A stretch of 64,000 nt of DNA from the NCBI RefSeq assembly GCF_007748195.1, contig NZ_CP037920.1, positions 2,543,501 through 2,607,500 of the forward strand, in the 5' to 3' direction. This stretch comes from Gimesia aquarii. GTDB lineage: Bacteria > Planctomycetota > Planctomycetia > Planctomycetales > Planctomycetaceae. A program made the position numbers and the translations under genes. The number at the start of each line of letters is the position of its first letter. Positions within the stretch are counted from its first letter, which is position 1. Of this stretch, positions 1 through 64,000 are shown piece by piece. The notes beneath the pieces were generated by a model. The model did no database searches. It saw only the letters and a program-made list of their open reading frames with translations, and was not told the origin of the DNA.

Positions 1-648
1 AATGCGAGTACTCAAGTTGCCTGCGGGCGAAGATAGTTTTAAGCGTTCCTTGGGATGGAGTGGTGTCAGATCGTCGAAAAAGACTTTTGTTGTCAATAAC
101 TCGGGATCACTCCCATTGACTGCCTCCACTCTGAGCAGCGCAAAATAGCGTTCGTTTTCTTTTGGTGGTCGAATTTGACCTGCGACAATGGCTCCAGTTC
201 GTAGCCCAAAACGCCGAATTTGACTTGGAGAGACATAAATGTCATCAGGGCAGGGGAGATAGTGGTAATCGGGACTGCGTAAAAAGCCAAAACCGTCTGG
301 CAGAATTTCCAGGGTTCCTTCCCCAAACATTAAACCGTTAACTTTGGTTCGTTCTTTCAGAATCTTGAAGATAAGATCCTGCTTTTTCAAGCCGGTGTAT
401 TCGGTGAGTTTTTCCTCTTTGGCCAGTTTCATGAGTTCTTGCATGGTCATTCGCTGCAAGTCGGCGATATGAATTTCGCTTTGCTTGATTTTCTCATAAC
501 GTTCATCAGCCGATTTGGCGATTGTCGCTGCTCTTTGCTCAGATGAATTTGCTTTCATCCTTTTTGTTTTCTGTTCAAGCTCTTCTTTTTCTTTTGATGC
601 CACAAGCCCGTCATTTTCAGATGTCTGAAGTTTTATGGATTTGGCCAT
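1..648 (-). CDS. rho: Transcription termination factor Rho, N-terminal part (cut by window edge)
   Basis: The minus-strand reading frame is open from an ATG at 648 to the window edge (216 codons), so only the N-terminal part is present. A charged, Lys/Glu-rich extension covers about residues 1-55. It is followed by a Rho N-terminal helical domain (about 60-100, [20 protein letters not shown]) and the start of a cold-shock-type RNA-binding domain (about 108-180, with [16 protein letters not shown] and [18 protein letters not shown]), both typical of Rho. Rho is the ATP-driven RNA translocase that ends transcription of untranslated RNA. The ATPase domain would lie outside the window. coaE lies upstream on the same strand with a 221-bp gap. 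The family call is firm; the exact start is likely but not proven. Confidence 0.95.
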
Positions 649-869
649 GCTGATAACTTTCCGAATTACTAGATTTTTGAGATGAAATGGAGTGGAGTTT
701 TTGAACCAAAACAGATGTGTTTACTGTGTAGATCAATGGACTTTTGGAAAGGTTCCAGTTTTTTAAAATTATAGTGAAAAGTATTTTTAGATAATTATGA
801 TACGATCAGGGACGAGACTGGTTAGTAACCATAGATACTCAGAATGCTGATTAGACACCTGGAACCAGG

Positions 870-1517
870 TTATTTGTTTGTTTTTTGTCTTTTATGTAGT
901 ACTTCGATGAACTCAGATAAATCTTGACCGGCTGCTTCCAGATTGTCGTCATTATTATGAATAATGTAGTTTGCCAGTTTTCGTTTTTCTGAGAGAGGCA
1001 ACTGCTGATTTTCCCGTTTTCCCAACTCTGCAGGAGACCACCCTCGATTTTGAGTGACTCGTTTCAATCGTTGATCAAACGGGCATTCAATGAAAACAAT
1101 CTGATCGCACAACTCTTTCCATCCTGCTTCCAAAATCACCGCTGCGTCAATCAGGATTGCATCGACGTTTTTGGTTGTTTTCGCCGACAAAATCTCCTGC
1201 TCAAGGACTCGATGAATTTCGGGATGGACTATTTCCTCTAGTTTTTTTAATGATTCTTTATGTTGAGTTTCTTCTCCAAAAACAATTTTGGCAAGGACTG
1301 AACGATTTACCTTCCCATGTTCATCAAACACCGCAGTTCCAAACTGCTCTCGAATATTTTGTTGAACATCAGGAAATTCAAGTATTCTATGTCCGATTTG
1401 ATCGGCATCAATCACTTCAACAGATCGCAAAGCTTTGACTTTATTGGCTACCGCACTTTTGCCTGATCCAATGCCTCCAATCAGAGCTATTGTAGGAATG
1501 AATGTGTGAGAAGACAC
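870..1517 (-). CDS. coaE: Dephospho-CoA kinase
   Basis: A 215-residue protein with an N-terminal P-loop GGIGSGKS (about residues 14-21), followed by the DADQIGH segment typical of CoaE. It phosphorylates the 3'-OH of dephospho-CoA using ATP, the last step of CoA synthesis, in the cytoplasm. Length fits the family (about 200 residues). The start is a GTG at 1517, chosen because it places the P-loop about 13 residues from the N-terminus and no upstream in-frame ATG was seen. No clear ribosome binding site precedes it. rho lies downstream on the same strand. Confidence 0.95.
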   Translation of the reverse strand: MSSHTFIPTIALIGGIGSGKSAVANKVKALRSVEVIDADQIGHRILEFPDVQQNIREQFGTAVFDEHGKVNRSVLAKIVFGEETQHKESLKKLEEIVHPEIHRVLEQEILSAKTTKNVDAILIDAAVILEAGWKELCDQIVFIECPFDQRLKRVTQNRGWSPAELGKRENQQLPLSEKRKLANYIIHNNDDNLEAAGQDLSEFIEVLHKRQKTNK

Positions 1518-1828
1518 AAGATGATTGTGACAACTTGCATTGGTGGAAAATGGTTTTCTTACACATTCCTTCGCAACAGAAACTTACCACACAGGAGGTT
1601 TGTGATTGCTGAATCCATTAGCAACATTTAGATGAGACACATTGGTATGTAATAGTATGGTTACCGATACCCAACTGATTGTCAACAAAAAAAAACAAAC
1701 TTCCTACTTTTCTACTTAAATTTTGTGGTTTTGGCTCCGATTCTAATCATTGGAGATCAAGGTATCTTGATATGATTGCTGGCCGTTTCCAGTACCTAAA
1801 TGAGGCTCAGGATTTAGAGGCTGGGGAT
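1518..1828. other. Intergenic stretch between polA and coaE
   Basis: About 310 bp, AT-rich, between two minus-strand genes. It would hold the polA 3' end and the coaE leader. I see no convincing hairpin followed by a T-run and no further open frame with coding character. Confidence 0.5.
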
Positions 1829-4516
1829 TTATAGATTGGTTTGTTCAAGCCAGTTAGATCCGAACGACATGTCCACAATCAGCGGGACATCCAGTTCGAT
1901 CGCTGATTCCATTTCTTCCCGAACAATCTGGCTAAGTGACTCTATTTCGGACGTGGGTGCTTCAAAGACTAATTCATCGTGTATTTGCATCAACATTCTT
2001 CCCGGATGCTGACCCTGTTTGAGACGCTCACCCACGTTGATCATGGCTTGTTTAATCAAGTCGGCTGCAGAACCCTGGATCACTGTGTTGATCGCCGTTC
2101 GTTCGGGCATGTTCAGTTGCTTTTGTAATCCGGAGCGTACACCTTGGATAGTCCGTTTTCGACCGCAGATCGTCTGCACAAACTGATTTTTAGAACAATC
2201 TTCCAGAATCTGGTCCAGGAATTCCCTGACACCTTGATAGCGCTGAAAATAGTCTTCAATGAATTGAGCTGCTTCCGATTGCGGAATGCCGATTGCTTCC
2301 GACAATCCGAAAGGGCTCTGGCCATAGATGACACCAAAGTTGACTGCTTTCGCCGTCCGCCGCATTTCACTATCGACATCCTCAGGTGAAACCCGAAAGG
2401 TCTCTGCCGCGACTGCAGTATGAATATCAGCACCTTCACGGAACGCCTGACTGAGTGCTGTATCCTGGCTGAGATGGGCGAGAACTCGTAGTTCAATTTG
2501 AGAATAATCGGCACAAAGCAATTTCCAGTCTTCATTCTCCGGGATAAATGCTTTTCGAATCTGTCGCCCCTCTTCAGTTCGGATCGGAATGTTTTGTAGA
2601 TTGGGGTCACTGGAACTTAATCGGCCTGTAGCGGCCACGACCTGATTAAAACTGGCGTGAATGCGACCTGTTTCAGGATTCACAAGTTCTGGTAATGCAT
2701 CCAGATATGTACTTTTTAGCTTGGAAAGGTGCCGATGCTCACTGATTTTTGCCGGTAACTCATGCAGGGGAGCTAACTTTTCCAAGACACTCTGGTCGGT
2801 ACTGGGGCCGGTTTTCGTTTTTTTTATGACCGGTAGTTTTAATTCTTCAAACAATACCGTCCTCAATTGTAAAGGGGACGCAATGTTAAACTCGTGACCG
2901 GCAATTTCATGAATCTCCTGGATCAAATCCGTTAAGCGAAGGTCAAGTTGTTGACTCTGGTGTTTTAATTCATTTGTATCGACTTTGATTCCGTTGAACT
3001 CCATCTCTGCGAGTATGGGAATCAAAGGGCGTTCCAGATTCCAGTAAAGATCCCACAGTCCATGTTGTTTCAATTCTTCTTGAAGAATTCGAGACAATTG
3101 CCATGCGATCTCAGCATCCTCTACCGCGTATTCGGCGACTTTCTCAACATCGATTTCAAACATTTTTTTCTGTTGTTTTCCGGACCCAATCAGATTGGAG
3201 ATGGGGATCATCGTATGCTGTAGATATCGTTCAGACAATTTATCCAGGCTATGCCCACGTTCGCCTGAACTAAGTAAATAACTGGCAACCATGGGATCGA
3301 TGCTGACTCCCTGCAGAAAAACACCCACCCGCATCAACACTACCATGTCGTACTTAATATTCTGATTCGAAATCAGAATTTCCGGGTCTTCCAGGATTGG
3401 TTTGAGTTGTTTCAAAACAATTTGCGGATCGAGAGCTTTTTGACCTGTTGGCCCTTCAACGGGAATATAATAGCCATGATTTTTCTCCCAACTGATGGCC
3501 CAACCCACTATTTCTGCTTCGGCTGGTTTTAAGCCCGTTGTTTCCAGATCGACACAAAATTCGTCCTGTTCTTGTAACAATCTCAGGAATTTTTCGAATG
3601 CTTTATTGCTATCAACAGTTTCCCAGATTCGCTCCGATGGCTGCGGATCATCCTGTTGCGTGAAATCCTCTTTCATTTCCTCAGCAAAGCGGCGAAACCC
3701 AAAATCGATGAACAGTTGGCGTAAGCGTTCTCGATCCGGATGAGTTAAACGCGAGTCTTCCCAGTCTACGTTCAGATCAAGATTTTTATTCAATGTCACC
3801 AATTCCCGTGACATACGAGCTTGATCCGCGAATTCCTTCAGATTTTGCTGTAATTTCGGGCCTTTTGCCTGATCTGCATTCTCAAGAACTCCTTCCAGCG
3901 TGCCGAATTGCTCAATCAATGCTTGTGCTTTTTTGGGACCAACCAGGGGAACACCAGGAATATTATCAACGGCATCTCCCACTAAGGATTGAAAATCAAT
4001 CACTTGCTCGGGACAAACTCCCCAATCCTTAACAACTCCGTCCGCATCCATAAATATGTTTTTGCGAATATTATAAAGCTGGACAGAATCGTTGATCAGT
4101 TGACGTGCATCTTTATCATTCGTGACGATGACCGTTTGAATCCCTTTTTCCTGGGCTAATTGTGCAATCGTAGCAAATACGTCATCGGCTTCCCAACCAG
4201 GTAATTCAATAATAGGAACCTGAAATCCTTTGACGACATCCATAATTGAAGATATTTGTGCCGCAAGATCTTCAGGCATTTCGGAGCGGTTCGCTTTATA
4301 TTCCGGGAAGATCTCATTTCTGGTTCCCGGTCCACTCGAATCCATGGCAAAGATTAAATAATCAGGAGAATGGGTTTTTATAATGTTAAGAATATCGCGT
4401 GTGATTCCAAAAATGGCATTGGTTGGTTGACCGGCTGGTCCTGTCATTGCCGGTACAGCATGAAAAACCTGAAATACCAGAGAAAACGTATCAATGATGT
4501 AAAGTGTTTCTTTCAT
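1829..4516 (-). CDS. polA: DNA polymerase I
   Basis: An 895-residue three-domain DNA polymerase I for Okazaki-fragment processing and repair. Residues about 1-290 are the 5'-3' exonuclease, with YIIDTFSLVFQVFHA, FAMDSSGPGTR and GDAVDNIPGVPLVGPKKA. Residues about 310-500 are a 3'-5' proofreading domain whose DLETTGL motif keeps the metal-binding D-x-E, so proofreading is probably active. The rest is the family-A polymerase domain with ATGRLSSSDPNLQNIP, CADYSQIELR, RRTAKAVNFGVIYG and MQIHDELVFE. Length is slightly below that of E. coli Pol I. The ATG at 4516 starts directly at the exonuclease fold. The 525-bp region upstream is shared with a divergent plus-strand gene. Confidence 0.98.
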   Translation of the reverse strand: MKETLYIIDTFSLVFQVFHAVPAMTGPAGQPTNAIFGITRDILNIIKTHSPDYLIFAMDSSGPGTRNEIFPEYKANRSEMPEDLAAQISSIMDVVKGFQVPIIELPGWEADDVFATIAQLAQEKGIQTVIVTNDKDARQLINDSVQLYNIRKNIFMDADGVVKDWGVCPEQVIDFQSLVGDAVDNIPGVPLVGPKKAQALIEQFGTLEGVLENADQAKGPKLQQNLKEFADQARMSRELVTLNKNLDLNVDWEDSRLTHPDRERLRQLFIDFGFRRFAEEMKEDFTQQDDPQPSERIWETVDSNKAFEKFLRLLQEQDEFCVDLETTGLKPAEAEIVGWAISWEKNHGYYIPVEGPTGQKALDPQIVLKQLKPILEDPEILISNQNIKYDMVVLMRVGVFLQGVSIDPMVASYLLSSGERGHSLDKLSERYLQHTMIPISNLIGSGKQQKKMFEIDVEKVAEYAVEDAEIAWQLSRILQEELKQHGLWDLYWNLERPLIPILAEMEFNGIKVDTNELKHQSQQLDLRLTDLIQEIHEIAGHEFNIASPLQLRTVLFEELKLPVIKKTKTGPSTDQSVLEKLAPLHELPAKISEHRHLSKLKSTYLDALPELVNPETGRIHASFNQVVAATGRLSSSDPNLQNIPIRTEEGRQIRKAFIPENEDWKLLCADYSQIELRVLAHLSQDTALSQAFREGADIHTAVAAETFRVSPEDVDSEMRRTAKAVNFGVIYGQSPFGLSEAIGIPQSEAAQFIEDYFQRYQGVREFLDQILEDCSKNQFVQTICGRKRTIQGVRSGLQKQLNMPERTAINTVIQGSAADLIKQAMINVGERLKQGQHPGRMLMQIHDELVFEAPTSEIESLSQIVREEMESAIELDVPLIVDMSFGSNWLEQTNL

Positions 4517-4611
4517 AAAGATTTAGCTTTACCTGTAATTTAGAAAAGAGATTGCCGAAAGTGAAAACATAGAGGATGTTGTTATCACAATTTTATTTTT
4601 TCGTAGTATTC

Positions 4612-4648
4612 CAATACGGAAATGTCAGAATTCCGTATTGCGTTTTTT
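4612..4648 (+). terminator. Orphan Rho-independent terminator (plus strand)
   Basis: A perfect 10-bp stem (CAATACGGAA at 4612-4621, TTCCGTATTG at 4631-4640, 9-nt loop) is followed on the plus strand by CG and six T (4643-4648). No plus-strand gene lies upstream: polA reads away on the minus strand. On the minus strand the hairpin lacks a T-run and would be a leader structure of polA or of nothing. Confidence 0.65.
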
Positions 4649-4837
4649 ATTATTGGTGAGACTCTGTCTGATCGCTATGAACAGGCGGGCCGAACTCGAA
4701 ACTCTCTGAAATCTTTTGCCGGTAATTGTATCAATGATTTCGGGTATGTGTATTTTTGTATCCATTCTTTTGGGGTTCAACCTTGCTGGTGGAGTTAAAA
4801 CCAATTGAGAACACATTAGATAGAATCAGAAACCTGC

Positions 4838-4865
4838 TTGACACTGCTTTTACTCCACTTAAAAT
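4838..4865 (+). promoter_or_regulatory. Sigma-70-like promoter for the coiled-coil gene
   Basis: TTGACA at 4838-4843 and TAAAAT at 4860-4865 are separated by 16 bp. This fits the sigma-70 consensus well and lies about 175 bp upstream of the start codon at 5043. Inferred from sequence alone. Confidence 0.5.
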
Positions 4866-5042
4866 AGCTTTATAGGGCCTGTTCTTTCAGAGTTTTCTGA
4901 TTCACTTCATTTAGTTTTCCTGTAATTTGTGCGGGTTGCTGCACTAATCTATTGTGAGATGGATTGACATCTCAGGCTCATAAACTGCGAAGGTGCTACT
5001 TAGCATCTGAAAGTCACTTAAAATTCTTTAAGGTTCAATCAC

Positions 5043-6533
5043 ATGGCCGCCAGTAAACCAACCGCCGTTCATTTTTCATTGATCTTCTTTGTCATGGCAG
5101 CTCTCATCGGTGCAGTGATGGCATACTTAAACCATAAAGATCTGGGCGAGGCAAACGCCAAACTGGAGCAGGCTCAGAAAGATTCACAACGAGATGGTGC
5201 GGCGGTTCGTAAGTTGGATGAAGAGCTTCAGGCTTTAAAAAAGCTGATCGGAAATGAGCAGGAAGATGTGGGGCTTGACAGCAAGACTCCCAATACTGTG
5301 ATTGGTGCCACCGAGCAGGATATCAAAACTCACGCGGAAGTTCTGGCAGAGCCCACAATCAAAAACACATTAATCAAGCTTTCGGGACAGTTAAACCAGA
5401 CCAAAACCCAACTGGCTGAAGAACAGTCCGCCAAAAATGCACTGGAAGCACAATTCCTGGCATTGAAAGGTGAGTTAGACAAAGTCGTCGATACACATAA
5501 AACCGCTCGTGATAACGCAGAAAAAGATTTGGCAGATAATCAGAAGATCAAAGAAGAGGAAGTCTCTGCCAAGGATCAGCAAATTTCTGCTCTACAGAAA
5601 GAAAATGAAGAGATTCTGATCGAATTGGACCAATTGCGTGAAACAGATGCCAAAACGATTAAAGATCTCGAAAACAAAAATAATCGACTTGCCAGCCTTG
5701 TTGATACGCTTCGCAGTCGTCTCGATCAAATACAAAAATTCAGCTTTGAGAAGCCAGATGGTGTGATCAGAACGGTAGACAACAGTACTGGAGTCGTATG
5801 GATCAATCTGGGACAAGCGGATCGCCTTCCCAAACGAATGACGTTCAGTGTGTACCGTAAGTCTCATCAGGGGATTGGTCGAGGAGAGGAAGACATCATT
5901 GGAGCCATTGAAGTCACCAAAATCCTGGGCCCACATCTTGCTGAAGCGCGTATTGTGGGTGATGATATTTTTCAGCCTATCAGTCCCGGTGATCCCATTT
6001 ATACACCGCTGTGGGGGGTAGGTCGTCCAGAAACATTTGCTATCTCTGGAATTATTGACTTGGATGGCGATGGAAAATCCGACATGGACCAACTTCGTCA
6101 AATTATCGAGAATGCGAATGCCAAGATCGACAATGAAGTGACAGAAGATGGTGAGCGACTCGGAAACGGGTTGACAGTACACACAAAATTCCTCGTCATT
6201 GGTGAGTCCCCCAATATCGATAATGCGAAAACAGATGAGCAACGAGACAAAATGCAAGAAGTTCTTTCCAAGATGAAAGAAATTAGTGACGAAGCCCGCC
6301 TGAAAGCAGTTCGTGTGGTCGGGATTAACGATTTCTTGAGCTACATTGGTTATAAACCACAACGTCGTCTGTATGTACCTGGTTCTGGTGTTCCCTCGAA
6401 AATCAAAGCAGGTGCCAAAAAGACGGGGACTACTGCTGGTTTAGCAAACAAATCCTTGACGGGGACCAGTCCAACTTCGGAGATATTTAGAGCCAAAAAG
6501 GGGCGTAAAAAACCAGCAAATCGTCCTTATTGA
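5043..6533 (+). CDS. Membrane-anchored coiled-coil protein of unknown function
   Basis: A 496-residue protein. Residues about 9-28 form one hydrophobic segment (VHFSLIFFVMAALIGAVMAY), an uncleaved anchor or signal-anchor. Residues about 30-235 are strongly heptad-like, rich in K, E, Q and A, and predict a long coiled coil. The rest (about 240-440) is a globular part without a family I recognise, followed by a Gly/Lys-rich tail. The topology suggests a periplasmic or cell-surface rod anchored in the inner membrane. The ATG at 5043 follows AAGG with normal spacing. A good promoter-like sequence lies at 4838-4865 and a strong terminator at 6573-6606. It resembles conserved hypotheticals of planctomycetes; no function is claimed. 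Confidence 0.85.
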   Translation: MAASKPTAVHFSLIFFVMAALIGAVMAYLNHKDLGEANAKLEQAQKDSQRDGAAVRKLDEELQALKKLIGNEQEDVGLDSKTPNTVIGATEQDIKTHAEVLAEPTIKNTLIKLSGQLNQTKTQLAEEQSAKNALEAQFLALKGELDKVVDTHKTARDNAEKDLADNQKIKEEEVSAKDQQISALQKENEEILIELDQLRETDAKTIKDLENKNNRLASLVDTLRSRLDQIQKFSFEKPDGVIRTVDNSTGVVWINLGQADRLPKRMTFSVYRKSHQGIGRGEEDIIGAIEVTKILGPHLAEARIVGDDIFQPISPGDPIYTPLWGVGRPETFAISGIIDLDGDGKSDMDQLRQIIENANAKIDNEVTEDGERLGNGLTVHTKFLVIGESPNIDNAKTDEQRDKMQEVLSKMKEISDEARLKAVRVVGINDFLSYIGYKPQRRLYVPGSGVPSKIKAGAKKTGTTAGLANKSLTGTSPTSEIFRAKKGRKKPANRPY

Positions 6534-6572
6534 AACTGATAATCAAACAAAAGTAATTATGATTGACAACAT

Positions 6573-6606
6573 AAAAAACCGTGCTGTGTACACAGCACGG
6601 TTTTTT
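6573..6606. terminator. Bidirectional Rho-independent terminator
   Basis: A 34-nt palindrome: six A, then CCGTGCTGTG-TA-CACAGCACGG, then six T. It sits between two convergent genes (ends at 6533 and 6642), so it can terminate both. Confidence 0.9.
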
Positions 6607-6641
6607 ATTGCTCATGTTCAAACAAAAAGCGGTAGTAAGAG

Positions 6642-8399
6642 TCAAACCTTCTGATGTTTGTGTTTATGCTTGCCTTTGAATCGTTTTCTCTTTACAGGCG
6701 AAGACGAATCAAATTGTTCGAATCGAGAAATATTCAACTGCTGACCTGCAACCCAGACACTTTTCAAAGCGCGGAAAATATCGCGAGGCATCCCTTCTGG
6801 TAAGTCAACCGTACTGTAATCATCAAAGATGTTAATTCGGCCGATATATTTGCTGTCCAGTTCTGCCTCGTTAGCAATGGCTCCCACAATGTTGCCCGGT
6901 TTCACACCATGGCTATGCCCGACCTGGAGCCGAAACCGCTCCATGCCTTCTTCAGGGGCTTCGTTGGTAGTACGTTTTCGAGGGGGACGCTCTTTTTGGA
7001 ACTGACGTTCGGTTCGAGGTTGCCTGTTCCCCATTGGCTCACGTTGTTTTTTAAGTTTCTCTTTTTGTAGAGTCTCTTTCAATAATAATGGTCGCTTACC
7101 CTGAGCCATGCAAGCTAACGCCGCGGCAATCTGAATCTCGGAATGATTCGATTCCGATTGATATTCCGTCAGCAAGGTCTGGTAGAATTCAAAGTCTCGT
7201 GAATTCATCGCTTTGGTTACCGATTCTTTGAAACGCTCCTTGCGTCGTTCATTAATCTTATCAATCGGAGGTAGCTCCATACGCTCAATTTTGTGTTTGA
7301 TGGCCCGTTCAATGCCTTGGAGTGATCGCGTTTCACGAGGAGAAACAAAGGTAATTGCTTCGCCTGTTCGACCTGCGCGACCGGTACGACCGATGCGATG
7401 CACATAAGATTCTGAATCTCCCGGCAGATCGTAATTGATGACATGGCTGATCCGGTCCACATCCAATCCTCGCGCGGCGACATCAGTGGCAATCACAATA
7501 TTAACGTGTCCTGCTTTGAGACGGCCCACCGTGCGTTCGCGTTGTTTCTGGGGAATATCCCCATTTAAGGGAGCTGCCAGGAATCCACGGGCTTCCAATT
7601 TTTCGGAGAGTTCGCTGGTAATCGTCTTGGTACGTACAAAGATCAGCACACCATCGATTTCTTCTGCTTCCAGGATGCGTGTGAGTGCATCCAGTTTATG
7701 GAGGCCTCTTGATACCCAATGTCGCTGGCGAATGGTATCAGCCGTCCGAGTCTTTACTTTAACTGTCACTTCTGCCGGAGTTTGAAGATAGTTTCCTGCT
7801 ATGCGTCTGATGGCTGCTGGCATGGTAGCGGAAAACAAGGTTGTTTGATGTTGATCTGGTGTTTGTTCCAGAATCCATTCCACATCGTCGATAAAGCCCA
7901 TTCGCAACATTTCATCGGCTTCGTCTAGAACCAGACAGCGTAAGGCGTCCAGCTTCAATGTTCCCCGACGCATGTGATCCATGACGCGACCAGGAGTTCC
8001 CACAACCACCTGTACTCCACGTTTGAGGGGTTGTAATTGAGTTTTAAAGTCTGCACCCCCATAGATAGGTAAGACTTGCAGGCCTTTTAGTTTAGCACCG
8101 TATTTTTTAAACGATTCTGCAACCTGAATTGCCAACTCTCTTGTAGGAGCTAAGACCAGGACCTGTGGTGCCTTTAAATTTAAATCGATTTTCGAAAGCA
8201 ATGGCAGGGCAAACGCAGCTGTTTTTCCCGTTCCTGTTTGCGCCTGTCCTACCAGATCTCGTCCATCCAGTAACGTCGGAATCGTTTGTGCCTGGATGGG
8301 GGTAGGGGTATCGTATCCAAGATCCTCCAGTGAATCTAATACGGGTTGGCAGAGCGCTAAATCTTTGAAATTAGCCTGTAATGAGACTTCTGTCGACAT
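6642..8399 (-). CDS. DEAD-box ATP-dependent RNA helicase (DeaD/CsdA-like)
   Basis: A 585-residue RNA helicase. It has the Q motif region (PTPIQAQTIP), Walker A AQTGTGKT, PTRELA, GTPGR, DEAD in LVLDEADEMLRMGF, SATMP, and HRIGRTGRAGR. After a basic linker, a C-terminal RRM-like DbpA RNA-binding domain (about the last 75 residues, RLQVGHSHGVKPGNIVGAI) is present, as in DeaD/CsdA/DbpA proteins that unwind rRNA and mRNA, often in the cold. The C-terminus is Lys/His-rich. I chose the ATG at 8399: it follows AAAGG at good spacing, whereas the frame extends to a GTG at 8450 without one. A leader hairpin is at 8519-8540. Confidence 0.95.
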   Translation of the reverse strand: MSTEVSLQANFKDLALCQPVLDSLEDLGYDTPTPIQAQTIPTLLDGRDLVGQAQTGTGKTAAFALPLLSKIDLNLKAPQVLVLAPTRELAIQVAESFKKYGAKLKGLQVLPIYGGADFKTQLQPLKRGVQVVVGTPGRVMDHMRRGTLKLDALRCLVLDEADEMLRMGFIDDVEWILEQTPDQHQTTLFSATMPAAIRRIAGNYLQTPAEVTVKVKTRTADTIRQRHWVSRGLHKLDALTRILEAEEIDGVLIFVRTKTITSELSEKLEARGFLAAPLNGDIPQKQRERTVGRLKAGHVNIVIATDVAARGLDVDRISHVINYDLPGDSESYVHRIGRTGRAGRTGEAITFVSPRETRSLQGIERAIKHKIERMELPPIDKINERRKERFKESVTKAMNSRDFEFYQTLLTEYQSESNHSEIQIAAALACMAQGKRPLLLKETLQKEKLKKQREPMGNRQPRTERQFQKERPPRKRTTNEAPEEGMERFRLQVGHSHGVKPGNIVGAIANEAELDSKYIGRINIFDDYSTVDLPEGMPRDIFRALKSVWVAGQQLNISRFEQFDSSSPVKRKRFKGKHKHKHQKV

Positions 8400-8932
8400 G
8401 TGTGTACCTTTTGACGAACCCTCAGCCTGTAGACTAAGCGTAGTCGTCACGTAAAAAGAAAATGGGTTGTGTTATGAAAGAAATAGGTGAGAGTCTGTCG
8501 TTCCGGACTCAGGATCCATTTTCAGGCAACTACCTGAAAACAATTCTCCTCGAAGCTCTGCCTCGTATCACCCCGTCGCTACAGTTAAATGCGGGACTCC
8601 GGTCTGGGAGTTCAAAAAAGTAGCAAAAACAACACGAAAAGATAGCAAACAGCTAATTCTTTTATCCTAGAGATTAAGGAGATCAATCAAAACTTGATCG
8701 AGCATTCTTTCTTGAACTCGACATTTTGATTATTTAACAGGCGGAGATTGTATCACCGCTATGATTTCATTGCACGCCCTGATTCAGGAATTCCTGAGAT
8801 TTTCTGGTTTCCAAGTTGGTTCGCTTGAAAAATATAACATGACCTTTCAACTCACATAAGACTCATCTAAGATTTAACCTGTAATTGCAGCTGTTTACAT
8901 CTTGATTTCATTTATAAAATCATTGGAGTTTA
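8400..8932. other. Divergent intergenic region helicase / S9 peptidase
   Basis: About 530 bp between divergent genes. It contains the hairpin at 8519-8540. No other coding or RNA feature is supported. The S9 peptidase has a GGAG ribosome binding site at 8925-8928. Confidence 0.5.
8519..8540 (-). promoter_or_regulatory. Stem-loop in the RNA helicase leader
   Basis: A perfect 8-bp stem TTTTCAGG / CCTGAAAA with a 6-nt loop, about 120-140 nt upstream of the helicase start. Cold-shock helicase genes often have long structured leaders; a regulatory role here is inference. Confidence 0.4.
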
Positions 8933-11008
8933 ATGATGGGTTCTCCTGATATTCCTTCTGACAAAAGCTCAAAACCTGAGAATAACCCTGAACAGTCACT
9001 GCTTTGGTTGGAAGAAATCGAAGGTGAGCAGGCACTTTCGTGGGTCAGGCAGAAAAACGCCAGCACCTTGAACGCTCTGACCAGTGATCCCCGGTTTGAA
9101 CAGTATCAGCAAGAAGCCCTGAAAATTCTTACTGCTTCAGATCGAATTACCTATGGAACCTTACGGGGTGATTTCGTTTATAACTTTTGGAGAGATAAGG
9201 ATCATGTCCGCGGCATCTGGCGTCGCGCGACATTGCAGCACTTCAGAAAACATCAACCTGAGTGGGAAACACTGCTGGATGTAGACGAACTTGCAAAAAA
9301 GGAAGATGAAAACTGGATCTACAAAGGCGTCGATTGTCTGGGCCCCGACTATCAGCGTTGTATTGTCGAACTGGCACCGGGAGGTACTGATTCTGCTGTT
9401 TATCGCGAGTATGACATACAGTCCAAAGCATTTGTCAAAGATGGTTTTCAATTACCACTCGCCAAAACAAATCTTTGCTGGGAAAATCAAAATCAGTTGT
9501 TAATTGCAACGGATTGGGGCGAGGGCAGTCTGAATACTTCTGGATATGCTCGTATTCTGAAACGTTGGAAACGGGGGACACCACTCACGGCCGCAGAAAC
9601 GCTTTTAGAAACGGATGTGGAGGAGACCTTCATTTATCCCATCAATATTGAGCATGACAAAGGTCAAACCTGTTTTGTGTTACGAGGACATGACTTTTAT
9701 CATTTCAGCTTTTATCTTGTTCCAGAAACAGGCGACTTGAAACAAATCCCGTTGCCTCAGAAGTGCAGTTTGTCCGGTCTGTTTCAGGATCAATTGCTGG
9801 TCGAACTGAAACAGGACTGGCAGGGCTTCACGGCAGGATGTTTAATCAGTTTTTCATTGACTGATTTTCAACAAACCGGAAAACTCAAAAACATTCACCT
9901 GGTTTTTGATCCAGGGCAAACAGGTACGATCTCTCGGGTGCGACGTGCTAAAGATGCAATTTATATCACTGGGATCGAACATGTATCCAGTCAGATTCAC
10001 GAGTTGACATTTCAGGATCACAAGTGGAAGCAACGGCTCATTCCTTTTGGTAAAAATGATGTGATTTCAATCAGCTCTTCTGATAGTCACAAAAATCATC
10101 TGTTGATTTCCCGAGATGGATTCCTTCAACCAAGCAGTCTGTATTATGTGAATTTTCAAGCAGGAATTGAAGAACTCATTCAAGAGACTCCTGCGCGCTT
10201 TGATACAAGTGGTTTGAAAGTCGAGAAAAATTTTGCCATTAGTAAAGATGGTACTGATATTCCCTACTTCATTGTTTATCCAGAAGAGATCAAGCTCGAT
10301 CATTCTACGCCGGTCCTGCAATACGGTTATGGTGGATTTGAAATCTCGATTTTGCCTCATTATAGCGCTCTGATGGGCAAACTCTGGCTGGAAAAAGGAG
10401 GCGCATATGTGCTTGCCAATATTCGTGGTGGAGGTGAGTATGGGCCACGTTGGCATGATGCCGCCTTATTAGAAAATCGCCAGCGAGCTTATGACGATTT
10501 CTTTGCGGTTGCCGAAGCGGTTCAAAGTCGCGGTTTTAGTTCACCACAACATTATGGGGCTATGGGCCGCAGCAATGGTGGATTGCTAATGGGAGTGGCA
10601 TTCACACAACGCCCTGAGCTATTCAATGCCATTGTGTGTGGAGTTCCCTTACTCGATATGAAACGCTTCAATAAACTGCTTGCCGGAGCGAGTTGGATGG
10701 CAGAATACGGTAACCCCGATATCCCTGAGCAATGGGAGTATATTAAACAGTATTCTCCATTACAGAATTTGAAAAAAGAGCAAGTCTATCCCAAAGTCTA
10801 TTTCTTTACTTCGACTAAGGATGATCGCGTTCATCCGGGACACGCACGAAAGATGGCCGCCAGAATGGAACAAATGGGACATGATTTTTATTATTATGAA
10901 AACATTGAAGGCGGGCACAAGGGAATGGCCAACCAGAAGCAGGAAGCAATGCTGAGCGCACTGGAGTATTTGTATTTGATGCAGCAACTCTCAAAAAAAA
11001 TATCGTGA
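8933..11008 (+). CDS. Prolyl oligopeptidase family (S9) serine peptidase
   Basis: A 691-residue protein. The N-terminal about 420 residues match the S9A beta-propeller type (start EDIEGEQALSWVRQKN-like segment; YGTLRGDFVYNFW). The C-terminal alpha/beta-hydrolase part shows LQYGYGGFEIS, LANIRGGGEYGPRWHDAAL, the nucleophile in GRSNGG (Ser about 547), the acid in TKDDRVHPGHA (Asp about 630-631) and the base in EGGHKGM (His about 662), so the triad is intact. It hydrolyses short Pro-containing peptides. There is no signal peptide, so it is probably cytoplasmic. The GGAG at 8925 serves either ATG 8933 or the adjacent ATG 8936. A sulfatase follows 72 bp downstream on the same strand. Confidence 0.95.
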   Translation: MMGSPDIPSDKSSKPENNPEQSLLWLEEIEGEQALSWVRQKNASTLNALTSDPRFEQYQQEALKILTASDRITYGTLRGDFVYNFWRDKDHVRGIWRRATLQHFRKHQPEWETLLDVDELAKKEDENWIYKGVDCLGPDYQRCIVELAPGGTDSAVYREYDIQSKAFVKDGFQLPLAKTNLCWENQNQLLIATDWGEGSLNTSGYARILKRWKRGTPLTAAETLLETDVEETFIYPINIEHDKGQTCFVLRGHDFYHFSFYLVPETGDLKQIPLPQKCSLSGLFQDQLLVELKQDWQGFTAGCLISFSLTDFQQTGKLKNIHLVFDPGQTGTISRVRRAKDAIYITGIEHVSSQIHELTFQDHKWKQRLIPFGKNDVISISSSDSHKNHLLISRDGFLQPSSLYYVNFQAGIEELIQETPARFDTSGLKVEKNFAISKDGTDIPYFIVYPEEIKLDHSTPVLQYGYGGFEISILPHYSALMGKLWLEKGGAYVLANIRGGGEYGPRWHDAALLENRQRAYDDFFAVAEAVQSRGFSSPQHYGAMGRSNGGLLMGVAFTQRPELFNAIVCGVPLLDMKRFNKLLAGASWMAEYGNPDIPEQWEYIKQYSPLQNLKKEQVYPKVYFFTSTKDDRVHPGHARKMAARMEQMGHDFYYYENIEGGHKGMANQKQEAMLSALEYLYLMQQLSKKIS

Positions 11009-11080
11009 ATGGCATAGTTGCCCATACCATTGATCCCATTGAGTTTTTCTTCTTTATTAAAAACCTTGAGAGAATCTTCT

Positions 11081-12445
11081 ATGAATCATCGACCAGTTTT
11101 ATATTTCATTTTAGTATGTTTGCTTTGTGTTAGCTCCATCAGGCAGGCTTCAGCAATAGAAAAGCAAACGCGACAGCGTCCGAATATTTTGCTGATGACG
11201 GCAGACAATTTGGGTTACGGTGATCTGGGCTGCTATGGCAATCAAATTATGAAAACTCCTCAACTTGATCGACTAGCCCAACAGGGAGCTCGACTGACCG
11301 ATTTTTACACTGCGTCCCCGACCTGTACTGTTTCAAGAGCGACACTGTTAACAGGTCGCTATCCACAAAGGATCGGTTTGAATCATCAGTTAAGTAAGGA
11401 CGAAAATTACGGGGATGGATTACGAAAAAGTGAGTTACTGATTCCTCAGTATCTTAAACAACAGGGGTATCGCACTGCCTGTTTCGGAAAATGGAATGTG
11501 GGATTTTCACCTGGAAGCCGTCCGACAGAACGCGGCTTTGACGAGTTTTTCGGATTTGCAGCAGGAAACATTGACTATTATCATCATTTCTATGCAGGGA
11601 GGCATGACTTGTGGCGTGGATTGAAAGAGGTGTTTGTTGAAGGCTATTCCACAGACCTGTTTGCCGACGAAGCCTGCAAATTCATAGCTGAGAACAAGCA
11701 ACAACCGTTTTTTATCTATTTACCGTTCAATGCACCTCATTTTCCTGGAAAACGTAATAAACAACCGGGCCAACCTAATGAGTGGCAAGCTCCAGATCGC
11801 GCCTTTAAGGATTATGGCTATTCTCCTCAAACCAAAAATCCTCAAGAACGGTATCGCGCTGTTGTGACGGCGCTCGACACCGCCATTGGTCGTGTTTTGC
11901 AGCAATTGGAAGAGAGCGGACTCAGTGAGAATACAATTGTCATCTGGTATTCGGATAACGGTGCGTTCATGCTGAAGGAACGAGGATTGGAAGTGGCCAG
12001 CAACAAACCGTTGCGCGATGGTGGTGTTACATTATGGGAAGGGGGAATTCGAGTTCCGGCAATAGTACGATATCCCGGACACGTCAAAGCAGGAACAGTG
12101 AACTCGAGTCAAATCATCAGCCTTGATATTCTTCCAACATTAATTTCATTGACAGGAGGAAAAGTTCCAGCGGATCGGACACTGGATGGTGAGAACATTT
12201 TCCCAATTCTCGAATCACCGGAATCAGCAGAACCACGAAGGTTCTTTTTTGAATATCGGAACTTTAGCGCGGTCCGAGATGGTAAATACAAACTGTTACG
12301 TACTAAGCCTGGCCGGAATTTTATGTTGTTTGATCTGGAACGAGATCTGGGAGAAACAAAAGATTTGTCTGCGAAACATCCGGAGATTGCTGCGAAATTA
12401 AAGAGTGCTTACCAAACCTGGAAAAGTGATGTCACATCCAGATAA
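11081..12445 (+). CDS. Secreted sulfatase (type I family) with atypical active-site residues
   Basis: A 454-residue sulfatase starting at ATG 11081 (GAGAG upstream; signal peptide FILVCLLCVSSIRQASA). The frame extends to 11018, but that start would bury the signal peptide. Family features: MTADNLGYGDLGCYGN (metal site; D42-N43 instead of the common D-D), CTVSRATLLTGRYPQR (formylglycine Cys 82, in a C-x-V-S-R context rather than C-x-P/A-S-R), GKWNVG (N139 where GKWHLG has His) and WYSDNG. It would hydrolyse sulfate esters, probably of polysaccharides, in the periplasm or outside. The residue changes may alter activity. It follows the S9 peptidase and could be co-transcribed. Confidence 0.92.
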   Translation: MNHRPVLYFILVCLLCVSSIRQASAIEKQTRQRPNILLMTADNLGYGDLGCYGNQIMKTPQLDRLAQQGARLTDFYTASPTCTVSRATLLTGRYPQRIGLNHQLSKDENYGDGLRKSELLIPQYLKQQGYRTACFGKWNVGFSPGSRPTERGFDEFFGFAAGNIDYYHHFYAGRHDLWRGLKEVFVEGYSTDLFADEACKFIAENKQQPFFIYLPFNAPHFPGKRNKQPGQPNEWQAPDRAFKDYGYSPQTKNPQERYRAVVTALDTAIGRVLQQLEESGLSENTIVIWYSDNGAFMLKERGLEVASNKPLRDGGVTLWEGGIRVPAIVRYPGHVKAGTVNSSQIISLDILPTLISLTGGKVPADRTLDGENIFPILESPESAEPRRFFFEYRNFSAVRDGKYKLLRTKPGRNFMLFDLERDLGETKDLSAKHPEIAAKLKSAYQTWKSDVTSR

Positions 12446-12485
12446 GAAGAAACGGACTTCACATGATATGGAAATGAGCTAACGA

Positions 12486-12962
12486 TCAAACGATAGGATC
12501 ATCATCGTTCTCTTCGGAATCGCGTTTTAAAGATTCTTCAAACAGTAATTGCCGATCAGAAAATCCTTCGTCCAAATGATGCCAGTAGGCGATTTCTTCT
12601 TCACCATATTTCCAGCAGAGGCTGATTTCTTTACCTTCACGTAAAGCCGGAAAATTGACGACACCCATTCCAGGATCTTCTAACTCTACTCCCAAATCGA
12701 TGAGTTCGGAAACGTATCCTTTGAGTTGCTCCAAATCATTTTCGATGTCCAATTCAGCCTGGATCAGTTCCTCACTATAGGCTGATTCTTCATCGCGAGC
12801 GGAAGCACCCGGTAGCCGCTTGATTTCTGCGATTCGTTCTTGTCGATCATTCAGATTTTGAAAGAGCTCAACAATGTCTTTGACAATCGCTTGCACGAGT
12901 GGTAACCGAAGACTGGCCTCTTCTGGTGTGAAAATCAGCTTTCTTTGTGCTTCAGCATTCAT
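12486..12962 (-). CDS. DUF2203 family protein
   Basis: A 158-residue cytoplasmic protein resembling DUF2203: N-terminal FTPEEASLRLPLVQAIVKDI, helical middle, then LIDLGVELEDPGMGVVNFP, LCWKYGEEEIAYWHH and a Phe/Ser/Asp end. No enzymatic role is known to me. The ATG at 12962 follows AAAGG at 7-nt spacing and is preferred to the longer frame from 12992. It faces the sulfatase gene (40-bp gap, no clear terminator). Confidence 0.8.
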   Translation of the reverse strand: MNAEAQRKLIFTPEEASLRLPLVQAIVKDIVELFQNLNDRQERIAEIKRLPGASARDEESAYSEELIQAELDIENDLEQLKGYVSELIDLGVELEDPGMGVVNFPALREGKEISLCWKYGEEEIAYWHHLDEGFSDRQLLFEESLKRDSEENDDDPIV

Positions 12963-13140
12963 AACAAGACCTTTATTTCTTAAAGAAAGCAATCAACCCA
13001 AAAGTGTTGTTACTTGCTACTCATAATTACTCTTTGCTAATGATTCGAGCTTTGAAGAATTATAAGAGGATCACCAGATTCGGCAAGTCAACACGTTTGA
13101 AGACAGTCGCATTTTTTGTTTCTCTGTTACTTTTGACGTT

Positions 13141-14172
13141 TTAATCTCTATTAATATTACTGGTAAATTCGATGAGATGTTTGAGTTTTTTCAATACTTG
13201 TCCTTCATCGATCAGTCTTGAGACATTTTGAACAGCGTCATGCAGATTTGAGGTCTTTTCCGCTGCCATTAAGGCAGCTGAGGCATTTGCCACAACCATA
13301 TCTCGCGCTGGCCCCTGTTCACCATTAAAGATGTCAAGAATCACTTGCGCGCTTTGTTCTGAGGATTCGACAAGCAACTGACTTACGTCACATTCTGGTA
13401 GTCCAAAATCAGCTGCAGACCATTCATAGGATCGCAAGTCGGAACCAGTTACTTCATGAATCAACGTTTTTCCCCAGAGGCTAATCTCATCAAGTTCTCC
13501 ATTACCACAGACAACCAGTGCATGTTTTCGGCCTAATTTCAGTAATGCTTGAGCAATTTTTTCTGAGGCCTGTACAGAATTTGCCCCCAATAATTGGTAT
13601 TCTGCATTTGCCGGATTCGTTAAAGGCCCCAGGTAATTAAAGATCGTACGAAATCCCAGTTCACGCCGAACAGGGGCCACGTGTTTCATTGCAGAGTGCA
13701 AAAGTGGTGCAAAACAGAATCCAATCCCTGTCTCTTCCAGGCACATTCCAATTTCTGCAGGCGATAAGTCTAAGCGGACTCCTAACGTTTCAAGTACATC
13801 TGACGAACCGCTGGAACTGGAAACACTTCGATTTCCGTGTTTTGCAACAGGAATACCCGCAGCCGCAGCAACGAGTGCAACAGCCGTACTAATATTAAAC
13901 GTGTGAAGCTGATCTCCGCCAGTTCCACAGGTATCCAGGAGCCCTGAGCAATGTGTTGGTATCGCAAGTGCCCGTTCATGCATGGCTTGTGCTGCACCTA
14001 CTAATTCTTCCGAAACTTCACCTTTCATGCGGAGTGCAGTCAAAAAAGCGGCAATTTGTATTTCACTACATTCGCCGCGCATAATAGAGGAGACTGCTTC
14101 GTAAGCAGCAGTTTGTCCCAGGTTTTCTCCCTGAAGTAATTGATCGATCGTTTTTTTCAGAGCTGTCGACAT
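13141..14172 (-). CDS. trpD: Anthranilate phosphoribosyltransferase
   Basis: A 343-residue enzyme joining anthranilate and PRPP in tryptophan synthesis. Diagnostic motifs: DTCGTGGDQLHTFNIST (PRPP-binding glycine-rich loop), AKHGNRSVSSSSGSSDVLE, FCFAPLLHSAMKHVAPVRRE and FNYLGPLTNPA. Length and order match the family. No other trp gene lies nearby, so it is a dispersed trp gene here. The start at 14172 has only a weak ribosome binding site. Confidence 0.97.
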   Translation of the reverse strand: MSTALKKTIDQLLQGENLGQTAAYEAVSSIMRGECSEIQIAAFLTALRMKGEVSEELVGAAQAMHERALAIPTHCSGLLDTCGTGGDQLHTFNISTAVALVAAAAGIPVAKHGNRSVSSSSGSSDVLETLGVRLDLSPAEIGMCLEETGIGFCFAPLLHSAMKHVAPVRRELGFRTIFNYLGPLTNPANAEYQLLGANSVQASEKIAQALLKLGRKHALVVCGNGELDEISLWGKTLIHEVTGSDLRSYEWSAADFGLPECDVSQLLVESSEQSAQVILDIFNGEQGPARDMVVANASAALMAAEKTSNLHDAVQNVSRLIDEGQVLKKLKHLIEFTSNINRD

Positions 14173-14463
14173 ATGCTAAAATCCAAATGCCCGAAATAAA
14201 GCTATTCCTGTCCCGGTCCCAAATTGTATCAAGTTATCATGATAGAATCTGCCGATGATCGCGTGAATGGTGAATGTTAAATTTAATTAAACAAAGTCTC
14301 ATTCTCACCTTAGTGACTTGAATCAATTGAAACGAAACTGTCATACTTGTAGGTGTGGGAATCAAATTGGTACAATATCGTCCTAAACTCCTTCAATCAT
14401 TAAATGATCCCCAGATAATTGGTGGGTCAGTTTTATTACAGCGATCAATCTCAGGAGACTCCG

Positions 14464-15612
14464 ATGAAGCGAAGCAGTTTTTTATTCTGCCTCATGTTCC
14501 TTTTCAGTTCTCTGATGACAGTCTGGGGGGCTGATGACATTGAACAACAAATTACGCAAATCAAGCAGGTTCAAAAAGAAGGCCAGGGAAATTTAACTGC
14601 CTCACAAGCGGTTCAAAAGCTCTCAAAATCAAATGCATCGGCTCTGATACCTATTCTTTCTGGTTTTAAAGATGCAAATCCCATCGCAGTCAATTGGTTG
14701 CGTGGTGCCTTTGAGGCGATTGCTGCAAATGCCATCAAACAGAAAACGCTTCCCACACAAAAATTGGAAAAATTTATTCAGGATAAATCACAGAACCCTC
14801 GTGCCAGACGTTTGGCATACGAAACTCTCATCAAAGTCGATCCGCAGGCTGCAGACCGAATCATTCCTGGCATGTTAAATGATGCCAGTGTCACTCTCCG
14901 ACGCGATGCTGTGCAGCGCTTGATTGATGAAGCAAAGAGTCTGGAAAAGGCCGGAAAAAAAAATCAGGCAAAGAAAGTCTATCAACAGGCTCTCACCGGC
15001 GCTACCGATTCCGATCAGGTCAAAGCGATCGTCAAACCATTAAGGGCGTTGGGTGACAAGATTGATCTTCAAAAACATTTTGGATTTCTATCTGACTGGA
15101 TGATTGTTGGACCTTTTGATAATCGAGATAAAAAAGGTTATGACACAGTCTATTCTCCAGAAGATAAAATTGATTTCTCTTCAACTCTGGAAGGAAAAGA
15201 AGGAAAAGTAAAATGGAAATCGGTGAACACTGAAGATGATTATGGGATTTTTGATATCGCGAAGTCGATTTCTCCCTATAAAGGAGCCGTCATGTACTGT
15301 GTAGCTGACTTCTATAGCCCACAGGAACAATCTTTGGAAATTCGGTTGGGCACTCCCAATGCCTGGAAAATTTGGGTGAATGGAAAACTACTGTTTGCAC
15401 GGAATGAATATCATCGCGGGATGGTTGTGGACCAGTACAGTGTACCTGTGAAATTCAAACCTGGTAAAAATGTGATTTTGCTCAAACTCTGTCAGAACGA
15501 GCAAACTGATAGCTGGGCTCAACGTTATCAGTTTCAACTTCGCATCGCGCGTCCTTCTGGAATAGGGGTGCTTTCACAAAAAGCAGAAGCAACGACGCAA
15601 CTGAGCCCCTGA
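14464..15612 (+). CDS. Secreted HEAT-repeat-like protein of unknown function
   Basis: A 382-residue protein with a signal peptide (FCLMFLFSSLMTVWGA). The start ATG at 14464 follows AGGAG; the open frame reaches back to 14419. Residues about 30-190 are alpha-helical repeats resembling HEAT/TPR arrays (SNASALIPILSGF, PRARRLAYETLI, LRRDAVQRLIDEA). The C-terminal part contains WMIVGPFDN and WKIWVNGKLLF, a jelly-roll-like segment often seen in planctomycete secreted proteins. Probably periplasmic scaffold or binding protein. The PQQ-propeller gene starts 60 bp downstream and is likely in the same operon. Confidence 0.75.
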   Translation: MKRSSFLFCLMFLFSSLMTVWGADDIEQQITQIKQVQKEGQGNLTASQAVQKLSKSNASALIPILSGFKDANPIAVNWLRGAFEAIAANAIKQKTLPTQKLEKFIQDKSQNPRARRLAYETLIKVDPQAADRIIPGMLNDASVTLRRDAVQRLIDEAKSLEKAGKKNQAKKVYQQALTGATDSDQVKAIVKPLRALGDKIDLQKHFGFLSDWMIVGPFDNRDKKGYDTVYSPEDKIDFSSTLEGKEGKVKWKSVNTEDDYGIFDIAKSISPYKGAVMYCVADFYSPQEQSLEIRLGTPNAWKIWVNGKLLFARNEYHRGMVVDQYSVPVKFKPGKNVILLKLCQNEQTDSWAQRYQFQLRIARPSGIGVLSQKAEATTQLSP

Positions 15613-15671
15613 CTTTCGATATACCAATACGATTATGAATACTATGCTTCTTTCCTGTAGAGGATGAACTG

Positions 15672-16880
15672 ATGAAATACGAATCCATCAAATTTCTGAT
15701 ACCATTGATTGCAGTTTGTTTGAGTTGCGGGGCTGATTGGCCTCAGTTCCGGGGGCCTTTAACAAATAATGTCGCTATTTCAGAAACGCCTCCTGCTAAA
15801 GTAGATCAGGAAAACATTGCCTGGACTGCTGAACTGGAAGGGCGGGGGGCTTCTGGCCCCATCGTGGTTGGTGATAAAGTTTTTATTACCAGCACAACGG
15901 GTTTCAAACAGGATCAACTGCATGTTCTTTGTTTTGATGCCAATTCTGGAAAACGTCTTTGGGAACGACAGTTTTGGGCAACCGGTCGCACGCAGTGCCA
16001 TAAGAAAATGTCTGTTGCTACTCCCACTCCAGCCAGCGATGGAAAACGCGTCTTTGCTACTTTTTCCAGTAACGATGTGGTGTGTCTCGACCTGGATGGA
16101 AATTTACTTTGGATACGTGGGTTGTCACATGATTATCCCAATGCCAGTAATAGTCTTGGCATGGCTTCTTCTCCCATTGTTGTCGGCGAAACCTTAATTG
16201 TACCTGTTGAAAATGATGATGATTCATTTACCACTGGACTCGACGTGAAGACGGGAATTGCGCGTTGGAAAATCAATCGTCCGCGTGTTGCGAATTGGAC
16301 TTCACCGGCGATTTTGCAATCATCTCCAAATGCTGAGCCTGTTGTATTGCTCCAGTCAAGTGAGGGCGTCGATGGGATTTATCCTGAAACAGGCGAAACT
16401 GCCTGGCAGTATGAACAAGGCGCCGGTCGGATTCCTTCTACCACAGTAGGGGATAACATTCTGTATGTTCCCTCTAATGGTTTGACTGCATTAAGTCCCG
16501 GTTCTAGCAGTGATCCTCCTAAAGTGCTTTGGAAGGAACAAAAACTCTCTCCCGGTACTGCCAGCCCTCTTGTTTATCAAAATAATGTATTTACTGTGAA
16601 TCGGGCAGGTGTATTAAACTGTGCCAATCCACAAACAGGCGATTTGGTTTGGCGACTGCGCTTGAAAGGTCCCTTTAGTGCCACACCGATTGCCGCTGCA
16701 AACCATCTTTATCTGGTCAATGAGAAAGGGTTGTTGCAAGTGGTACAATTGGGCACAGACAAAGGAGAAGTCACGGGAGACATCGATTTGAAAGAAACGA
16801 TTCTGGCTACTCCAGCGATTGCCAATAACTCGCTATTTATCCGCAGTGATAAACACCTTTGGAAAATTTCTTCTAAATAA
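15672..16880 (+). CDS. Secreted PQQ-like beta-propeller (WD40-like) protein
   Basis: A 402-residue protein with an N-terminal signal peptide (FLIPLIAVCLSCGA; the Cys might support lipid modification, uncertain). WPQFRGP, frequent in planctomycete and verrucomicrobial outer-surface propellers, is followed by repeated W-D/G-type blades (e.g. GKRLWERQF, TGIARWKINRP, TGETAWQYEQG, TGDLVWRLRLKG). PQQ dehydrogenase activity cannot be inferred; the fold is used as a scaffold in this family. ATG 15672 follows GAGGATGAACTG. It follows the HEAT-like gene by 60 bp and precedes crcB by 46 bp. Confidence 0.85.
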   Translation: MKYESIKFLIPLIAVCLSCGADWPQFRGPLTNNVAISETPPAKVDQENIAWTAELEGRGASGPIVVGDKVFITSTTGFKQDQLHVLCFDANSGKRLWERQFWATGRTQCHKKMSVATPTPASDGKRVFATFSSNDVVCLDLDGNLLWIRGLSHDYPNASNSLGMASSPIVVGETLIVPVENDDDSFTTGLDVKTGIARWKINRPRVANWTSPAILQSSPNAEPVVLLQSSEGVDGIYPETGETAWQYEQGAGRIPSTTVGDNILYVPSNGLTALSPGSSSDPPKVLWKEQKLSPGTASPLVYQNNVFTVNRAGVLNCANPQTGDLVWRLRLKGPFSATPIAAANHLYLVNEKGLLQVVQLGTDKGEVTGDIDLKETILATPAIANNSLFIRSDKHLWKISSK

Positions 16881-16925
16881 CAAGTATCTTCTCTCCAGAG
16901 GGTCGACTGAGAAAAGGAACGATTT

Positions 16926-17327
16926 GTGTCACAATTGCTGGCTGTCGGATTAGGTGGATTCGTCGGAGCTGTTGCGCGATATAGCATTACGGAATTTTTA
17001 GCAAAGAAATTTCCGGGAAGCTTTCCTGTAGGAACCCTTGTTGTAAATGTAGCAGGTTGTCTTGTGATTGGCATTTTGATGGCCATCGTGACTCATAAAC
17101 AACAAGTTCATCCTTCGATTCGACTGCACGAACATGTCAGCCTATTTTTGATTTCGGGTTTCTTGGGCTCGTTAACTACTTTTTCGACTTTTGGATATCA
17201 CACAGTAAGTCTGTTAAGAAATTCCGAAGTGAATCATGCTTTTCTCAATATCACGGGAAATTTAATCGTCGGTCTCTTTGCGGTCTGGCTGGGTTGGTCT
17301 TCGGTCGTCTTCTGGTTGGAAAAGTAG
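16926..17327 (+). CDS. crcB: Fluoride ion transporter CrcB (Fluc)
   Basis: A 133-residue, four-helix membrane protein. GGFVGAVARYSI, GTLVVNVAGC and GFLGSLTTFSTFGYH are the CrcB/Fluc signature; the TTFSTF motif lines the F- pathway. It exports fluoride as a dual-topology dimer. Start GTG at 16926 follows AAGGAAC. No fluoride riboswitch was recognised upstream. A strong terminator follows at 17494-17532. Confidence 0.95.
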   Translation: MSQLLAVGLGGFVGAVARYSITEFLAKKFPGSFPVGTLVVNVAGCLVIGILMAIVTHKQQVHPSIRLHEHVSLFLISGFLGSLTTFSTFGYHTVSLLRNSEVNHAFLNITGNLIVGLFAVWLGWSSVVFWLEK

Positions 17328-17493
17328 TCTACACTTAGCTTAATTGCGTCTCTTGCTACTCTGAGTTCTTGGATTTGTCTGAGTTGACTGTGTTTCCTAA
17401 TCTCTCAGTGGCTCTTTATAATTGTTAAGATTTTCTGATTATAACAATTAAGATGCAGGAGAATTCTGACCGATAACAAAACCATACGGGGGG

Positions 17494-17532
17494 AATTCTG
17501 CCTGACCTTCTCGTCAGGCGGAATTATTTTTT
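17494..17532 (+). terminator. Rho-independent terminator after crcB
   Basis: Stem AATTCTGCCTGAC / GTCAGGCGGAATT (13 bp, one G-T pair, 6-nt loop CTTCTC) followed by A and a T-run. It closes the HEAT-PQQ-crcB group and precedes the next gene. Confidence 0.8.
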
Positions 17533-17573
17533 AGATTCCCTAACTCCATAAATAGCAGGGAGTATCCCCCGAA

Positions 17574-18086
17574 ATGTCCTATTGGCTTCGACCTCTGCGT
17601 TTTCTCGCTAGTGCTCTCAGTGGTGCATGTTCTACCCATCAATTAGCACTCGGGTTCAGTATGGGAATGGTAATTGGCCTCGTCCCCAAAGAGAATTTGA
17701 CAGCAGTCATTTTGCTCTTCATCCTGGCTGGATCAAAAGTCAATCTCTGCTCTGCATCATTATCAACAGTTCTTTTTTCCTGGCTGGCTTTAGTACTCGA
17801 CCCACTGAGTCATCTGATTGGACGCAGCGTTCTTCTGGCTGAACCATTACAGGATTTTTGGCACTCATTTTATGAAGTACCTCTGATGCCTTGGACAGAC
17901 TTCAATAATACCATTGTGATGGGCAGTCTGATTCTGGGACTTTTCTTATTCTATCCCACTTATCGCATTTCGAAGCCTCAGTTTGAAAAATATACTCCGT
18001 TGGTTTCTCAGAAATTAAAGAAATATCGAATCGTTCAAATTCTCTGGGGCACTGAAATCAGTGCGATTACGGGGGAAGTCGCATGA
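17574..18086 (+). CDS. TIGR03546-type membrane protein
   Basis: A 170-residue membrane protein with helices around MGMVIGLVPKENLTAVILLFILAG and SLILGLFLFYP and the GLVPKENL segment characteristic of the TIGR03546/DUF2062-like family. Function is unknown. It overlaps the next gene by four bases (ATGA at 18083), so the two are translationally coupled. Families TIGR03545 and TIGR03546 are known to be neighbours in other bacteria. Confidence 0.85.
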   Translation: MSYWLRPLRFLASALSGACSTHQLALGFSMGMVIGLVPKENLTAVILLFILAGSKVNLCSASLSTVLFSWLALVLDPLSHLIGRSVLLAEPLQDFWHSFYEVPLMPWTDFNNTIVMGSLILGLFLFYPTYRISKPQFEKYTPLVSQKLKKYRIVQILWGTEISAITGEVA

Positions 18087-19822
18087 GATGGAATTACTTG
18101 CTACCTCGTTTCACAATTGCTGCCATAATCTGGTTCTTTTTTGCTTTTGCATTCGATCCTCTTGTACGAAGTAGTCTGGTCAGTTTGGGACAAAAGGTAA
18201 CTGGTACGAAAGTAGATGTCTTCGGTTTACAAACAGGTTTCTTTCCTCCTTCAATCAAAACGGGCCCGGTTACGATCGCCAGTCATTCTAACGAACAACG
18301 CAACCTTGTTCGATTCGATCAGATCGAAATGAAACTTGCCGGCAAGCCACTTATGCATCGAAACCTGATCGTCGAAGAAGTGACAGTCTCTGGTATGGAG
18401 TTTGACGCGCCTCGAACGACATCAGGAAAACTCTCAGAGACGACACCAGGCCAGTCGGAAACCAGATTCCATTTTGACACTAATCCGTTTCGTAAAACTT
18501 CAAAAGAACTGGGGAAATCCTGGTTGAGTAGTCTGACGAGTTCACTCACCGAACAACTGGACCCCAATCGCCTGGAAACAGTGCGCGTTTCCAAAATCGT
18601 TCAACAAGAATGGAAACAACGTTTTTCACAATACGAAACACGGCTTCAACAGATTAAGCTGGAAGCGGATTCGGTACAAAATAAAGTAAAAACTGCAGGT
18701 GGCAAGACGTTAAATAAAATCAAGACTTATGCCCAATCAGCCGAGCGAGTGGATCAACTTATCAAGGAAGGCAAGCAAATTCGCAATGAGTTGAAATTGC
18801 TTCCTCAAATTGCACAGCAGGATTACCAACGTATTGAAGAAGCGAAAGAGCGAGATCTGACAAACCTTGATCAGATGTTGGAGTCTATTTCACCCGATCC
18901 ACACAAGATCTTACATGCATTACTCGGTGAGGAATTATCCCGGCAACTAAATCAAGTATCGGGTTGGTCGAATATGATTCTCCAAACCGTCAGAACTCTG
19001 CAGGATGAACAGGAACCAGATCGCTCTCAGGGAGAATGGATTGATTTTCGACGTGATACCAGTTTACCACAAGTTCTGTTTAAAAAAATTCGACTAACAG
19101 GTGCTGTGCGAGTGAATCAACAGAAATATTCATTTGTTGGAATGATCAAAGACCTTTCCTGCTCTCCAAAACTATATCAAGAACCAATCACAATCCAGGC
19201 ACAGATCGAGGCCGAAGCCAATATCAAAATGGCAGGAGATCTTAAGTTTTATCAAGAATCACCCACACACGAATTTGTTGTGTTAGTCAAACTTCCTCAT
19301 CAGAAAAAGATCACTCTCGAAAATTCAGAAACGCTTTCACTTTTTCTGATTGCGGATCAGACAGAATGTAAATCCCACATTTCATTTAGAGAAGAGGACT
19401 TCCAATGTCGTCTGGAATTTAAACAGACGCCGGTTCGTTTTCAGCTTTCCAGTCCCAAAACCAACCATCAGGCAATAAGGAGCATCCTGGAACATTCTTT
19501 AGCTTCCATCGATTCTATTTCTGCTACGTTGAATTATTCTGGTTCTTATGAAAATCCAGAATTGAAAATTGAGTCTGAGTTAGGGCAGAAAATCGCCGAA
19601 GGTTTGAATATGGCGTTAGAAGCTGAATTCAATCGACAAAAGCAAGAAAAGGCACTGAAAATTGAGCACTTAGCGAGTCAGGAACGAGAGAAACTGATCC
19701 AAAAACTCAATGGACAATATTCTGAAATCATCGCTCATTTGGAAGAGCAGGAATCGAAAGTGCAAGCCGTCATCCAAAAAGTATCAAATCGTCCTTTGGA
19801 TATCCGCCAGCTGCTGCGTTAA
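18083..19822 (+). CDS. TIGR03545-type AsmA-like/coiled-coil envelope protein
   Basis: A 579-residue protein with one N-terminal transmembrane segment (PRFTIAAIIWFFFAFAF) and then VDVFGLQTGFFPPSIKTGPVTIASH, typical of TIGR03545. The middle and end are helical and charged, with a coiled-coil tail. The beta-rich first half recalls AsmA-like lipid-handling proteins, but that is only an impression. It overlaps its partner by 4 bp. The pair is probably an inner-membrane complex reaching into the periplasm. Function unknown. Confidence 0.8.
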   Translation: MRWNYLLPRFTIAAIIWFFFAFAFDPLVRSSLVSLGQKVTGTKVDVFGLQTGFFPPSIKTGPVTIASHSNEQRNLVRFDQIEMKLAGKPLMHRNLIVEEVTVSGMEFDAPRTTSGKLSETTPGQSETRFHFDTNPFRKTSKELGKSWLSSLTSSLTEQLDPNRLETVRVSKIVQQEWKQRFSQYETRLQQIKLEADSVQNKVKTAGGKTLNKIKTYAQSAERVDQLIKEGKQIRNELKLLPQIAQQDYQRIEEAKERDLTNLDQMLESISPDPHKILHALLGEELSRQLNQVSGWSNMILQTVRTLQDEQEPDRSQGEWIDFRRDTSLPQVLFKKIRLTGAVRVNQQKYSFVGMIKDLSCSPKLYQEPITIQAQIEAEANIKMAGDLKFYQESPTHEFVVLVKLPHQKKITLENSETLSLFLIADQTECKSHISFREEDFQCRLEFKQTPVRFQLSSPKTNHQAIRSILEHSLASIDSISATLNYSGSYENPELKIESELGQKIAEGLNMALEAEFNRQKQEKALKIEHLASQEREKLIQKLNGQYSEIIAHLEEQESKVQAVIQKVSNRPLDIRQLLR

Positions 19823-20268
19823 GCGAACTGCTCATTTGCTCAAGCATTTTCACATCTCCGCAAAAAGTGGCTATGGTTGCGCTGGTTCCCATAAATTCCC
19901 CTTGATTTCTCTCTGATTCTGATATTATTAATGATAGCAGGAATGGAGTGCGATGCAGGATGCCTTTATTCGCCTTATTTATTGCCTTATCTGGCTGCAC
20001 CTCTCCAGCTCGCTTTTCGTGATTGTTTTATTCATTTCTCGAATCGTCCGGTTCTTTTGTTCGATGAACTCCGGTTCACATTTGATTCATAACAATAATT
20101 GATGCGAAACTTAGGATTATTGAGTTATATACTCGAGAAAGACTTGACTTAAACAATATTCAATACAAAACTCATTTAAAGAGATCAACATTCAAACATA
20201 CGTATCTTGAAGGGTCTGTTGCGTGTATTTGATGAATAGTCTGTAATCTATCCAGTCTGGAGTTTTTT
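19823..20268. other. Intergenic stretch before the M24-like gene
   Basis: About 446 bp between two plus-strand genes. It is AT-rich; nothing with coding support. A GGAG ribosome binding site precedes ATG 20269. No clear terminator is seen after the preceding gene. Confidence 0.4.
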
Positions 20269-21432
20269 ATGACTATCGTGGCAGTAAATGCTCATGCCCC
20301 CATCTCTTCAGGAGAAATACCCACGACAGACCCAAGACGTGCGATTGACGTAGACCAGAAGCAGCAACAAGTTTTCGAACTTCTGGAAAAGAATCAGCTT
20401 GATGCGTTACTCTTGCAGTTGCCTGATAATATTTCCTGGTTTACAACAGGCGCAGATTTATCCCGTCCTGGCTCGACTGAGAGTATCGCAGCGGTATTTG
20501 TTACTTCAGATGCAAGGCTAGTCGCCTGCAATAATGTGGATGCCGATCAAATTTTTGATCGCGCAATTCCCGGCCTAGGTTTCCAGGTAAAATCCAGACC
20601 ATGGTATGAGCCCTTATCGAAATTAATAAATGACCTTTGTAAGGGAAGAAAAGTCGCCAGCGATACGGGAATCGATCAGACATTGAATATTTCTGAGCAA
20701 TTAAAATCCCTGCGGTTTCCGTTTACTGAGCTGGAAGGCGAGCGCATTCGCGAAGTGGGGAAACTGGTTGCACATGCAGTGGAGGCGACGGCGAGAAGTG
20801 TGGAACGCGGTGCTACAGAACAGGAAATCGCCGGTTCGCTCTCTCATCGACTACTAAAACGTGGTGTCACTCCCAAACGCTTGCAGGTCATGGCTGATGG
20901 CCAAAGTATTCGTTATCGTCATTGGGGCTTTGGTGAAGATCGCCTGGAGCGATATTGTATTATCTCTGCCGTTGGTTCTCAAAATGGCTTACATGCCGCA
21001 GCGACAAGAACTGTTTCATTGGGAAAGCCGCCATCCAGCTTTATCAAGTCGCATCATCTGGCGTTATTAATGCAAGCGACCGGCATGTATTTTTCCAAAC
21101 CCGATTGGGCATTATTTGATACTTGGAAACGAGTAAAGCGAATCTATGAAAAATATGACTGTCCCGATGAATGGCAGCACGCCGATCAGGCAGATATTAT
21201 TGGATATTTGCCTGCAGAAACATCGATTCTCCTTAATAGCGAGTTTAAATTGAAAACTGGCACGGCTGCGTTCTGGCATCCTTCAGTAGGGCCGGCGATG
21301 ACCGGGGATACGATTCTTGTTGAAGAGGATAATACCATCCTGATAACGCCGATGGAGCAATGGCCGACCGCAAAAATTATGGTGAAAGAACATCAAATTG
21401 CTTTGCCTGATATTTTGATCCTGCCAGACTAA
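20269..21432 (+). CDS. M24 family (Xaa-Pro peptidase-like) protein, probably lacking the metal site
   Basis: A 387-residue protein with the two-domain creatinase/aminopeptidase P architecture: an N-terminal domain (about 30-150; LDALLLQLPDNISWFTTGADL) and a C-terminal pita-bread domain (about 160-380). In the C-domain, IISAVGSQNGLHAAATRTV aligns with the usual IDAG...GYxxDxTRTV metal-binding segment, but both Asp ligands are replaced (Ser and Ala). The late GDTILVEEDNTILIT also lacks the normal EPGxY ligand context. So it is probably not a metallopeptidase; creatinase-like non-metal chemistry or a binding role is possible. Start ATG 20269 has GGAG upstream. Confidence 0.8.
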   Translation: MTIVAVNAHAPISSGEIPTTDPRRAIDVDQKQQQVFELLEKNQLDALLLQLPDNISWFTTGADLSRPGSTESIAAVFVTSDARLVACNNVDADQIFDRAIPGLGFQVKSRPWYEPLSKLINDLCKGRKVASDTGIDQTLNISEQLKSLRFPFTELEGERIREVGKLVAHAVEATARSVERGATEQEIAGSLSHRLLKRGVTPKRLQVMADGQSIRYRHWGFGEDRLERYCIISAVGSQNGLHAAATRTVSLGKPPSSFIKSHHLALLMQATGMYFSKPDWALFDTWKRVKRIYEKYDCPDEWQHADQADIIGYLPAETSILLNSEFKLKTGTAAFWHPSVGPAMTGDTILVEEDNTILITPMEQWPTAKIMVKEHQIALPDILILPD

Positions 21433-21622
21433 TTCAAAATGTGAAATCCGTTACCGACTGGAACTGGAAAACATCAGAGTTTATTTCATACTCACCATTT
21501 CTCACTTGTCAATTCTTCCTGGTTGAACCAAGATAAGTCAAGCCGGGTCGGCAAAGGAAATCGTTTGGCATGCTTTAATTACATGTTTTCACCATAACTC
21601 ACTTTGATGTGATACTGTTTTA

Positions 21623-22618
21623 ATGGTTGCTTCTGATCCCCCAGATAATTCCAGCTCTCTCACTCAAACCCCCGTATTGGACGTGTTCCCGGAACGCTTA
21701 GAACTATCAGAAGATGTTTCTCGTCTCCGTCGAAGGAGAACAGCCAGACTCATCAAAGTTTCCTGGATGGGGATTTCTGTTCGTTTGTTTGTAATTGTCA
21801 TGGAGTTTACGGGGCTTTGGTTTCTGGGGCATTCTGTTCTACTCGTAGATGCACTGGCGAGTAGTGCCGATGTTTTGACATCATTCGCTATTTTATTCGC
21901 GATTCGTCTAGCAGAGCGCCCACCTGATGATGATCATCCTTTTGGTCATGGTCGCTATGAACCTCTGGCAGGCTTTCAATTAGGCTTGCTGATTCTAGTG
22001 GTGGGGGCAGGCACTTTTGCCTATCAATTGTTCGCCGCAATCAGTCATGCCCAATCTGAAATTATAGGCTGGGTCAGTTGGATGATTCCCTTGTTTGCCG
22101 CGATTTTGCTGGAGATCACTTGTCGTGTTGTTTTGAAAATGGCGAAACAGGAAAAAAGCTCAGCGATGATAGCAGAAGCATATCACTATCGTGTTGATGC
22201 GATTACGAGTCTGGTGGCTGCCTTCGGTTTGGTTATCGCCAGCCAGATTTCTGAGTATGGCCATTTAATTGATCATCTCACTGCGATGATTCTTGCAGTC
22301 ATCATGATTTATTTGGGGTGGATTGCTGCCAGAGAAAATCTTAATGAACTGACAGACAAGATTCCTCATCAAAATTATTTCGATCAGGTCAAGCTATCAG
22401 CATTAAAAGTAGAAGGTGTTCTAGATGTGGAAAAGGTGAGAATCCAGGCAGCAGGACCTGATGCACATGTAGATATAGATATCGAAGTCAATCCTAACGA
22501 AACGGTCGCTGAAGCTCACTTAATGGCACAACGAGTACGCCACCAGATCCAACTCGATTGGCCTAATGTGAGAGAAGTAGTTGTACACGTAGAGCCCTAT
22601 TACGAAGCAGATCATTAG
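21623..22618 (+). CDS. Cation diffusion facilitator (CDF) metal transporter
   Basis: A 331-residue CDF transporter that exchanges divalent cations (Zn, Co, Fe, Mn or similar) for protons. The family signature HPFGHGRYEPLAGFQLG follows a DALASSADVLTSFAILF helix, and YHYRVDAITSLVAAFGL gives the second metal site (H/D pattern). A C-terminal cytoplasmic ferredoxin-like domain (VRHQIQLDWPNVREVVVHVEP) closes the protein. The N-terminus of about 35 residues is polar and cytoplasmic. No obvious ribosome binding site precedes ATG 21623. Substrate cannot be deduced here. Confidence 0.9.
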   Translation: MVASDPPDNSSSLTQTPVLDVFPERLELSEDVSRLRRRRTARLIKVSWMGISVRLFVIVMEFTGLWFLGHSVLLVDALASSADVLTSFAILFAIRLAERPPDDDHPFGHGRYEPLAGFQLGLLILVVGAGTFAYQLFAAISHAQSEIIGWVSWMIPLFAAILLEITCRVVLKMAKQEKSSAMIAEAYHYRVDAITSLVAAFGLVIASQISEYGHLIDHLTAMILAVIMIYLGWIAARENLNELTDKIPHQNYFDQVKLSALKVEGVLDVEKVRIQAAGPDAHVDIDIEVNPNETVAEAHLMAQRVRHQIQLDWPNVREVVVHVEPYYEADH

Positions 22619-22652
22619 CCCTGTCTTGCGAGGCTTCCGAATCGCAACTCAA

Positions 22653-24089
22653 TTAGAACCGAATGATTACATCGCCACCAAGTAAGACCTGATAGTCAGC
22701 CTGGAAGTTACGGTAGGGGCCTTGTACGTTCAATAAAGGGGAACTTGTGTCAGACCAGTCAAATCGTAACTCTGGACGAACTGTGACACATGGGTGAGGT
22801 TTCCAGTTCGCTCCCACAGTTAGTTCAAAGTAGTTGCCACCCGATGCAAACGGGGGAGCTAACTGTACGACGCGAGAGAAATCCTGATCACGGAACCATT
22901 CAAATCGGGCTCCCCATGCTAATGTATCAGATACATCATAATACAGGTATTGATTAATTGAATACCATTTCGCAGGGACCACTTGAAATTGATTATTGAT
23001 TGCGCCATTGTCCTGGATTCCGAAGTCACTCTGGAACACATAGGTCAGGCAGTCGTTGAATTGGTGTGACAAAACAAAGCTGATTATTGTACGGTTCGCA
23101 CTGGCATCGACATTGGTGTCCTGATCACCGGAAGATAAGGCGAGATTCACGTTTGTTGCCTGATCACTGCTGACCCAGCCAATCCCCGCCAGTAATTCCG
23201 CATCATCGTTAGGATCTTCCCAGGCATCCCAACCTCGGGCGATACCAGCCAGCAATTGGAGTTGATCGCTTACCTGGAATGTCGACAAAATGCCGGTGTG
23301 GGTAAATGGCTCGCCATACTGCATGGAATAAGAATGTGAATAAAAGAAGTTGTCGGGTGCGGTTACTTTTTCATATCCAATTGGCGTATAGAAGTGCCCC
23401 GCTTTAATGCTCACACCCGAAAGCCAGGGAATATAAAGTTCTGCATACAATTGGGGAAGTGCGACACCATACATGGCAAATGTATTGCCACCGCTACGTC
23501 GTGGACCATTAGCGCTATTCCAGTGAGCAGAGCCATCACTGTTCGTTTCGAGCCCGATTGCGGTAGTGAAGAAATAGTCGGTACCATAAAGGATGTCGGC
23601 GCGGAAACCCCAATCCAGTTCATCCCCTCCAAAGTCAACTTCACGTTCCATAAACAGATAAAGCTGGTTCATCTGATATTCGTTGGAGCGGTCATTAAAA
23701 GTGACAGGTAGATTGAAATTGTTTGATGGTTTCTGAAAGTTGCCTGTAAATCCCTGGTCGAGCCAGCCACCTACTCTGATTCTCTGAGAATTCATCGAAG
23801 GGTATAGTGGTGAACGACTCATAAGGAACTGCTCGAGGAAATTACAGCACTGGCATTCCGGCAGGCATAATTCATCAACACAACAGGTTCCAGCTTCATC
23901 AGTGGTGTCGCAGCTTGTGTCAACATAGTCTAATGACACAGGTTGGTATACGCTTTGATCTTCTTCGAACTCAAACGCAGAGTCATAAGAGAACGCATTC
24001 TCTAGTTGATTTTGCTGTCCGAAAACGACTCCTGGCATACATATAATGACGCCAAACACAATCCATTGTGAGTATTTTTTTATTCGCAT
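22653..24089 (-). CDS. BBP2-like outer-membrane beta-barrel porin
   Basis: A 478-residue protein with signal peptide (WIVFGVIICMPGVVFG). A 60-residue Cys-rich N-terminal segment has nine Cys (e.g. TCCVDELCLPECQCC), unusual for a barrel. The rest is beta-rich with alternating polar/aromatic strands: RIRVGGWLDQGFTGNF, MNQLYLFMEREVDFG, IKAGHFYTPIGYEKV, and final VLLGGDVIIRF ending in an aromatic. This is the BBP2/OmpL-like porin type common in planctomycetes. It would let small solutes cross the outer membrane. A leader hairpin lies at 24127-24146. Confidence 0.85.
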   Translation of the reverse strand: MRIKKYSQWIVFGVIICMPGVVFGQQNQLENAFSYDSAFEFEEDQSVYQPVSLDYVDTSCDTTDEAGTCCVDELCLPECQCCNFLEQFLMSRSPLYPSMNSQRIRVGGWLDQGFTGNFQKPSNNFNLPVTFNDRSNEYQMNQLYLFMEREVDFGGDELDWGFRADILYGTDYFFTTAIGLETNSDGSAHWNSANGPRRSGGNTFAMYGVALPQLYAELYIPWLSGVSIKAGHFYTPIGYEKVTAPDNFFYSHSYSMQYGEPFTHTGILSTFQVSDQLQLLAGIARGWDAWEDPNDDAELLAGIGWVSSDQATNVNLALSSGDQDTNVDASANRTIISFVLSHQFNDCLTYVFQSDFGIQDNGAINNQFQVVPAKWYSINQYLYYDVSDTLAWGARFEWFRDQDFSRVVQLAPPFASGGNYFELTVGANWKPHPCVTVRPELRFDWSDTSSPLLNVQGPYRNFQADYQVLLGGDVIIRF

Positions 24090-24949
24090 CTTAATCCAAA
24101 CATGTGCGATAAAATGACTAATGAACTGCGAATCTTATAATTCGCATATCGCTGGTAGTATTCCGTCCTTGGAAACAGTTTCCCCATCTCTCATTGAATG
24201 GAACTATACATATACAATCGGCATTAAGCTGCTTGAAAATATATAGTTATACGGTTCTGTGGCTCAATAGTGGGCTAAAAGTCAAACAATGAGGATAAGG
24301 ACTCTTCCTCTTTCTATTTCGGTTTGGATGGTTGGGGAAACAGAAGCTATTTATTTGTAAAGTAATCTCTTAACACTCATTTTGAGGTTTAAACGTCAGG
24401 CTCACCTCTGATTTGCCTATTTTAAGATATCAGTATTAGTAGTACTTTTTTTTCATAGACTGATTGGTTCTTACCCAACCTTTTCTTCTTTGAGATCTGT
24501 TTGAGGAATGACTCCTATTTATCGAAGCAGAATATTGTATGGAATGTACAGTTCCCTTGACGAAGATGTTTCTTAAGTTAAACAATCATGTTGACTTAAA
24601 GTAACGTTACGGCTCATTCCTATTACTGGACAAAATTCATCTCTTTATGATGACCTTCACGATGGTCCTATAACCTGAACAGCATCTCCTAAACCTTGCA
24701 AATTGCCTTTTTATTAATTGCAATTGGGTCCTCCATGGGCAAAGATATTTCTCATGTTGGATTAATATCTGCATTCTTTAGCCAAAAATGCGTAAGCAAA
24801 GAAGAAAAACTGTTTAGACAAGGTATGGCTTACTGTTAGATTTAATCCCTTTAATCGTCAAACTAAGTGACTATTTCAACAGTAAATACCCTCTCGAATC
24901 ATACCAATCAAAAATTTGACCACTATTCAAGTTACGAGTAAAAATCATT
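24090..24949. other. Divergent intergenic region porin / giant surface protein
   Basis: About 860 bp, AT-rich, the longest gap in the window. It contains the hairpin at 24127-24146 and a perfect 10-bp palindrome GTAACGTTAC at 24601-24610, which could be an operator half or pair. No open frame with coding character was found. Start of the giant gene has only a weak ribosome binding site. Confidence 0.45.
24127..24146 (-). promoter_or_regulatory. Leader stem-loop of the porin gene
   Basis: Perfect 7-bp stem TGCGAAT / ATTCGCA with a 6-nt loop, about 38 nt upstream of the porin ATG. It may stabilise the mRNA; function is inferred. Confidence 0.35.
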
Positions 24950-27900
24950 ATGAAGAGCCTGAAGAGATTGTTTGGCCGTAAATCTGCTCGCAAAATTAAT
25001 CGTCGTTTGCCATTTCGGGTCTCTCGCCCGATTGGCTATGCGAGCCATGTCGAACGGCTTGAAGATCGAACTTTACTCGCCAGCAATATTCTGGCTTCGC
25101 TCGAAAGTTCAGTAAATCAGCCCAATGACACGACGGAACTGACCCTGAATGTCGGGCCAGGTAGTTCACCCACATTGGGATTTGAAGTTAGAGCGGCCGC
25201 CAACTCTGTCTTTGATCCGGCAGCGATCCGCATTTTCGATGCTAATACAAATGCAGTTGTTCCCCTAGAACTCGCTGAAAATGATCATAATGGTTCGACG
25301 AACTCACTTGCCTTGGCTACTTTGAGTCCTAGTACTTCATACCGAATCGAAGTCAATGGGCAAACTTCTGACATCGGTGGTTTTATTGTTGATGTGTTCC
25401 TACCCGGTGACATGGATGGTAGTGGTTCTGTTTCTGATACCGAACGACTACACGCATTTGTAGCCATGCAACAGCATCTATTTGGTTTCAATGGTGTCAC
25501 ACCTCACTTGGTACAGCAACTGGGATTGGACCCCAGCGCCAGCTTCTATTCAGAAGAGTTAGATGGTGACAGAGATGGTGACGTCGATAATTACGATTTG
25601 GAATTGGTGGAAGGAAATCAAAACCTCCCCGCCGTTCAACTCGAACTGATTGGTGATCAGGATGCACCTCAGATCATTGCTGGTTTGCAAATCGATTCCG
25701 GTGTTTCCGATTCCGATGGGATCACTAACGATTTAACCATCTTGGGGAATATCTCTGATGAGAGCTTGATTACACAATTTAAAGTAGGACTGGATGGCGC
25801 TCCCCTGGTCGATTTCGTTGATATTTTCCCACTCATTTCTGGTGGTGCGAATGGTGGCTCGTTTACGCTTTCTCGTAGTTGGATAGAGACCAATCTGAAT
25901 AATGGAAATTCTCTGGAGGGCGGCACGCATACTCTCAGCTTCTTTGCACAGGATGAGCATGACAACAATAATGTCGATTCCTTCTTCGATGTGACTTTCG
26001 AGTTGGATGTAACCGATCCCACTGTTACAGGAACACAGATTACAAATCAGAATGAAGATGAAGATTTTGGTTCACTGGATCTGGGACCTCTGACCAACTT
26101 CTTCAATCAGAACGGTGGAACGGCACTCAGCTTCCAGGTCGATAGTATCACGAATCCGATTGTCACCGTGGACTTCTCGTCTGGAAATTTAGTCTTGAAC
26201 TCTATTCAGGATGCCTTTGGCTCAACTGACATTGTGATTCTGGCAATGGATTTAGCTGGTAACTCTGTTCTCTCAAATTTATTTTCCGTTGATGTAAATC
26301 CACAGAACGATGCGCCAGTCGCCATCGATGATGCTTTTACGACAGACGAAGACACGGTATTGAACGGTGGCAGCAATGTATTTGCCGCGAACCCCACAAC
26401 GCCTGATTCGGATGTCGAAAACGACCCCTTCACTGTTACTGAAGTCAACGGAAATGCTGCGAGTGTCGGCAATCAGATCACACTAACATCGGGAGCACTG
26501 TTGACTCTCAACTCGGATGGTACATTTACTTATAATCCCAACGGTCAGTTTGAGTATTTGGCTGCTGGGGCATCGGCAACTGATAGTTTTACGTATACCA
26601 TTGATGATGGCACAGGCAACTTGATTACGACCGATACGGCCACGGTGACGATCACGATCAACGGTGTGAACGATGACGCCTTGATTGGTGGTGACAATGC
26701 GGGTGACATGACGGAAGACGAAGCCGGTGACAGCGGCACGCTGACAATTACGGACGTGGATGATGGGGAAGATGTGTTTGTGACACAGTCATCGACAGTG
26801 GGGACACATGGTACCTTCTCGATTGACGCGGCCGGCAACTGGACCTATACCCGGACAGCGGATCTGAATGCGTTGAATGCCGGGGATCAAGTCACCGACA
26901 CGTTCACTGTGACCTCCAGCGATGGTACGGCGACCGAGGATGTGACGATCACGATCAATGGTCTGAACGATGACGCCTTGATTGGTGGTGACAATGCGGG
27001 TGACATGACGGAAGACGAAGCCGGTGACAGCGGCACGCTGACGATTACGGACGTGGATGATGGGGAAGATGTGTTTGTGACACAGTCATCGACAGTGGGG
27101 ACACATGGTACCTTCTCGATTGACGCGGCCGGCAACTGGACCTATACCCGGACAGCGGATCTGAATGCGTTGAATGCCGGGGATCAAGTCACCGACACGT
27201 TCACTGTGACCTCCAGCGATGGTACGGCGACCGAGGATGTGACGATCACGATCAATGGTCTGAACGATGACGCCTTGATTGGTGGTGACAATGCGGGTGA
27301 CATGACGGAAGACGAAGCCGGTGACAGCGGCACGCTGACGATTACGGACGTGGATGATGGGGAAGATGTATTTGTGACACAGTCATCGACAGTGGGAACG
27401 CATGGTACCTTCTCGATCGATGCGGCTGGCAACTGGACCTATACCCGGACAGCGGATCTGAATGCGTTGAACGCCGGGGATCAAGTCACCGACACATTCA
27501 CCGTGACCTCCAGCGATGGTACGGCGACCGAGGATGTGACGATCACGATCAATGGTCTGAACGATGACGCCTTGATTGGTGGTGACAACGCGGGCGATAT
27601 GACGGAAGACGAAGCCGGTGACAGCGGCACGCTGACAATTACGGACGTGGACGATGGGGAAGATGTATTTGTGACACAGTCATCGACAGTGGGAACGCAT
27701 GGTACCTTCTCGATCGATGCGGCTGGCAACTGGACCTATACCCGGACTGCGGATCTGAATGCGTTGAACGCCGGGGATCAAGTCACCGACACATTCACCG
27801 TGACCTCCAGCGATGGTACGGCGGAGGATGTGACGATCACAATCAATGGTGTGAACGATCCTCCGGTCGCGGAAGCGGATGCGTTTACGACGGACGAAGA

Positions 27901-30900
27901 CACGAGTACCGGCGGTGATCTGTTTGCCGATAACGGGAGTGGTGTGGACAGCGATCCGGACAGTAGCGCGAGTTTCACAATCACGGAAGTCAATGGTGTA
28001 TCCGGTGATGTGAATAACCCGATCATTCTGGCATCGGGTGCGACGCTGACAGTGAATTCCGATGGTACGTTTACTTACGATCCTTCAAGTTCGAGCCAGT
28101 TCAATGCTCTGGCAGCCGGTGCGCAGGACACGGACAGCTTCAGTTATACGATCGACGATGGGTTGAGTGGTACAGATACAGCCACGGTGACGATTACAAT
28201 TAATGGTGTGAATGATCCTCCGGTCGCGGAAGCGGATGCGATTACAACGGACGAAGACACGAGTACCGGCGGTGATCTGTTTGCCGATAACGGGAGTGGT
28301 GTGGACAGCGATCCGGATAATGGGGCGAGTTTCACGATCACGGAAGTGAATGGTGTATCAGGTGATGTGAATAATCCGATCGTCCTGGCATCGGGTGCGA
28401 CGTTGACAGTGAACGATGATGGTACTTTCAGCTACGATCCTTCAAGTTCGAGCCAGTTTAATGCTCTGGCAGACGGTGAGCAGGGCACGGACAGCTTCAG
28501 TTATACGATCGACGATGGGCTGAGTGGTACGGATACGGCCACAGTGACGATCACGATCAACGGTGTGAACGATCCCGTCACAGCACAAGATGACGCTGTC
28601 ACGACTAGCAAAAACAACACGATTGAGATTGATGTAACAGCCGACAATGGGAATGGTCCTGATACGGATCCTGATACGAACGATGTATTGACGGTGATTG
28701 TAATTGACGGTCAAAACGTTACTTTAGGTCAGACGATCACATTAAGTGGAGTGGATTCGGTCGCTACAGTCACACTCAATAATAATGGGACCCTAACCTA
28801 TGATCCAAATGGCCAATTCGATGGTTTAAATCTACCTTCAGAGACAGCGACGGATACATTTACCTATACGATTGATGATAATAATGGTTCAACTTCGAGT
28901 GCTACAGTAACTGTTACCGTCACTGGTAGTAATGAATTATTGCAAGTGACGAATGAGTTGCCTGATATCTCTCGGGATGGTCTGACAACCGAAATCATCA
29001 ACTTGGACAACCATTTTGATGATGCTGATCCCGGTGACGTAGTCAGTTACAGCGTTTTCTCCGCAACTCTGGTTGGTGGAGATCCTTTGCCGGCAAACTT
29101 CTGGGCGAATAATATCTTTATTTCCGGAATTGATTCAAATGAATTGCATATCGAATATAGTGATTACGCTGCGAACCAGGTTCGTCTTCCTGTAGAAATT
29201 ACTGTTCAAGCATCTTCAAGTGACGGGATCTCGAATCCTGTTACCAGTACGTTTATTTTATCTCCTGATCCTCAGGAAACAGTTGATATTCGACTGATAG
29301 CTCGTTCTACAGCATCTTCAGGCCGTGACTTTACTTATTTCCGGGCTGAGCGATCTTTTGAACAAATTATAACTGAAGCGGGTGCAGGACAATTCCATCT
29401 CATAAATAATGGACAGGATTTGGACTATACAATCTTTCTGAATAGCTATGACATTGACCTGAATACTGATTTGCAAGCAGTACGGATAATCGATACATCA
29501 GATGGAGATGCGGTTCAATTTACAATTTTCAATAAAGTAGCTGCTGATGATAATCCGGTAATCGACACGTCAATAGGTGTTAATACTCTGTCAGGAACAT
29601 GGACTGCTGGTGAAGGATTGACAAGCGAGATTATAGACAAACTCTACAATGGAGTTTTGGCAATTCAAGTAGAGGAAGTAGGAGGTACAATCAGCATTGC
29701 TTCCGGTAATAATATTACTGTTTCACCAGAAGTTGATGATGTTAATAATCTACCAACGGGACAGACTGAATTTTTCACAGAAGAAGATTACGTAATAGAG
29801 ATCTGGATCAGCGATCGACTGTCTCAAGTTTTAGCAGGACAATCAACGACTGGTTTATCTGGTATTACATTTGATCTAACTTGGGAAGGAGAAGGCAATA
29901 TTCCCCAAGCTCTGCAGTCATTCGCTGGAAATGGGGCTAGCGCCTTCCATTTACTTCCAGATGTAGCTAACCCTGATAATGACAATAATATCGTTGCTGA
30001 TTTCCGAGGTTCGGGAATTAATCCTGGTGTTGGAGACGGGCCACGCTATGCAAGAGTCGGTTACGTATCATTCAACGCAGACTCTGAAACGCCTGTGGGG
30101 AATCCAGTTGATTACACGATTAATTTTAGTGCAGGTGATTCTGTTTCTAGAAATGGTGTCGGAGAGATTGATCTCAGTCAAATTTCAATCGTTGGGGCTG
30201 CGGTTACTCATCTTCCGACTCAGGAGTTTCTTGTTCAAACAGATCAAAGCAGTATCTCTGTTTCAGGGACTGTAGACCTTAATGGCGAAATAGTGAATTT
30301 AACCCCTCAGGCTGTTGGGCTAGATGAAGCTAGCATGAGTGGTCGTTTCAATGTTTCTCTCGATGATCTTGATAATCCGACGATGATTCAAATTGTAAAT
30401 TCATTTGTCGAACTCAATCCTTCTGGTTTAGCAATTCCAAATCGTGGTGCAACTGGTGGACTAAGTGATTTTGATTTAGCCGATTTCGGTTTGGTAGGAA
30501 ATAGTACAAATGGTCCATTAAATATTGCCTTACGAGATGCAATTGCTGCAGTATTTTCCAGTCAACAGTCTCTCTCTGGTGGATCATTCGATATTACAGA
30601 AGCATGGCAACTTGAGAATGGGCAAATAGATTCATTTCTCGTGGTAGGTGGTAATTTTCCAGTAAACGAAAACTCAGAGTCGACGAATGGTCTTTCAATG
30701 ACCTTCTTTGATCCCCAAACAACTCCTCCTGCTGGGTTAGCTTCATGGAGTCATGCAGAATTGACTGAAGTATCACCGGGAATCTACGAATTGATTATTC
30801 CAATCAGTCGTAGAATTTCATTTACCGATTCAAACGGAGCTGTGATTGAATTAGATTTCGTTGGATCTATCGCAACTATATTCAACTCTGATCAATCGGA

Positions 30901-33262
30901 TCAGTTTGGTGATACCATTGCTACTGCGGAAGAAACCGGACTGTCATCTTCTAATCTAGGGACACAGGTTTTTCAGGGAACGATTGGTAATAACAGCTCG
31001 CTAGATGATCCCCTGACTGATGTGGATATGTTCAAGGTTGAATTAAATGTCGGTGATACTGTCACAGTAGATGTCGATGCAGATATGTTTGGGACTGGAC
31101 TTGATAGTGTGATTTACATTTTTGATTCAAATGGAAATCAGGTTGCATTTTCAGATAATGACTTGGATGCTCCAAATGAATTTCTTATAGATCTCGGAGC
31201 AAAAGATTCATTTGTCTCATTCACGAACCAGACAGGGAGTCAAGACACGTTTTATATTGGTGTGAGTGCTTTGAATGATGCTTTTGATATTTCAACGCCT
31301 TACAATCCAGAGAATCTTGTTGACCGTGATGTTGATAATAATCCAAACGTAAATGTTGATGTATTCGATATTGGCAGTTATGACCTGACTATAAGTGTCA
31401 GTACTGGAGCAGCACCTTTACATGGAACACAAACTGGTACAAACAATGAAGTTTTGACAGAAGGTACTGCCGTTGATCTGGTTGTTGTGCGAAATCAGAC
31501 TGAGATTGATTCAACCGGTCATGTTAATAGTTTGCCAAGCAGTGATACCTGGATCGACGAATGGAGTTCGTTCTGGGTAGAAATCTATATAGAAACCGCT
31601 GATGCAAAAGCAATCACTGAAGCTATGGCAGATTTGAATTACAACACAAACTTCTTTACTGCCACAGAAATTGAATTTGGTAAGGCCTTCGCTGATGATG
31701 GAAAAGCGGTAATTGATGATTCCACTGGCGTCGTGAGTTCATTGAGTGGTACAACAACCATTGAGCGAACAGGAAGCTACAAGAAAGCTCTATTGGCACG
31801 TGTTAAGTTTGAATCGCTGGAGCAGGATGATGTTTCGATTGACTTCGAAGACAAATTCATCGGTCCTCATGCATTGGGACTTTCACTCAGCAATGTCAAC
31901 GTGGGACTGACTGATGATGTTAATACAAACATCATTGTCGGGGATGCCCCTGAAACGGACTTATGGGCCATTGCCTATGATGTAAATGACGATGATACCA
32001 TCAATTTCCGTGATCTAATGATCTTAGCCTCCGTCTATGGCCAGAACGTACTCGATACGAACTCTCCCTATGTCTGGGCCCTCGATGCCGATAAAAGTGG
32101 TTCAGTTAACTTTAAAGATTTGTCGTTCTTTGCCACCAACTATGGGGTGTATAAAGGTGGTAATAGAGAAGTCGTTTATCCTTCAAACTTCCTGCAACGT
32201 TGGTATGGTAACACAACCGACATTACCGGTGATTCTTCTATAGATGATGTAATGCAGGAGGCTCTCGGAATCTGGCAGGATGCATTAGGGCTGGAACAAC
32301 CGCTTGATATTCAACTGGTAATTACCGATCTGGGGGGAACCCAGTTGGGTGAGGGGCAGATTACGGCCGTCGATGAAGAGGGACGTCCCATTGCCGGGAT
32401 TGTGACGCTCGATGATGATGCAGCCGGATTAGGCTGGTATTCTGATATCAGCACCACAGCCTTTGGCGGTACTGAATTGGAGGGGGGAGTCGCTCATACT
32501 GCTGATAGTAATTCGGACGCAGTCGGCCGATATGACTTGCTGACGGTATTACTACACGAAATTGGTCACGTCGCCGGGTTTACTCAAACGTATGCACCAT
32601 TCGGCAGTCATGTCGAAGTGGGTGTGGGTGGAACTTTAAGCTTCGTCGGTAGCGGATTTGAAGCGACATTGACGAATGACGGTTTACACCTGGATGAAAC
32701 TGTTCATGCAGGCGATATCATGAATGCGACCTTGGATCCGGGAGTTCGCAAACTGCCTTCGGTACTGGATACACTCATTCTGCAGACTGCACATGAAACG
32801 GCGGCTAATGGGAACTTCGAAATTCAGGTTGGTGTCAATGCTCCTCTGATGGCGAATCTGCCGACTACTGATCAGTTAGTAGCAGACTCTGCCATGAATC
32901 AACAGTCAATAGACGTTATCACTGATGTCGAATCGTTTGTTGATTTGGAACCGAGTGTCATCCAAATTTCCAGCAATCTCTCGGATCAGAGCAATCGCGT
33001 GCTATCACAATTCAATCTAGCGTCAAATCTCTTGAATCTTAAAGATTCCGGGTTGGACCAGGACGAACTCGATCTGACGGTACTCGAAGATTTGGTCAGT
33101 GACCTGCGTCAAAATGGATTAGCAATTGTGGGAAGTGGTGAAACGAACACTGTTTTTGACTCTGATTTGGATGAGACAGAACTGGATCTATTCGGTTTGG
33201 ATGAACGAGTTGAAGCCGGATTTGATGACGTCTTCTCTGACTGGACAGGACCAATTCTCTAG
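24950..33262 (+). CDS. Giant multi-domain extracellular protein with cadherin/VCBS-like repeats and a zincin-like end
   Basis: A 2770-residue protein. Residues 1-45 are basic and end in the planctomycete-type motif LEDRTLLA (about 37-44), taken as an export/surface signal. Next come a dockerin-like Ca-binding segment (about 152-222, GDMDGSGSVS and DGDRDGDVD), Ig-like modules, then a repeat block (about 453-1327): one copy, four near-identical 99-residue VCBS-like repeats, two 119-residue repeats and a terminal copy. Later parts include a PPC-like domain (about 1980-2150, DVDMFKVELNVGDTVTVDVD), a second dockerin-like pair (about 2341-2401, DVNDDDTINFRDL and DADKSGSVNFKDL), and a zincin-like segment with HEIGHVAGF at 2536-2544. 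Probably a Ca-dependent surface or adhesion protein, possibly with peptidase ancestry. Copy number may vary by recombination. Confidence 0.9.
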   Translation: MKSLKRLFGRKSARKINRRLPFRVSRPIGYASHVERLEDRTLLASNILASLESSVNQPNDTTELTLNVGPGSSPTLGFEVRAAANSVFDPAAIRIFDANTNAVVPLELAENDHNGSTNSLALATLSPSTSYRIEVNGQTSDIGGFIVDVFLPGDMDGSGSVSDTERLHAFVAMQQHLFGFNGVTPHLVQQLGLDPSASFYSEELDGDRDGDVDNYDLELVEGNQNLPAVQLELIGDQDAPQIIAGLQIDSGVSDSDGITNDLTILGNISDESLITQFKVGLDGAPLVDFVDIFPLISGGANGGSFTLSRSWIETNLNNGNSLEGGTHTLSFFAQDEHDNNNVDSFFDVTFELDVTDPTVTGTQITNQNEDEDFGSLDLGPLTNFFNQNGGTALSFQVDSITNPIVTVDFSSGNLVLNSIQDAFGSTDIVILAMDLAGNSVLSNLFSVDVNPQNDAPVAIDDAFTTDEDTVLNGGSNVFAANPTTPDSDVENDPFTVTEVNGNAASVGNQITLTSGALLTLNSDGTFTYNPNGQFEYLAAGASATDSFTYTIDDGTGNLITTDTATVTITINGVNDDALIGGDNAGDMTEDEAGDSGTLTITDVDDGEDVFVTQSSTVGTHGTFSIDAAGNWTYTRTADLNALNAGDQVTDTFTVTSSDGTATEDVTITINGLNDDALIGGDNAGDMTEDEAGDSGTLTITDVDDGEDVFVTQSSTVGTHGTFSIDAAGNWTYTRTADLNALNAGDQVTDTFTVTSSDGTATEDVTITINGLNDDALIGGDNAGDMTEDEAGDSGTLTITDVDDGEDVFVTQSSTVGTHGTFSIDAAGNWTYTRTADLNALNAGDQVTDTFTVTSSDGTATEDVTITINGLNDDALIGGDNAGDMTEDEAGDSGTLTITDVDDGEDVFVTQSSTVGTHGTFSIDAAGNWTYTRTADLNALNAGDQVTDTFTVTSSDGTAEDVTITINGVNDPPVAEADAFTTDEDTSTGGDLFADNGSGVDSDPDSSASFTITEVNGVSGDVNNPIILASGATLTVNSDGTFTYDPSSSSQFNALAAGAQDTDSFSYTIDDGLSGTDTATVTITINGVNDPPVAEADAITTDEDTSTGGDLFADNGSGVDSDPDNGASFTITEVNGVSGDVNNPIVLASGATLTVNDDGTFSYDPSSSSQFNALADGEQGTDSFSYTIDDGLSGTDTATVTITINGVNDPVTAQDDAVTTSKNNTIEIDVTADNGNGPDTDPDTNDVLTVIVIDGQNVTLGQTITLSGVDSVATVTLNNNGTLTYDPNGQFDGLNLPSETATDTFTYTIDDNNGSTSSATVTVTVTGSNELLQVTNELPDISRDGLTTEIINLDNHFDDADPGDVVSYSVFSATLVGGDPLPANFWANNIFISGIDSNELHIEYSDYAANQVRLPVEITVQASSSDGISNPVTSTFILSPDPQETVDIRLIARSTASSGRDFTYFRAERSFEQIITEAGAGQFHLINNGQDLDYTIFLNSYDIDLNTDLQAVRIIDTSDGDAVQFTIFNKVAADDNPVIDTSIGVNTLSGTWTAGEGLTSEIIDKLYNGVLAIQVEEVGGTISIASGNNITVSPEVDDVNNLPTGQTEFFTEEDYVIEIWISDRLSQVLAGQSTTGLSGITFDLTWEGEGNIPQALQSFAGNGASAFHLLPDVANPDNDNNIVADFRGSGINPGVGDGPRYARVGYVSFNADSETPVGNPVDYTINFSAGDSVSRNGVGEIDLSQISIVGAAVTHLPTQEFLVQTDQSSISVSGTVDLNGEIVNLTPQAVGLDEASMSGRFNVSLDDLDNPTMIQIVNSFVELNPSGLAIPNRGATGGLSDFDLADFGLVGNSTNGPLNIALRDAIAAVFSSQQSLSGGSFDITEAWQLENGQIDSFLVVGGNFPVNENSESTNGLSMTFFDPQTTPPAGLASWSHAELTEVSPGIYELIIPISRRISFTDSNGAVIELDFVGSIATIFNSDQSDQFGDTIATAEETGLSSSNLGTQVFQGTIGNNSSLDDPLTDVDMFKVELNVGDTVTVDVDADMFGTGLDSVIYIFDSNGNQVAFSDNDLDAPNEFLIDLGAKDSFVSFTNQTGSQDTFYIGVSALNDAFDISTPYNPENLVDRDVDNNPNVNVDVFDIGSYDLTISVSTGAAPLHGTQTGTNNEVLTEGTAVDLVVVRNQTEIDSTGHVNSLPSSDTWIDEWSSFWVEIYIETADAKAITEAMADLNYNTNFFTATEIEFGKAFADDGKAVIDDSTGVVSSLSGTTTIERTGSYKKALLARVKFESLEQDDVSIDFEDKFIGPHALGLSLSNVNVGLTDDVNTNIIVGDAPETDLWAIAYDVNDDDTINFRDLMILASVYGQNVLDTNSPYVWALDADKSGSVNFKDLSFFATNYGVYKGGNREVVYPSNFLQRWYGNTTDITGDSSIDDVMQEALGIWQDALGLEQPLDIQLVITDLGGTQLGEGQITAVDEEGRPIAGIVTLDDDAAGLGWYSDISTTAFGGTELEGGVAHTADSNSDAVGRYDLLTVLLHEIGHVAGFTQTYAPFGSHVEVGVGGTLSFVGSGFEATLTNDGLHLDETVHAGDIMNATLDPGVRKLPSVLDTLILQTAHETAANGNFEIQVGVNAPLMANLPTTDQLVADSAMNQQSIDVITDVESFVDLEPSVIQISSNLSDQSNRVLSQFNLASNLLNLKDSGLDQDELDLTVLEDLVSDLRQNGLAIVGSGETNTVFDSDLDETELDLFGLDERVEAGFDDVFSDWTGPIL
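26669..27853 (+). repeat. Four near-identical 297-bp repeats (99 residues each; last 294 bp)
   Basis: Units start at 26669, 26966, 27263 and 27560. Each encodes a VCBS-like module beginning NDDALIGGDNAGDMTEDEAG. Copies 1 and 2 differ at one base I could see; copy 3 is a mosaic of copy 2 (5' part) and copy 4 (3' part); copy 4 lost one codon near its end. Confidence 0.95.
27854..28567 (+). repeat. Two 357-bp repeats (119 residues each)
   Basis: Units start at 27854 and 28211, each beginning NDPPVAEADA and encoding a cadherin-like Ca-binding module with VSGDVNNPI and GTDTATVTITING. They follow the 297-bp repeats directly. Confidence 0.93.
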
Positions 33263-33649
33263 GCCCCTGTTTCTAATTCATCATTATCTATGAGCCCTTA
33301 TGTGTGTGAGAATACCATAAGGGTTCTTGTGTACTATTATAGAAATAATCATTGATTAGCTGTTGTAGGGGAGATGGGTAGTCGAGTTGATTTTTGTCAA
33401 CATATACTCATTTTTGTTAGGGTTGAGTGATTCTATTAGAAGAGTTTCGAAGTCTGTGCCTTCTGTTCTTGAATACTGAACAGGCTGATGTTATGTTTCA
33501 GAAGTCTTGGAGTACAGCAGGACAGACAAGTTAATTATGTGGGTTGGGCTGCTTTTAAAACAGGCAACTTCAATTCCAGAACAGTTCAGGTCCCTATTTC
33601 TGGAACCAATTATCTCTTAAGATTTTGTTACATTGAGGAGAAATTAAGC
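33263..33649. other. Intergenic stretch between giant gene and DUF3467-type gene
   Basis: About 387 bp with the hairpin at 33293-33325. The open frame continues upstream of the chosen start to 33488, but the extra 54 residues have no family character and GAGGAG precedes GTG 33650. Confidence 0.5.
33293..33325 (+). terminator. Probable terminator of the giant gene
   Basis: Stem AGCCCTTATG / CATAAGGGTT (10 bp, one G-T pair) with a 13-nt loop, 30 bp after the stop. The following run is only TTCTTGT, so efficiency is doubtful. Confidence 0.45.
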
Positions 33650-34012
33650 GTGAGTGCTAAGAAAGATGACAAACCAGCTGAAGAAACAACGGAAACCGCT
33701 CCAGAGGAGGCTCAAGCTCCAGCCCAACAGCAGCAACAGGTCAAAGTCAATGATACTGATGTCGCTGCCAGCTATGCCAATTTCTGCCGTGTTTCAAGTA
33801 CTCCAGAAGAATTAATTCTGGACTTGGGATTGAATCCACAACCACTTGATCCTGCTAACACAGAGATCAATGTTGGTCAGCGTATTATCCTGAATCATTA
33901 TACTGCGAAACGATTGCTGAGTGCCCTCTCAATGGCGTTACAAAGGCATGAGCAGGCGTTCGGAGTTTTGGAAACAGACATTCGTAAGCGGGTTGTACGT
34001 CAGCAGACCTAG
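33650..34012 (+). CDS. DUF3467 family protein
   Basis: A 120-residue protein. Residues about 1-45 are polar, Glu/Gln/Ala-rich and probably disordered. The rest matches DUF3467: YANFCRVSSTPEELILDLGL and VGQRIILNHYTAKRLLSALSMAL, then a helical end. Function unknown; small cytoplasmic protein. GTG 33650 is chosen because GAGGAG lies 9 nt upstream and the family N-terminus is variable. A terminator follows at 34053-34089. Confidence 0.8.
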   Translation: MSAKKDDKPAEETTETAPEEAQAPAQQQQQVKVNDTDVAASYANFCRVSSTPEELILDLGLNPQPLDPANTEINVGQRIILNHYTAKRLLSALSMALQRHEQAFGVLETDIRKRVVRQQT

Positions 34013-34415
34013 TGTTTTGACACAAAGTAAGTTGAACTAGACTTATTTTCTGACCGTCTCGATACAGCTTTCATCGGGACGGTTTTTTTGTGCGCCAGAA
34101 GCACTCATCTTTTACAAGAATTTAGACTTATCATGAGTCGATTCTGGGGTATCATACCTAATATTCTGGTTTTTCCTGAGATTTTGAATAAAAGTTTAGC
34201 ATCAATTGAGTAGGAAAGCGAAAACGAGTTTGGTAACTTTCTGTATGACAGCGCAAGTCAACTAGAGTGGAGCACTTTAAAACTCTGATGTAAGATATAA
34301 TACGATATCGTAAGTCCGATTCATACAAGGCTTGTTTCCACAATAAAGCATTTGTTTTTAAGTGCGAATTTTAGATATTTAAGACACGTTCTTCTCTCAG
34401 CCCGGAGAGGGCACA
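34013..34415. other. Intergenic stretch upstream of sucA
   Basis: About 400 bp with the terminator above and the presumed sucA leader. GGAGAGG precedes ATG 34416. I see no riboswitch or small ORF with coding support. Confidence 0.45.
34053..34089 (+). terminator. Rho-independent terminator
   Basis: Stem ACCGTCTCGAT / ATCGGGACGGT (11 bp with a T-G pair, 9-nt loop) followed by TTTTTT. Closes the DUF3467 gene. Confidence 0.88.
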
Positions 34416-37292
34416 ATGCTTGATAAACCAGATTCTGCTTCATCCAATTTCAATGGTAATGGTCACCATGAAGCTCAATTACCGACAGAGTTGATCAATG
34501 AACTAAGCTCAGAGTCATTGACGTTTGTTGAATCCCTATATACGAGCTATCTGGAGTCACCAGCTTCCGTTTCACAGGAATGGCAGGACTATTTTGCCAG
34601 GTTTCCCGCGAAAGTCACCAGAAGTCAAAAATTGAGTTTTGGCCCGTCGTTCAAAAGACATACGATGTTCAATCCTCCCGGGAAGCAGAAGCGGGAGGGA
34701 TCCGAACGTCAGACAATGAAAATTGCGGATCGTCAGGAACGTCTCGACCAGCTGATTCGAAATTACCGGGTGCGTGGACATATTCTGGCTTCGCTGGATC
34801 CACTGGGGAAACAACGAGCCACTCCTGCAGAACTCATGCCCGAATTTTACGACTTTTCAGAGAAGGACTATGATCGAGTCTTTTCCACTTCGTCGTTTGG
34901 TGGTCCTTCTCAACGTACTTTGCGGGAAATGATTCAATGGCTGCGCAATACGTACTGTCGATCGATAGGTGCTCAGTTTATGCACATCGACAGTTTACAC
35001 GTACGCAAGTGGCTGCAAACACGTATGGAAAGTACAGCTAACTTTCTTAAATTCGAGCGGCCGGAAGCAATTCGTATATTACGCCGCTTAACGGACTCAG
35101 TGGTCTTTGAAGAGTTCATACAGAAGAAGTATGTTGGTTTAAAAAGCTTCTCGCTTGAAGGGGCAGAAAGTCTAATCCCTTTGCTAGATCTTGCTGTAGA
35201 GAAAGCTGGTGAGCAAGGAGTTGATGAAATCGTTTTTGGAATGGCCCATAGAGGCCGTCTCAATGTTCTCACAAATATTATGGGAAAGAAGCCTCGTGAA
35301 ATCTTTCGTGAGTATGAAGATTCCGTTCCAGAAATCAGCGTTGGTCGTGGAGATGTCAAATATCATCTAGGCTATAGCTCTGACTGGATGACTGAGTCAG
35401 GCCATAATGTCCATCTCACACTTTGCTTTAACCCCAGTCATCTGGAGTTCGTGAATCCAGTGGCTATGGGGCGGATGCGTGCCAAGCAGGATCGCTGGGA
35501 GAACATTGATCGCACCAAGGGAATTGTATTACTGATTCATGGAGATGCTGCTTTTGCTGGTGAAGGTGTGGTACAGGAGAGCTTGAATCTTAGCGAGCTA
35601 AAGGGGTATAGAACCGGTGGAACGATTCATGTGATCGTCAATAACCAGATTGGATTTACGACAGATCCCGCTCAAAGTCGTTCTTCAACCTACGCCACCG
35701 ATGTGGCAAAGATGTTGCAGATTCCAATTTTTCATGTGAATGGCGAAGATCCGGAAGCAGTAGCCCAAGTTGTCAGGCTGGCAATGGACTTTCGAAAAGA
35801 ATTCCATCGCGATGTTGTAATCGATATGTATTGCTATCGTCGACGTGGTCACAACGAGGGCGACGAACCCTCTTTCACTCAACCTCAAATGTACAATACT
35901 ATTGCGAAACGTCCATCAGTTCGAGATAGCTTTTTGCAACGAATGCTAGAACGAAAGTCAGTCACACAAGAAGATGGTGACCGCTTACGAGAAGAGAGTA
36001 TTTCACATCTGGAAGCAGAACTGGCTGCAGCCAGGGTAGAGAACTATCCACATACGGTTGAACTGCCAGCGGGGATCTGGGCAGGTTATAGAGGAGGAGA
36101 CGAATTACCTGCTGATCAGGTTGATACAGGAGTTCCAGAGGAGAATCTCGTCAATCTTTTATTAAAGCAGGCTGAGGTCCCAGAAGGTTTTACTCCACAT
36201 AAAAAAATCCAAAGGCTCTTGAATATCAGAAAAGAGATGGCATCGGGAGAACGGAAGCTGGATTGGGGAACAGCCGAGGGGCTTGCTTTCGCTTCGTTGT
36301 TGACAGAGGGATATCGAATTCGGGTGAGTGGTCAAGATGCTCAGAGAGGTACATTCAGCCATCGCCACTCTGTGATACATGATGTGAAAACAGGTAAAAA
36401 GTATACACCCCTTAAACATTTAGTAGAGGGGCAAGGAAAATTTGAGGTTGTGAATAGTCCGCTTTCAGAAGCAGGCGTTCTTGGTTTTGACTACGGATAC
36501 AGTTTAGATTGCCCCGATGGTCTGATAATCTGGGAAGCACAGTTTGGTGATTTCTGTAATGCGGCTCAAGTGATTATCGATCAATTCATTGTGAGTGCCG
36601 AAGACAAGTGGCAGCGCTATAGTGGAATCGTGCTTTTGTTACCTCATGGATTTGAGGGACAAGGACCAGAGCATTCCAGTGCACGATACGAACGATTCTT
36701 ACAAATGGCAGCAGAAAGCAATATTCAGATTGCCGTTCCCACTACGCCAGATCAATTTTTCCATCTATTACGACGCCAGGTCATTCGAAAGTGGCGCAAA
36801 CCTTTAGTTGTGATGACTCCAAAAAGTTTACTTCGGCATCGGGACGCAGTCTCCAGTTTCAGTTCGATGAACTCAGGATCTTTTTTCAAAGTGATCGCCG
36901 ATCCTTCGGATATCGATCCCAGTCAGGTAAAACGAATCCTACTTTGTGCTGGAAAAATCTACTATGATCTCAATGAGCATCGCAAGCAGGCAGAACGCGA
37001 TGATGTGGCAATCGTTCGGATGGAACAACTCTATCCTGTTCCAACAGAAGAGCTGGAAAAGGCGTTAGCTCCCTATCCTGAAGGGACACCCGTTTACTGG
37101 GTTCAGGAAGAACCCGAAAATATGGGATCCTGGAGGTTCATTTATTGCCAGTTCAAAGGAAATGTATTTGGCCGACATCCTCTAAAAGGGGTTTATCGCG
37201 CAGCGAGTGCCAGTCCGGCGACTGGTTCGGGTAGAAGCCATCAATTTGAACAGGAAATGTTGATCTCAGAAAGTTTTCGAAAAGAAGAGTAA
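34416..37292 (+). CDS. sucA: 2-oxoglutarate dehydrogenase E1 component
   Basis: A 958-residue thiamine-diphosphate enzyme, full length for SucA. It decarboxylates 2-oxoglutarate and passes the succinyl group to the E2 lipoyl domain. Motifs: [20 protein letters not shown] at the N-terminus, [45 protein letters not shown], then [16 protein letters not shown] and the C-terminal part with [19 protein letters not shown] and [12 protein letters not shown]. No sucB or lpd is next to it. The following gene is convergent with a 21-bp gap and no visible terminator. Confidence 0.98.
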
Positions 37293-37313
37293 ACCTAGCG
37301 CCAAATGATGGTT

Positions 37314-38240
37314 TTAATCGATCAGGTCCCGAAGATGGAAGTGGTGTTTGCCGAGCTTGCCTCCATAGTTGCCGGCAGTGACCTGGAGAATTCCCGGTTG
37401 TTGGCAGACCGTTTGTAATCCTACTTTCATTGCCTGCTGAACCGGATCGAACGAAACCCCGTCAATCACAATTTCGTAGACGCAGCCAGTACCCAGAGGC
37501 AAATCTGATTTTGTTTGTGCACGGATTGTGGGACAATAAGCGTCATTGGTGCTGGCTTTCAATTTCGAATAGCGCGATCCCACTTTACTGCCACTTCTGA
37601 CGATTCCGCCTGGGAAAGGAAGGATTGTGTGTTCTACTTTTTGCATTGCTGAAACGGCTGCTTCGGTAGCAAGTAGCCCGTTTTGTTGATCTGTCGCACA
37701 AATGATTAGATTGCCTCCTGCTACTCCTTTAAATGATCCTACCTGATCTTCACAAATGAATTCACCATCCATGACTGGAATCCTCCAGAGACGTCGGTTG
37801 TCCCATTTTTTGGACACCTGGAAACCATCACCAAAAAAACGTAACTGATTTCCTAAAGCGATGTTTTTTTCCTTGTCCGAGCCTGAATAACCTGAATAAC
37901 AAGCTGTTGAAGGACAGGTAAGTATGCATTGACCAACACGATTCGTGACTGCTTTTTCCAAGGCCGAACGGCCAAAAGCAAAAAACATCAGACTGACTCC
38001 CGGTCGACCATCGGGGCTTTCGTCGGGAGTTAAGAATTTTTCTGTCCCCGCTTCTGCATCACAGGCAATGACGCTCGTCGCATAACCACATACTTCAGCT
38101 GCAGCAGTCCTGGCCCAAGACTCTGTCATTGCAGTTACAATGATCCGAGTTCCCACCGTTGTGAAAGCTTCCGCAAAAGTGTCACAAATGGAAATACCGT
38201 TTAATTCCAATTCAGTATGAATGTTCAAGTTAATTCTCAA
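37314..38240 (-). CDS. fhcD: Formylmethanofuran-tetrahydromethanopterin formyltransferase (Ftr/FhcD)
   Basis: A 308-residue protein of the Ftr family. Motifs: CDTFAEAFTTVGTRIIVTA near the N-terminus, GRPGVSLMFFAF, GQCILTCPSTACYSG, the DQQNGLLATEAAVSAM segment and PFPGGIVRSGSKVGSRY. In bacteria with a tetrahydromethanopterin-linked C1 pathway it is the D subunit of the Fhc complex, moving formyl between methanofuran-type carrier and H4MPT. The fhcA, B and C genes are not next to it here. The start is a TTG at 38240 (no ATG upstream in frame; further TTGs lie downstream), so the exact N-terminus is uncertain. Confidence 0.93.
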   Translation of the reverse strand: MRINLNIHTELELNGISICDTFAEAFTTVGTRIIVTAMTESWARTAAAEVCGYATSVIACDAEAGTEKFLTPDESPDGRPGVSLMFFAFGRSALEKAVTNRVGQCILTCPSTACYSGYSGSDKEKNIALGNQLRFFGDGFQVSKKWDNRRLWRIPVMDGEFICEDQVGSFKGVAGGNLIICATDQQNGLLATEAAVSAMQKVEHTILPFPGGIVRSGSKVGSRYSKLKASTNDAYCPTIRAQTKSDLPLGTGCVYEIVIDGVSFDPVQQAMKVGLQTVCQQPGILQVTAGNYGGKLGKHHFHLRDLID

Positions 38241-38334
38241 ATCATCTGTAAAAACAGATTTTGTCTATCATTTTTTATGTTGATTTTCACGCAAGATCTA
38301 AGACTTAGATTAAAAAGTCACTTAATTATTCTCA

Positions 38335-38955
38335 TTAAACATCTCTTTTAATTTGCAGATCCATTTGAATTAATTTGGGAACACTTTTTGCCTTCATCTT
38401 TTTCATAATCTTCGCGCGATGTGCTTCAATGGTTTTAAAGCTGACATTCAATATTTCTGCAATTTCACGACTGGATTGCCCGGAAACGACGTGTTCCATT
38501 ACTTCAAGTTCCCGACGCGTTAGAGACTTTTTTCGTTCCAAAAGTTCTTTGTTTTCTAAGCGGTTCTTTTTATTATTTATATCTCGTTCAATTCCTTTTT
38601 GAATATAATCCAGGAGGACCTGATCACTTACAGGTTTTTCCAGAAAATCGACAGCTCCAGCTTTCATGGCACGCACGGCCATGGGAACATCACCATATCC
38701 AGAAACAATGACTACAGGAATGTCATAGCCTCGATCCCTGAGTTTTTCTTGCAGTTCCAAACCACTCATTCCAGGAATTCTCACATCAAGTACCAGGCAG
38801 CCTGGTGAGTCCGGTGAGTAACTCTCTAAAAAGTCGCTTGCCAGTTCGTGTGTTTCCACTTTTAAACCGACAGACTCAATAAGCCAACGTAACGATTTTC
38901 GAATTGCAGGGTCATCATCGACCACAAATACAGTTGCTTCTTTTTCGATTGTCAT
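38335..38955 (-). CDS. FixJ-like response regulator (receiver plus LuxR-type DNA binding)
   Basis: About 206 residues. The N-terminal receiver has the acidic pocket VVDDDPAIRKS, phospho-acceptor Asp in LVLDVRIPGMSG and the Lys in FLEKPVSD. The C-terminal helix-turn-helix is LTRRELEVMEHVVSGQSSREIAEILNVS-like with KTIEAHRAKIMKKM. It is the output partner of the PAS histidine kinase upstream on the same strand; the frame can extend to 38982, overlapping the kinase end by 26 bp. I prefer ATG 38955 because it puts the Asp at residue 57, as in FixJ. Signal unknown. Confidence 0.92.
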   Translation of the reverse strand: MTIEKEATVFVVDDDPAIRKSLRWLIESVGLKVETHELASDFLESYSPDSPGCLVLDVRIPGMSGLELQEKLRDRGYDIPVVIVSGYGDVPMAVRAMKAGAVDFLEKPVSDQVLLDYIQKGIERDINNKKNRLENKELLERKKSLTRRELEVMEHVVSGQSSREIAEILNVSFKTIEAHRAKIMKKMKAKSVPKLIQMDLQIKRDV

Positions 38956-38956
38956 T

Positions 38957-41005
38957 TCAGCTAACACCGTGAGTATCTCCATTTTTCAGGGGAAGAGTGA
39001 TGATAAAACTCGTTCCTGTCTTATTTCTACGAGGGGACAGAGTACCTCCATGAGCCTCAATTATAGTTTGGCTAATAGATAACCCGACACCCAGTCCTTT
39101 TTGTTTAGTTGTATAGAATATTTCAAAGATAGATTTTTCTTCCTCTTTTTTCAAACCTATACCACTATCTGTCACAGTAATCAGTAAATTATTATCCTTG
39201 TCTTGATCAGACTGAATAAGTAACTTTCTTTCTTCAGGCGGTATCTCAGACATGGCTTCAATGGCATTGAGTAAAAGATTGACCAAAACCTGTTCAATTT
39301 GAATTGCATCGCCAATTGTTTCTAATGGTCCCGGACTTAGTTCTAGATGTAAAGCGGTCGAATTTCGCTGGATTTCATGTTCGAGTAAGGAAATGGAATT
39401 TTCAATGACGACATTAATATCAAGCGGTTTATACTCGACTTCACTTTTTTGGACGTGACGACGCAGACGTTTAATTGTTTCACTCGCACGTTGCGCTTGT
39501 CTTGAAGTTTCTTCAAGTGGTTCTATCAGCGTTTCAAGACTGGTTGTTCCCGAACGAATTCTACGAATACAACCGTTAGTGTAATTGTTAATCGCCGCCA
39601 GAGGCTGATTTAATTCATGTGATAATTCTGCAGCCAGTTCCCCCATTGTGGAAAGCCGCGAGAGATGTGCGAGTTCTGCGCGGCGCCTGACTAACTCTTG
39701 TTCTGCTTGTTTCTGTTGAGTGATATCTGTGGCAATGACCATTGCGGCAATGGTTTCTCCACCACTTACCATCGCTCCCACCCGACAGGAATAGAGAGCA
39801 TTCGTTCCATCGGCACTATGCCCTTCCGTGACCATTACCTGTGGTTTACCGGTATCAAATACTTCCTTTAATATTTTTTTTGCTTTCGGGACTTCGGCTT
39901 GATTCATATATTTATAGATAGAAGAACCAATAATGTCTTCGATTCCCATATTCGAAATTGTATGGTTAAGGTAGAGGATTGTTCCATCACCATCCAAAGT
40001 CAAGATGGTATCTGGTGCATTCGTCACCAGCGAACGCCACTTTGCTTCTGTTTGCTGAAGTGCACGGTAAAGTCGGTTTCTTTTTTTATGTTCTTCATTC
40101 AGGATCGCATGCGCATTTTGGAGTTCTGCGGTTCTGGCAATGACTCTGGCTTCGAGGTGTTCATTCAGAGTTTCGAGTTCTTTCAGTGCTTCACGTTCTC
40201 TGGTTACATCTTTGATACAGGATAGTAAAAATGTTTCTCCACGGAAATAAATCAGAACTGCTGACAATACCGTACATAAGCGGTTACCTGCAGGATTTAT
40301 GAAGTCGAAATAGAGGTCACTTACCTTTCCTTCTTTGATTACCGTATCAATCATTTTCTTACGTTGAGCTTCGCTAGGCCAGAAACCGACATCAAAGGCG
40401 CTTTTTTTGAGAACTTCTTCACGGCTGCACTCTAGCGCTGACAGAAAGCTGTCATTGACTTCTATAAATACTCCTGTTTCGATTTCTGAGATGCACATCG
40501 CAACTGGATTCACCTGGAAAATTTTACTCAAACGTTCTTCAGAAAGGCGAATCTTTTCCTGTGAAGCGATTTTCTCAGTGATATCAATTGCTACAGATAG
40601 AAAACCATCTACCTCTTTTTGATCGTCGTAGATCGGGGTATATTCGACATCCAGAATCAAGTCGCCAGTACGTCTTTCAATATGGTTGGCTTCCCCATTC
40701 AGGGTTTTTCTGAATATTGAAATTAATTCCTTATCTTCAGCGAACTCTTCTAGAATCGATCTTCCTACCCATTCTCCTGGTTCATAACCAAGCTTTGCAA
40801 GGCCACCACCTTCAGAGAGTGTAACGATTCCATTTCGATCGACGGCCCAAATGATCAAGGGGGTATTCGAGAGGAATTTTCTTAAGAGTTTATGATCGAA
40901 CTCAGCGATACTCTGTAAGACTTCACTGGTTGTCAATTTGGAAAAATTGTCGATTGATGACTGAGAACGAAGAGCCGTATTCTGAGGCGATTCATCGTGC
41001 TTCAT
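38957..41005 (-). CDS. PAS-domain sensor histidine kinase (FixL-like, cytoplasmic)
   Basis: A 682-residue kinase with no transmembrane segment. It has PAS 1 (about 40-150, FLSNTPLIIWAVDRNGIVTL), PAS 2 (about 155-270, IFQVNPVAMCISEIETG), a coiled coil, PAS 3 (about 325-440, LVTNAPDTILTLDGDGTIL), then HisKA with the phospho-acceptor His in ELSHELNQPLAA (about residue 463) and HATPase_c with NLLLNAIEAMS, DSGIGL and GLGVGLSI. So three PAS sensor inputs feed one kinase core. The ATG at 41005 follows AGAGGTGAAGA. The response regulator follows immediately. Confidence 0.93.
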   Translation of the reverse strand: MKHDESPQNTALRSQSSIDNFSKLTTSEVLQSIAEFDHKLLRKFLSNTPLIIWAVDRNGIVTLSEGGGLAKLGYEPGEWVGRSILEEFAEDKELISIFRKTLNGEANHIERRTGDLILDVEYTPIYDDQKEVDGFLSVAIDITEKIASQEKIRLSEERLSKIFQVNPVAMCISEIETGVFIEVNDSFLSALECSREEVLKKSAFDVGFWPSEAQRKKMIDTVIKEGKVSDLYFDFINPAGNRLCTVLSAVLIYFRGETFLLSCIKDVTREREALKELETLNEHLEARVIARTAELQNAHAILNEEHKKRNRLYRALQQTEAKWRSLVTNAPDTILTLDGDGTILYLNHTISNMGIEDIIGSSIYKYMNQAEVPKAKKILKEVFDTGKPQVMVTEGHSADGTNALYSCRVGAMVSGGETIAAMVIATDITQQKQAEQELVRRRAELAHLSRLSTMGELAAELSHELNQPLAAINNYTNGCIRRIRSGTTSLETLIEPLEETSRQAQRASETIKRLRRHVQKSEVEYKPLDINVVIENSISLLEHEIQRNSTALHLELSPGPLETIGDAIQIEQVLVNLLLNAIEAMSEIPPEERKLLIQSDQDKDNNLLITVTDSGIGLKKEEEKSIFEIFYTTKQKGLGVGLSISQTIIEAHGGTLSPRRNKTGTSFIITLPLKNGDTHGVS

Positions 41006-41060
41006 TCTTCACCTCTTAAACACATTTTCTCGATTTCTTTCGCTACAGTAGATATCAGAA

Positions 41061-41076
41061 CGGTGCATACGCACCG
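41061..41076. other. Short inverted repeat upstream of the histidine kinase
   Basis: CGGTGC-ATAC-GCACCG, 6-bp stem, about 56 nt upstream of the kinase start. It could be a leader hairpin or operator; short enough to be chance. Confidence 0.25.
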
Positions 41077-41221
41077 CATGATATGATCATTTCTGGTTAC
41101 TCATCTCGAGCAAGTCATTTGGTAGGATTATCGATATGTAGATTTATGCACTATCCATTATCCTACACAAGTAATAAGCGAAAAGTCAAACTTTGGTATG
41201 GAATGAAATATTGATTCAGGA

Positions 41222-42031
41222 TCAATTGTAGTAGTCTGGATCATGCTCTACATGAAGATCCCTACCTGCTTGTCCACTCAGAGATTGATCCAGTTGCTTA
41301 TGGTCTGTTAAATCATAATTGAGCGGAGTGACGGTCACAAATCCCTCTGAGAGTTCCTGGATGTCAGTACCATCTTCTAGTTGATGATTAGAAGATGGAT
41401 CTAATCCACTCCAATAATAAGGTCGTCCGCGTGGATCAGTTCGTTTTTCCATGACATCAATGTGGCGCTTGACTCCCAGAGAAGTCCATTTCACTCCGCG
41501 TGGCCAATTTTCTTTGGTTTCTGGAAAATTCACATTCCATAGTCGGCCTGATTTGGAATTTTCTTTCAGTAGCCTTTGAATAATGGGAATGCTCTGCACG
41601 GCACATTCATCATAATCAGGTTTGATGTCATTGGAGAAGCTGCTGGCAGCAGAAACTGCAATAGAAGTAATCCCAGCAAAAGCGCCTTCAATCGCGCCAG
41701 CAACGGTACCTGAATAGAGTACATTGATGCCTACATTCGAACCAGAGTTAATCCCACTAACAATGAGATCTGGACGTCGCGGACAGAATTCCAGAATGCC
41801 CAGCTTTACACAATCTGCCGGACTACCGGCTACGGCCCAACCCCAGTGCTTCTCTCCTTCGTACTCCTGGTGTACCATGAGAGGGTGTAAATAAGTAATG
41901 CTTAAACCGACTCCACTTTGTTCAGACAAAGGAGCAACGACTTCTACCTCTCCCAATGTCGAAAGTGCTTTTTGTAAGCTACGGATACCAGGAGCATGAA
42001 TGCCATCATCGTTGGTTAACAATATTTGCAC
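41222..42031 (-). CDS. surE: 5'/3'-nucleotidase SurE
   Basis: A 269-residue SurE phosphatase acting on nucleoside monophosphates and polyphosphate. LLTNDDGIHAPGI at the N-terminus holds the metal-binding Asp pair; VSGINSGSNVGINVLYSGTVAGA is the second family motif. The start is GTG 42031 with GAGG about 8 nt upstream. The C-terminus is acidic. It is divergent from the next gene by 107 bp. Confidence 0.96.
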   Translation of the reverse strand: MQILLTNDDGIHAPGIRSLQKALSTLGEVEVVAPLSEQSGVGLSITYLHPLMVHQEYEGEKHWGWAVAGSPADCVKLGILEFCPRRPDLIVSGINSGSNVGINVLYSGTVAGAIEGAFAGITSIAVSAASSFSNDIKPDYDECAVQSIPIIQRLLKENSKSGRLWNVNFPETKENWPRGVKWTSLGVKRHIDVMEKRTDPRGRPYYWSGLDPSSNHQLEDGTDIQELSEGFVTVTPLNYDLTDHKQLDQSLSGQAGRDLHVEHDPDYYN

Positions 42032-42138
42032 AAAATTACCTCAAATCAAGAAAGAAACCAGTTTTCAATAGAAATGAAGATTCCTACTCTGTAATCAGTG
42101 AGTGATACTTTTCATTTATCTAAGGACATCTTATCTGA

Positions 42139-42774
42139 ATGACCACTTTAAATACACCGCCGCGACTGTTTGCTATTATTCCTGCCGCTGGAATGAGCCG
42201 TCGCATGGGAATGCATAAGTTGCTACTTCCTCTCGGTAAGGAAACAGTCATTCAACGATTGGTTCGGGTATTAAACGTCTCTTTTATTACAAAGATCATT
42301 ATTGTTGCCCGAAAAGGGGATGATCTTTTAAAAGCACATCTCTCTGACTTAGACATACAATTAATTCAACCTGAAATCGATCCCCCCGACATGAAAGCCA
42401 GTGTACAACTTGGATTGAGATGGATCGACTCTCATTATCATCCGGCTGAAGATGATAGCTGGTTGTTAATTCCAGCAGATCATCCTGTTCTCAGTCATTC
42501 TGTTATCGAGGACCTGAATCAAGCCTGGCAGAGCAGTCAGGCTTCAGTCATGATTCCCACATTTCAAAATCGAAAAGGCCATCCTGCTTTTTTTCGTTGG
42601 TCTGTTTCGGTTGACGTTTTTCAACTCTCAAACGATGAAGGAATTAATGCTTTATGGAATAATCAAAGAATTGTTCCGCATTTATTTGAATGTATTCATC
42701 CGGAAATACTGATTGATCTGGATACACCAGAAGATTATGAGCATGTGAAGCGACAATATTCGTTCGATATCTGA
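42139..42774 (+). CDS. MobA-like NTP transferase
   Basis: A 211-residue GT-A-fold nucleotidyltransferase. IIPAAGMSRRMGMHKLLLPLG is the nucleotide-binding Rossmann start; WLLIPADHPVLSHS gives the metal-binding Asp and NRKGHPAFFRWSV a substrate loop typical of molybdenum-cofactor cytidylyl/guanylyltransferases (MocA/MobA). The exact substrate is not certain; no mo-cofactor gene is next to it. Confidence 0.85.
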   Translation: MTTLNTPPRLFAIIPAAGMSRRMGMHKLLLPLGKETVIQRLVRVLNVSFITKIIIVARKGDDLLKAHLSDLDIQLIQPEIDPPDMKASVQLGLRWIDSHYHPAEDDSWLLIPADHPVLSHSVIEDLNQAWQSSQASVMIPTFQNRKGHPAFFRWSVSVDVFQLSNDEGINALWNNQRIVPHLFECIHPEILIDLDTPEDYEHVKRQYSFDI

Positions 42775-43181
42775 ACTCTAATCCATCCAATCATTTAGAT
42801 GTTTCTATATCAAAGACACGTTGATAAATTCGTGTGTGGATTTAAGTACTCATGTTGATATCTCGCAATAGTTTAAGTCTCAAATATGTTGATTTTGTGA
42901 AACTTTGCAGGTAGTAACGATTATAAAGTGAAACAAGAAAAGACCTCTCAACTAAAGTGACATATCCCCCTTTTTTCCTCAAGTTGCCAAAACTATGTGA
43001 TCTATGTTTGAGTGCTAGATGTAACAATCCGATGCGATTTTGTTTTTTCCATATGAGACGTCAGCTTTTGGTTTGCATCTTTTTTCTGGTCATGTCAATA
43101 ATGCAGACAGTCATGTATGAAATGGAAATTCGGAAAACGCACGCTTTCATCATGTGACGAAACTTTTTTGGAGGGGAAAAA
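42775..43181. other. Intergenic stretch upstream of the YTV-type gene
   Basis: About 407 bp of AT-rich sequence with no supported gene. GGAGG lies at the end, 7 nt before ATG 43182. No promoter is confidently recognised. Confidence 0.4.
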
Positions 43182-44507
43182 ATGAGTAAAACCTTGGCCT
43201 TGGCATTTGCCACTGTGGCGATGTTGGCTGTCAACGATTCCGCTGAAGCTTGCAGGTATTTTGGAGCAGCAAGTTATAACTGTTGCCCTACGGTAGCCTG
43301 CCAACCGACTGCTTGTTATACGGCCTGTCGCGTTGAACGCAAAACATGTTATCGAACTGTTTATGATACTGTTTTAGAGCCTCAGCAGTATACCGCCTAT
43401 CGTACGGAATATGAGACAGTTTATGAAGACAAGCAGGAAACCTGTTATCGCATGGTAAATGAAACTGTTTACCGAGATGAAGAATACACGGTACAGAAGC
43501 CTGTATTTGAAACATCTGAACGTGAAGAACGTTACACAGTGCGACGCCCTGTCATGGAAACGAAGTACCGCGATTGCAGTTACCAGGTACAGCGTCCTGT
43601 GTGGGAAAACCATGAGCGCGAGTGCCGTCGTACGGTAATGCGACCTGTTGTGGAAACAATCGAACAGGAATGCCGACGAACGGTAATGCGTCCAGTGACT
43701 GAAACCGTTAATCAAGAACGTTGTTACACTGTGATGAAACCGGTAACGACATACCGAACCGTCCATCGTTTACGTGGAGTTTGGGAAACTCGTCAAATTA
43801 ACAAACCTGGCAAGTGTCGCCCCTGCTGGTCGACAGATGCGTGTGGACGGCCTGTAATGAGCATGGTGCAAACTCCTGGTCGAACTCACTGCCGTAAGGT
43901 TTGGAGACTGCGAAGAGTTGCCTGTCAGGTTCCTTGCACACGGTATGTTCCTCAGGTCGTTCGTCAGAACTGTCCAGTTCAGGTGACACGATACGTTCCT
44001 GAAGTGATTGTGAACAAAGTGCCTGTTAAAGTTTGTAAAATGGTTCCTGAAGTGGTTGTCACAAAGGTTCCTTACCGAACTTGCCGTTGGGTTACTGAAA
44101 CTGTAGCACAAAAAGTTCCTTATCAGGTTTGTAACTGGGTTTGCGAGGAAAAAGTTCGCAAAGTTCCCGTTCAAACTTGCAGAATGGTTTCTGAGAAGTG
44201 CACCAGAAAAGTCGCTGAGTGTGTTACTCGAAAAGTTCCTTTTACTGTAACACGTCGTATCGCACGTTGCGTTCCTAAACAGGTAGCCGTCAATTGTACT
44301 CGATACGTTTCAAAATGTGTTGCCCGTAAGGTTCCTTACGAAGTTTGCACGATGGTTCCTACGACAGTTTGTCCAACAACTGCCTGTGCAACAGGTGATT
44401 GTAATCTTGCTCCAGAAAGTCGGGAATCGGCCAAGCCAATCGCTCCTAAACCAGAGCCTGAAGCTAATCCGAAAACCGCACCGGCGAAACCAAAGGTTTC
44501 AGCCTGA
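43182..44507 (+). CDS. YTV-type Cys-rich repeat protein of the cell surface
   Basis: A 441-residue protein with signal peptide (LALAFATVAMLAVNDSAEA). The mature part is built of 16-residue repeats. In the first half (about 90-190) units look like EEYTVQKPVFETSERE; in the second half (about 250-395) like VPYRTCRWVTETVAQK. Cysteines occur at fixed positions in the second half, suggesting disulfide or other cross-linking. The composition (Tyr/Thr/Val/Arg) matches the YTV domain described in Rhodopirellula wall proteins. Probably a structural surface protein. Excellent ribosome binding site GGAGG. The C-terminus is Pro/Lys-rich. A bidirectional terminator follows. Confidence 0.85.
   Translation: MSKTLALAFATVAMLAVNDSAEACRYFGAASYNCCPTVACQPTACYTACRVERKTCYRTVYDTVLEPQQYTAYRTEYETVYEDKQETCYRMVNETVYRDEEYTVQKPVFETSEREERYTVRRPVMETKYRDCSYQVQRPVWENHERECRRTVMRPVVETIEQECRRTVMRPVTETVNQERCYTVMKPVTTYRTVHRLRGVWETRQINKPGKCRPCWSTDACGRPVMSMVQTPGRTHCRKVWRLRRVACQVPCTRYVPQVVRQNCPVQVTRYVPEVIVNKVPVKVCKMVPEVVVTKVPYRTCRWVTETVAQKVPYQVCNWVCEEKVRKVPVQTCRMVSEKCTRKVAECVTRKVPFTVTRRIARCVPKQVAVNCTRYVSKCVARKVPYEVCTMVPTTVCPTTACATGDCNLAPESRESAKPIAPKPEPEANPKTAPAKPKVSA
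43479..44370 (+). repeat. 16-residue repeats inside the YTV-type gene
   Basis: Periodicity of 48 bp, protein units of 16 residues (for example CRRTVMRPVVETIEQE and VPVQTCRMVSEKCTRK). The two halves have different consensus; the boundary region near 43760-43930 is non-repetitive. Boundaries are approximate. Confidence 0.8.
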
Positions 44508-44536
44508 TTCTGACGAGTTCGTTGGATGTTAATTCA

Positions 44537-44571
44537 AAAGAAGCAGGTTTATTTATTAAACCTGCTTCTTT
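44537..44571. terminator. Bidirectional terminator between YTV gene and pilin-like gene 1
   Basis: Perfect 15-bp stem AAAGAAGCAGGTTTA / TAAACCTGCTTCTTT with a 5-nt loop, T-rich on the plus strand and TTTTG on the minus strand. It lies between convergent genes ending at 44507 and 44643. Confidence 0.9.
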
Positions 44572-44642
44572 CTTTATATAATCTAACTCTGACAGCCCAA
44601 TATAACAAAAAAGAACAATCTCTTTCTCATCACTGTTGAGTC

Positions 44643-44978
44643 TTATCTTCCGTTTTCGGAAGGTAGTCCTTCTGCACCACAAACAATGTCACAAGAAGTG
44701 TTTCTGTCACAATCATCAAAAGCATCATCAAACTCACTGCCGAGTACATAACTTTTTGTTTTGCCGCGGCTGCCTGCCCAGAATCCAGTAAATGCATATG
44801 TTTGATTGAGAGCGCCAATGGCGTTAGAAACGTCGTTTAACTCTGTATTGACGGCGACAGCCACTTCGCTTAGACCAACGATCATGGCCAATACAGCAAT
44901 TGTTAAAACCAAGACAAGTTCAGCAGAAACGATAAAGCCTGCTTCGTCATTGTACAGACGGTGCATGATATGCAACAT
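44643..44978 (-). CDS. Pilin-like small protein, array member 1
   Basis: A 111-residue protein. Short polar leader, then the shared hydrophobic core GFIVSAELVLVLTIAVLAM, then VNTELNDVSNAIGALNQ, a loop (FWAGSRGKTKSYVLG) and an acidic Cys-containing tail (FDDAFDDCDRNTSCDIVCG). It is the most divergent of the seven copies, with its own C-terminal extension. AGGGG precedes ATG 44978. It stands alone, 406 bp downstream of member 2, and shares the terminator at 44537-44571. Likely a surface fibre subunit, inferred from the pilin-like N-terminus. Confidence 0.75.
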   Translation of the reverse strand: MLHIMHRLYNDEAGFIVSAELVLVLTIAVLAMIVGLSEVAVAVNTELNDVSNAIGALNQTYAFTGFWAGSRGKTKSYVLGSEFDDAFDDCDRNTSCDIVCGAEGLPSENGR

Positions 44979-45384
44979 TTTTGAGTCCCCTTAAATGGTA
45001 GTAGGCGCCGAAACTTTGACTTTCGGCAGAGTGAGAGAGTGTTTCTTTTCGTGAGAGAGTAGAAAACATTTTTAGCCGATTTGTTTTGAGATATCGCTCA
45101 AACAAAACTGCCGGAAATTATTTACGCAGGGTATGTGCCAAAAGGGCAGTCATGATGAGCAAAACACTAGAATTGAGGATTCAGGAGAGGTTATATCTAT
45201 AGCAATAGATTATATTTACGACTATTTGTGTTTGAAAGGGTTCAAAACATCAATTACAGGCAACTCTTGCGAAATGTAAAGCAAAATGAACATGTTTCTG
45301 TACAAAGTGTTTTACCCTTTGATCGTAAAAAGAGCTATTGTAAAGCTTGAGGGTTTGATACGTTTGGAGTAGATTTTTTTGGAA
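44979..45384. other. Spacer between pilin-like genes 1 and 2
   Basis: About 405 bp, AT-rich. It holds GAAATGTAAA at 45271-45280, matching the motif in the upstream elements near 48564-48573 and 49351-49388, about 300 bp upstream of member 1. No other gene supported. Confidence 0.45.
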
Positions 45385-45735
45385 TTATGGAGTCAAGGCT
45401 TCAGAAGTGGTTACAACAACAGCACCAGTTACCAAATCACAGGTCGTGTTCAGATCACAGTCATCAACAGCGTCATGAAAGCGAGAGCCAGCAACAATGC
45501 TTTTGACTTTGCCATCCACACCATCAATACCAAAAGTACTTCCTAAGAATCCGGTATATGCGTAACTTTGATTCAAAGCTCCGATGGCATTTGAGACATC
45601 GTTCATTTCTGTATTTACAGAAACTGTCACTTCGCTGAGTCCGACGATCATGGCTAAGACAGCAATCGTCAAAACAAGAACTAATTCAGCAGAAATGACA
45701 AATCCACCTTCTTCATGCCATAAAGTATGTATCAT
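45385..45735 (-). CDS. Pilin-like small protein, array member 2
   Basis: A 116-residue paralogue. The start is set at ATG 45735 (MIHTLWHEEGGF), matching its relatives; the open frame reaches 45807 but that extension has no counterpart in most copies and would include the spacer hairpin. Core GFVISAELVLVLTIAV, loop LGSTFGIDGVDGKVKSIVAG, tail DDCDLNTTCDLVTG. It is the third gene of the likely run 4-3-2, preceded by a conserved hairpin at 45759-45789. Confidence 0.75.
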   Translation of the reverse strand: MIHTLWHEEGGFVISAELVLVLTIAVLAMIVGLSEVTVSVNTEMNDVSNAIGALNQSYAYTGFLGSTFGIDGVDGKVKSIVAGSRFHDAVDDCDLNTTCDLVTGAVVVTTSEALTP

Positions 45736-45758
45736 GATTTTTGATTCCGTTTGTGAAA

Positions 45759-45789
45759 GACTCTGTTCAAGAAAATCCCGAACAGAGTC
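45759..45789 (-). other. Conserved spacer hairpin between pilin-like genes 3 and 2
   Basis: Perfect 10-bp stem GACTCTGTTC (45759-45768) / GAACAGAGTC (45780-45789). It lies about 23 nt upstream of member 2's start codon and is followed in the transcript by only TTTC, so partial terminator or mRNA-processing element is possible. Confidence 0.7.
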
Positions 45790-45819
45790 ATCCAAATTAA
45801 TTAACACTCAATTTATAGA

Positions 45820-46152
45820 TTAGGGTGTTTCTGCTACAGTCACACCGGCAACACCTGTGACCAGGTCACAAGTCGTGTTGAGGTCGCAGTCATCAATGGC
45901 ATCATTCCATCGTGAACCAGCAACAACACTTTTCGCTTTTCCATCGCAAAAACTGCTACCTGAAAAGCCTGTGAATGCATAGCTCTGATTCAAAGCTCCG
46001 ATGGCATTTGAGACATCGTTCAATTCTGTATTGACAGAAACTGTCACTTCGCTGAGTCCGACGATCATTGCCAAAACGGCAATTGTCAAAACAAGAACTA
46101 ATTCCGCAGAAATGACAAATCCACTTTCTTCATACAATAAAGCCCGCATCAT
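45820..46152 (-). CDS. Pilin-like small protein, array member 3
   Basis: A 110-residue paralogue starting MMRALLYEESGF at ATG 46152, with AAAGGAAC upstream. Core as in the others (VNTELNDVSNAIGALNQSYAFTGF), loop with one Cys (SGSSFCDGKAKSVVAGSRW), tail DDCDLNTTCDLVTGVAGV. It follows member 4 with an 87-bp spacer that contains the best hairpin of the set. Inferred surface subunit. Confidence 0.75.
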   Translation of the reverse strand: MMRALLYEESGFVISAELVLVLTIAVLAMIVGLSEVTVSVNTELNDVSNAIGALNQSYAFTGFSGSSFCDGKAKSVVAGSRWNDAIDDCDLNTTCDLVTGVAGVTVAETP

Positions 46153-46177
46153 AATATTTGTTCCTTTTATGAAAAAA

Positions 46178-46208
46178 GACTCTGCTCAGGAAAGCTCCTG
46201 AACAGAGT
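46178..46208 (-). terminator. Conserved spacer hairpin with T-run between pilin-like genes 4 and 3
   Basis: 13-position stem (one C-A mismatch, one G-T pair) GACTCTGCTCAGG / CCTGAACAGAGTT with a 5-nt loop. On the minus strand it is followed by six T (46172-46177), so it fits an intrinsic terminator placed between co-directional genes, just ahead of member 3's ribosome binding site. Confidence 0.75.
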
Positions 46209-46239
46209 TGTCCAAATTCAAGAAAAACCCAAATTATGA

Positions 46240-46563
46240 TTAGGGAGTTTCTGCTACAGTCACTCCTCCAACACCTGTAACTAAATCGCAAGTTGTGTTG
46301 AGGTCGCAATCATCAATGGCATCATTCCATCGTGAACCAGCATAGTGGCTCTTAAGTTTTCCACCGTCACCCTGAAAACCAGTGTAAGCATAGCTCTGGT
46401 TTAATGCTCCGATGGCGTTTGAGATGTCATTTAATTCAGTGTTAACAGCAACAGCAACTTCGCTCAGTCCAACGATCATAGCCAATACAGCGATGGTCAG
46501 AACAAGAACTAGTTCTGCTGAAATTACGAAACCTGCTTCATCATTCCAAAGTTGATTTAACAT
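46240..46563 (-). CDS. Pilin-like small protein, array member 4
   Basis: A 107-residue paralogue, MLNQLWNDEAGF start at ATG 46563 with AAGGAA upstream. It is closest to members 6 and 7 in N-terminus and leader. Short loop QGDGGKLKSHYAGSRW and tail DDCDLNTTCDLVTG. It heads the likely transcript 4-3-2. Confidence 0.77.
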   Translation of the reverse strand: MLNQLWNDEAGFVISAELVLVLTIAVLAMIVGLSEVAVAVNTELNDISNAIGALNQSYAYTGFQGDGGKLKSHYAGSRWNDAIDDCDLNTTCDLVTGVGGVTVAETP

Positions 46564-47370
46564 TCTAGTGAGTTCCTTGGTTTTTAAAATTAATTGAGAG
46601 ACTAACTTGAGGATTGATTTCTATAACTCTGAAAAAAGAAAATTCAGATGAGAAAACAATCCACAACAAAAAATAAATATTACGGGTGTAATATCTATCC
46701 CTGAACCGGAATATGAGCGTTAGCTCCATTCAGGCACATGTGTGAAATTACTGGCCGGTAATTTCACGGTACAAACTGCAGTATTGTTTCTTTGAATGAT
46801 CCAGTAAGCACACGTTATGACCCGTGGAGCAATGGAAGCCCAGTAAATGACGTAGTTAACATCATTTGCATTGGATGCTCTCTCACCTTCATACAATGCA
46901 GATGGCTTCTCTTCTTCTTTCGGGGACAAATCACATGAAAATGAAGAAGCCTCAACACGGGTCACAACGCTGCGAATCAATGAGTGATTTCTATTTGCTA
47001 ACTCAGATCTATGTATTTCTTCTTATTGAATTTGAATCGACTTATTTTACTCCGCTCGATTCATGTCGCAGTCGGTGTGCCAGATCTTGGTGAAGAATTG
47101 ATTACAGAACTCCACAGAGGGTGTGTTACAAAAGAAACACGTCTATGAAATCGATACAAATGTAATCAGCAATAGAATTTAGATAGAGTGACTTTGAGTG
47201 AGTGACAAAGACGTAGAAAGAGTGGTTGGTTGCTTTTAGGCAACCTGTCTTATCAATGATTTTGAACAGTGTGTTAAAGAGACTGTCAAAATATTGAGTG
47301 TATTTTAAACATGGAAACCAGTTAGAGGAGTTCGTTCTCTAATTAGGTCTGGTTCCAATTGTGAGGATTA
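46564..47370. other. Leader of pilin-like gene 4 and spacer
   Basis: About 807 bp. The first 150 bp resemble the leaders of members 6 and 7 (e.g. GAGTTCCTT near the start codon side). An 86-codon frame (46720-46980, minus) has no conserved counterpart in the related leaders; I treat it as doubtful. Confidence 0.45.
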
Positions 47371-47715
47371 TTACGGAGTTTCAGCTACAGTGACAGCAGC
47401 GGCACCAGTAACTAAATCACAGGTGGTGTTCAGGTCGCAGTCATCGACTGCATCGTTAAATCTGGAACCTTCAACTACGCTTTTTAGTTTACCGCCGACT
47501 CCATCAACGCCTCGAGAACTTCCTGTAAAACCTGTATAGACAAAACTCTGATTTAAAGCTCCGATGGCATTTGATATGTCATTTAATTCTGTGTTAACAG
47601 CAACAGCAACTTCGCTCAGTCCGACGATCATAGCTAAAACGGCAATCGTCAGTACCAGGACTAACTCTGCTGAAATCACAAATCCACTTTCTTCATGCCA
47701 TAAAGCGCGCATCAT
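47371..47715 (-). CDS. Pilin-like small protein, array member 5
   Basis: A 114-residue paralogue. ATG 47715 (MMRALWHEESGF) follows AGGAA; the frame extends to 47760 through the spacer hairpin, which I discard. Loop TGSSRGVDGVGGKLKSVVEG is the long type shared with member 2. Tail DDCDLNTTCDLVTG. It follows member 6 (68-bp spacer). Confidence 0.75.
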   Translation of the reverse strand: MMRALWHEESGFVISAELVLVLTIAVLAMIVGLSEVAVAVNTELNDISNAIGALNQSFVYTGFTGSSRGVDGVGGKLKSVVEGSRFNDAVDDCDLNTTCDLVTGAAAVTVAETP

Positions 47716-47727
47716 TTTGTTCCTAAA

Positions 47728-47758
47728 GACTCTGTCCAGGAAAACCCTGAACAGAGCC
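47728..47758 (-). other. Conserved spacer hairpin between pilin-like genes 6 and 5
   Basis: Stem GACTCTGTCCAGG / CCTGAACAGAGCC with two mismatches, same core as the hairpins at 45759 and 46178. In the transcript it ends 4 nt before the AGGAA ribosome binding site of member 5, so it could block or expose it. Confidence 0.65.
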
Positions 47759-47783
47759 ATTCAAATCTAACTTATAAATCGAA

Positions 47784-48107
47784 TTATGGAGCTTCTGCTG
47801 CAGTAACAGCACCAGCACCGGTAACCAGATCACAAGTTGTGTTTACGTCACAGTCATCGACTGCATCATTAAATCGTGATCCAGCGTATCGACTTTTGAG
47901 CTTTCCTCCGTTACCAAGAAAACCAGTATAAACATAGCTCTGGTTTAAGGCTCCGATGGCGTTTGAGATATCATTTAATTCTGTGTTAACAGCAACAGCA
48001 ACTTCGCTCAGTCCAACAATCATGGCCAATACGGCGATAGTCAGAACGAGAACCAGTTCTGCAGAGATTACGAAACCAGCTTCGTCATTCCAAAGTTGAT
48101 TCAACAT
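47784..48107 (-). CDS. Pilin-like small protein, array member 6
   Basis: A 107-residue paralogue, MLNQLWNDEAGF at ATG 48107 with AAGGAA upstream. Short loop LGNGGKLKSRYAGSRF and tail DDCDVNTTCDLVTGAGAV. It heads the likely transcript 6-5. Its leader shares blocks with those of members 4 and 7. Confidence 0.77.
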   Translation of the reverse strand: MLNQLWNDEAGFVISAELVLVLTIAVLAMIVGLSEVAVAVNTELNDISNAIGALNQSYVYTGFLGNGGKLKSRYAGSRFNDAVDDCDVNTTCDLVTGAGAVTAAEAP

Positions 48108-48712
48108 GTTGTGAGTTCCTTAATTTTTAACTTGAGAGTAAATAAATTCGATTCAGATCAAAAGATCATAAATCACGAGAGGCAATCCCTATTTGAAACC
48201 ACATAGAGATTCAGCATCAGCCATTGACTGTTCAGAGAAGCCAAATTGGCTTATCAGATACATCCAATAACCGGGAACTTGAGTCGACCGAACGGAAATA
48301 TGAGAACCGGTTACTCACATAGCGTTTGGGGATAGGAACCAGTGATTCACGGGCCCATTTCACAGAATTCCCTGTCTGCTGATCGAGATGATCGCACAGG
48401 TTATGCCATAGGGTTAATCTTTACAGACCCTACAAAGCACAAATGTGGAAGAGTTTACCTAACGTCTTTTATTGCTCAAGTTTAACAATTGTTAGCCTAA
48501 GTAACTCGTGGTAAGAACGGCGAGTTGAGGATTAGACATTGTAAAAATATTGAAACACTTCTTTTACATTTCATGTTTACGAATTCCTACAAAGACTTAC
48601 ATTGAATATAACTTCTCCCTAAAACATGAACTCCGGAAGAGATGTATCTCTTCCAGAGTCCTGCCTCTCAAGTATTTTAAAAACTAAGGGTTTTTATCTT
48701 CCCTTTAGATGT
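48108..48712. other. Leader of pilin-like gene 6
   Basis: About 605 bp between member 7's stop and member 6's start, with a ~59-bp element at 48551-48609 that recurs at 49367-49424. The rest shares patches with other array leaders. No supported gene. Confidence 0.5.
48551..48609. repeat. Upstream element of pilin-like gene 6 (direct repeat copy 1)
   Basis: About 59 bp, near-identical to 49367-49424 with one 1-base gap and a few substitutions (shared core CACGTTTACGAATTCCTACA-like; TGAAACACTTCT at one end). It contains TTACATTTCA at 48564-48573. Confidence 0.8.
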
Positions 48713-49039
48713 TTAGAAGCCTGTCTCTATTCCAGTCACAAAGATCGCGCCTGTTACCAGATCACAAGTGGTGTTCAGGTCGCAATCATCAATGGCATCG
48801 TCCCATCGCGAACCAGCATAGAAGCTCTTGAACTTCCCTCCATTTCCACGAAAGCCTGTATAAACATAGCTTTGATTCAGGGCTCCAATAGCGTTTGAGA
48901 TGTCGTTTAATTCCGTGTTAACAGCAACAGCAACTTCGCTGAGTCCAACGATCATGGCCAGCACAGCGATCGTCAGTACCAGGACCAGTTCCGCAGAGAT
49001 AACGAAACCGGCTTCGTCATTCCAAAATTGATTTAACAT
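48713..49039 (-). CDS. Pilin-like small protein, array member 7
   Basis: A 108-residue paralogue, MLNQFWNDEAGF at ATG 49039 with AAAGGAAC upstream. Short loop RGNGGKFKSFYAGSRW, tail DDCDLNTTCDLVTG, ending IFVTGIETGF. It stands alone in front of its own leader, which resembles that of member 6. Confidence 0.77.
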   Translation of the reverse strand: MLNQFWNDEAGFVISAELVLVLTIAVLAMIVGLSEVAVAVNTELNDISNAIGALNQSYVYTGFRGNGGKFKSFYAGSRWDDAIDDCDLNTTCDLVTGAIFVTGIETGF

Positions 49040-49350
49040 GTTTGAGTTCCTTTACTTCGTAATTAGAGAGTAATACCGATTCGATTCAGACTGAGAAATC
49101 ATGAATCGTGAGAGACTACAATAAGGAAATGAGAACCAGTTCACTCATATTCCAGTTGGGGAGAAGAAATCAGTTATATTGAGAATTTCAAATCCACCGG
49201 TTGTATCGATTGCACAGATCATGCCGGATGTTCTGTTTTTATCGATAGTTTGGAATACCATATAGATGAATTTCTCTAACACATTTGCTATTCAAAGTTA
49301 ACAGCTCATTTTTTATATAAACACAATTGAACTTGATTGAAAAATTTTTT

Positions 49351-49388
49351 TGAAATGTAAGGAGAATGAAACACTTCTTTACATTTCA
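49351..49388. promoter_or_regulatory. Inverted repeat upstream of pilin-like gene 7
   Basis: TGAAATGTAA (49351-49360) and TTACATTTCA (49379-49388), perfect 10-bp arms with an 18-bp spacer. Possible regulator-binding site; a related single motif is at 45271-45280. Confidence 0.5.
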
Positions 49389-49424
49389 CGTTTACGAATT
49401 CCTACAAGGGCTTACATTGAATAT
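49367..49424. repeat. Upstream element of pilin-like gene 7 (direct repeat copy 2)
   Basis: About 58 bp, near-identical to 48551-48609. It lies about 330 bp upstream of the gene start, compared with about 445 bp for copy 1, so it looks like part of a duplicated gene-plus-leader unit. Confidence 0.8.
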
Positions 49425-49583
49425 GATTCATTAGAGATCCTTTCGAATCTGAGTCACCGTTTCACTTAGGTCTGAGCAATTTGCTAAAATGTTATAAACT
49501 TAATTGAGAGCCATTTAACTGAGGGACACAATGTGCGTTCACTAAATGTGGAAAATCAATAACTCAAGAAAGTCTTTGAAGAT

Positions 49584-50450
49584 ATGCAGGTCACCATTAC
49601 AGCAGTTGGACCCGATAATCGTGGTTTGGCCGACCCCATCGTGCATTACGTGACCGGAGTAGGCGCGAACATTCACGAAATACAAATGTATGATCATGAC
49701 TCAGAACGGCTGTTTGCCATGTTTTTACGGTTAGATTGGCCAGCTGATGTAGAGCCAATTCCCGTTTTGAGAGAACGGATCATGCAGATTGGCACACAAA
49801 AAGGGCTCACATTACGTGTCTGGGCGCGAGATGAACAAAATCGGCTACCCCGTATTGCTATTTGTACGACTTATCGTAGCGAACCTGCTGAAGCCGTATT
49901 GAATGCTATCAAGGAAGGGGTGATTCAAGCGCAGCCCGTAGTGATTATTGGAAACCGGGACCGCTGCCAATCTTTAGCTGAAAAACATAATCTGGATTTT
50001 CATAACATTGGTGACGAACGTGGAAATCCTGACAACACTGAGATGGTCAATCTCTTCGATTCCTATGATGTCGATTATGTATTGCTTGCTCGGTATATGC
50101 GTGTGCTGCCCCCCAACATCTGCTGGAGCTTTGCTGGCGGGAGGATTATTAATCTGCATCATGGCCTACTCCCTTCGTTTCCAGGGTTTCAGCCCTATGA
50201 GGATGCATTTAGCCATAATATGCTCACATTTGGTGCCACCATTCACTTCATAATTCCGGAGCTGGATGCTGGCAATCAAATCATTCACCAAAATGCGTTT
50301 GCTGTCTCACCGGGGACTCCATTAAAAGAGATAAAACGCATTGGCGAAACTCAACATGAGCCGGAATGCCTGGTGGAAGGAGTGCGTCGTGTCATTGATC
50401 GTGAGGTGGAGCTGCATTTTCATCGAGTAGTAGGTATTGAACCAATCTAA
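49584..50450 (+). CDS. purU: Formyltetrahydrofolate deformylase
   Basis: A 288-residue enzyme hydrolysing 10-formyl-tetrahydrofolate to formate and tetrahydrofolate. An N-terminal ACT domain (about 1-80, PDNRGLADPIVHYVTGVGANIHE) precedes the formyltransferase domain: AICTTYRSEP, YVLLARYMRVL, NLHHGLLPSFPGFQPYEDAF and IPELDAGNQIIHQ. The Asn, His and Asp expected in the active site are present; the usual Ser in HxSLLP is Gly. ATG 49584 has a weak ribosome binding site. Confidence 0.93.
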   Translation: MQVTITAVGPDNRGLADPIVHYVTGVGANIHEIQMYDHDSERLFAMFLRLDWPADVEPIPVLRERIMQIGTQKGLTLRVWARDEQNRLPRIAICTTYRSEPAEAVLNAIKEGVIQAQPVVIIGNRDRCQSLAEKHNLDFHNIGDERGNPDNTEMVNLFDSYDVDYVLLARYMRVLPPNICWSFAGGRIINLHHGLLPSFPGFQPYEDAFSHNMLTFGATIHFIIPELDAGNQIIHQNAFAVSPGTPLKEIKRIGETQHEPECLVEGVRRVIDREVELHFHRVVGIEPI

Positions 50451-50478
50451 TTTTGAAAATGGTTTCTAAATCGGCTGT

Positions 50479-51171
50479 TTATGGTTTTTCTTTCAGTTTT
50501 GATTTGACCAGCTCAAAAACGGAATCAAACATCGGTTCGGTTAGTCGCCCTGTGAATGTATTTTGCTGACTGGGGTGATAACTACCCACCAGCCAAATAC
50601 CATCCGAGAACTGGTAATTCGCTCCATGTGAAAATGGAGGACGCTTTCCATTCAATTGCCCCTGCCGTTTTTTGAAATCAAGGACTGATTTCCAGCCGAT
50701 CTGACCCAATGCAAGGAATACTTTCACGGGTAGTAATTCTACCGTTTGTTCCATCCATGTATGACAGTGTTCGATTTCATCTCGGCTTGGTTTATTGGCC
50801 GGTGGTGCGCAGTGGCAGGTTGCTGTAATAGCACAGTTTTGTAATCGCAGACCATCAGAGCTACTTTGGGCTTCTGGCTGATTGGCAAATCCTGCTTTGT
50901 GCAAAGCACGATAGAGCCAGTCACCGCTTCGGTCACCGGTAAACATTCTGCCTGTTCTGTTGGCACCATGAGCGGCGGGAGCCAGTCCTACGATTAATAA
51001 CTCTGCTTGCGGATCACCAAAATTAGGGACAGGTTTTCCCCAGTAATCCCAGTCCTGAAAAGACTTTCGTTTTTCCGCTGCAATCTTTTGGCAGTGGGCA
51101 AGTAGTCGATCACAACTTGTACAACGAATGATCTTTTGATTTAACTGATGCCACTTGGATTCAGGTTTCAT
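50479..51171 (-). CDS. Family 5 (UDGb) uracil-DNA glycosylase
   Basis: A 230-residue base-excision repair enzyme of the Fe-S cluster type. Motifs: CTSCDRL (cluster Cys), VGLAPAAHGANRTGRMFTGD (family 5 active-site loop), ITATCHCAPPANKPS and a later VGSYHPSQQNTFTGRL. Start at ATG 51171 is chosen over 51234 since the family begins close to this position; the ribosome binding site is weak. It is convergent with purU. Confidence 0.92.
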   Translation of the reverse strand: MKPESKWHQLNQKIIRCTSCDRLLAHCQKIAAEKRKSFQDWDYWGKPVPNFGDPQAELLIVGLAPAAHGANRTGRMFTGDRSGDWLYRALHKAGFANQPEAQSSSDGLRLQNCAITATCHCAPPANKPSRDEIEHCHTWMEQTVELLPVKVFLALGQIGWKSVLDFKKRQGQLNGKRPPFSHGANYQFSDGIWLVGSYHPSQQNTFTGRLTEPMFDSVFELVKSKLKEKP

Positions 51172-51437
51172 TTTCTCTTTGTTTCTGGCTGATGAGGACG
51201 ATGACCAAAGTCCGGCTATAGCGATTAAATGCAATATATCTGCACTATCAATACCAGCAAATAGGAGTTGCAGTCAAACTGGACTCTCTATTTAGAGCAG
51301 GCATTTTGAAATACAGGCTTGAAATAGCACCTGAGTCCTATTTACTATAGAGAACAACCTCTCTATTTTCCGGTCACAACCGGAATAGACTTAGCTATAA
51401 ATTCACTGCTCTTAAGTCCTTTTCAGGAAAAGTGATT

Positions 51438-51932
51438 GTGTCGAAACTACAACTTCCATTGATGTCGCTGGTAGCTGCAATACCTGGTGCCTATGTGGCC
51501 TATTTGTTGGTCATGGCTTTTCTGAATCATGCAGAATCCATGTCTGCCACCTTACTTGGAGTGGCAGGACTGACATTGCTTTTGTGTGGCTTTCTGGCGC
51601 TGATGCCCATCGGTGCCCTGGTCTTAGGACCGAAAGGAGCTACGAAGAAAAAAGGGAAAGGAAAGGATCAGCCAGAAGAGGCGGCTCAAGATGACGAAGA
51701 CGAAGAGGAAATGATAAGCGATTCAGCCGCAGAACTTTCAGATGAGTTCGCCGACGAAGAGGTTGAGGATGAACTTGCTTCAGGAGATGAATTTGAGTTT
51801 GACGAAGTCGATGAGTTCAGTGATAGTGAAATGAGTGACAGCGAAGCCAGTGGTGAAATCTCAGATGGTGATTTTGACTTCGCAGATGATGACTATGAGT
51901 TTGATGAAGAGGACGATGAGGACATAAAATAA
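51438..51932 (+). CDS. Small membrane protein with very acidic tail
   Basis: A 164-residue protein. Two transmembrane helices (SLVAAIPGAYVAYLLVMAFL and ATLLGVAGLTLLLCGFLALM), a Lys-rich turn, then about 90 residues rich in Glu, Asp and Ser, probably disordered. Start GTG 51438 follows AGGAA at 8-nt spacing. Function unknown; the tail could bind cations or basic proteins. Confidence 0.7.
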   Translation: MSKLQLPLMSLVAAIPGAYVAYLLVMAFLNHAESMSATLLGVAGLTLLLCGFLALMPIGALVLGPKGATKKKGKGKDQPEEAAQDDEDEEEMISDSAAELSDEFADEEVEDELASGDEFEFDEVDEFSDSEMSDSEASGEISDGDFDFADDDYEFDEEDDEDIK

Positions 51933-51964
51933 ATAGTGCCCCCATCCATCCTCACTGTTTTTGG

Positions 51965-53686
51965 TTATTTCAGGTGATTCTGAAAAAACTGGTCCATGTC
52001 TGCCACCATGTCATTGAACCAGGGCAATTGGTTCCAGCAGCCATGTTTTCCTTTCGGATAAATTTTCACGTCAGTATCGACTCCCAGTGATTTCAGTTTC
52101 TCACGAGAAGGTGCATTACGTTCTGGTAAATCAAACTCACCCACCATGAATAAGAGTGGTGGTGTTTTCTTAGAGAGGTGCAAGTACGCGTCACTGAGTT
52201 GATACAATTCTGGGGCTTCATCAATCGTCTTGCCCAACCACTGATTCGAATTTGATTTTTTCGGATTCTTGCGAGAGCGATCAGCTACCGAGCCAGAAGC
52301 CATTTGCATCGGACCGGCCATAACGATTGCAGCCTGTAGATTTGAAAGCTGATCTTGATTACCTGCGCTACCTTGCAACTGTTTTACATGAGGTGCTGCT
52401 GCCATCAGACCCACAAGATGTCCTCCCGCTGAGCCACCCACAGCACCAATTTTTTGAGGATCAACATGGTACTTTTGTGCTTCTCCCCTTAAAAAACGAA
52501 CCGCGGCATTGCAATCCTGAATGCCTGCGGGAAATTTGGCTTCATGTCCCAGTCGATATCCGACTGCCATGGTAACATATCCACGTTCACACAACGCAAG
52601 AGCCAGTGCGCGGAATTTTGCTTTATCACCGTTTAGCCAGCCTCCGCCATGTACTACAACGATAGCAGGAAATGGTCCTTTTCCTGATTTCGGGACAAAA
52701 ATATCAGCTAATAATTTTCGATGTCCTACTTGACCGTAAACGACATTCAGGTGAGAAGAAACTGTTTTGGGAATCATCGTCGAGGGGCGTTTAGGGTTTT
52801 TAATTTTTTCTTTCAGAGCCGGTTCTGGAAAACACCCATAAGTATTCATTCGCTGACGGTATAAACCACCAAAGCCGGTAATGTATAAAGAACGCATATC
52901 TTGATCGCCGAACGTGCAGTTTATGGGACGTGTTGGTGTATGGATTTTTGCCAGCAATTTGCCTTTGGGATTCCAGATCCAGATATCAGCAGGTCCCGCA
53001 CAGTAGACATTACCTGCGCGATCAACTGTCATTCCATCAGCACCTTTTTCAGGACCGGAATCCATTTTGGCAAAAAGGCGACCGTTTTCTACAACCCCAG
53101 GTTTGGTTACTGTATACGCCCAAATTTCTTTAGGTACATAAGCCGCCACATAAAGTGTTTTACCATCGGGAGAAAGAATCAAGCCGTTTGGCGTTTTAAT
53201 ATTTTTAATAACGATGTGTTGCTTACCTTCGGGTGAAATCCAGACGACTTCACCTGCTCCTGTGAGTGTATAATAAATACCACCTTGCTGATCGACCACG
53301 AGATCGTTGGGCCTGCGGGGAGGCTTGGCATCTCTCGGTTGACCCGCGATTCGTGTTTTCTGTTTGCCGTTCAGCACACTGATCTGACTGGCACCATTAT
53401 TTGACAAGAACAGTTTTCCATGGTTGAAGTAGGTAGCACTGATACGCCCAGCATTGTTGAGAAAAACCTGAACCTTGCCTGACTTCGGATTGTAGCGATA
53501 TAGCTTCCCTCCTTTGACATCAGGAAAATAGAGATTTCCACCTCCATCCCAGGCAGGGCCATCTGCCAATCCAAAATCGGTAGCAATTGTTTCAAGAGGC
53601 GACGAGGTATCAACAATCGAATCCGCGGCGTTATTGGTATTGTTAAAAAAAGCGAGCGATAATAGAAAAATAGCAAGCCGTTTCAT
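51965..53686 (-). CDS. Secreted fusion: SMP-30/gluconolactonase-like propeller plus esterase/lipase
   Basis: A 573-residue protein with signal peptide (LAIFLLSLAFFNNTNNAADS). Residues about 30-290 are an SMP-30/gluconolactonase-like propeller (GLADGPAWDGGGNLYFPDV, NGLILSPDGKTLYV). Residues about 315-573 are an alpha/beta hydrolase with HGGGWLNGDKAKF (oxyanion hole), GAVGGSAGGHLVG (nucleophile Ser), GEFDLPERN (Asp) and GKHGCW (His). So one chain may release and hydrolyse sugar lactones/esters in the periplasm or outside. ATG 53686 follows AGGAACTATTT. Confidence 0.9.
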   Translation of the reverse strand: MKRLAIFLLSLAFFNNTNNAADSIVDTSSPLETIATDFGLADGPAWDGGGNLYFPDVKGGKLYRYNPKSGKVQVFLNNAGRISATYFNHGKLFLSNNGASQISVLNGKQKTRIAGQPRDAKPPRRPNDLVVDQQGGIYYTLTGAGEVVWISPEGKQHIVIKNIKTPNGLILSPDGKTLYVAAYVPKEIWAYTVTKPGVVENGRLFAKMDSGPEKGADGMTVDRAGNVYCAGPADIWIWNPKGKLLAKIHTPTRPINCTFGDQDMRSLYITGFGGLYRQRMNTYGCFPEPALKEKIKNPKRPSTMIPKTVSSHLNVVYGQVGHRKLLADIFVPKSGKGPFPAIVVVHGGGWLNGDKAKFRALALALCERGYVTMAVGYRLGHEAKFPAGIQDCNAAVRFLRGEAQKYHVDPQKIGAVGGSAGGHLVGLMAAAPHVKQLQGSAGNQDQLSNLQAAIVMAGPMQMASGSVADRSRKNPKKSNSNQWLGKTIDEAPELYQLSDAYLHLSKKTPPLLFMVGEFDLPERNAPSREKLKSLGVDTDVKIYPKGKHGCWNQLPWFNDMVADMDQFFQNHLK

Positions 53687-53749
53687 AAATAGTTCCTGTA
53701 AGCTGAGGCTGTGATGAAAAATCAGTGATCTTCTCTTGTTGAAGCTCGT

Positions 53750-54598
53750 TTATTGACGAATCAGACGTATTTGACGTACATCCATAATAGCATTCTTAGC
53801 TTTTTGTTTTGGCTTTAGTTGTAATGATTGGGCACCGTCTTTACTGATAGTCAGTTTGCCAATGGGTCGCTCTTTGAAGTTCTGAAAATGCCCGGTATCT
53901 TCCACGGTGAAGTTGAGTCTGCTTTTATTGACAGACAGTTCGACTTTGCTACCGCCTTGTCCCTTGCCACATCCCTGGAGAATATAGACATCGAAAATAC
54001 CGGGAGCATTCGGCTTAAATTTCCATTCACACCAGTCTTTCTCTTTCACCCAGTAGCCAACTGTATTTTTATGCGGTTGCGGTTCAAATCGTAACATTTC
54101 ACCATGTACGATCGCATCTTTTGCATCCAGGATAATTTGTTTCTTCTGATTCTCTTGAATCACTCTAGGCTTTACCGGTAAATAAGGGGGCTCTTTAAAT
54201 TCAACAACCACCGATGTAGGGAATGTTAATTCGTTTTTTGCAGACAAGCGGATTTCCCATTCATTTACGCCAGGTTTCAGATCAAGCGGTTTCTTATCAG
54301 CGTCCTGAGCAATATAAACAGATTTGATGCGATTATTCATTCGCGGAATCAGGAGCTTTTCTTTTTGCTGTAACTGAGAGATCTCTAGCTTCAGACCTTG
54401 AGGTAGAGTGTTGATGGTACCCCACTTTTTCTGGATGGGAAATGATGTATCACTGGTCTGGGACGCGGACTTCGTCTCACCTACAAGTTCGATGCCATAG
54501 AAAAGACAAACTGCTGTGTTTATAATGAGAATCAGGGAAAGAGTGCGGAGAAGATTTCTAAAATTTGGGGTGAACCTGAACGGTAAGTTGAGCATCAT
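53750..54598 (-). CDS. Membrane-anchored carbohydrate-binding-like protein
   Basis: About 282 residues. N-terminal transmembrane or signal segment (LLRTLSLILIINTAVCLFYG). The C-terminal 130 residues (HGEMLRFEPQPHKNTVGYWV, then WCEWKFKPNAPGIFDVYILQG) look like the galactose-binding-like modules seen at the end of planctomycete sulfatases and glycosidases. No catalytic motif. ATG at 54598 (or 54595) with AGAGGC upstream. It lies 63 bp upstream of the SMP-30/esterase gene on the same strand and may be its operon partner. Confidence 0.7.
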   Translation of the reverse strand: MMLNLPFRFTPNFRNLLRTLSLILIINTAVCLFYGIELVGETKSASQTSDTSFPIQKKWGTINTLPQGLKLEISQLQQKEKLLIPRMNNRIKSVYIAQDADKKPLDLKPGVNEWEIRLSAKNELTFPTSVVVEFKEPPYLPVKPRVIQENQKKQIILDAKDAIVHGEMLRFEPQPHKNTVGYWVKEKDWCEWKFKPNAPGIFDVYILQGCGKGQGGSKVELSVNKSRLNFTVEDTGHFQNFKERPIGKLTISKDGAQSLQLKPKQKAKNAIMDVRQIRLIRQ

Positions 54599-54775
54599 CA
54601 AACTAGCGCCTCTTTATCATAAATGAAAACGACTTATATGTCTGAGTGTCTATTCTTGATGATCTGAATCTTCAGTTCAATCAATAATCATGTGAATGAG
54701 AGAGTTCTCCTGAAGAAACATAACTGAGCAATGTTTCTAAAATACTGCTGGGACTGGCAAGGAATACAAATATAG

Positions 54776-55318
54776 ATGAATGACAAGAATCAGGAATCCG
54801 ATCAAATCATTGCTGAGACGCGCTTCTTAAGATTAATAAAACGGGGACGCTGGGAATTCATTCAGCGTGCGAATGCAACAGGTGTGGTTTGTTTGTTCCC
54901 ACTCACTTCTGATTATCAAGTGATTTTTGTGGAACAGTTTCGACCACCTGTGGATGCGCCAGTAATTGAATTTCCGGCTGGACTGGCTGGTGATATCCAG
55001 GGGCAGGAGTCCGAAGCCCTTCAAACCGCAGCTCTACGTGAGCTCATGGAAGAAACTGGCTATGAATCACAAACAGTAATACCACTCGGGCCAACAGTTT
55101 CTTCGGCTGGACTGACAGATGAAACTGTTCACTTTTTTCTCGCATTGGATCTGACAAAAGTTGCTGCAGGTGGAGGCGATGATTCAGAAAACATTACTGT
55201 GCATAACGTTCCTTTTGTGGATATTGAAGAGTGGCTGAACGCAGCGGAAAAGCGAGGTTGTCTGATCGATGCGCGGATTTATGCCGGGCTATATTATTTA
55301 TCTAAATACATCACTTAA
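54776..55318 (+). CDS. Nudix hydrolase (ADP-ribose pyrophosphatase-like)
   Basis: A 180-residue Nudix enzyme. The box GDIQGQESEALQTAALRELM followed by EETGY fits GX5EX7REUXEEXGU. VIFVEQFRPPVDAPVIEFPAGL upstream of it is typical of ADP-ribose/sugar-nucleotide pyrophosphatases. ATG 54776 has only a weak ribosome binding site. It precedes the aminotransferase by 96 bp. Confidence 0.9.
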   Translation: MNDKNQESDQIIAETRFLRLIKRGRWEFIQRANATGVVCLFPLTSDYQVIFVEQFRPPVDAPVIEFPAGLAGDIQGQESEALQTAALRELMEETGYESQTVIPLGPTVSSAGLTDETVHFFLALDLTKVAAGGGDDSENITVHNVPFVDIEEWLNAAEKRGCLIDARIYAGLYYLSKYIT

Positions 55319-55414
55319 TACCGCTGGTACAGTTCCTCATTTCCTTATTAAGCCGTTATGCACTAAAATGATCTCAGCTTGATGATCTGAAAATAAGTCC
55401 TTAAAGAAAAGAAT

Positions 55415-56548
55415 ATGAGCGATATGATTGAAGAATGGATTTCTGACCGCATGCATCTGATTGATGCATCTGGAATTCGCAAAGTTTTTGATCTGGCTGC
55501 CAATATGAAGAATCCGATAAATCTCAGCATCGGGCAGCCTCACTTTGATACTCCGGAACCAGTTAAGGATGCTTTGTGTCAAGCCGTGAGAGATGGTAAA
55601 AATGCCTACAGCCAGACTCAGGGGATTGCGCCCTTAATTGAGAAGATCCAGGCTCGTGTGGATGCTGAATATCATCACGACGATCGTCAGGTTTTCATTT
55701 CCAGCGGTACCAGCGGTGCACTGATGCTGGTTTTAAACGCACTCGTCAATCCTGGCGATGAAGTGATCGTCTTCGATCCGTACTTTGTGATGTACTCACA
55801 TTTGGCGAAAGTGGTTGGAGCTAAACTGGTTTTTGTGGAAACCTATCCCGATTTCTCGATTGATATTGAGAAAGTTCGAGCCGCAATCACAGATCGTACA
55901 AAATTAATTTTGTTTAATAGCCCCAGCAATCCTACTGGTTATGTAGCAACCGAAGCAGAAACCCGTGATTTGGCAGAGCTGGCTGCGGAAAAAAATGTGG
56001 CACTGGTGAGCGATGAAATCTATCGTTCCTTTTGTTACGACCATTCTTTTGTTAGTCCAGCGAGATTTAATGAAAATGTGATTGTGATTGATGGGTTCAG
56101 TAAATCACATTCAATGACAGGCCACCGACTTGGTTTTGTGCATGGCCCTCAAAGTATCATGCAGCAGATGATCAAGTTACAACAATATACGTTCGTTTGT
56201 GCTCCCCAGCCAATTCAATGGGCAGGCTTAGCCGCGCTGGACTATGATGTTTCTGAGCGAGTAGAAGAGTATCGCCAAAAACGTGATTTAATGCGTGATC
56301 GATTATCAGGACGATACGAGATTTCAGGCGCTGAAGGAGCATTTTATATGTTCCTGAAAGCTCCGTGGGGAACAGGGACCGAATTTTGTATGGAAGCGAT
56401 CAAAAACAATCTCTTGATCATTCCCGGTAATGTGTTTAGTAACCATGATTCGCATTTTCGCATTTCTTATGCTCAGGAAAATCCGATTCTGGAACAGGGA
56501 GCCGAAATCCTAAATCGGCTGGTAGATCAGATAGGTAGTAAAAACTAG
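55415..56548 (+). CDS. Class I/II PLP-dependent aminotransferase
   Basis: A 377-residue fold-type I aminotransferase. LSIGQPHFDTPEPVKDAL opens the family, NSPSNPTGYV binds substrate, VALVSDEIYRSF holds the PLP-contacting Asp and Tyr, and GFSKSHSMTGHRLGF carries the PLP lysine. Substrate (aspartate, aromatic or branched amino acid) is not determined. It is followed by a structured hairpin region and the kinase gene. Confidence 0.95.
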   Translation: MSDMIEEWISDRMHLIDASGIRKVFDLAANMKNPINLSIGQPHFDTPEPVKDALCQAVRDGKNAYSQTQGIAPLIEKIQARVDAEYHHDDRQVFISSGTSGALMLVLNALVNPGDEVIVFDPYFVMYSHLAKVVGAKLVFVETYPDFSIDIEKVRAAITDRTKLILFNSPSNPTGYVATEAETRDLAELAAEKNVALVSDEIYRSFCYDHSFVSPARFNENVIVIDGFSKSHSMTGHRLGFVHGPQSIMQQMIKLQQYTFVCAPQPIQWAGLAALDYDVSERVEEYRQKRDLMRDRLSGRYEISGAEGAFYMFLKAPWGTGTEFCMEAIKNNLLIIPGNVFSNHDSHFRISYAQENPILEQGAEILNRLVDQIGSKN

Positions 56549-56604
56549 TGAAAAAATGATGAGATCAGTAATGGGGGGTAAGTTTTTTCTGACAAATAAA
56601 AACT

Positions 56605-56644
56605 TTCTCTATACCTGAAAGGGTATCACCTTTATTATAGAGAA
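56605..56644. other. Nested stem-loop between aminotransferase and kinase genes
   Basis: Outer 9-bp stem TTCTCTATA / TATAGAGAA encloses an inner 5-bp stem AAAGG / CCTTT with loop GTATCA. No T-run follows on either strand. It could be a leader element of the kinase mRNA or a processing site. Confidence 0.45.
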
Positions 56645-56701
56645 TGTATGTAGCTTTCCTTCAGGCATTCATTGACTTACCATATTGCCAGATAACGACT
56701 T

Positions 56702-58399
56702 ATGCCATCTGATAAACCGCAGAAAAAAATGAGCAATGTTCCCACGGGGACGCCTGGTGAAAGTTCCGCATCACCCCCGGTGAAAGGGGCAGAATCTCGT
56801 ACTCAACGATTATCTGGTGTTGAAGATTCTGATCCCATGGGCCAGACCGTCCACCAGACCACCGACTCCTCTCCGTCACCTCGTGAAACCCAAGCAGTGA
56901 ATCTGGTGGGCAAGCAGTTAGGTGACTTCAAAATTTTGAGGAAATTGGGGCAGGGGGGGATGGCGACTGTCTACCTGGCTGAGCAGGTTTCTCTCAAACG
57001 TGAAGCCGCGATCAAGGTCATGCATGATGAATTGTTAAGTGATGAAACGCATCTCAAGCGTTTTGAACGTGAAGCAAAAGCGGCCGCGGGACTTACACAT
57101 CCTAATATCGTACAGGTTTATATGACGGGAGAGTTTGAAGGAACGCATTATATTGCTCAAGAATATGTGCGTGGTATTAATCTGAGAGAATATCTTGCGC
57201 GTTATGCTCCCCCAGACTATGCTTTGATTATCAGGATCATGCGACAGATCGCTGCTGCATTAAATGCTGCCGCAGAAAAAGAAGTCGTTCATCGGGATAT
57301 CAAACCCGAGAATATTATGATGACGTCCAAAAAACAGATCAAGGTTGCCGATTTTGGACTGGCACAAATTGCTCAGTCTGATGAACGAGTCAATCTGACT
57401 CAAGTTGGCATGACGATGGGGACTCCTTTGTATATGAGTCCAGAGCAAGTCAATGGCGGAGTACTTGACCAGCGTAGTGATATCTATTCACTGGGGGTGA
57501 CTTGTTATCACTTGATTTCGGGGCGACCCCCCTTTCATGGTGAAACGGCACTTTCCATTGCCGTCAAACATTTAAATGAGGCGGCTCCTCCACTAGCAGA
57601 TCGACGTCCGGATCTACCAGTGGCGCTTTGTGATTTAGTCCATCGTATGATGGAAAAGGATCCCGATAAACGGCCTGCGAACGCCACCGAGCTAATGCAG
57701 GAAATAAAAAAAATTCCGGAACAGGTTTCCGACAGTCAGCAAAACAACTGGAGAGCGTTTCTTCCTTTTCAGGGGAATCGAAATATTCAGAGGCAACTTG
57801 CCGCGTTTCTGTTGGCTTTCCTATGTGTGGGCAGTGTGGCTGCCGCCTTTGGATGGATCAATCGTCCCGGAGATCCGTTGAATGCTCCTTTTCTCCAGCA
57901 AGGGGACAATGCAACTGATCAAAATATGATACCAAAAGAAAAATCAGCCATGACTCAGTATTTCCTGGCAGTCAGGTTGGTAAACAGTGAATATGCATGG
58001 AAGGCCGTTATTACTAACTTTCCGGATGACGAATTTTACAAATCTCGTGCACAAATTCGATTGGGGCTGTTACTAATCAGAGAAGGTCGATATGGGGATG
58101 CAAAAAAGATTTTCCAGGAACTGATTGATTCTGGTCAGTCTGTTTCTACTATAGTGAATGGTTATGCAGGCCTGATGGCACTAGAAAGCATAGGAGGCGA
58201 TGCTCAAAAGTCTCAGGAAATATGGAATCTCCAGGTTGAAAATCCACTGAGAGATCCGGATATAGAACTGGATACAGAAATGGTTGAATATGTTTCACGG
58301 GCTCTTAGAAATAACCAAAGTGTCCTTGGTATTGATAACGGCAAAGAACTCGATGAAATCTTCGATCTGCCTAATGCAGATGAAGCAGATCGATCATAA
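56702..58399 (+). CDS. PknB-like Ser/Thr protein kinase, membrane anchored
   Basis: A 565-residue kinase. About 70 polar N-terminal residues, then the kinase domain: GQGGMATVYLAEQ (about 83-95), Lys about 105 in AAIKVMHDE, HRDIKPENIMM (about 197-207), ADFGLAQIA and GTPLYMSPEQ. The catalytic residues are all present. One transmembrane helix (about 365-388, AAFLLAFLCVGSVAAAFGWI) leads to a periplasmic-side region with TPR-like helices (YFLAVRLVNSEYAWKAVITN). It lies 247 bp upstream of the FHA-GAF-PP2C gene, suggesting joint signalling. Confidence 0.93.
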   Translation: MPSDKPQKKMSNVPTGTPGESSASPPVKGAESRTQRLSGVEDSDPMGQTVHQTTDSSPSPRETQAVNLVGKQLGDFKILRKLGQGGMATVYLAEQVSLKREAAIKVMHDELLSDETHLKRFEREAKAAAGLTHPNIVQVYMTGEFEGTHYIAQEYVRGINLREYLARYAPPDYALIIRIMRQIAAALNAAAEKEVVHRDIKPENIMMTSKKQIKVADFGLAQIAQSDERVNLTQVGMTMGTPLYMSPEQVNGGVLDQRSDIYSLGVTCYHLISGRPPFHGETALSIAVKHLNEAAPPLADRRPDLPVALCDLVHRMMEKDPDKRPANATELMQEIKKIPEQVSDSQQNNWRAFLPFQGNRNIQRQLAAFLLAFLCVGSVAAAFGWINRPGDPLNAPFLQQGDNATDQNMIPKEKSAMTQYFLAVRLVNSEYAWKAVITNFPDDEFYKSRAQIRLGLLLIREGRYGDAKKIFQELIDSGQSVSTIVNGYAGLMALESIGGDAQKSQEIWNLQVENPLRDPDIELDTEMVEYVSRALRNNQSVLGIDNGKELDEIFDLPNADEADRS

Positions 58400-58646
58400 A
58401 ATTGATACATGAAACATCATTTCCCTGAAAAGAAAGAATGACTTTTATAATCTTGAGTAGTCTTGATGACAGGGAAGATGTCTTTTAGAACGGAACAGAT
58501 TATAATAGTGTAATGTTCAGGTGTGGTAGCAAGCTGCTTCGCATCTGAGGGAATTCAAAGAATGGCTGTCGTCGATCAGTAACCTAACTGATAAAACCGC
58601 TCCAGACAGTCAGTCGCATTCAAGTTAAGTCGGGCACTATACTATC

Positions 58647-60371
58647 GTGGCGATTTTACAAATTTTAAAAGGGAAGGTTCCCGAACAAATCATCGAGTTA
58701 AGTGGCGATCGTGTGATTATGGGCCGCCACCCTAACTGCGAAATCGTACTTGATAATGTCGCGGTTAGCCGTTATCACGCGCAGATTCTGGAGAGTCACG
58801 GTTTCTTTTACCTGGAAGATCTGCATAGTCGAAATGGGACGTTATTGAATGGGGCTCCCATCGAAGGAAGGACCGAACTGCACGAAAGCGATACTATTAG
58901 TATTTGTGATATCCAGATGCAGTTTTTATTGAACTATCAGGATCATCCCGATTTTCTCGATTCATCCATTCAACAGACGATGGAAGTTAGTAATTCTTCT
59001 TTGAAACAGGAAGCACATTTGCTGGCCATCGACGAGAATTCGGAAGAAGGTGTTCTAGATGGTTCATCGATTATCAGCCAGCTTGATTTGAATACCAGCA
59101 GCCAGTTACGTATCAGTGTGAAGCCAGAAGTCAAGCTGCATGCCGTTTTGGAAATTAGCCAGACTCTCAGCCGTGCTTTAAAGCTGGATGAAGTACTTCC
59201 TCGAATTCTGGACGGGCTGTTCAAGATATTTGCACAGGCTGACCAAGGTTTCATTATGCTCCAGAGTCCCGAGCGTAAAAAGCTCGTTGTCAAAGCCACA
59301 AAAGCCAGACGGTCAGAGGACGAGGATGCGATTCGGATCAGCACGACAATTGTGCGACAAGCCATTATGAGTGGAGCCGCGATTTTGAGTGCCGATGCGG
59401 TAGAAGATGATCGTTTCAAAATGAGCGAGAGTATTACTTCACTCAGAATTCGTTCCATGATGTGCGTTCCACTCATTTCACACGGGGGTGATATTCTGGG
59501 AGTGATTCAAATTGCTACGCGTGATATCGGACAGCAATTCGATAAAGATGATTTGGATGTCTTAGTGGCAATTACGCAGCAGGCGAGTCTGGCCGTAGAA
59601 AATGCGAAGTTGCACGAAGATCTGGTGAAGCAACGAGATATCGAGCGTGACCTGGAGTTTGCGCATCAGATCCAATTGGGCTTATTACCCCATAGCCGCC
59701 CCAAATTTAAAGAATATGAGTTTTTTGATTATTATGAATCAGCGCAAAGTGTTGGCGGTGATTATTTCGACTATATCAAACTACCTAATGGAAAGCTCGT
59801 CGTCACTTTAGGTGATGTTGCTGGGAAAGGGGTTCCGGCGGCAATTTTAATGGCACGTTTGTATGCCTCGGCACGATTTCAAGTTCTTTCAAAACCATCT
59901 GCCGATAAAGCCTTAACTGAATTAAATACAGAGATAGCTTCCAGTGGTGTTGGATTACGGTTTATCACCTTTGTAATCGCAGTCCTTGACCCAAAGAAGC
60001 ATACTGTTTCGCTTGTGAATGCAGGACATATGGCCCCTCTGCTGAGAAAAAGTGCAGAAGGGACTGTGCTACCAGTCGCACAAGAGAAATCAGGGATGCC
60101 CTTGGGAGTTTTAAAAGACCAAACTTTCCACGTAGAAACCATAACATTGGAAAAAGGAGACACATTAGTCTTTTACACGGATGGAGTCACTGAAGCCATG
60201 GATCAGGATAATCATCTTTATCACCGAGATCGCCTGATTAAATATATCAAGTCTGGCCCTGAAGAGGTTGAGCCGCTTGTGAAAGGGATTCTGTCAGATG
60301 TGGATGCTTTCAGACAGGATTCGATGCAAAAAGATGACATTTGTGTTGTCAGCTTTCGGCGTAAAAAGTAA
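58647..60371 (+). CDS. FHA-GAF-PP2C (SpoIIE/RsbU-like) protein phosphatase
   Basis: A 574-residue protein. FHA domain at about 1-95 (RVIMGRHPNCEIVLDNVAVS, SRNGTLLNG), GAF at about 165-320 (HAVLEISQTLSRALKLDEVL, LAVENAKLHEDL), and SpoIIE-type PP2C at about 355-570 with the metal-binding VGGDYFDYI and GDVAGKGVPAAILMARL. FHA modules bind phospho-Thr; with the kinase next door this suggests read-out of kinase activity, possibly through an anti-sigma partner-switch. Start GTG 58647. Confidence 0.93.
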   Translation: MAILQILKGKVPEQIIELSGDRVIMGRHPNCEIVLDNVAVSRYHAQILESHGFFYLEDLHSRNGTLLNGAPIEGRTELHESDTISICDIQMQFLLNYQDHPDFLDSSIQQTMEVSNSSLKQEAHLLAIDENSEEGVLDGSSIISQLDLNTSSQLRISVKPEVKLHAVLEISQTLSRALKLDEVLPRILDGLFKIFAQADQGFIMLQSPERKKLVVKATKARRSEDEDAIRISTTIVRQAIMSGAAILSADAVEDDRFKMSESITSLRIRSMMCVPLISHGGDILGVIQIATRDIGQQFDKDDLDVLVAITQQASLAVENAKLHEDLVKQRDIERDLEFAHQIQLGLLPHSRPKFKEYEFFDYYESAQSVGGDYFDYIKLPNGKLVVTLGDVAGKGVPAAILMARLYASARFQVLSKPSADKALTELNTEIASSGVGLRFITFVIAVLDPKKHTVSLVNAGHMAPLLRKSAEGTVLPVAQEKSGMPLGVLKDQTFHVETITLEKGDTLVFYTDGVTEAMDQDNHLYHRDRLIKYIKSGPEEVEPLVKGILSDVDAFRQDSMQKDDICVVSFRRKK

Positions 60372-60444
60372 GCAGTATAATCAGTGCTCTGCCAATGTAT
60401 TGTTGAGCAATGGTTTGATTCAACTCAGCAGGTGAGGCCCACTT

Positions 60445-62433
60445 TTGACTACAGATGTATTTTCAATTCTCGGAAATGATGGTAAGGTTGCCCAGAGACT
60501 CGATCAATATGAGCATCGTCCTGAGCAACTGGAAATGGCCGAAGCAGTCGCAGAGGCCATCGAACAGAAAAAACATCTATTAGTCGAAGCCGGAACGGGG
60601 GTCGGTAAGAGTTTTGCCTATTTAGTTCCGGCCATATTAGCAACCTGTCAACAAAACGAAATTCAAACTGGAAAAGATCGGAAACGGCTCATCGTTTCTA
60701 CTAATACCATCAGTTTGCAGGAACAGCTAATTACCCGCGACATTCCCTTCTTGAATGCAGTATTACCGGTCGAGTTTTCTGCGGTTTTAGTAAAGGGACG
60801 CTCTAATTATATGAGTCTCCGACGCATGAAAGGAACGGTAGATCGAGCAGGCAGCATCTTTTCCCGACAGGATGAATTGGATCAGCTCGACGAGATTGTG
60901 CAATGGTCGCGCAAGACGACTGATGGCAGCCGTGCTGATCTTGAGTTCCGACCGATTCCCAAAATCTGGGATGAAATTCAGAGCGAACACGGTAACTGTC
61001 TGGGAAAACGTTGTGCGACCTATAATGAATGCTTCTATTACCGTGCTCGCAGACGTGTCTGGAATGCAGATGTACTGGTTGTCAACCACGCATTATTTTT
61101 TTCTGATCTCGCTTTACGCCGAGAGGGAAGCAATATTCTCCCGGATTATGACACCGTGATTTTAGATGAAGCGCATACGATTGAAGCTGTCGCCGGGGAT
61201 CACCTTGGTTTGTCAATCACAAACAGCCAGTTCGATTATTTATTCAATAAGCTGTATAACGACAGAACGCAAAAAGGGCTGTTACTACATCATAATCTGG
61301 TTGATTGCCAACAACATGTCACGCGGCTCAGATTTATGGTCGAAGATTTATTTGATCATTTACTGGAATGGCAATCCAGCCATGGCTTATCGAATCGACG
61401 CATTAGACAACAACCACCTATTGAAAATACGCTTACTCAGGAGATGAAGTTATTAGCGGCACATATTTCTGAATATGCTTTTACATTGAAAAATGAAGAA
61501 GAACAGATCGAACTACAGGCTGCTGCAGAACGGAGCTCAGCATTAGGAGATGCTTTGAATAGCTGGTTAACCCAGCAAGCAGAATCCGATTCAGTATACT
61601 GGGTTGAAGTTTCGCGTGGTAGAAATCAGCGAGTTAAGATGGTCAATGCTCCTGTGGATGTAGGGCCAGTTCTAAGAGACGAGCTATTTAACCAGGCGAA
61701 TTCAGTGATTCTTACCAGTGCGACTTTAGCAGTTGGCACTCAGGATTTTGGTTTTACTCGCTCTCGACTGGGACTCACACAATGTGAAGAGCTGAAATTA
61801 GGTAGCCCTTTTAATTACCAAGAGCAGGTTCGATTGATCTTACCCGAAACGATGCCCGATCCTGGTGATGCACCAGCTGATTATGAGCTAGCCGTTTGTG
61901 AAAAATTAAAACAGTATATCAAGCAGACAGACGGGCATGCATTTGGATTGTTTACAAGCTACAAAATGATGACGCAATGTGCCGATCATATCAGTCCCTG
62001 GTTGCAGGAGCATAACCTGGCGCTCTACCTGCAAGGTGATGGGTTACCACGCTCACTGATGCTGGAGCGATTCCGAAACAATCAAAGAGGAGTATTGTTT
62101 GGTACTGATAGTTTCTGGCAGGGAATCGATGTTCCCGGTGATGCCTTAACCAATGTGATTATTACCAGGCTCCCCTTTAGTGTTCCCGATCATCCGCTTC
62201 TGGAAGCAAGGATGGAAGCGATTCGCAATCGCGGTGGTAATCCATTTATGGATTATCAGGTTCCTGAAGCCATTATCAAACTTAAACAAGGGTTTGGCCG
62301 ATTAATTCGTAGTGCCAGCGATCATGGGCAAGTCGTCATTCTTGATCCGAGAGTGCGTACTAAACGCTATGGTCAAATATTTCTGGACAGCTTGCCCGAT
62401 TGCACTAAGATCATCGATAAACAAGATTGCTAG
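60445..62433 (+). CDS. DinG-like superfamily 2 DNA helicase (XPD-type)
   Basis: A 662-residue helicase. Walker A EAGTGVGKS (about 48-56), DEAH in VILDEAHTIEA (about 241-244) and helicase C motifs including TDSFWQGIDVPG, ITRLPFSVPDHP and GFGRLIRSASDHG. A Cys cluster NCLGKRCATYNEC supplies three Fe-S ligands, but the fourth expected near KGRSNYxC is Ser (KGRSNYMSLRRM). Start is TTG 60445 after GGTGAGG. The role would be unwinding of damaged or structured DNA. It is followed convergently by the YbjN-like gene. Confidence 0.9.
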   Translation: MTTDVFSILGNDGKVAQRLDQYEHRPEQLEMAEAVAEAIEQKKHLLVEAGTGVGKSFAYLVPAILATCQQNEIQTGKDRKRLIVSTNTISLQEQLITRDIPFLNAVLPVEFSAVLVKGRSNYMSLRRMKGTVDRAGSIFSRQDELDQLDEIVQWSRKTTDGSRADLEFRPIPKIWDEIQSEHGNCLGKRCATYNECFYYRARRRVWNADVLVVNHALFFSDLALRREGSNILPDYDTVILDEAHTIEAVAGDHLGLSITNSQFDYLFNKLYNDRTQKGLLLHHNLVDCQQHVTRLRFMVEDLFDHLLEWQSSHGLSNRRIRQQPPIENTLTQEMKLLAAHISEYAFTLKNEEEQIELQAAAERSSALGDALNSWLTQQAESDSVYWVEVSRGRNQRVKMVNAPVDVGPVLRDELFNQANSVILTSATLAVGTQDFGFTRSRLGLTQCEELKLGSPFNYQEQVRLILPETMPDPGDAPADYELAVCEKLKQYIKQTDGHAFGLFTSYKMMTQCADHISPWLQEHNLALYLQGDGLPRSLMLERFRNNQRGVLFGTDSFWQGIDVPGDALTNVIITRLPFSVPDHPLLEARMEAIRNRGGNPFMDYQVPEAIIKLKQGFGRLIRSASDHGQVVILDPRVRTKRYGQIFLDSLPDCTKIIDKQDC

Positions 62434-62547
62434 CTCTAAACAATACGGGCTGATTACCTTTTGTCTCAGTACTCATGATTGAACTATGGAAAAAAGCTGA
62501 GCTACTTATGCGGAACAGTTGTCTTTAGTCTAAAATCCTGTTGGATG

Positions 62548-62958
62548 TCATTCTGAGCTAAAAATGACATCACTGCTACAAAACGAACCGCCAAAATTAT
62601 TCGCCAGAGTGACCACTTGATCCAATCCATCTAAGAATAGATTACGGCTCAAGTCTGTCAGAGGATGCAGAAAAACAGACCATAAAAGACCATCACCAAT
62701 GGCATAGCGTGCATCAAGCGAGCGATCAAAGTTTGCTTCCATCACATCCCACAAATCATCTTCTTCCAGATCTTCTTCCTTGAGAATGGGGGTCATGATG
62801 CGCACTCGATCATGGTCAGCATCGACAATTAGAAACAAGATGCGTTTGCCATACTCAACTTTCCAACAGCCCTCTCCTGCTTCCACCAGAGTACACACTT
62901 CATCAATTAACTCTGAGATCGATTGCGCGTTCAACGCCGTTTTTATTGTCGCAATCAT
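62548..62958 (-). CDS. YbjN/type-III-chaperone-like protein
   Basis: A 136-residue protein. ATG 62958 follows AAGGAG at 8-nt spacing and is preferred to the longer frame. Features: ISELIDEVCTLVEAGEGCWK, then WKVEYGKRILFLIVDADHD and ANFDRSLDARYAIGDGLLWS, which resemble the YbjN/CesT-like chaperone fold. No type III secretion system is present, so a chaperone or sensory role is only inferred. An inverted repeat sits just upstream (62990-63025). Confidence 0.65.
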   Translation of the reverse strand: MIATIKTALNAQSISELIDEVCTLVEAGEGCWKVEYGKRILFLIVDADHDRVRIMTPILKEEDLEEDDLWDVMEANFDRSLDARYAIGDGLLWSVFLHPLTDLSRNLFLDGLDQVVTLANNFGGSFCSSDVIFSSE

Positions 62959-63327
62959 TGTCCTACTCCTTGAACAAATATTTCGATCCTTTGAAAAAAG
63001 GGTCGACCGAGAAAAGTTTTTCAAACTGAACCTGATAGCTTGATATTCTGTCCAATCTATTACTTCCAGGTTGTCTGACCTTCATTTCTGTTTAAGATGT
63101 GTTACGATTCCTGAAACAAAGCCGATTTCAATATCCCTCTGCTCTCTATTGTTTAACAACTCCACTCAAAAAAGCAACATTATTTTTGTAAGGTGGCAAG
63201 ATTCTAATTTGAGTAAATGCTGCCATTAGAATTAAACTGGAAAATAACAAGTAGTGTCAGCTTGTTTCTTTACCTGTTTTAAGGCAAATACCTGAAGTCA
63301 ATCTTTCAAAGTTCACGCGGATTTCCT
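62959..63327. other. Intergenic stretch before the last kinase
   Basis: About 369 bp, holding the inverted repeat at 62990-63025 and the leader of the following gene. No further gene supported. Confidence 0.45.
62990..63025 (-). promoter_or_regulatory. Inverted repeat in the YbjN-like leader
   Basis: TTTGAAAAA (62990-62998) and TTTTTCAAA (63017-63025) form perfect 9-bp arms around a spacer holding GGTCGACC (63001-63008). It lies 32-67 nt upstream of the start codon; operator or mRNA hairpin. Confidence 0.5.
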
Positions 63328-64000
63328 TTGACCACACATGATTCTTCACAACCAGTACAATTGTCAGACCTAGACAAGCATTATCAGAAATTGCTCAACA
63401 ACAACCTTTTGCAATGGAATAATGAGCGGATATTCTCGCGCTGCCTGGGAATTGGAGGTCAGGGGGTTGTTTATTTGAGTGCTCGCAAAGGGGCAGATGG
63501 GTTTAATATACCTGTTGCACTTAAATTGTTTTCTCCTAAGCGGTATGCGAGCAGCCAGGACTATCAAAATGAGATGGGGCGTATAGCTCAGGTTTCAGCC
63601 CGTGTAGCTCGCATCCAAGAAAATCATCTGGTTGCTGTTCAAAATTTCGTCAAACGAGATCACATTTATATCATGGAAATGGAATGGGTTGATGGATATG
63701 ACCTGCGCAGCTTGCTGACTCCAGCAACATTTAAACAGATCCGAGAACAAGTGACTTCGCGACGCTGGAAAAAAATCAATAGCAATGTTTTTACAAAAGG
63801 AGTTCAGCAACCAAGATTAAAACCGGGAGTAGCAGTTGCCATTCTTCGTGAATGTCTAGCGGCGCTGGCGGCTTTACATCGAAGCGATATTATCCACTGC
63901 GATATGAAGCCTGCGAATATTATGCTCAAACGTAGTGGAAATGCAAAGATCATTGATATTGGTTCGGCGATTGATTTGAACAACTTGCCTTCCAATCAAC
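63328..64000 (+). CDS. Ser/Thr protein kinase, N-terminal part (cut by window edge)
   Basis: 224 codons from TTG 63328 to the window end. GIGGQGVVYLSARKG is the Gly-rich loop, VALKLFSPKRYA holds the Lys, HCDMKPANIMLKR replaces the usual HRDxKPxN Arg with Cys, and IDIGSAIDL replaces DFG with DIG. Catalytic Asp, Asn and Lys are kept, so it may be active. A 20-residue insert (RRWKKINSNVFTKGVQQPRL) lies before the catalytic loop. The start is uncertain; other TTG codons lie downstream and the ribosome binding site is weak. Confidence 0.85.
   Translation, partial: MTTHDSSQPVQLSDLDKHYQKLLNNNLLQWNNERIFSRCLGIGGQGVVYLSARKGADGFNIPVALKLFSPKRYASSQDYQNEMGRIAQVSARVARIQENHLVAVQNFVKRDHIYIMEMEWVDGYDLRSLLTPATFKQIREQVTSRRWKKINSNVFTKGVQQPRLKPGVAVAILRECLAALAALHRSDIIHCDMKPANIMLKRSGNAKIIDIGSAIDLNNLPSNQ

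Follow-up and report, generated by a model that had tools for sequence, protein, structure and literature searches.

What are the seven small genes that lie in tandem in this stretch of Gimesia DNA, and by which machine, if any, might their products be assembled? The array consists of seven minus-strand open reading frames of 107-116 amino acids within positions 44643-49039 of the window, i.e. the whole analysed stretch of 64,000 nucleotides (Table 1); two of the seven could be extended at their 5' ends through alternative start codons. The original prediction had described them as pilin-like paralogues with a common hydrophobic core, and indeed all seven reading frames were found, the core (SAELVLVLTIAVLAMIVGL) is identical in 7/7 proteins, and both the motif VNTE[LM]ND[IV]SNAIGALNQ and the tail DDCDxNT[ST]CD occur in every copy. 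The mean column identity is 79%. The loop between TGF and GSR, put forward as the main difference between the copies, does vary, but so do the leader and the C-terminal tail, and a GSR motif in every copy was not borne out, since the copy at 44643 carries GSE instead.

Table 1. Coordinates of the pilin-like genes, putative promoter sites and hairpins of the array (positions within the window)
Feature	Position	Strand	Remarks
p1 pilin gene	48713..49039	-	108 aa; heads transcription unit; AAAGGAAC 5' of ATG
p2 pilin gene	47784..48107	-	107 aa; heads unit p2-p3
p3 pilin gene	47371..47715	-	114 aa counted from ATG; second in unit p2-p3; 68-bp gap after p2
p4 pilin gene	46240..46563	-	107 aa; heads unit p4-p5-p6; without good sigma-54-like site
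p5 pilin gene	45820..46152	-	110 aa; 87-bp gap after p4
p6 pilin gene	45385..45735	-	116 aa counted from ATG; 84-bp gap after p5
p7 pilin gene	44643..44978	-	111 aa; own unit
Sigma-54-like -24/-12 site CGGCATGATCTGTGCA	49211..49226	-	score 12.4; 187 bp before p1; counterparts in other Gimesia arrays
Sigma-54-like -24/-12 site TGGCATAACCTGTGCG	48393..48408	-	score 11.7; 301 bp before p2; counterparts in other Gimesia arrays
Sigma-54-like -24/-12 site TGGCACATACCCTGCG	45125..45140	-	score 14.2; 162 bp before p7; counterparts in other Gimesia arrays
Hairpin p2-p3, intercistronic	47728..47758	-	68-nt gap; MFE -24.3 kcal/mol; z -4.8
Hairpin p4-p5, intercistronic, terminator-like	46179..46208	-	CTTTTTT follows; z -5.1
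Hairpin p5-p6, intercistronic	45759..45789	-	z -4.1

Arrays of 4-9 copies are also present in nine other Gimesia genomes, and chance does not account for the observation. These ten genomes are related to each other and one of them (G002) is nearly equal to the source genome. Across 17 Gimesia genomes the family as a whole gave between 4 and 20 matches each, with 17 matches in the source genome; three genomes (G003, G006 and G015) showed no array-grade match, which counts against the explanation favored below. Pairwise dS between the array paralogues is at least 0.7, many of the 21 pairs being too divergent for correction, whereas dN of the N-terminal part is only 0-0.15, and the array genes are therefore old duplicates that are maintained by selection. 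In four positional groups pN/pS was 0.012-0.058 within the helix compared to 0.15-0.28 C-terminal of it, so that the paralogues share a near-identical putative assembly helix and differ in the remainder. The counterparts of p7 form a single clade across the 10 Gimesia arrays examined (clade support 100/98).

Searches with known profiles did not by themselves place these proteins. The check initially proposed, a search of each copy against pilin and TadE/Flp profiles, came out negative: neither Flp/Fap (PF04964, E≤10) nor TadE (PF07811) matched any of the seven, and none of them reached a curated Pfam or NCBIfam cut-off. For 88 members of the family PF04964 gave no match at E≤0.1, and TadE was absent from the 13 Pfam families listed. 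On the other hand, no unrelated enzyme or soluble family, the outcome named in advance as contrary to a pilin identity, appeared in the Pfam and NCBIfam searches. The best matches among the relatives, whose E-values stand without cut-offs in the result table, were DUF3382 in Pfam (E 0.0078, 3/88) and Syntroph_Cxxx in NCBIfam (E 0.00033, 7/88), and both were taken as chance. A sequence search of the PDB with the family profile gave a best E of 0.2 with no pilin among the matches. When the family was aligned directly with Flp pilins by hhalign, the match was weak (probability 38, score 25.9); 120 shuffled alignments scored at most 17.8, but a reversed alignment reached 23.3 over 15 columns, nearly as high, and the direct match was accordingly taken as suggestive only. 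A clearer relationship emerged through members encoded in tad loci. Three such intermediates, encoded in L185 and L186, matched PF04964 with E-values of 0.00068, 0.004 and 0.017, none of which reached the cut-off, and an alignment of eight tad-locus members matched 19 Flp-like sequences with a probability of 95.6 (E 1.2e-8) and the 88 array-family members with a probability of 99.9 (E 1.3e-36). Through these intermediates the array family is homologous to Flp pilins.

The family differs from its presumed relatives in a conserved spacing. G-x5-E[LF] was found in 134/141 family members and in all seven array genes, while G-x4-E occurred in 0/141, a share that is biased because the loci were fetched with a pattern itself containing the x5 spacing; the seven members outside the motif comprise three fragments, three with x5 spacing by eye and one with Ala for Gly. 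In contrast, the pilins of L184, L185 and L186 carry G-x4-E, in the latter two as G-x4-EY. If the leader were cleaved before the Phe of GF, the Glu would come to stand at position +6, while cleavage after the Phe would place it at the usual +5. The leaders of the seven array proteins comprise 11-14 residues up to the Gly and contain 0-1 Lys or Arg and two acidic residues, which counts against the pilin assignment, typical prepilin leaders being basic. An AlphaFold model predicted a helix from residue 9 to 53 followed by short strands (pLDDT 84-96 over residues 11-50; pTM 0.42), so that the array proteins are predicted to combine a short leader with a single long hydrophobic helix, as in Tad pilins. 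Neither Foldseek nor VIA-align returned a pilin among their matches, but a missing match is uninformative, the model being of low quality past residue 50.

Consistent with the original prediction, the window gave no match to a T2SSE ATPase or an A24 peptidase, and assembly genes had been expected elsewhere. Approximately 2 Mb from the array a cpaB-tadA-tadB-tadC cluster is directly preceded by three paralogues (t1-t3; 4563525-4564881), and a sigma-54 activator gene (4557285-4558739) adjoins this pilin-bearing locus. In all 15 other Gimesia genomes that possess a tadA orthologue, two family members are located 1.8-1.9 kb away from it, the intervening cpaB being confirmed in the five genomes read. 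Outside Gimesia, family members lie upstream of tadA in 8/9 tadA3-type loci, the exception (G022) being a contig end. Family loci also encode TadV and a secretin (L136, L137) or TadV and TadE (L132), and in L185 and L186 the family members are found amid TadV, CpaB, TadG, TadZ, TadA, TadB, TadC and a secretin, with TadE as well in L186. Among the most distant loci, those of G026 and G031 include a prepilin peptidase and a secretin, and their pilins have G-x4-EY and a weak Flp-profile match; these two and G033 are a chosen sample, picked since pilin and tadC matches fell on one contig. The planctomycetes in which family members occupy the head of a Tad locus belong to four families. A comparison of tadC3 gave 137-189 bits in 7/8 genomes with the family and more than 126 in 0/10 without it, with a threshold set after the scores were seen. 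Several observations count against the favored explanation: four genomes (G006, G018, G021 and G024; completeness 86-95%) have the family and no tadA orthologue of at least 58% identity, tad ATPase and platform genes were found in only 1/78 family loci with flanks of up to 8 kb, and the pilin-bearing locus of the source genome showed no peptidase or secretin within the 18 kb read. Adjacency to cpaB and tadA/tadB/tadC was seen for t1-t3 and other tad-locus members, not for the array itself. Four A24-type peptidase genes are present in the source genome. Overall, the expectation of pilin-like proteins with assembly genes elsewhere is well supported by the distant cpaB-tadABC paralogues, the conserved linkage and the Flp homology via intermediates.

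The linkage to Tad loci together with the Flp-motif intermediates indicates that the array family is a divergent branch of Tad pilins, a branch without a name inside a known family of pilus proteins. It is distinguished by an additional residue between Gly and Glu (G-x5-E) and by a C-terminal region that spans 50-60 residues. We consider it probable (roughly 0.8) that the products of the seven genes are prepilins belonging to a divergent planctomycete lineage within the Tad (type IVc, Flp-like) pilins and that the array represents a reservoir of alternative subunits of a thin surface fibre, switched together with the tad locus. Interchangeable subunits of one fibre is the reading that we infer as the best one, as it fits the near-invariant helix and the more variable C-terminal part, the variable copy number and the common sigma-54-like promoters. 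A prepilin peptidase of the A24 type encoded elsewhere would cut off the short leader, either at Gly or at Gly-Phe. The helix, about 45 residues long and almost invariant, would admit every paralogue to one filament built by TadA/TadB/TadC, and the C-terminal part, which is more variable and contains a CxxxxxC pair, would be exposed on the fibre surface. The array would then act as a store of alternative subunits approximately 2 Mb from the assembly locus, array and tad locus probably being induced together by sigma-54 and the activator whose gene adjoins the latter, and hairpins between genes of the same operon may lower the level of a downstream pilin relative to the first. The Tad machine used, polymerisation and the cleavage site are thus predictions.

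Such joint regulation is suggested by sigma-54-like sites, scored with a matrix built from the sigma-54 consensus. Across ten Gimesia arrays they precede 34/39 operon heads and 0/23 internal genes, compared to 4.8% of 600 background tiles, counts that are not independent events because the genomes are related and the internal gaps short. The head of the tad locus scored 15.6-15.8 in 6/6 Gimesia loci, and rpoN was found in the genome; the unit headed by p4, without a good site, counts against a promoter common to all units. A word 5' of p1, p2 and p7 (GAAATGTAA) was considered as an activator site and rejected, as the tad-locus stretch lacks it and, among the scattered paralogues read, only one has it nearby. 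A sigma-70 scan returned 8 sites compared to a shuffle mean of 13.0, and 7 terminator-like sites were found versus 4.1 in shuffles. A strong hairpin in all 23 short intergenic gaps did not hold up against shuffled sequences: 17/23 fold far better than shuffles (z of -2 or lower), while the other six, all from the middle unit of nine-copy arrays, are no better and count against a general role of these hairpins.

Other readings would leave the products as Tad pilins and change the machine or the role. The array might be served by another of the three Tad loci of the genome, encoded at 5910953-5917951 (tad2), where a peptidase, TadE, CpaB, TadG, TadA, TadB and TadC were found and no pilin gene was seen, while at the pilin-bearing locus no peptidase was seen. 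Moreover, G006, G021 and G024 retain the family without a tadA3 orthologue, the first two having a tad2-type locus, and in L084 the distance between a family member and a tad2-type tadA is about 6.6 kb. However, the sigma-54-like promoters of the array are common to the pilin-bearing locus and not to tad2 (tadV2 head 6.0), none of the three tad2 loci read (L038, L190 and L191) has an adjoining family member, and G006 has tad2-type genes yet no array-grade match, which makes this reading unlikely. The array copies might instead serve as minor or tip pilins, priming or capping a fibre built mainly of some other protein, e.g. the resident t1/t2 pilins or a canonical Flp at 3878889. Sets of many pilins at the tip of a single Tad pilus are described for the Myxococcus Kil system (PMC12075869), and the intergenic hairpins could hold downstream genes low, but the nearly identical helices of the paralogues are those expected for equivalent positions in the body of the fibre and several copies have a sigma-54-like promoter of their own, so that we regard a minor-pilin role as unlikely.

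It also seems improbable that the copies are functionally equivalent, the array merely raising gene dosage and the C-terminal differences reflecting drift. While the C-terminal pN/pS of 0.15-0.28 indicates purifying rather than diversifying selection on average, distinct C-terminal types persist despite high synonymous divergence, with p7 as a separate clade in ten genomes, and gene-dosage arrays tend toward homogenisation. Finally, the few profile matches are weak and of the Sec61-beta or CydH type (Sec61_beta in 9/88 family members, best E 0.011; CydH in 6/88, best E 0.0093) and could point to small single-pass membrane proteins of that kind with an extracytoplasmic tail rather than to pilins, an identity that is hardly credible given the prepilin-like Gly-Glu motif, the position at Tad-locus heads in four planctomycete families and the Flp-motif intermediates.

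Read as Tad pilins, the array proteins resemble Flp/Fap (PF04964) in a short leader ending with an acidic pair and Gly, in one long hydrophobic helix at the N-terminus that has a Glu close to where it begins, and in that the genes of some family members adjoin cpaB-tadABC. They differ from Flp/Fap, apart from the missing PF04964 match, in having G-x5-E[LF] instead of G-x4-E[YF] (the class III motif), a mature part spanning about 96-105 residues, 50-60 of them beyond the helix, together with a Cys pair, and many paralogues, most of them away from tad genes; PMC11067988 describes Tad pilins as being without the usual globular beta domain. The TadE of the source genome has a GFxxxE-type N-terminus and TadE genes occur in some family loci, whereas no array protein matched TadE. 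A similar design is found in PilA1-PilA6 of Haloferax volcanii, paralogues with an almost fully conserved hydrophobic domain, each of which alone is able to form a pilus (PMC4371748). These pilins, however, are archaeal and PibD-processed, while here we find a tandem array of putatively interchangeable subunits with common sigma-54-like promoters. Likewise, in the Myxococcus Kil (Tad) system one machine serves many pilins from separate clusters, but there the diversity resides in four interchangeable tip complexes of minor pilins on a single major pilin (PMC12075869), and here among pilins with near-identical helices.

No description of the array or its family, Gimesia pilins included, and none of the protein make-up of planctomycete fibres, stalks or crateriform pits was found in the open-licence PMC papers searched. 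In a bolder and quite speculative reading, which we think doubtful, the array pilins would form the thin stalk or holdfast fibres that arise from small crateriform structures, the pit being the channel of the Tad secretin. The fibres of Planctopirus limnophila are given as 6 nm in PMC5394234, and the Kil Tad pilus was modelled at about 4.6 nm in PMC12075869. If this were true, the array would let one machine make fibres of varying subunit composition, and subunits with the G-x5-E register would pack in a way unseen in known Tad pili. The present results supply a concrete unnamed candidate family for planctomycete fibres, together with a probable machine and a probable regulator, and the array may be a bacterial counterpart of the archaeal pilin sets with one common assembly helix. 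They further show that the register of the conserved Glu shifts inside a pilin lineage.

The seven minus-strand ORFs of the array (p1, the head, to p7, the end gene) encode proteins of 107-116 aa with a mean column identity of 79% in an alignment of the seven, all of which contain the identical segment SAELVLVLTIAVLAMIVGL, while the leader, the loop that follows TGF and the C-terminal tail account for most of the variation. Two or three cysteines occur in each protein, and a CxxxxxC spacing at DDCDxNT[ST]C is found in every copy. The copies are maintained by selection, with pairwise dS of at least 0.7, frequently past correction, and pairwise dN of 0-0.15 in the N-terminal part. The helix of these proteins is under extreme constraint, as pN/pS in four positional groups from Gimesia genomes was 0.012-0.058 in the helix versus 0.15-0.28 beyond it. 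AlphaFold (88 sequences) predicted a single helix at residues 9-53 (pLDDT 84-96 across 11-50), followed by three short, less confident strands (mean pLDDT 73.4, pTM 0.42). A Foldseek search with this model returned no pilin among its matches, and none of the seven proteins exceeded any cut-off in a Pfam and NCBIfam profile search.

The 7.4-Mb single-contig genome of G. aquarii contains 17 matches to the window family, the proposed divergent branch of Tad pilins to which p1-p7 belong, the weakest being an Flp-like ORF. Three members reside at a locus with cpaB, tadA, tadB, tadC and a sigma-54-type activator gene, which we named tad3 (Table); the identity of its CpaB is also given by a TIGR03177 match. 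Since the genome additionally encodes a canonical Flp pilin, adjoining TadV, CpaB, secretin and TadZ genes, the window family would represent an additional, divergent pilin lineage. Two more pilin-family genes are present as an inverted 1203-bp duplicate (98.4% identity) at two distant sites (L021, L022), and two such sites were also seen in several other Gimesia genomes. Weak Flp-like matches similar to the ORF near tad3 (RGAVFVEYLLLLTIIG) also occur in G019, G028 and G037, close to their tad3 loci.

Coordinates of features in the window, elsewhere in the G. aquarii genome (Mb-scale positions) and in compared genomes or loci
Feature	Position	Remarks
Array p1-p7	window 44643-49039 (-)	
YTV-repeat protein gene	window 43182-44507 (+)	441 aa
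Large repeat protein gene	window 24950-33262 (+)	2770 aa
tad3 pilin-family members	4563525-4563821, 4564062-4564388, 4564543-4564881	directly upstream of cpaB, tadA, tadB, tadC
Sigma-54-type activator gene	4557285-4558739	at tad3
Flp-like ORF (L019:3304-3546)	4551304-4551546	81 aa, ~5.7 kb past activator
Canonical Flp pilin	3878889-3879107	PF04964, E 1.2e-8
Secretin	3874480-3876258	
L021	2856341-2857169	
L022	7112057-7112747	
tadA3 of G001	G001:C1:752981-754320	split in two pieces
tadA-like gene of G003	G003:C73:59394-60695	internal stop
Gene pair	L142:11402-12592 + 12592-14304	397 + 571 aa, adjacent

An orthologue of tadA3, the tad3 ATPase gene, was found in 15 of 16 other Gimesia genomes (89-99% identity). 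Each of these 15 has two family members at a distance of 1.8-1.9 kb from the orthologue, with cpaB in between in the five genomes read. Among nine tadA3-type loci read outside Gimesia (58-67% identity), eight have family members upstream (G017, G019, G020, G026, G028, G031, G033, G037), and in the ninth (G022) the contig stops just past a CpaB-like ORF. These loci also hold TadV and a secretin in G028 and G037, and TadV and TadE in G019. A pair of adjacent genes (Table), with counterparts in L132, L136, L137 and L138, occurs upstream of tad3 pilins in two planctomycete families; their products show 45-48% and 23-25% identity outside Gimesia, matched no Pfam or NCBIfam profile (E<=0.01), and are possibly an unknown component of the pilus machine.

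A bridge to Flp pilins is provided by the G026 and G031 loci (L185, L186), where TadV, CpaB, TadG, TadZ, TadA, TadB, TadC and a secretin, joined in G031 by TadE, accompany family members that read WNDEAGNVAIEYLFLA and WKDEAGVISVEYLFLV. These members have the canonical Flp spacing G-x4-EY and, after it, the window family's DQSY/SQDY segment, and match PF04964 weakly (E 0.00068, 0.004, 0.017; all under cut-off). L184 has G-x4-EW and L133 G-x5-EY. G-x5-E[LF] was found in 134 of 141 family members from 78 loci and G-x4-E in none, a share that is biased because the loci were fetched by a pattern containing the x5 spacing. With hhalign, eight tad-locus members aligned with 19 planctomycete Flp-like sequences at probability 95.6 (E 1.2e-8) and with 88 window-family members at 99.9 (E 1.3e-36). 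Direct alignment of the window family with Flp scored 25.9, compared with at most 17.8 for 120 shuffles and 23.3 for the reversed alignment, and is only suggestive of homology.

Using a matrix built from the general sigma-54 consensus, and in genomes that are related, a sigma-54-like -24/-12 site (score >=10) was found at 34 of 39 array operon heads (the first gene, or one with at least 400 bp upstream) versus 0 of 23 short-gap genes, against a background of 4.8% of 600 tiles of 500 bp. Five heads lacked it: that of the p4 unit in G000 and in G002, and that of the fourth-gene unit in each of G004, G009 and G012. The tad3 head carries such a site in all six Gimesia loci scored (15.6-15.8), as do three of five others (>=10), and rpoN has one match in the G. 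aquarii genome. Short gaps folded better than shuffles (z -2 or lower) in 17 of 23 cases, including the three within the window (z -4.1 to -5.1); the remaining six are those of the middle unit in the three nine-copy arrays.

We infer that sigma-54 polymerase and the tad3 activator would switch on array and tad3 together, while intercistronic hairpins may reduce the second and third genes of an operon. Prepilins would be trimmed by a peptidase encoded elsewhere (A24 peptidase genes lie at 3.88, 4.70, 5.91 and 6.01 Mb), and the fibre that TadA3, TadB3 and TadC3 would assemble could take up any paralogue because the helix is nearly invariant, and would leave through the tabulated secretin or another one. 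Alternatively, the machine might be the 5.91-Mb tad locus; it encodes a peptidase, TadE, CpaB, TadG and TadABC, and no pilin gene was seen in it. Several findings count against the main reading: G006, G018, G021 and G024 carry the family but lack a tadA3 orthologue, just one of 78 family loci (flanks up to 8 kb) contains genes for the tad ATPase and platform, and the array leaders carry only 0-1 K/R, without the usual basic residues.

Array copies number nine in G004, G009 and G012, seven in G. aquarii and G002, five in G001, four in G007 and G014, and four plus one divergent copy in G013 and G016; the profile search gave no array-grade match in G003, G006 or G015 (74% complete). In a tree of 62 array copies (110 columns, 17 forks open), p7 and its counterparts form a single clade across all ten genomes (support 100/98) and many other copies fall into lineage-specific groups. 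Apparently, copies have come and gone by birth-and-death evolution while the end gene stayed fixed. The family occurs in 30 of 40 genomes of relatives (E<=0.001) and in 8 of 159 across the phylum (E<=1e-6), all eight in one class (own genome included in both).

Our search of open-licence literature found no paper on the family or array. Myxococcus has a Tad pilus whose tips are interchangeable (PMC12075869), six Haloferax pilins, each able to form pili, conserve their hydrophobic domain almost completely (PMC4371748), and in Planctopirus fibres of 6 nm and 12 nm occur at crateriform structures (PMC5394234). Within the window, the YTV-repeat gene (PF07639, four stretches) runs convergently with the array and is separated from p7 by 135 bp, and a ~92% identical gene lies beside array-type genes in L046-L048. 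The large repeat protein contains four consecutive near-identical repeats (NDDALIGGDNAGDMTEDEAGDSG...).
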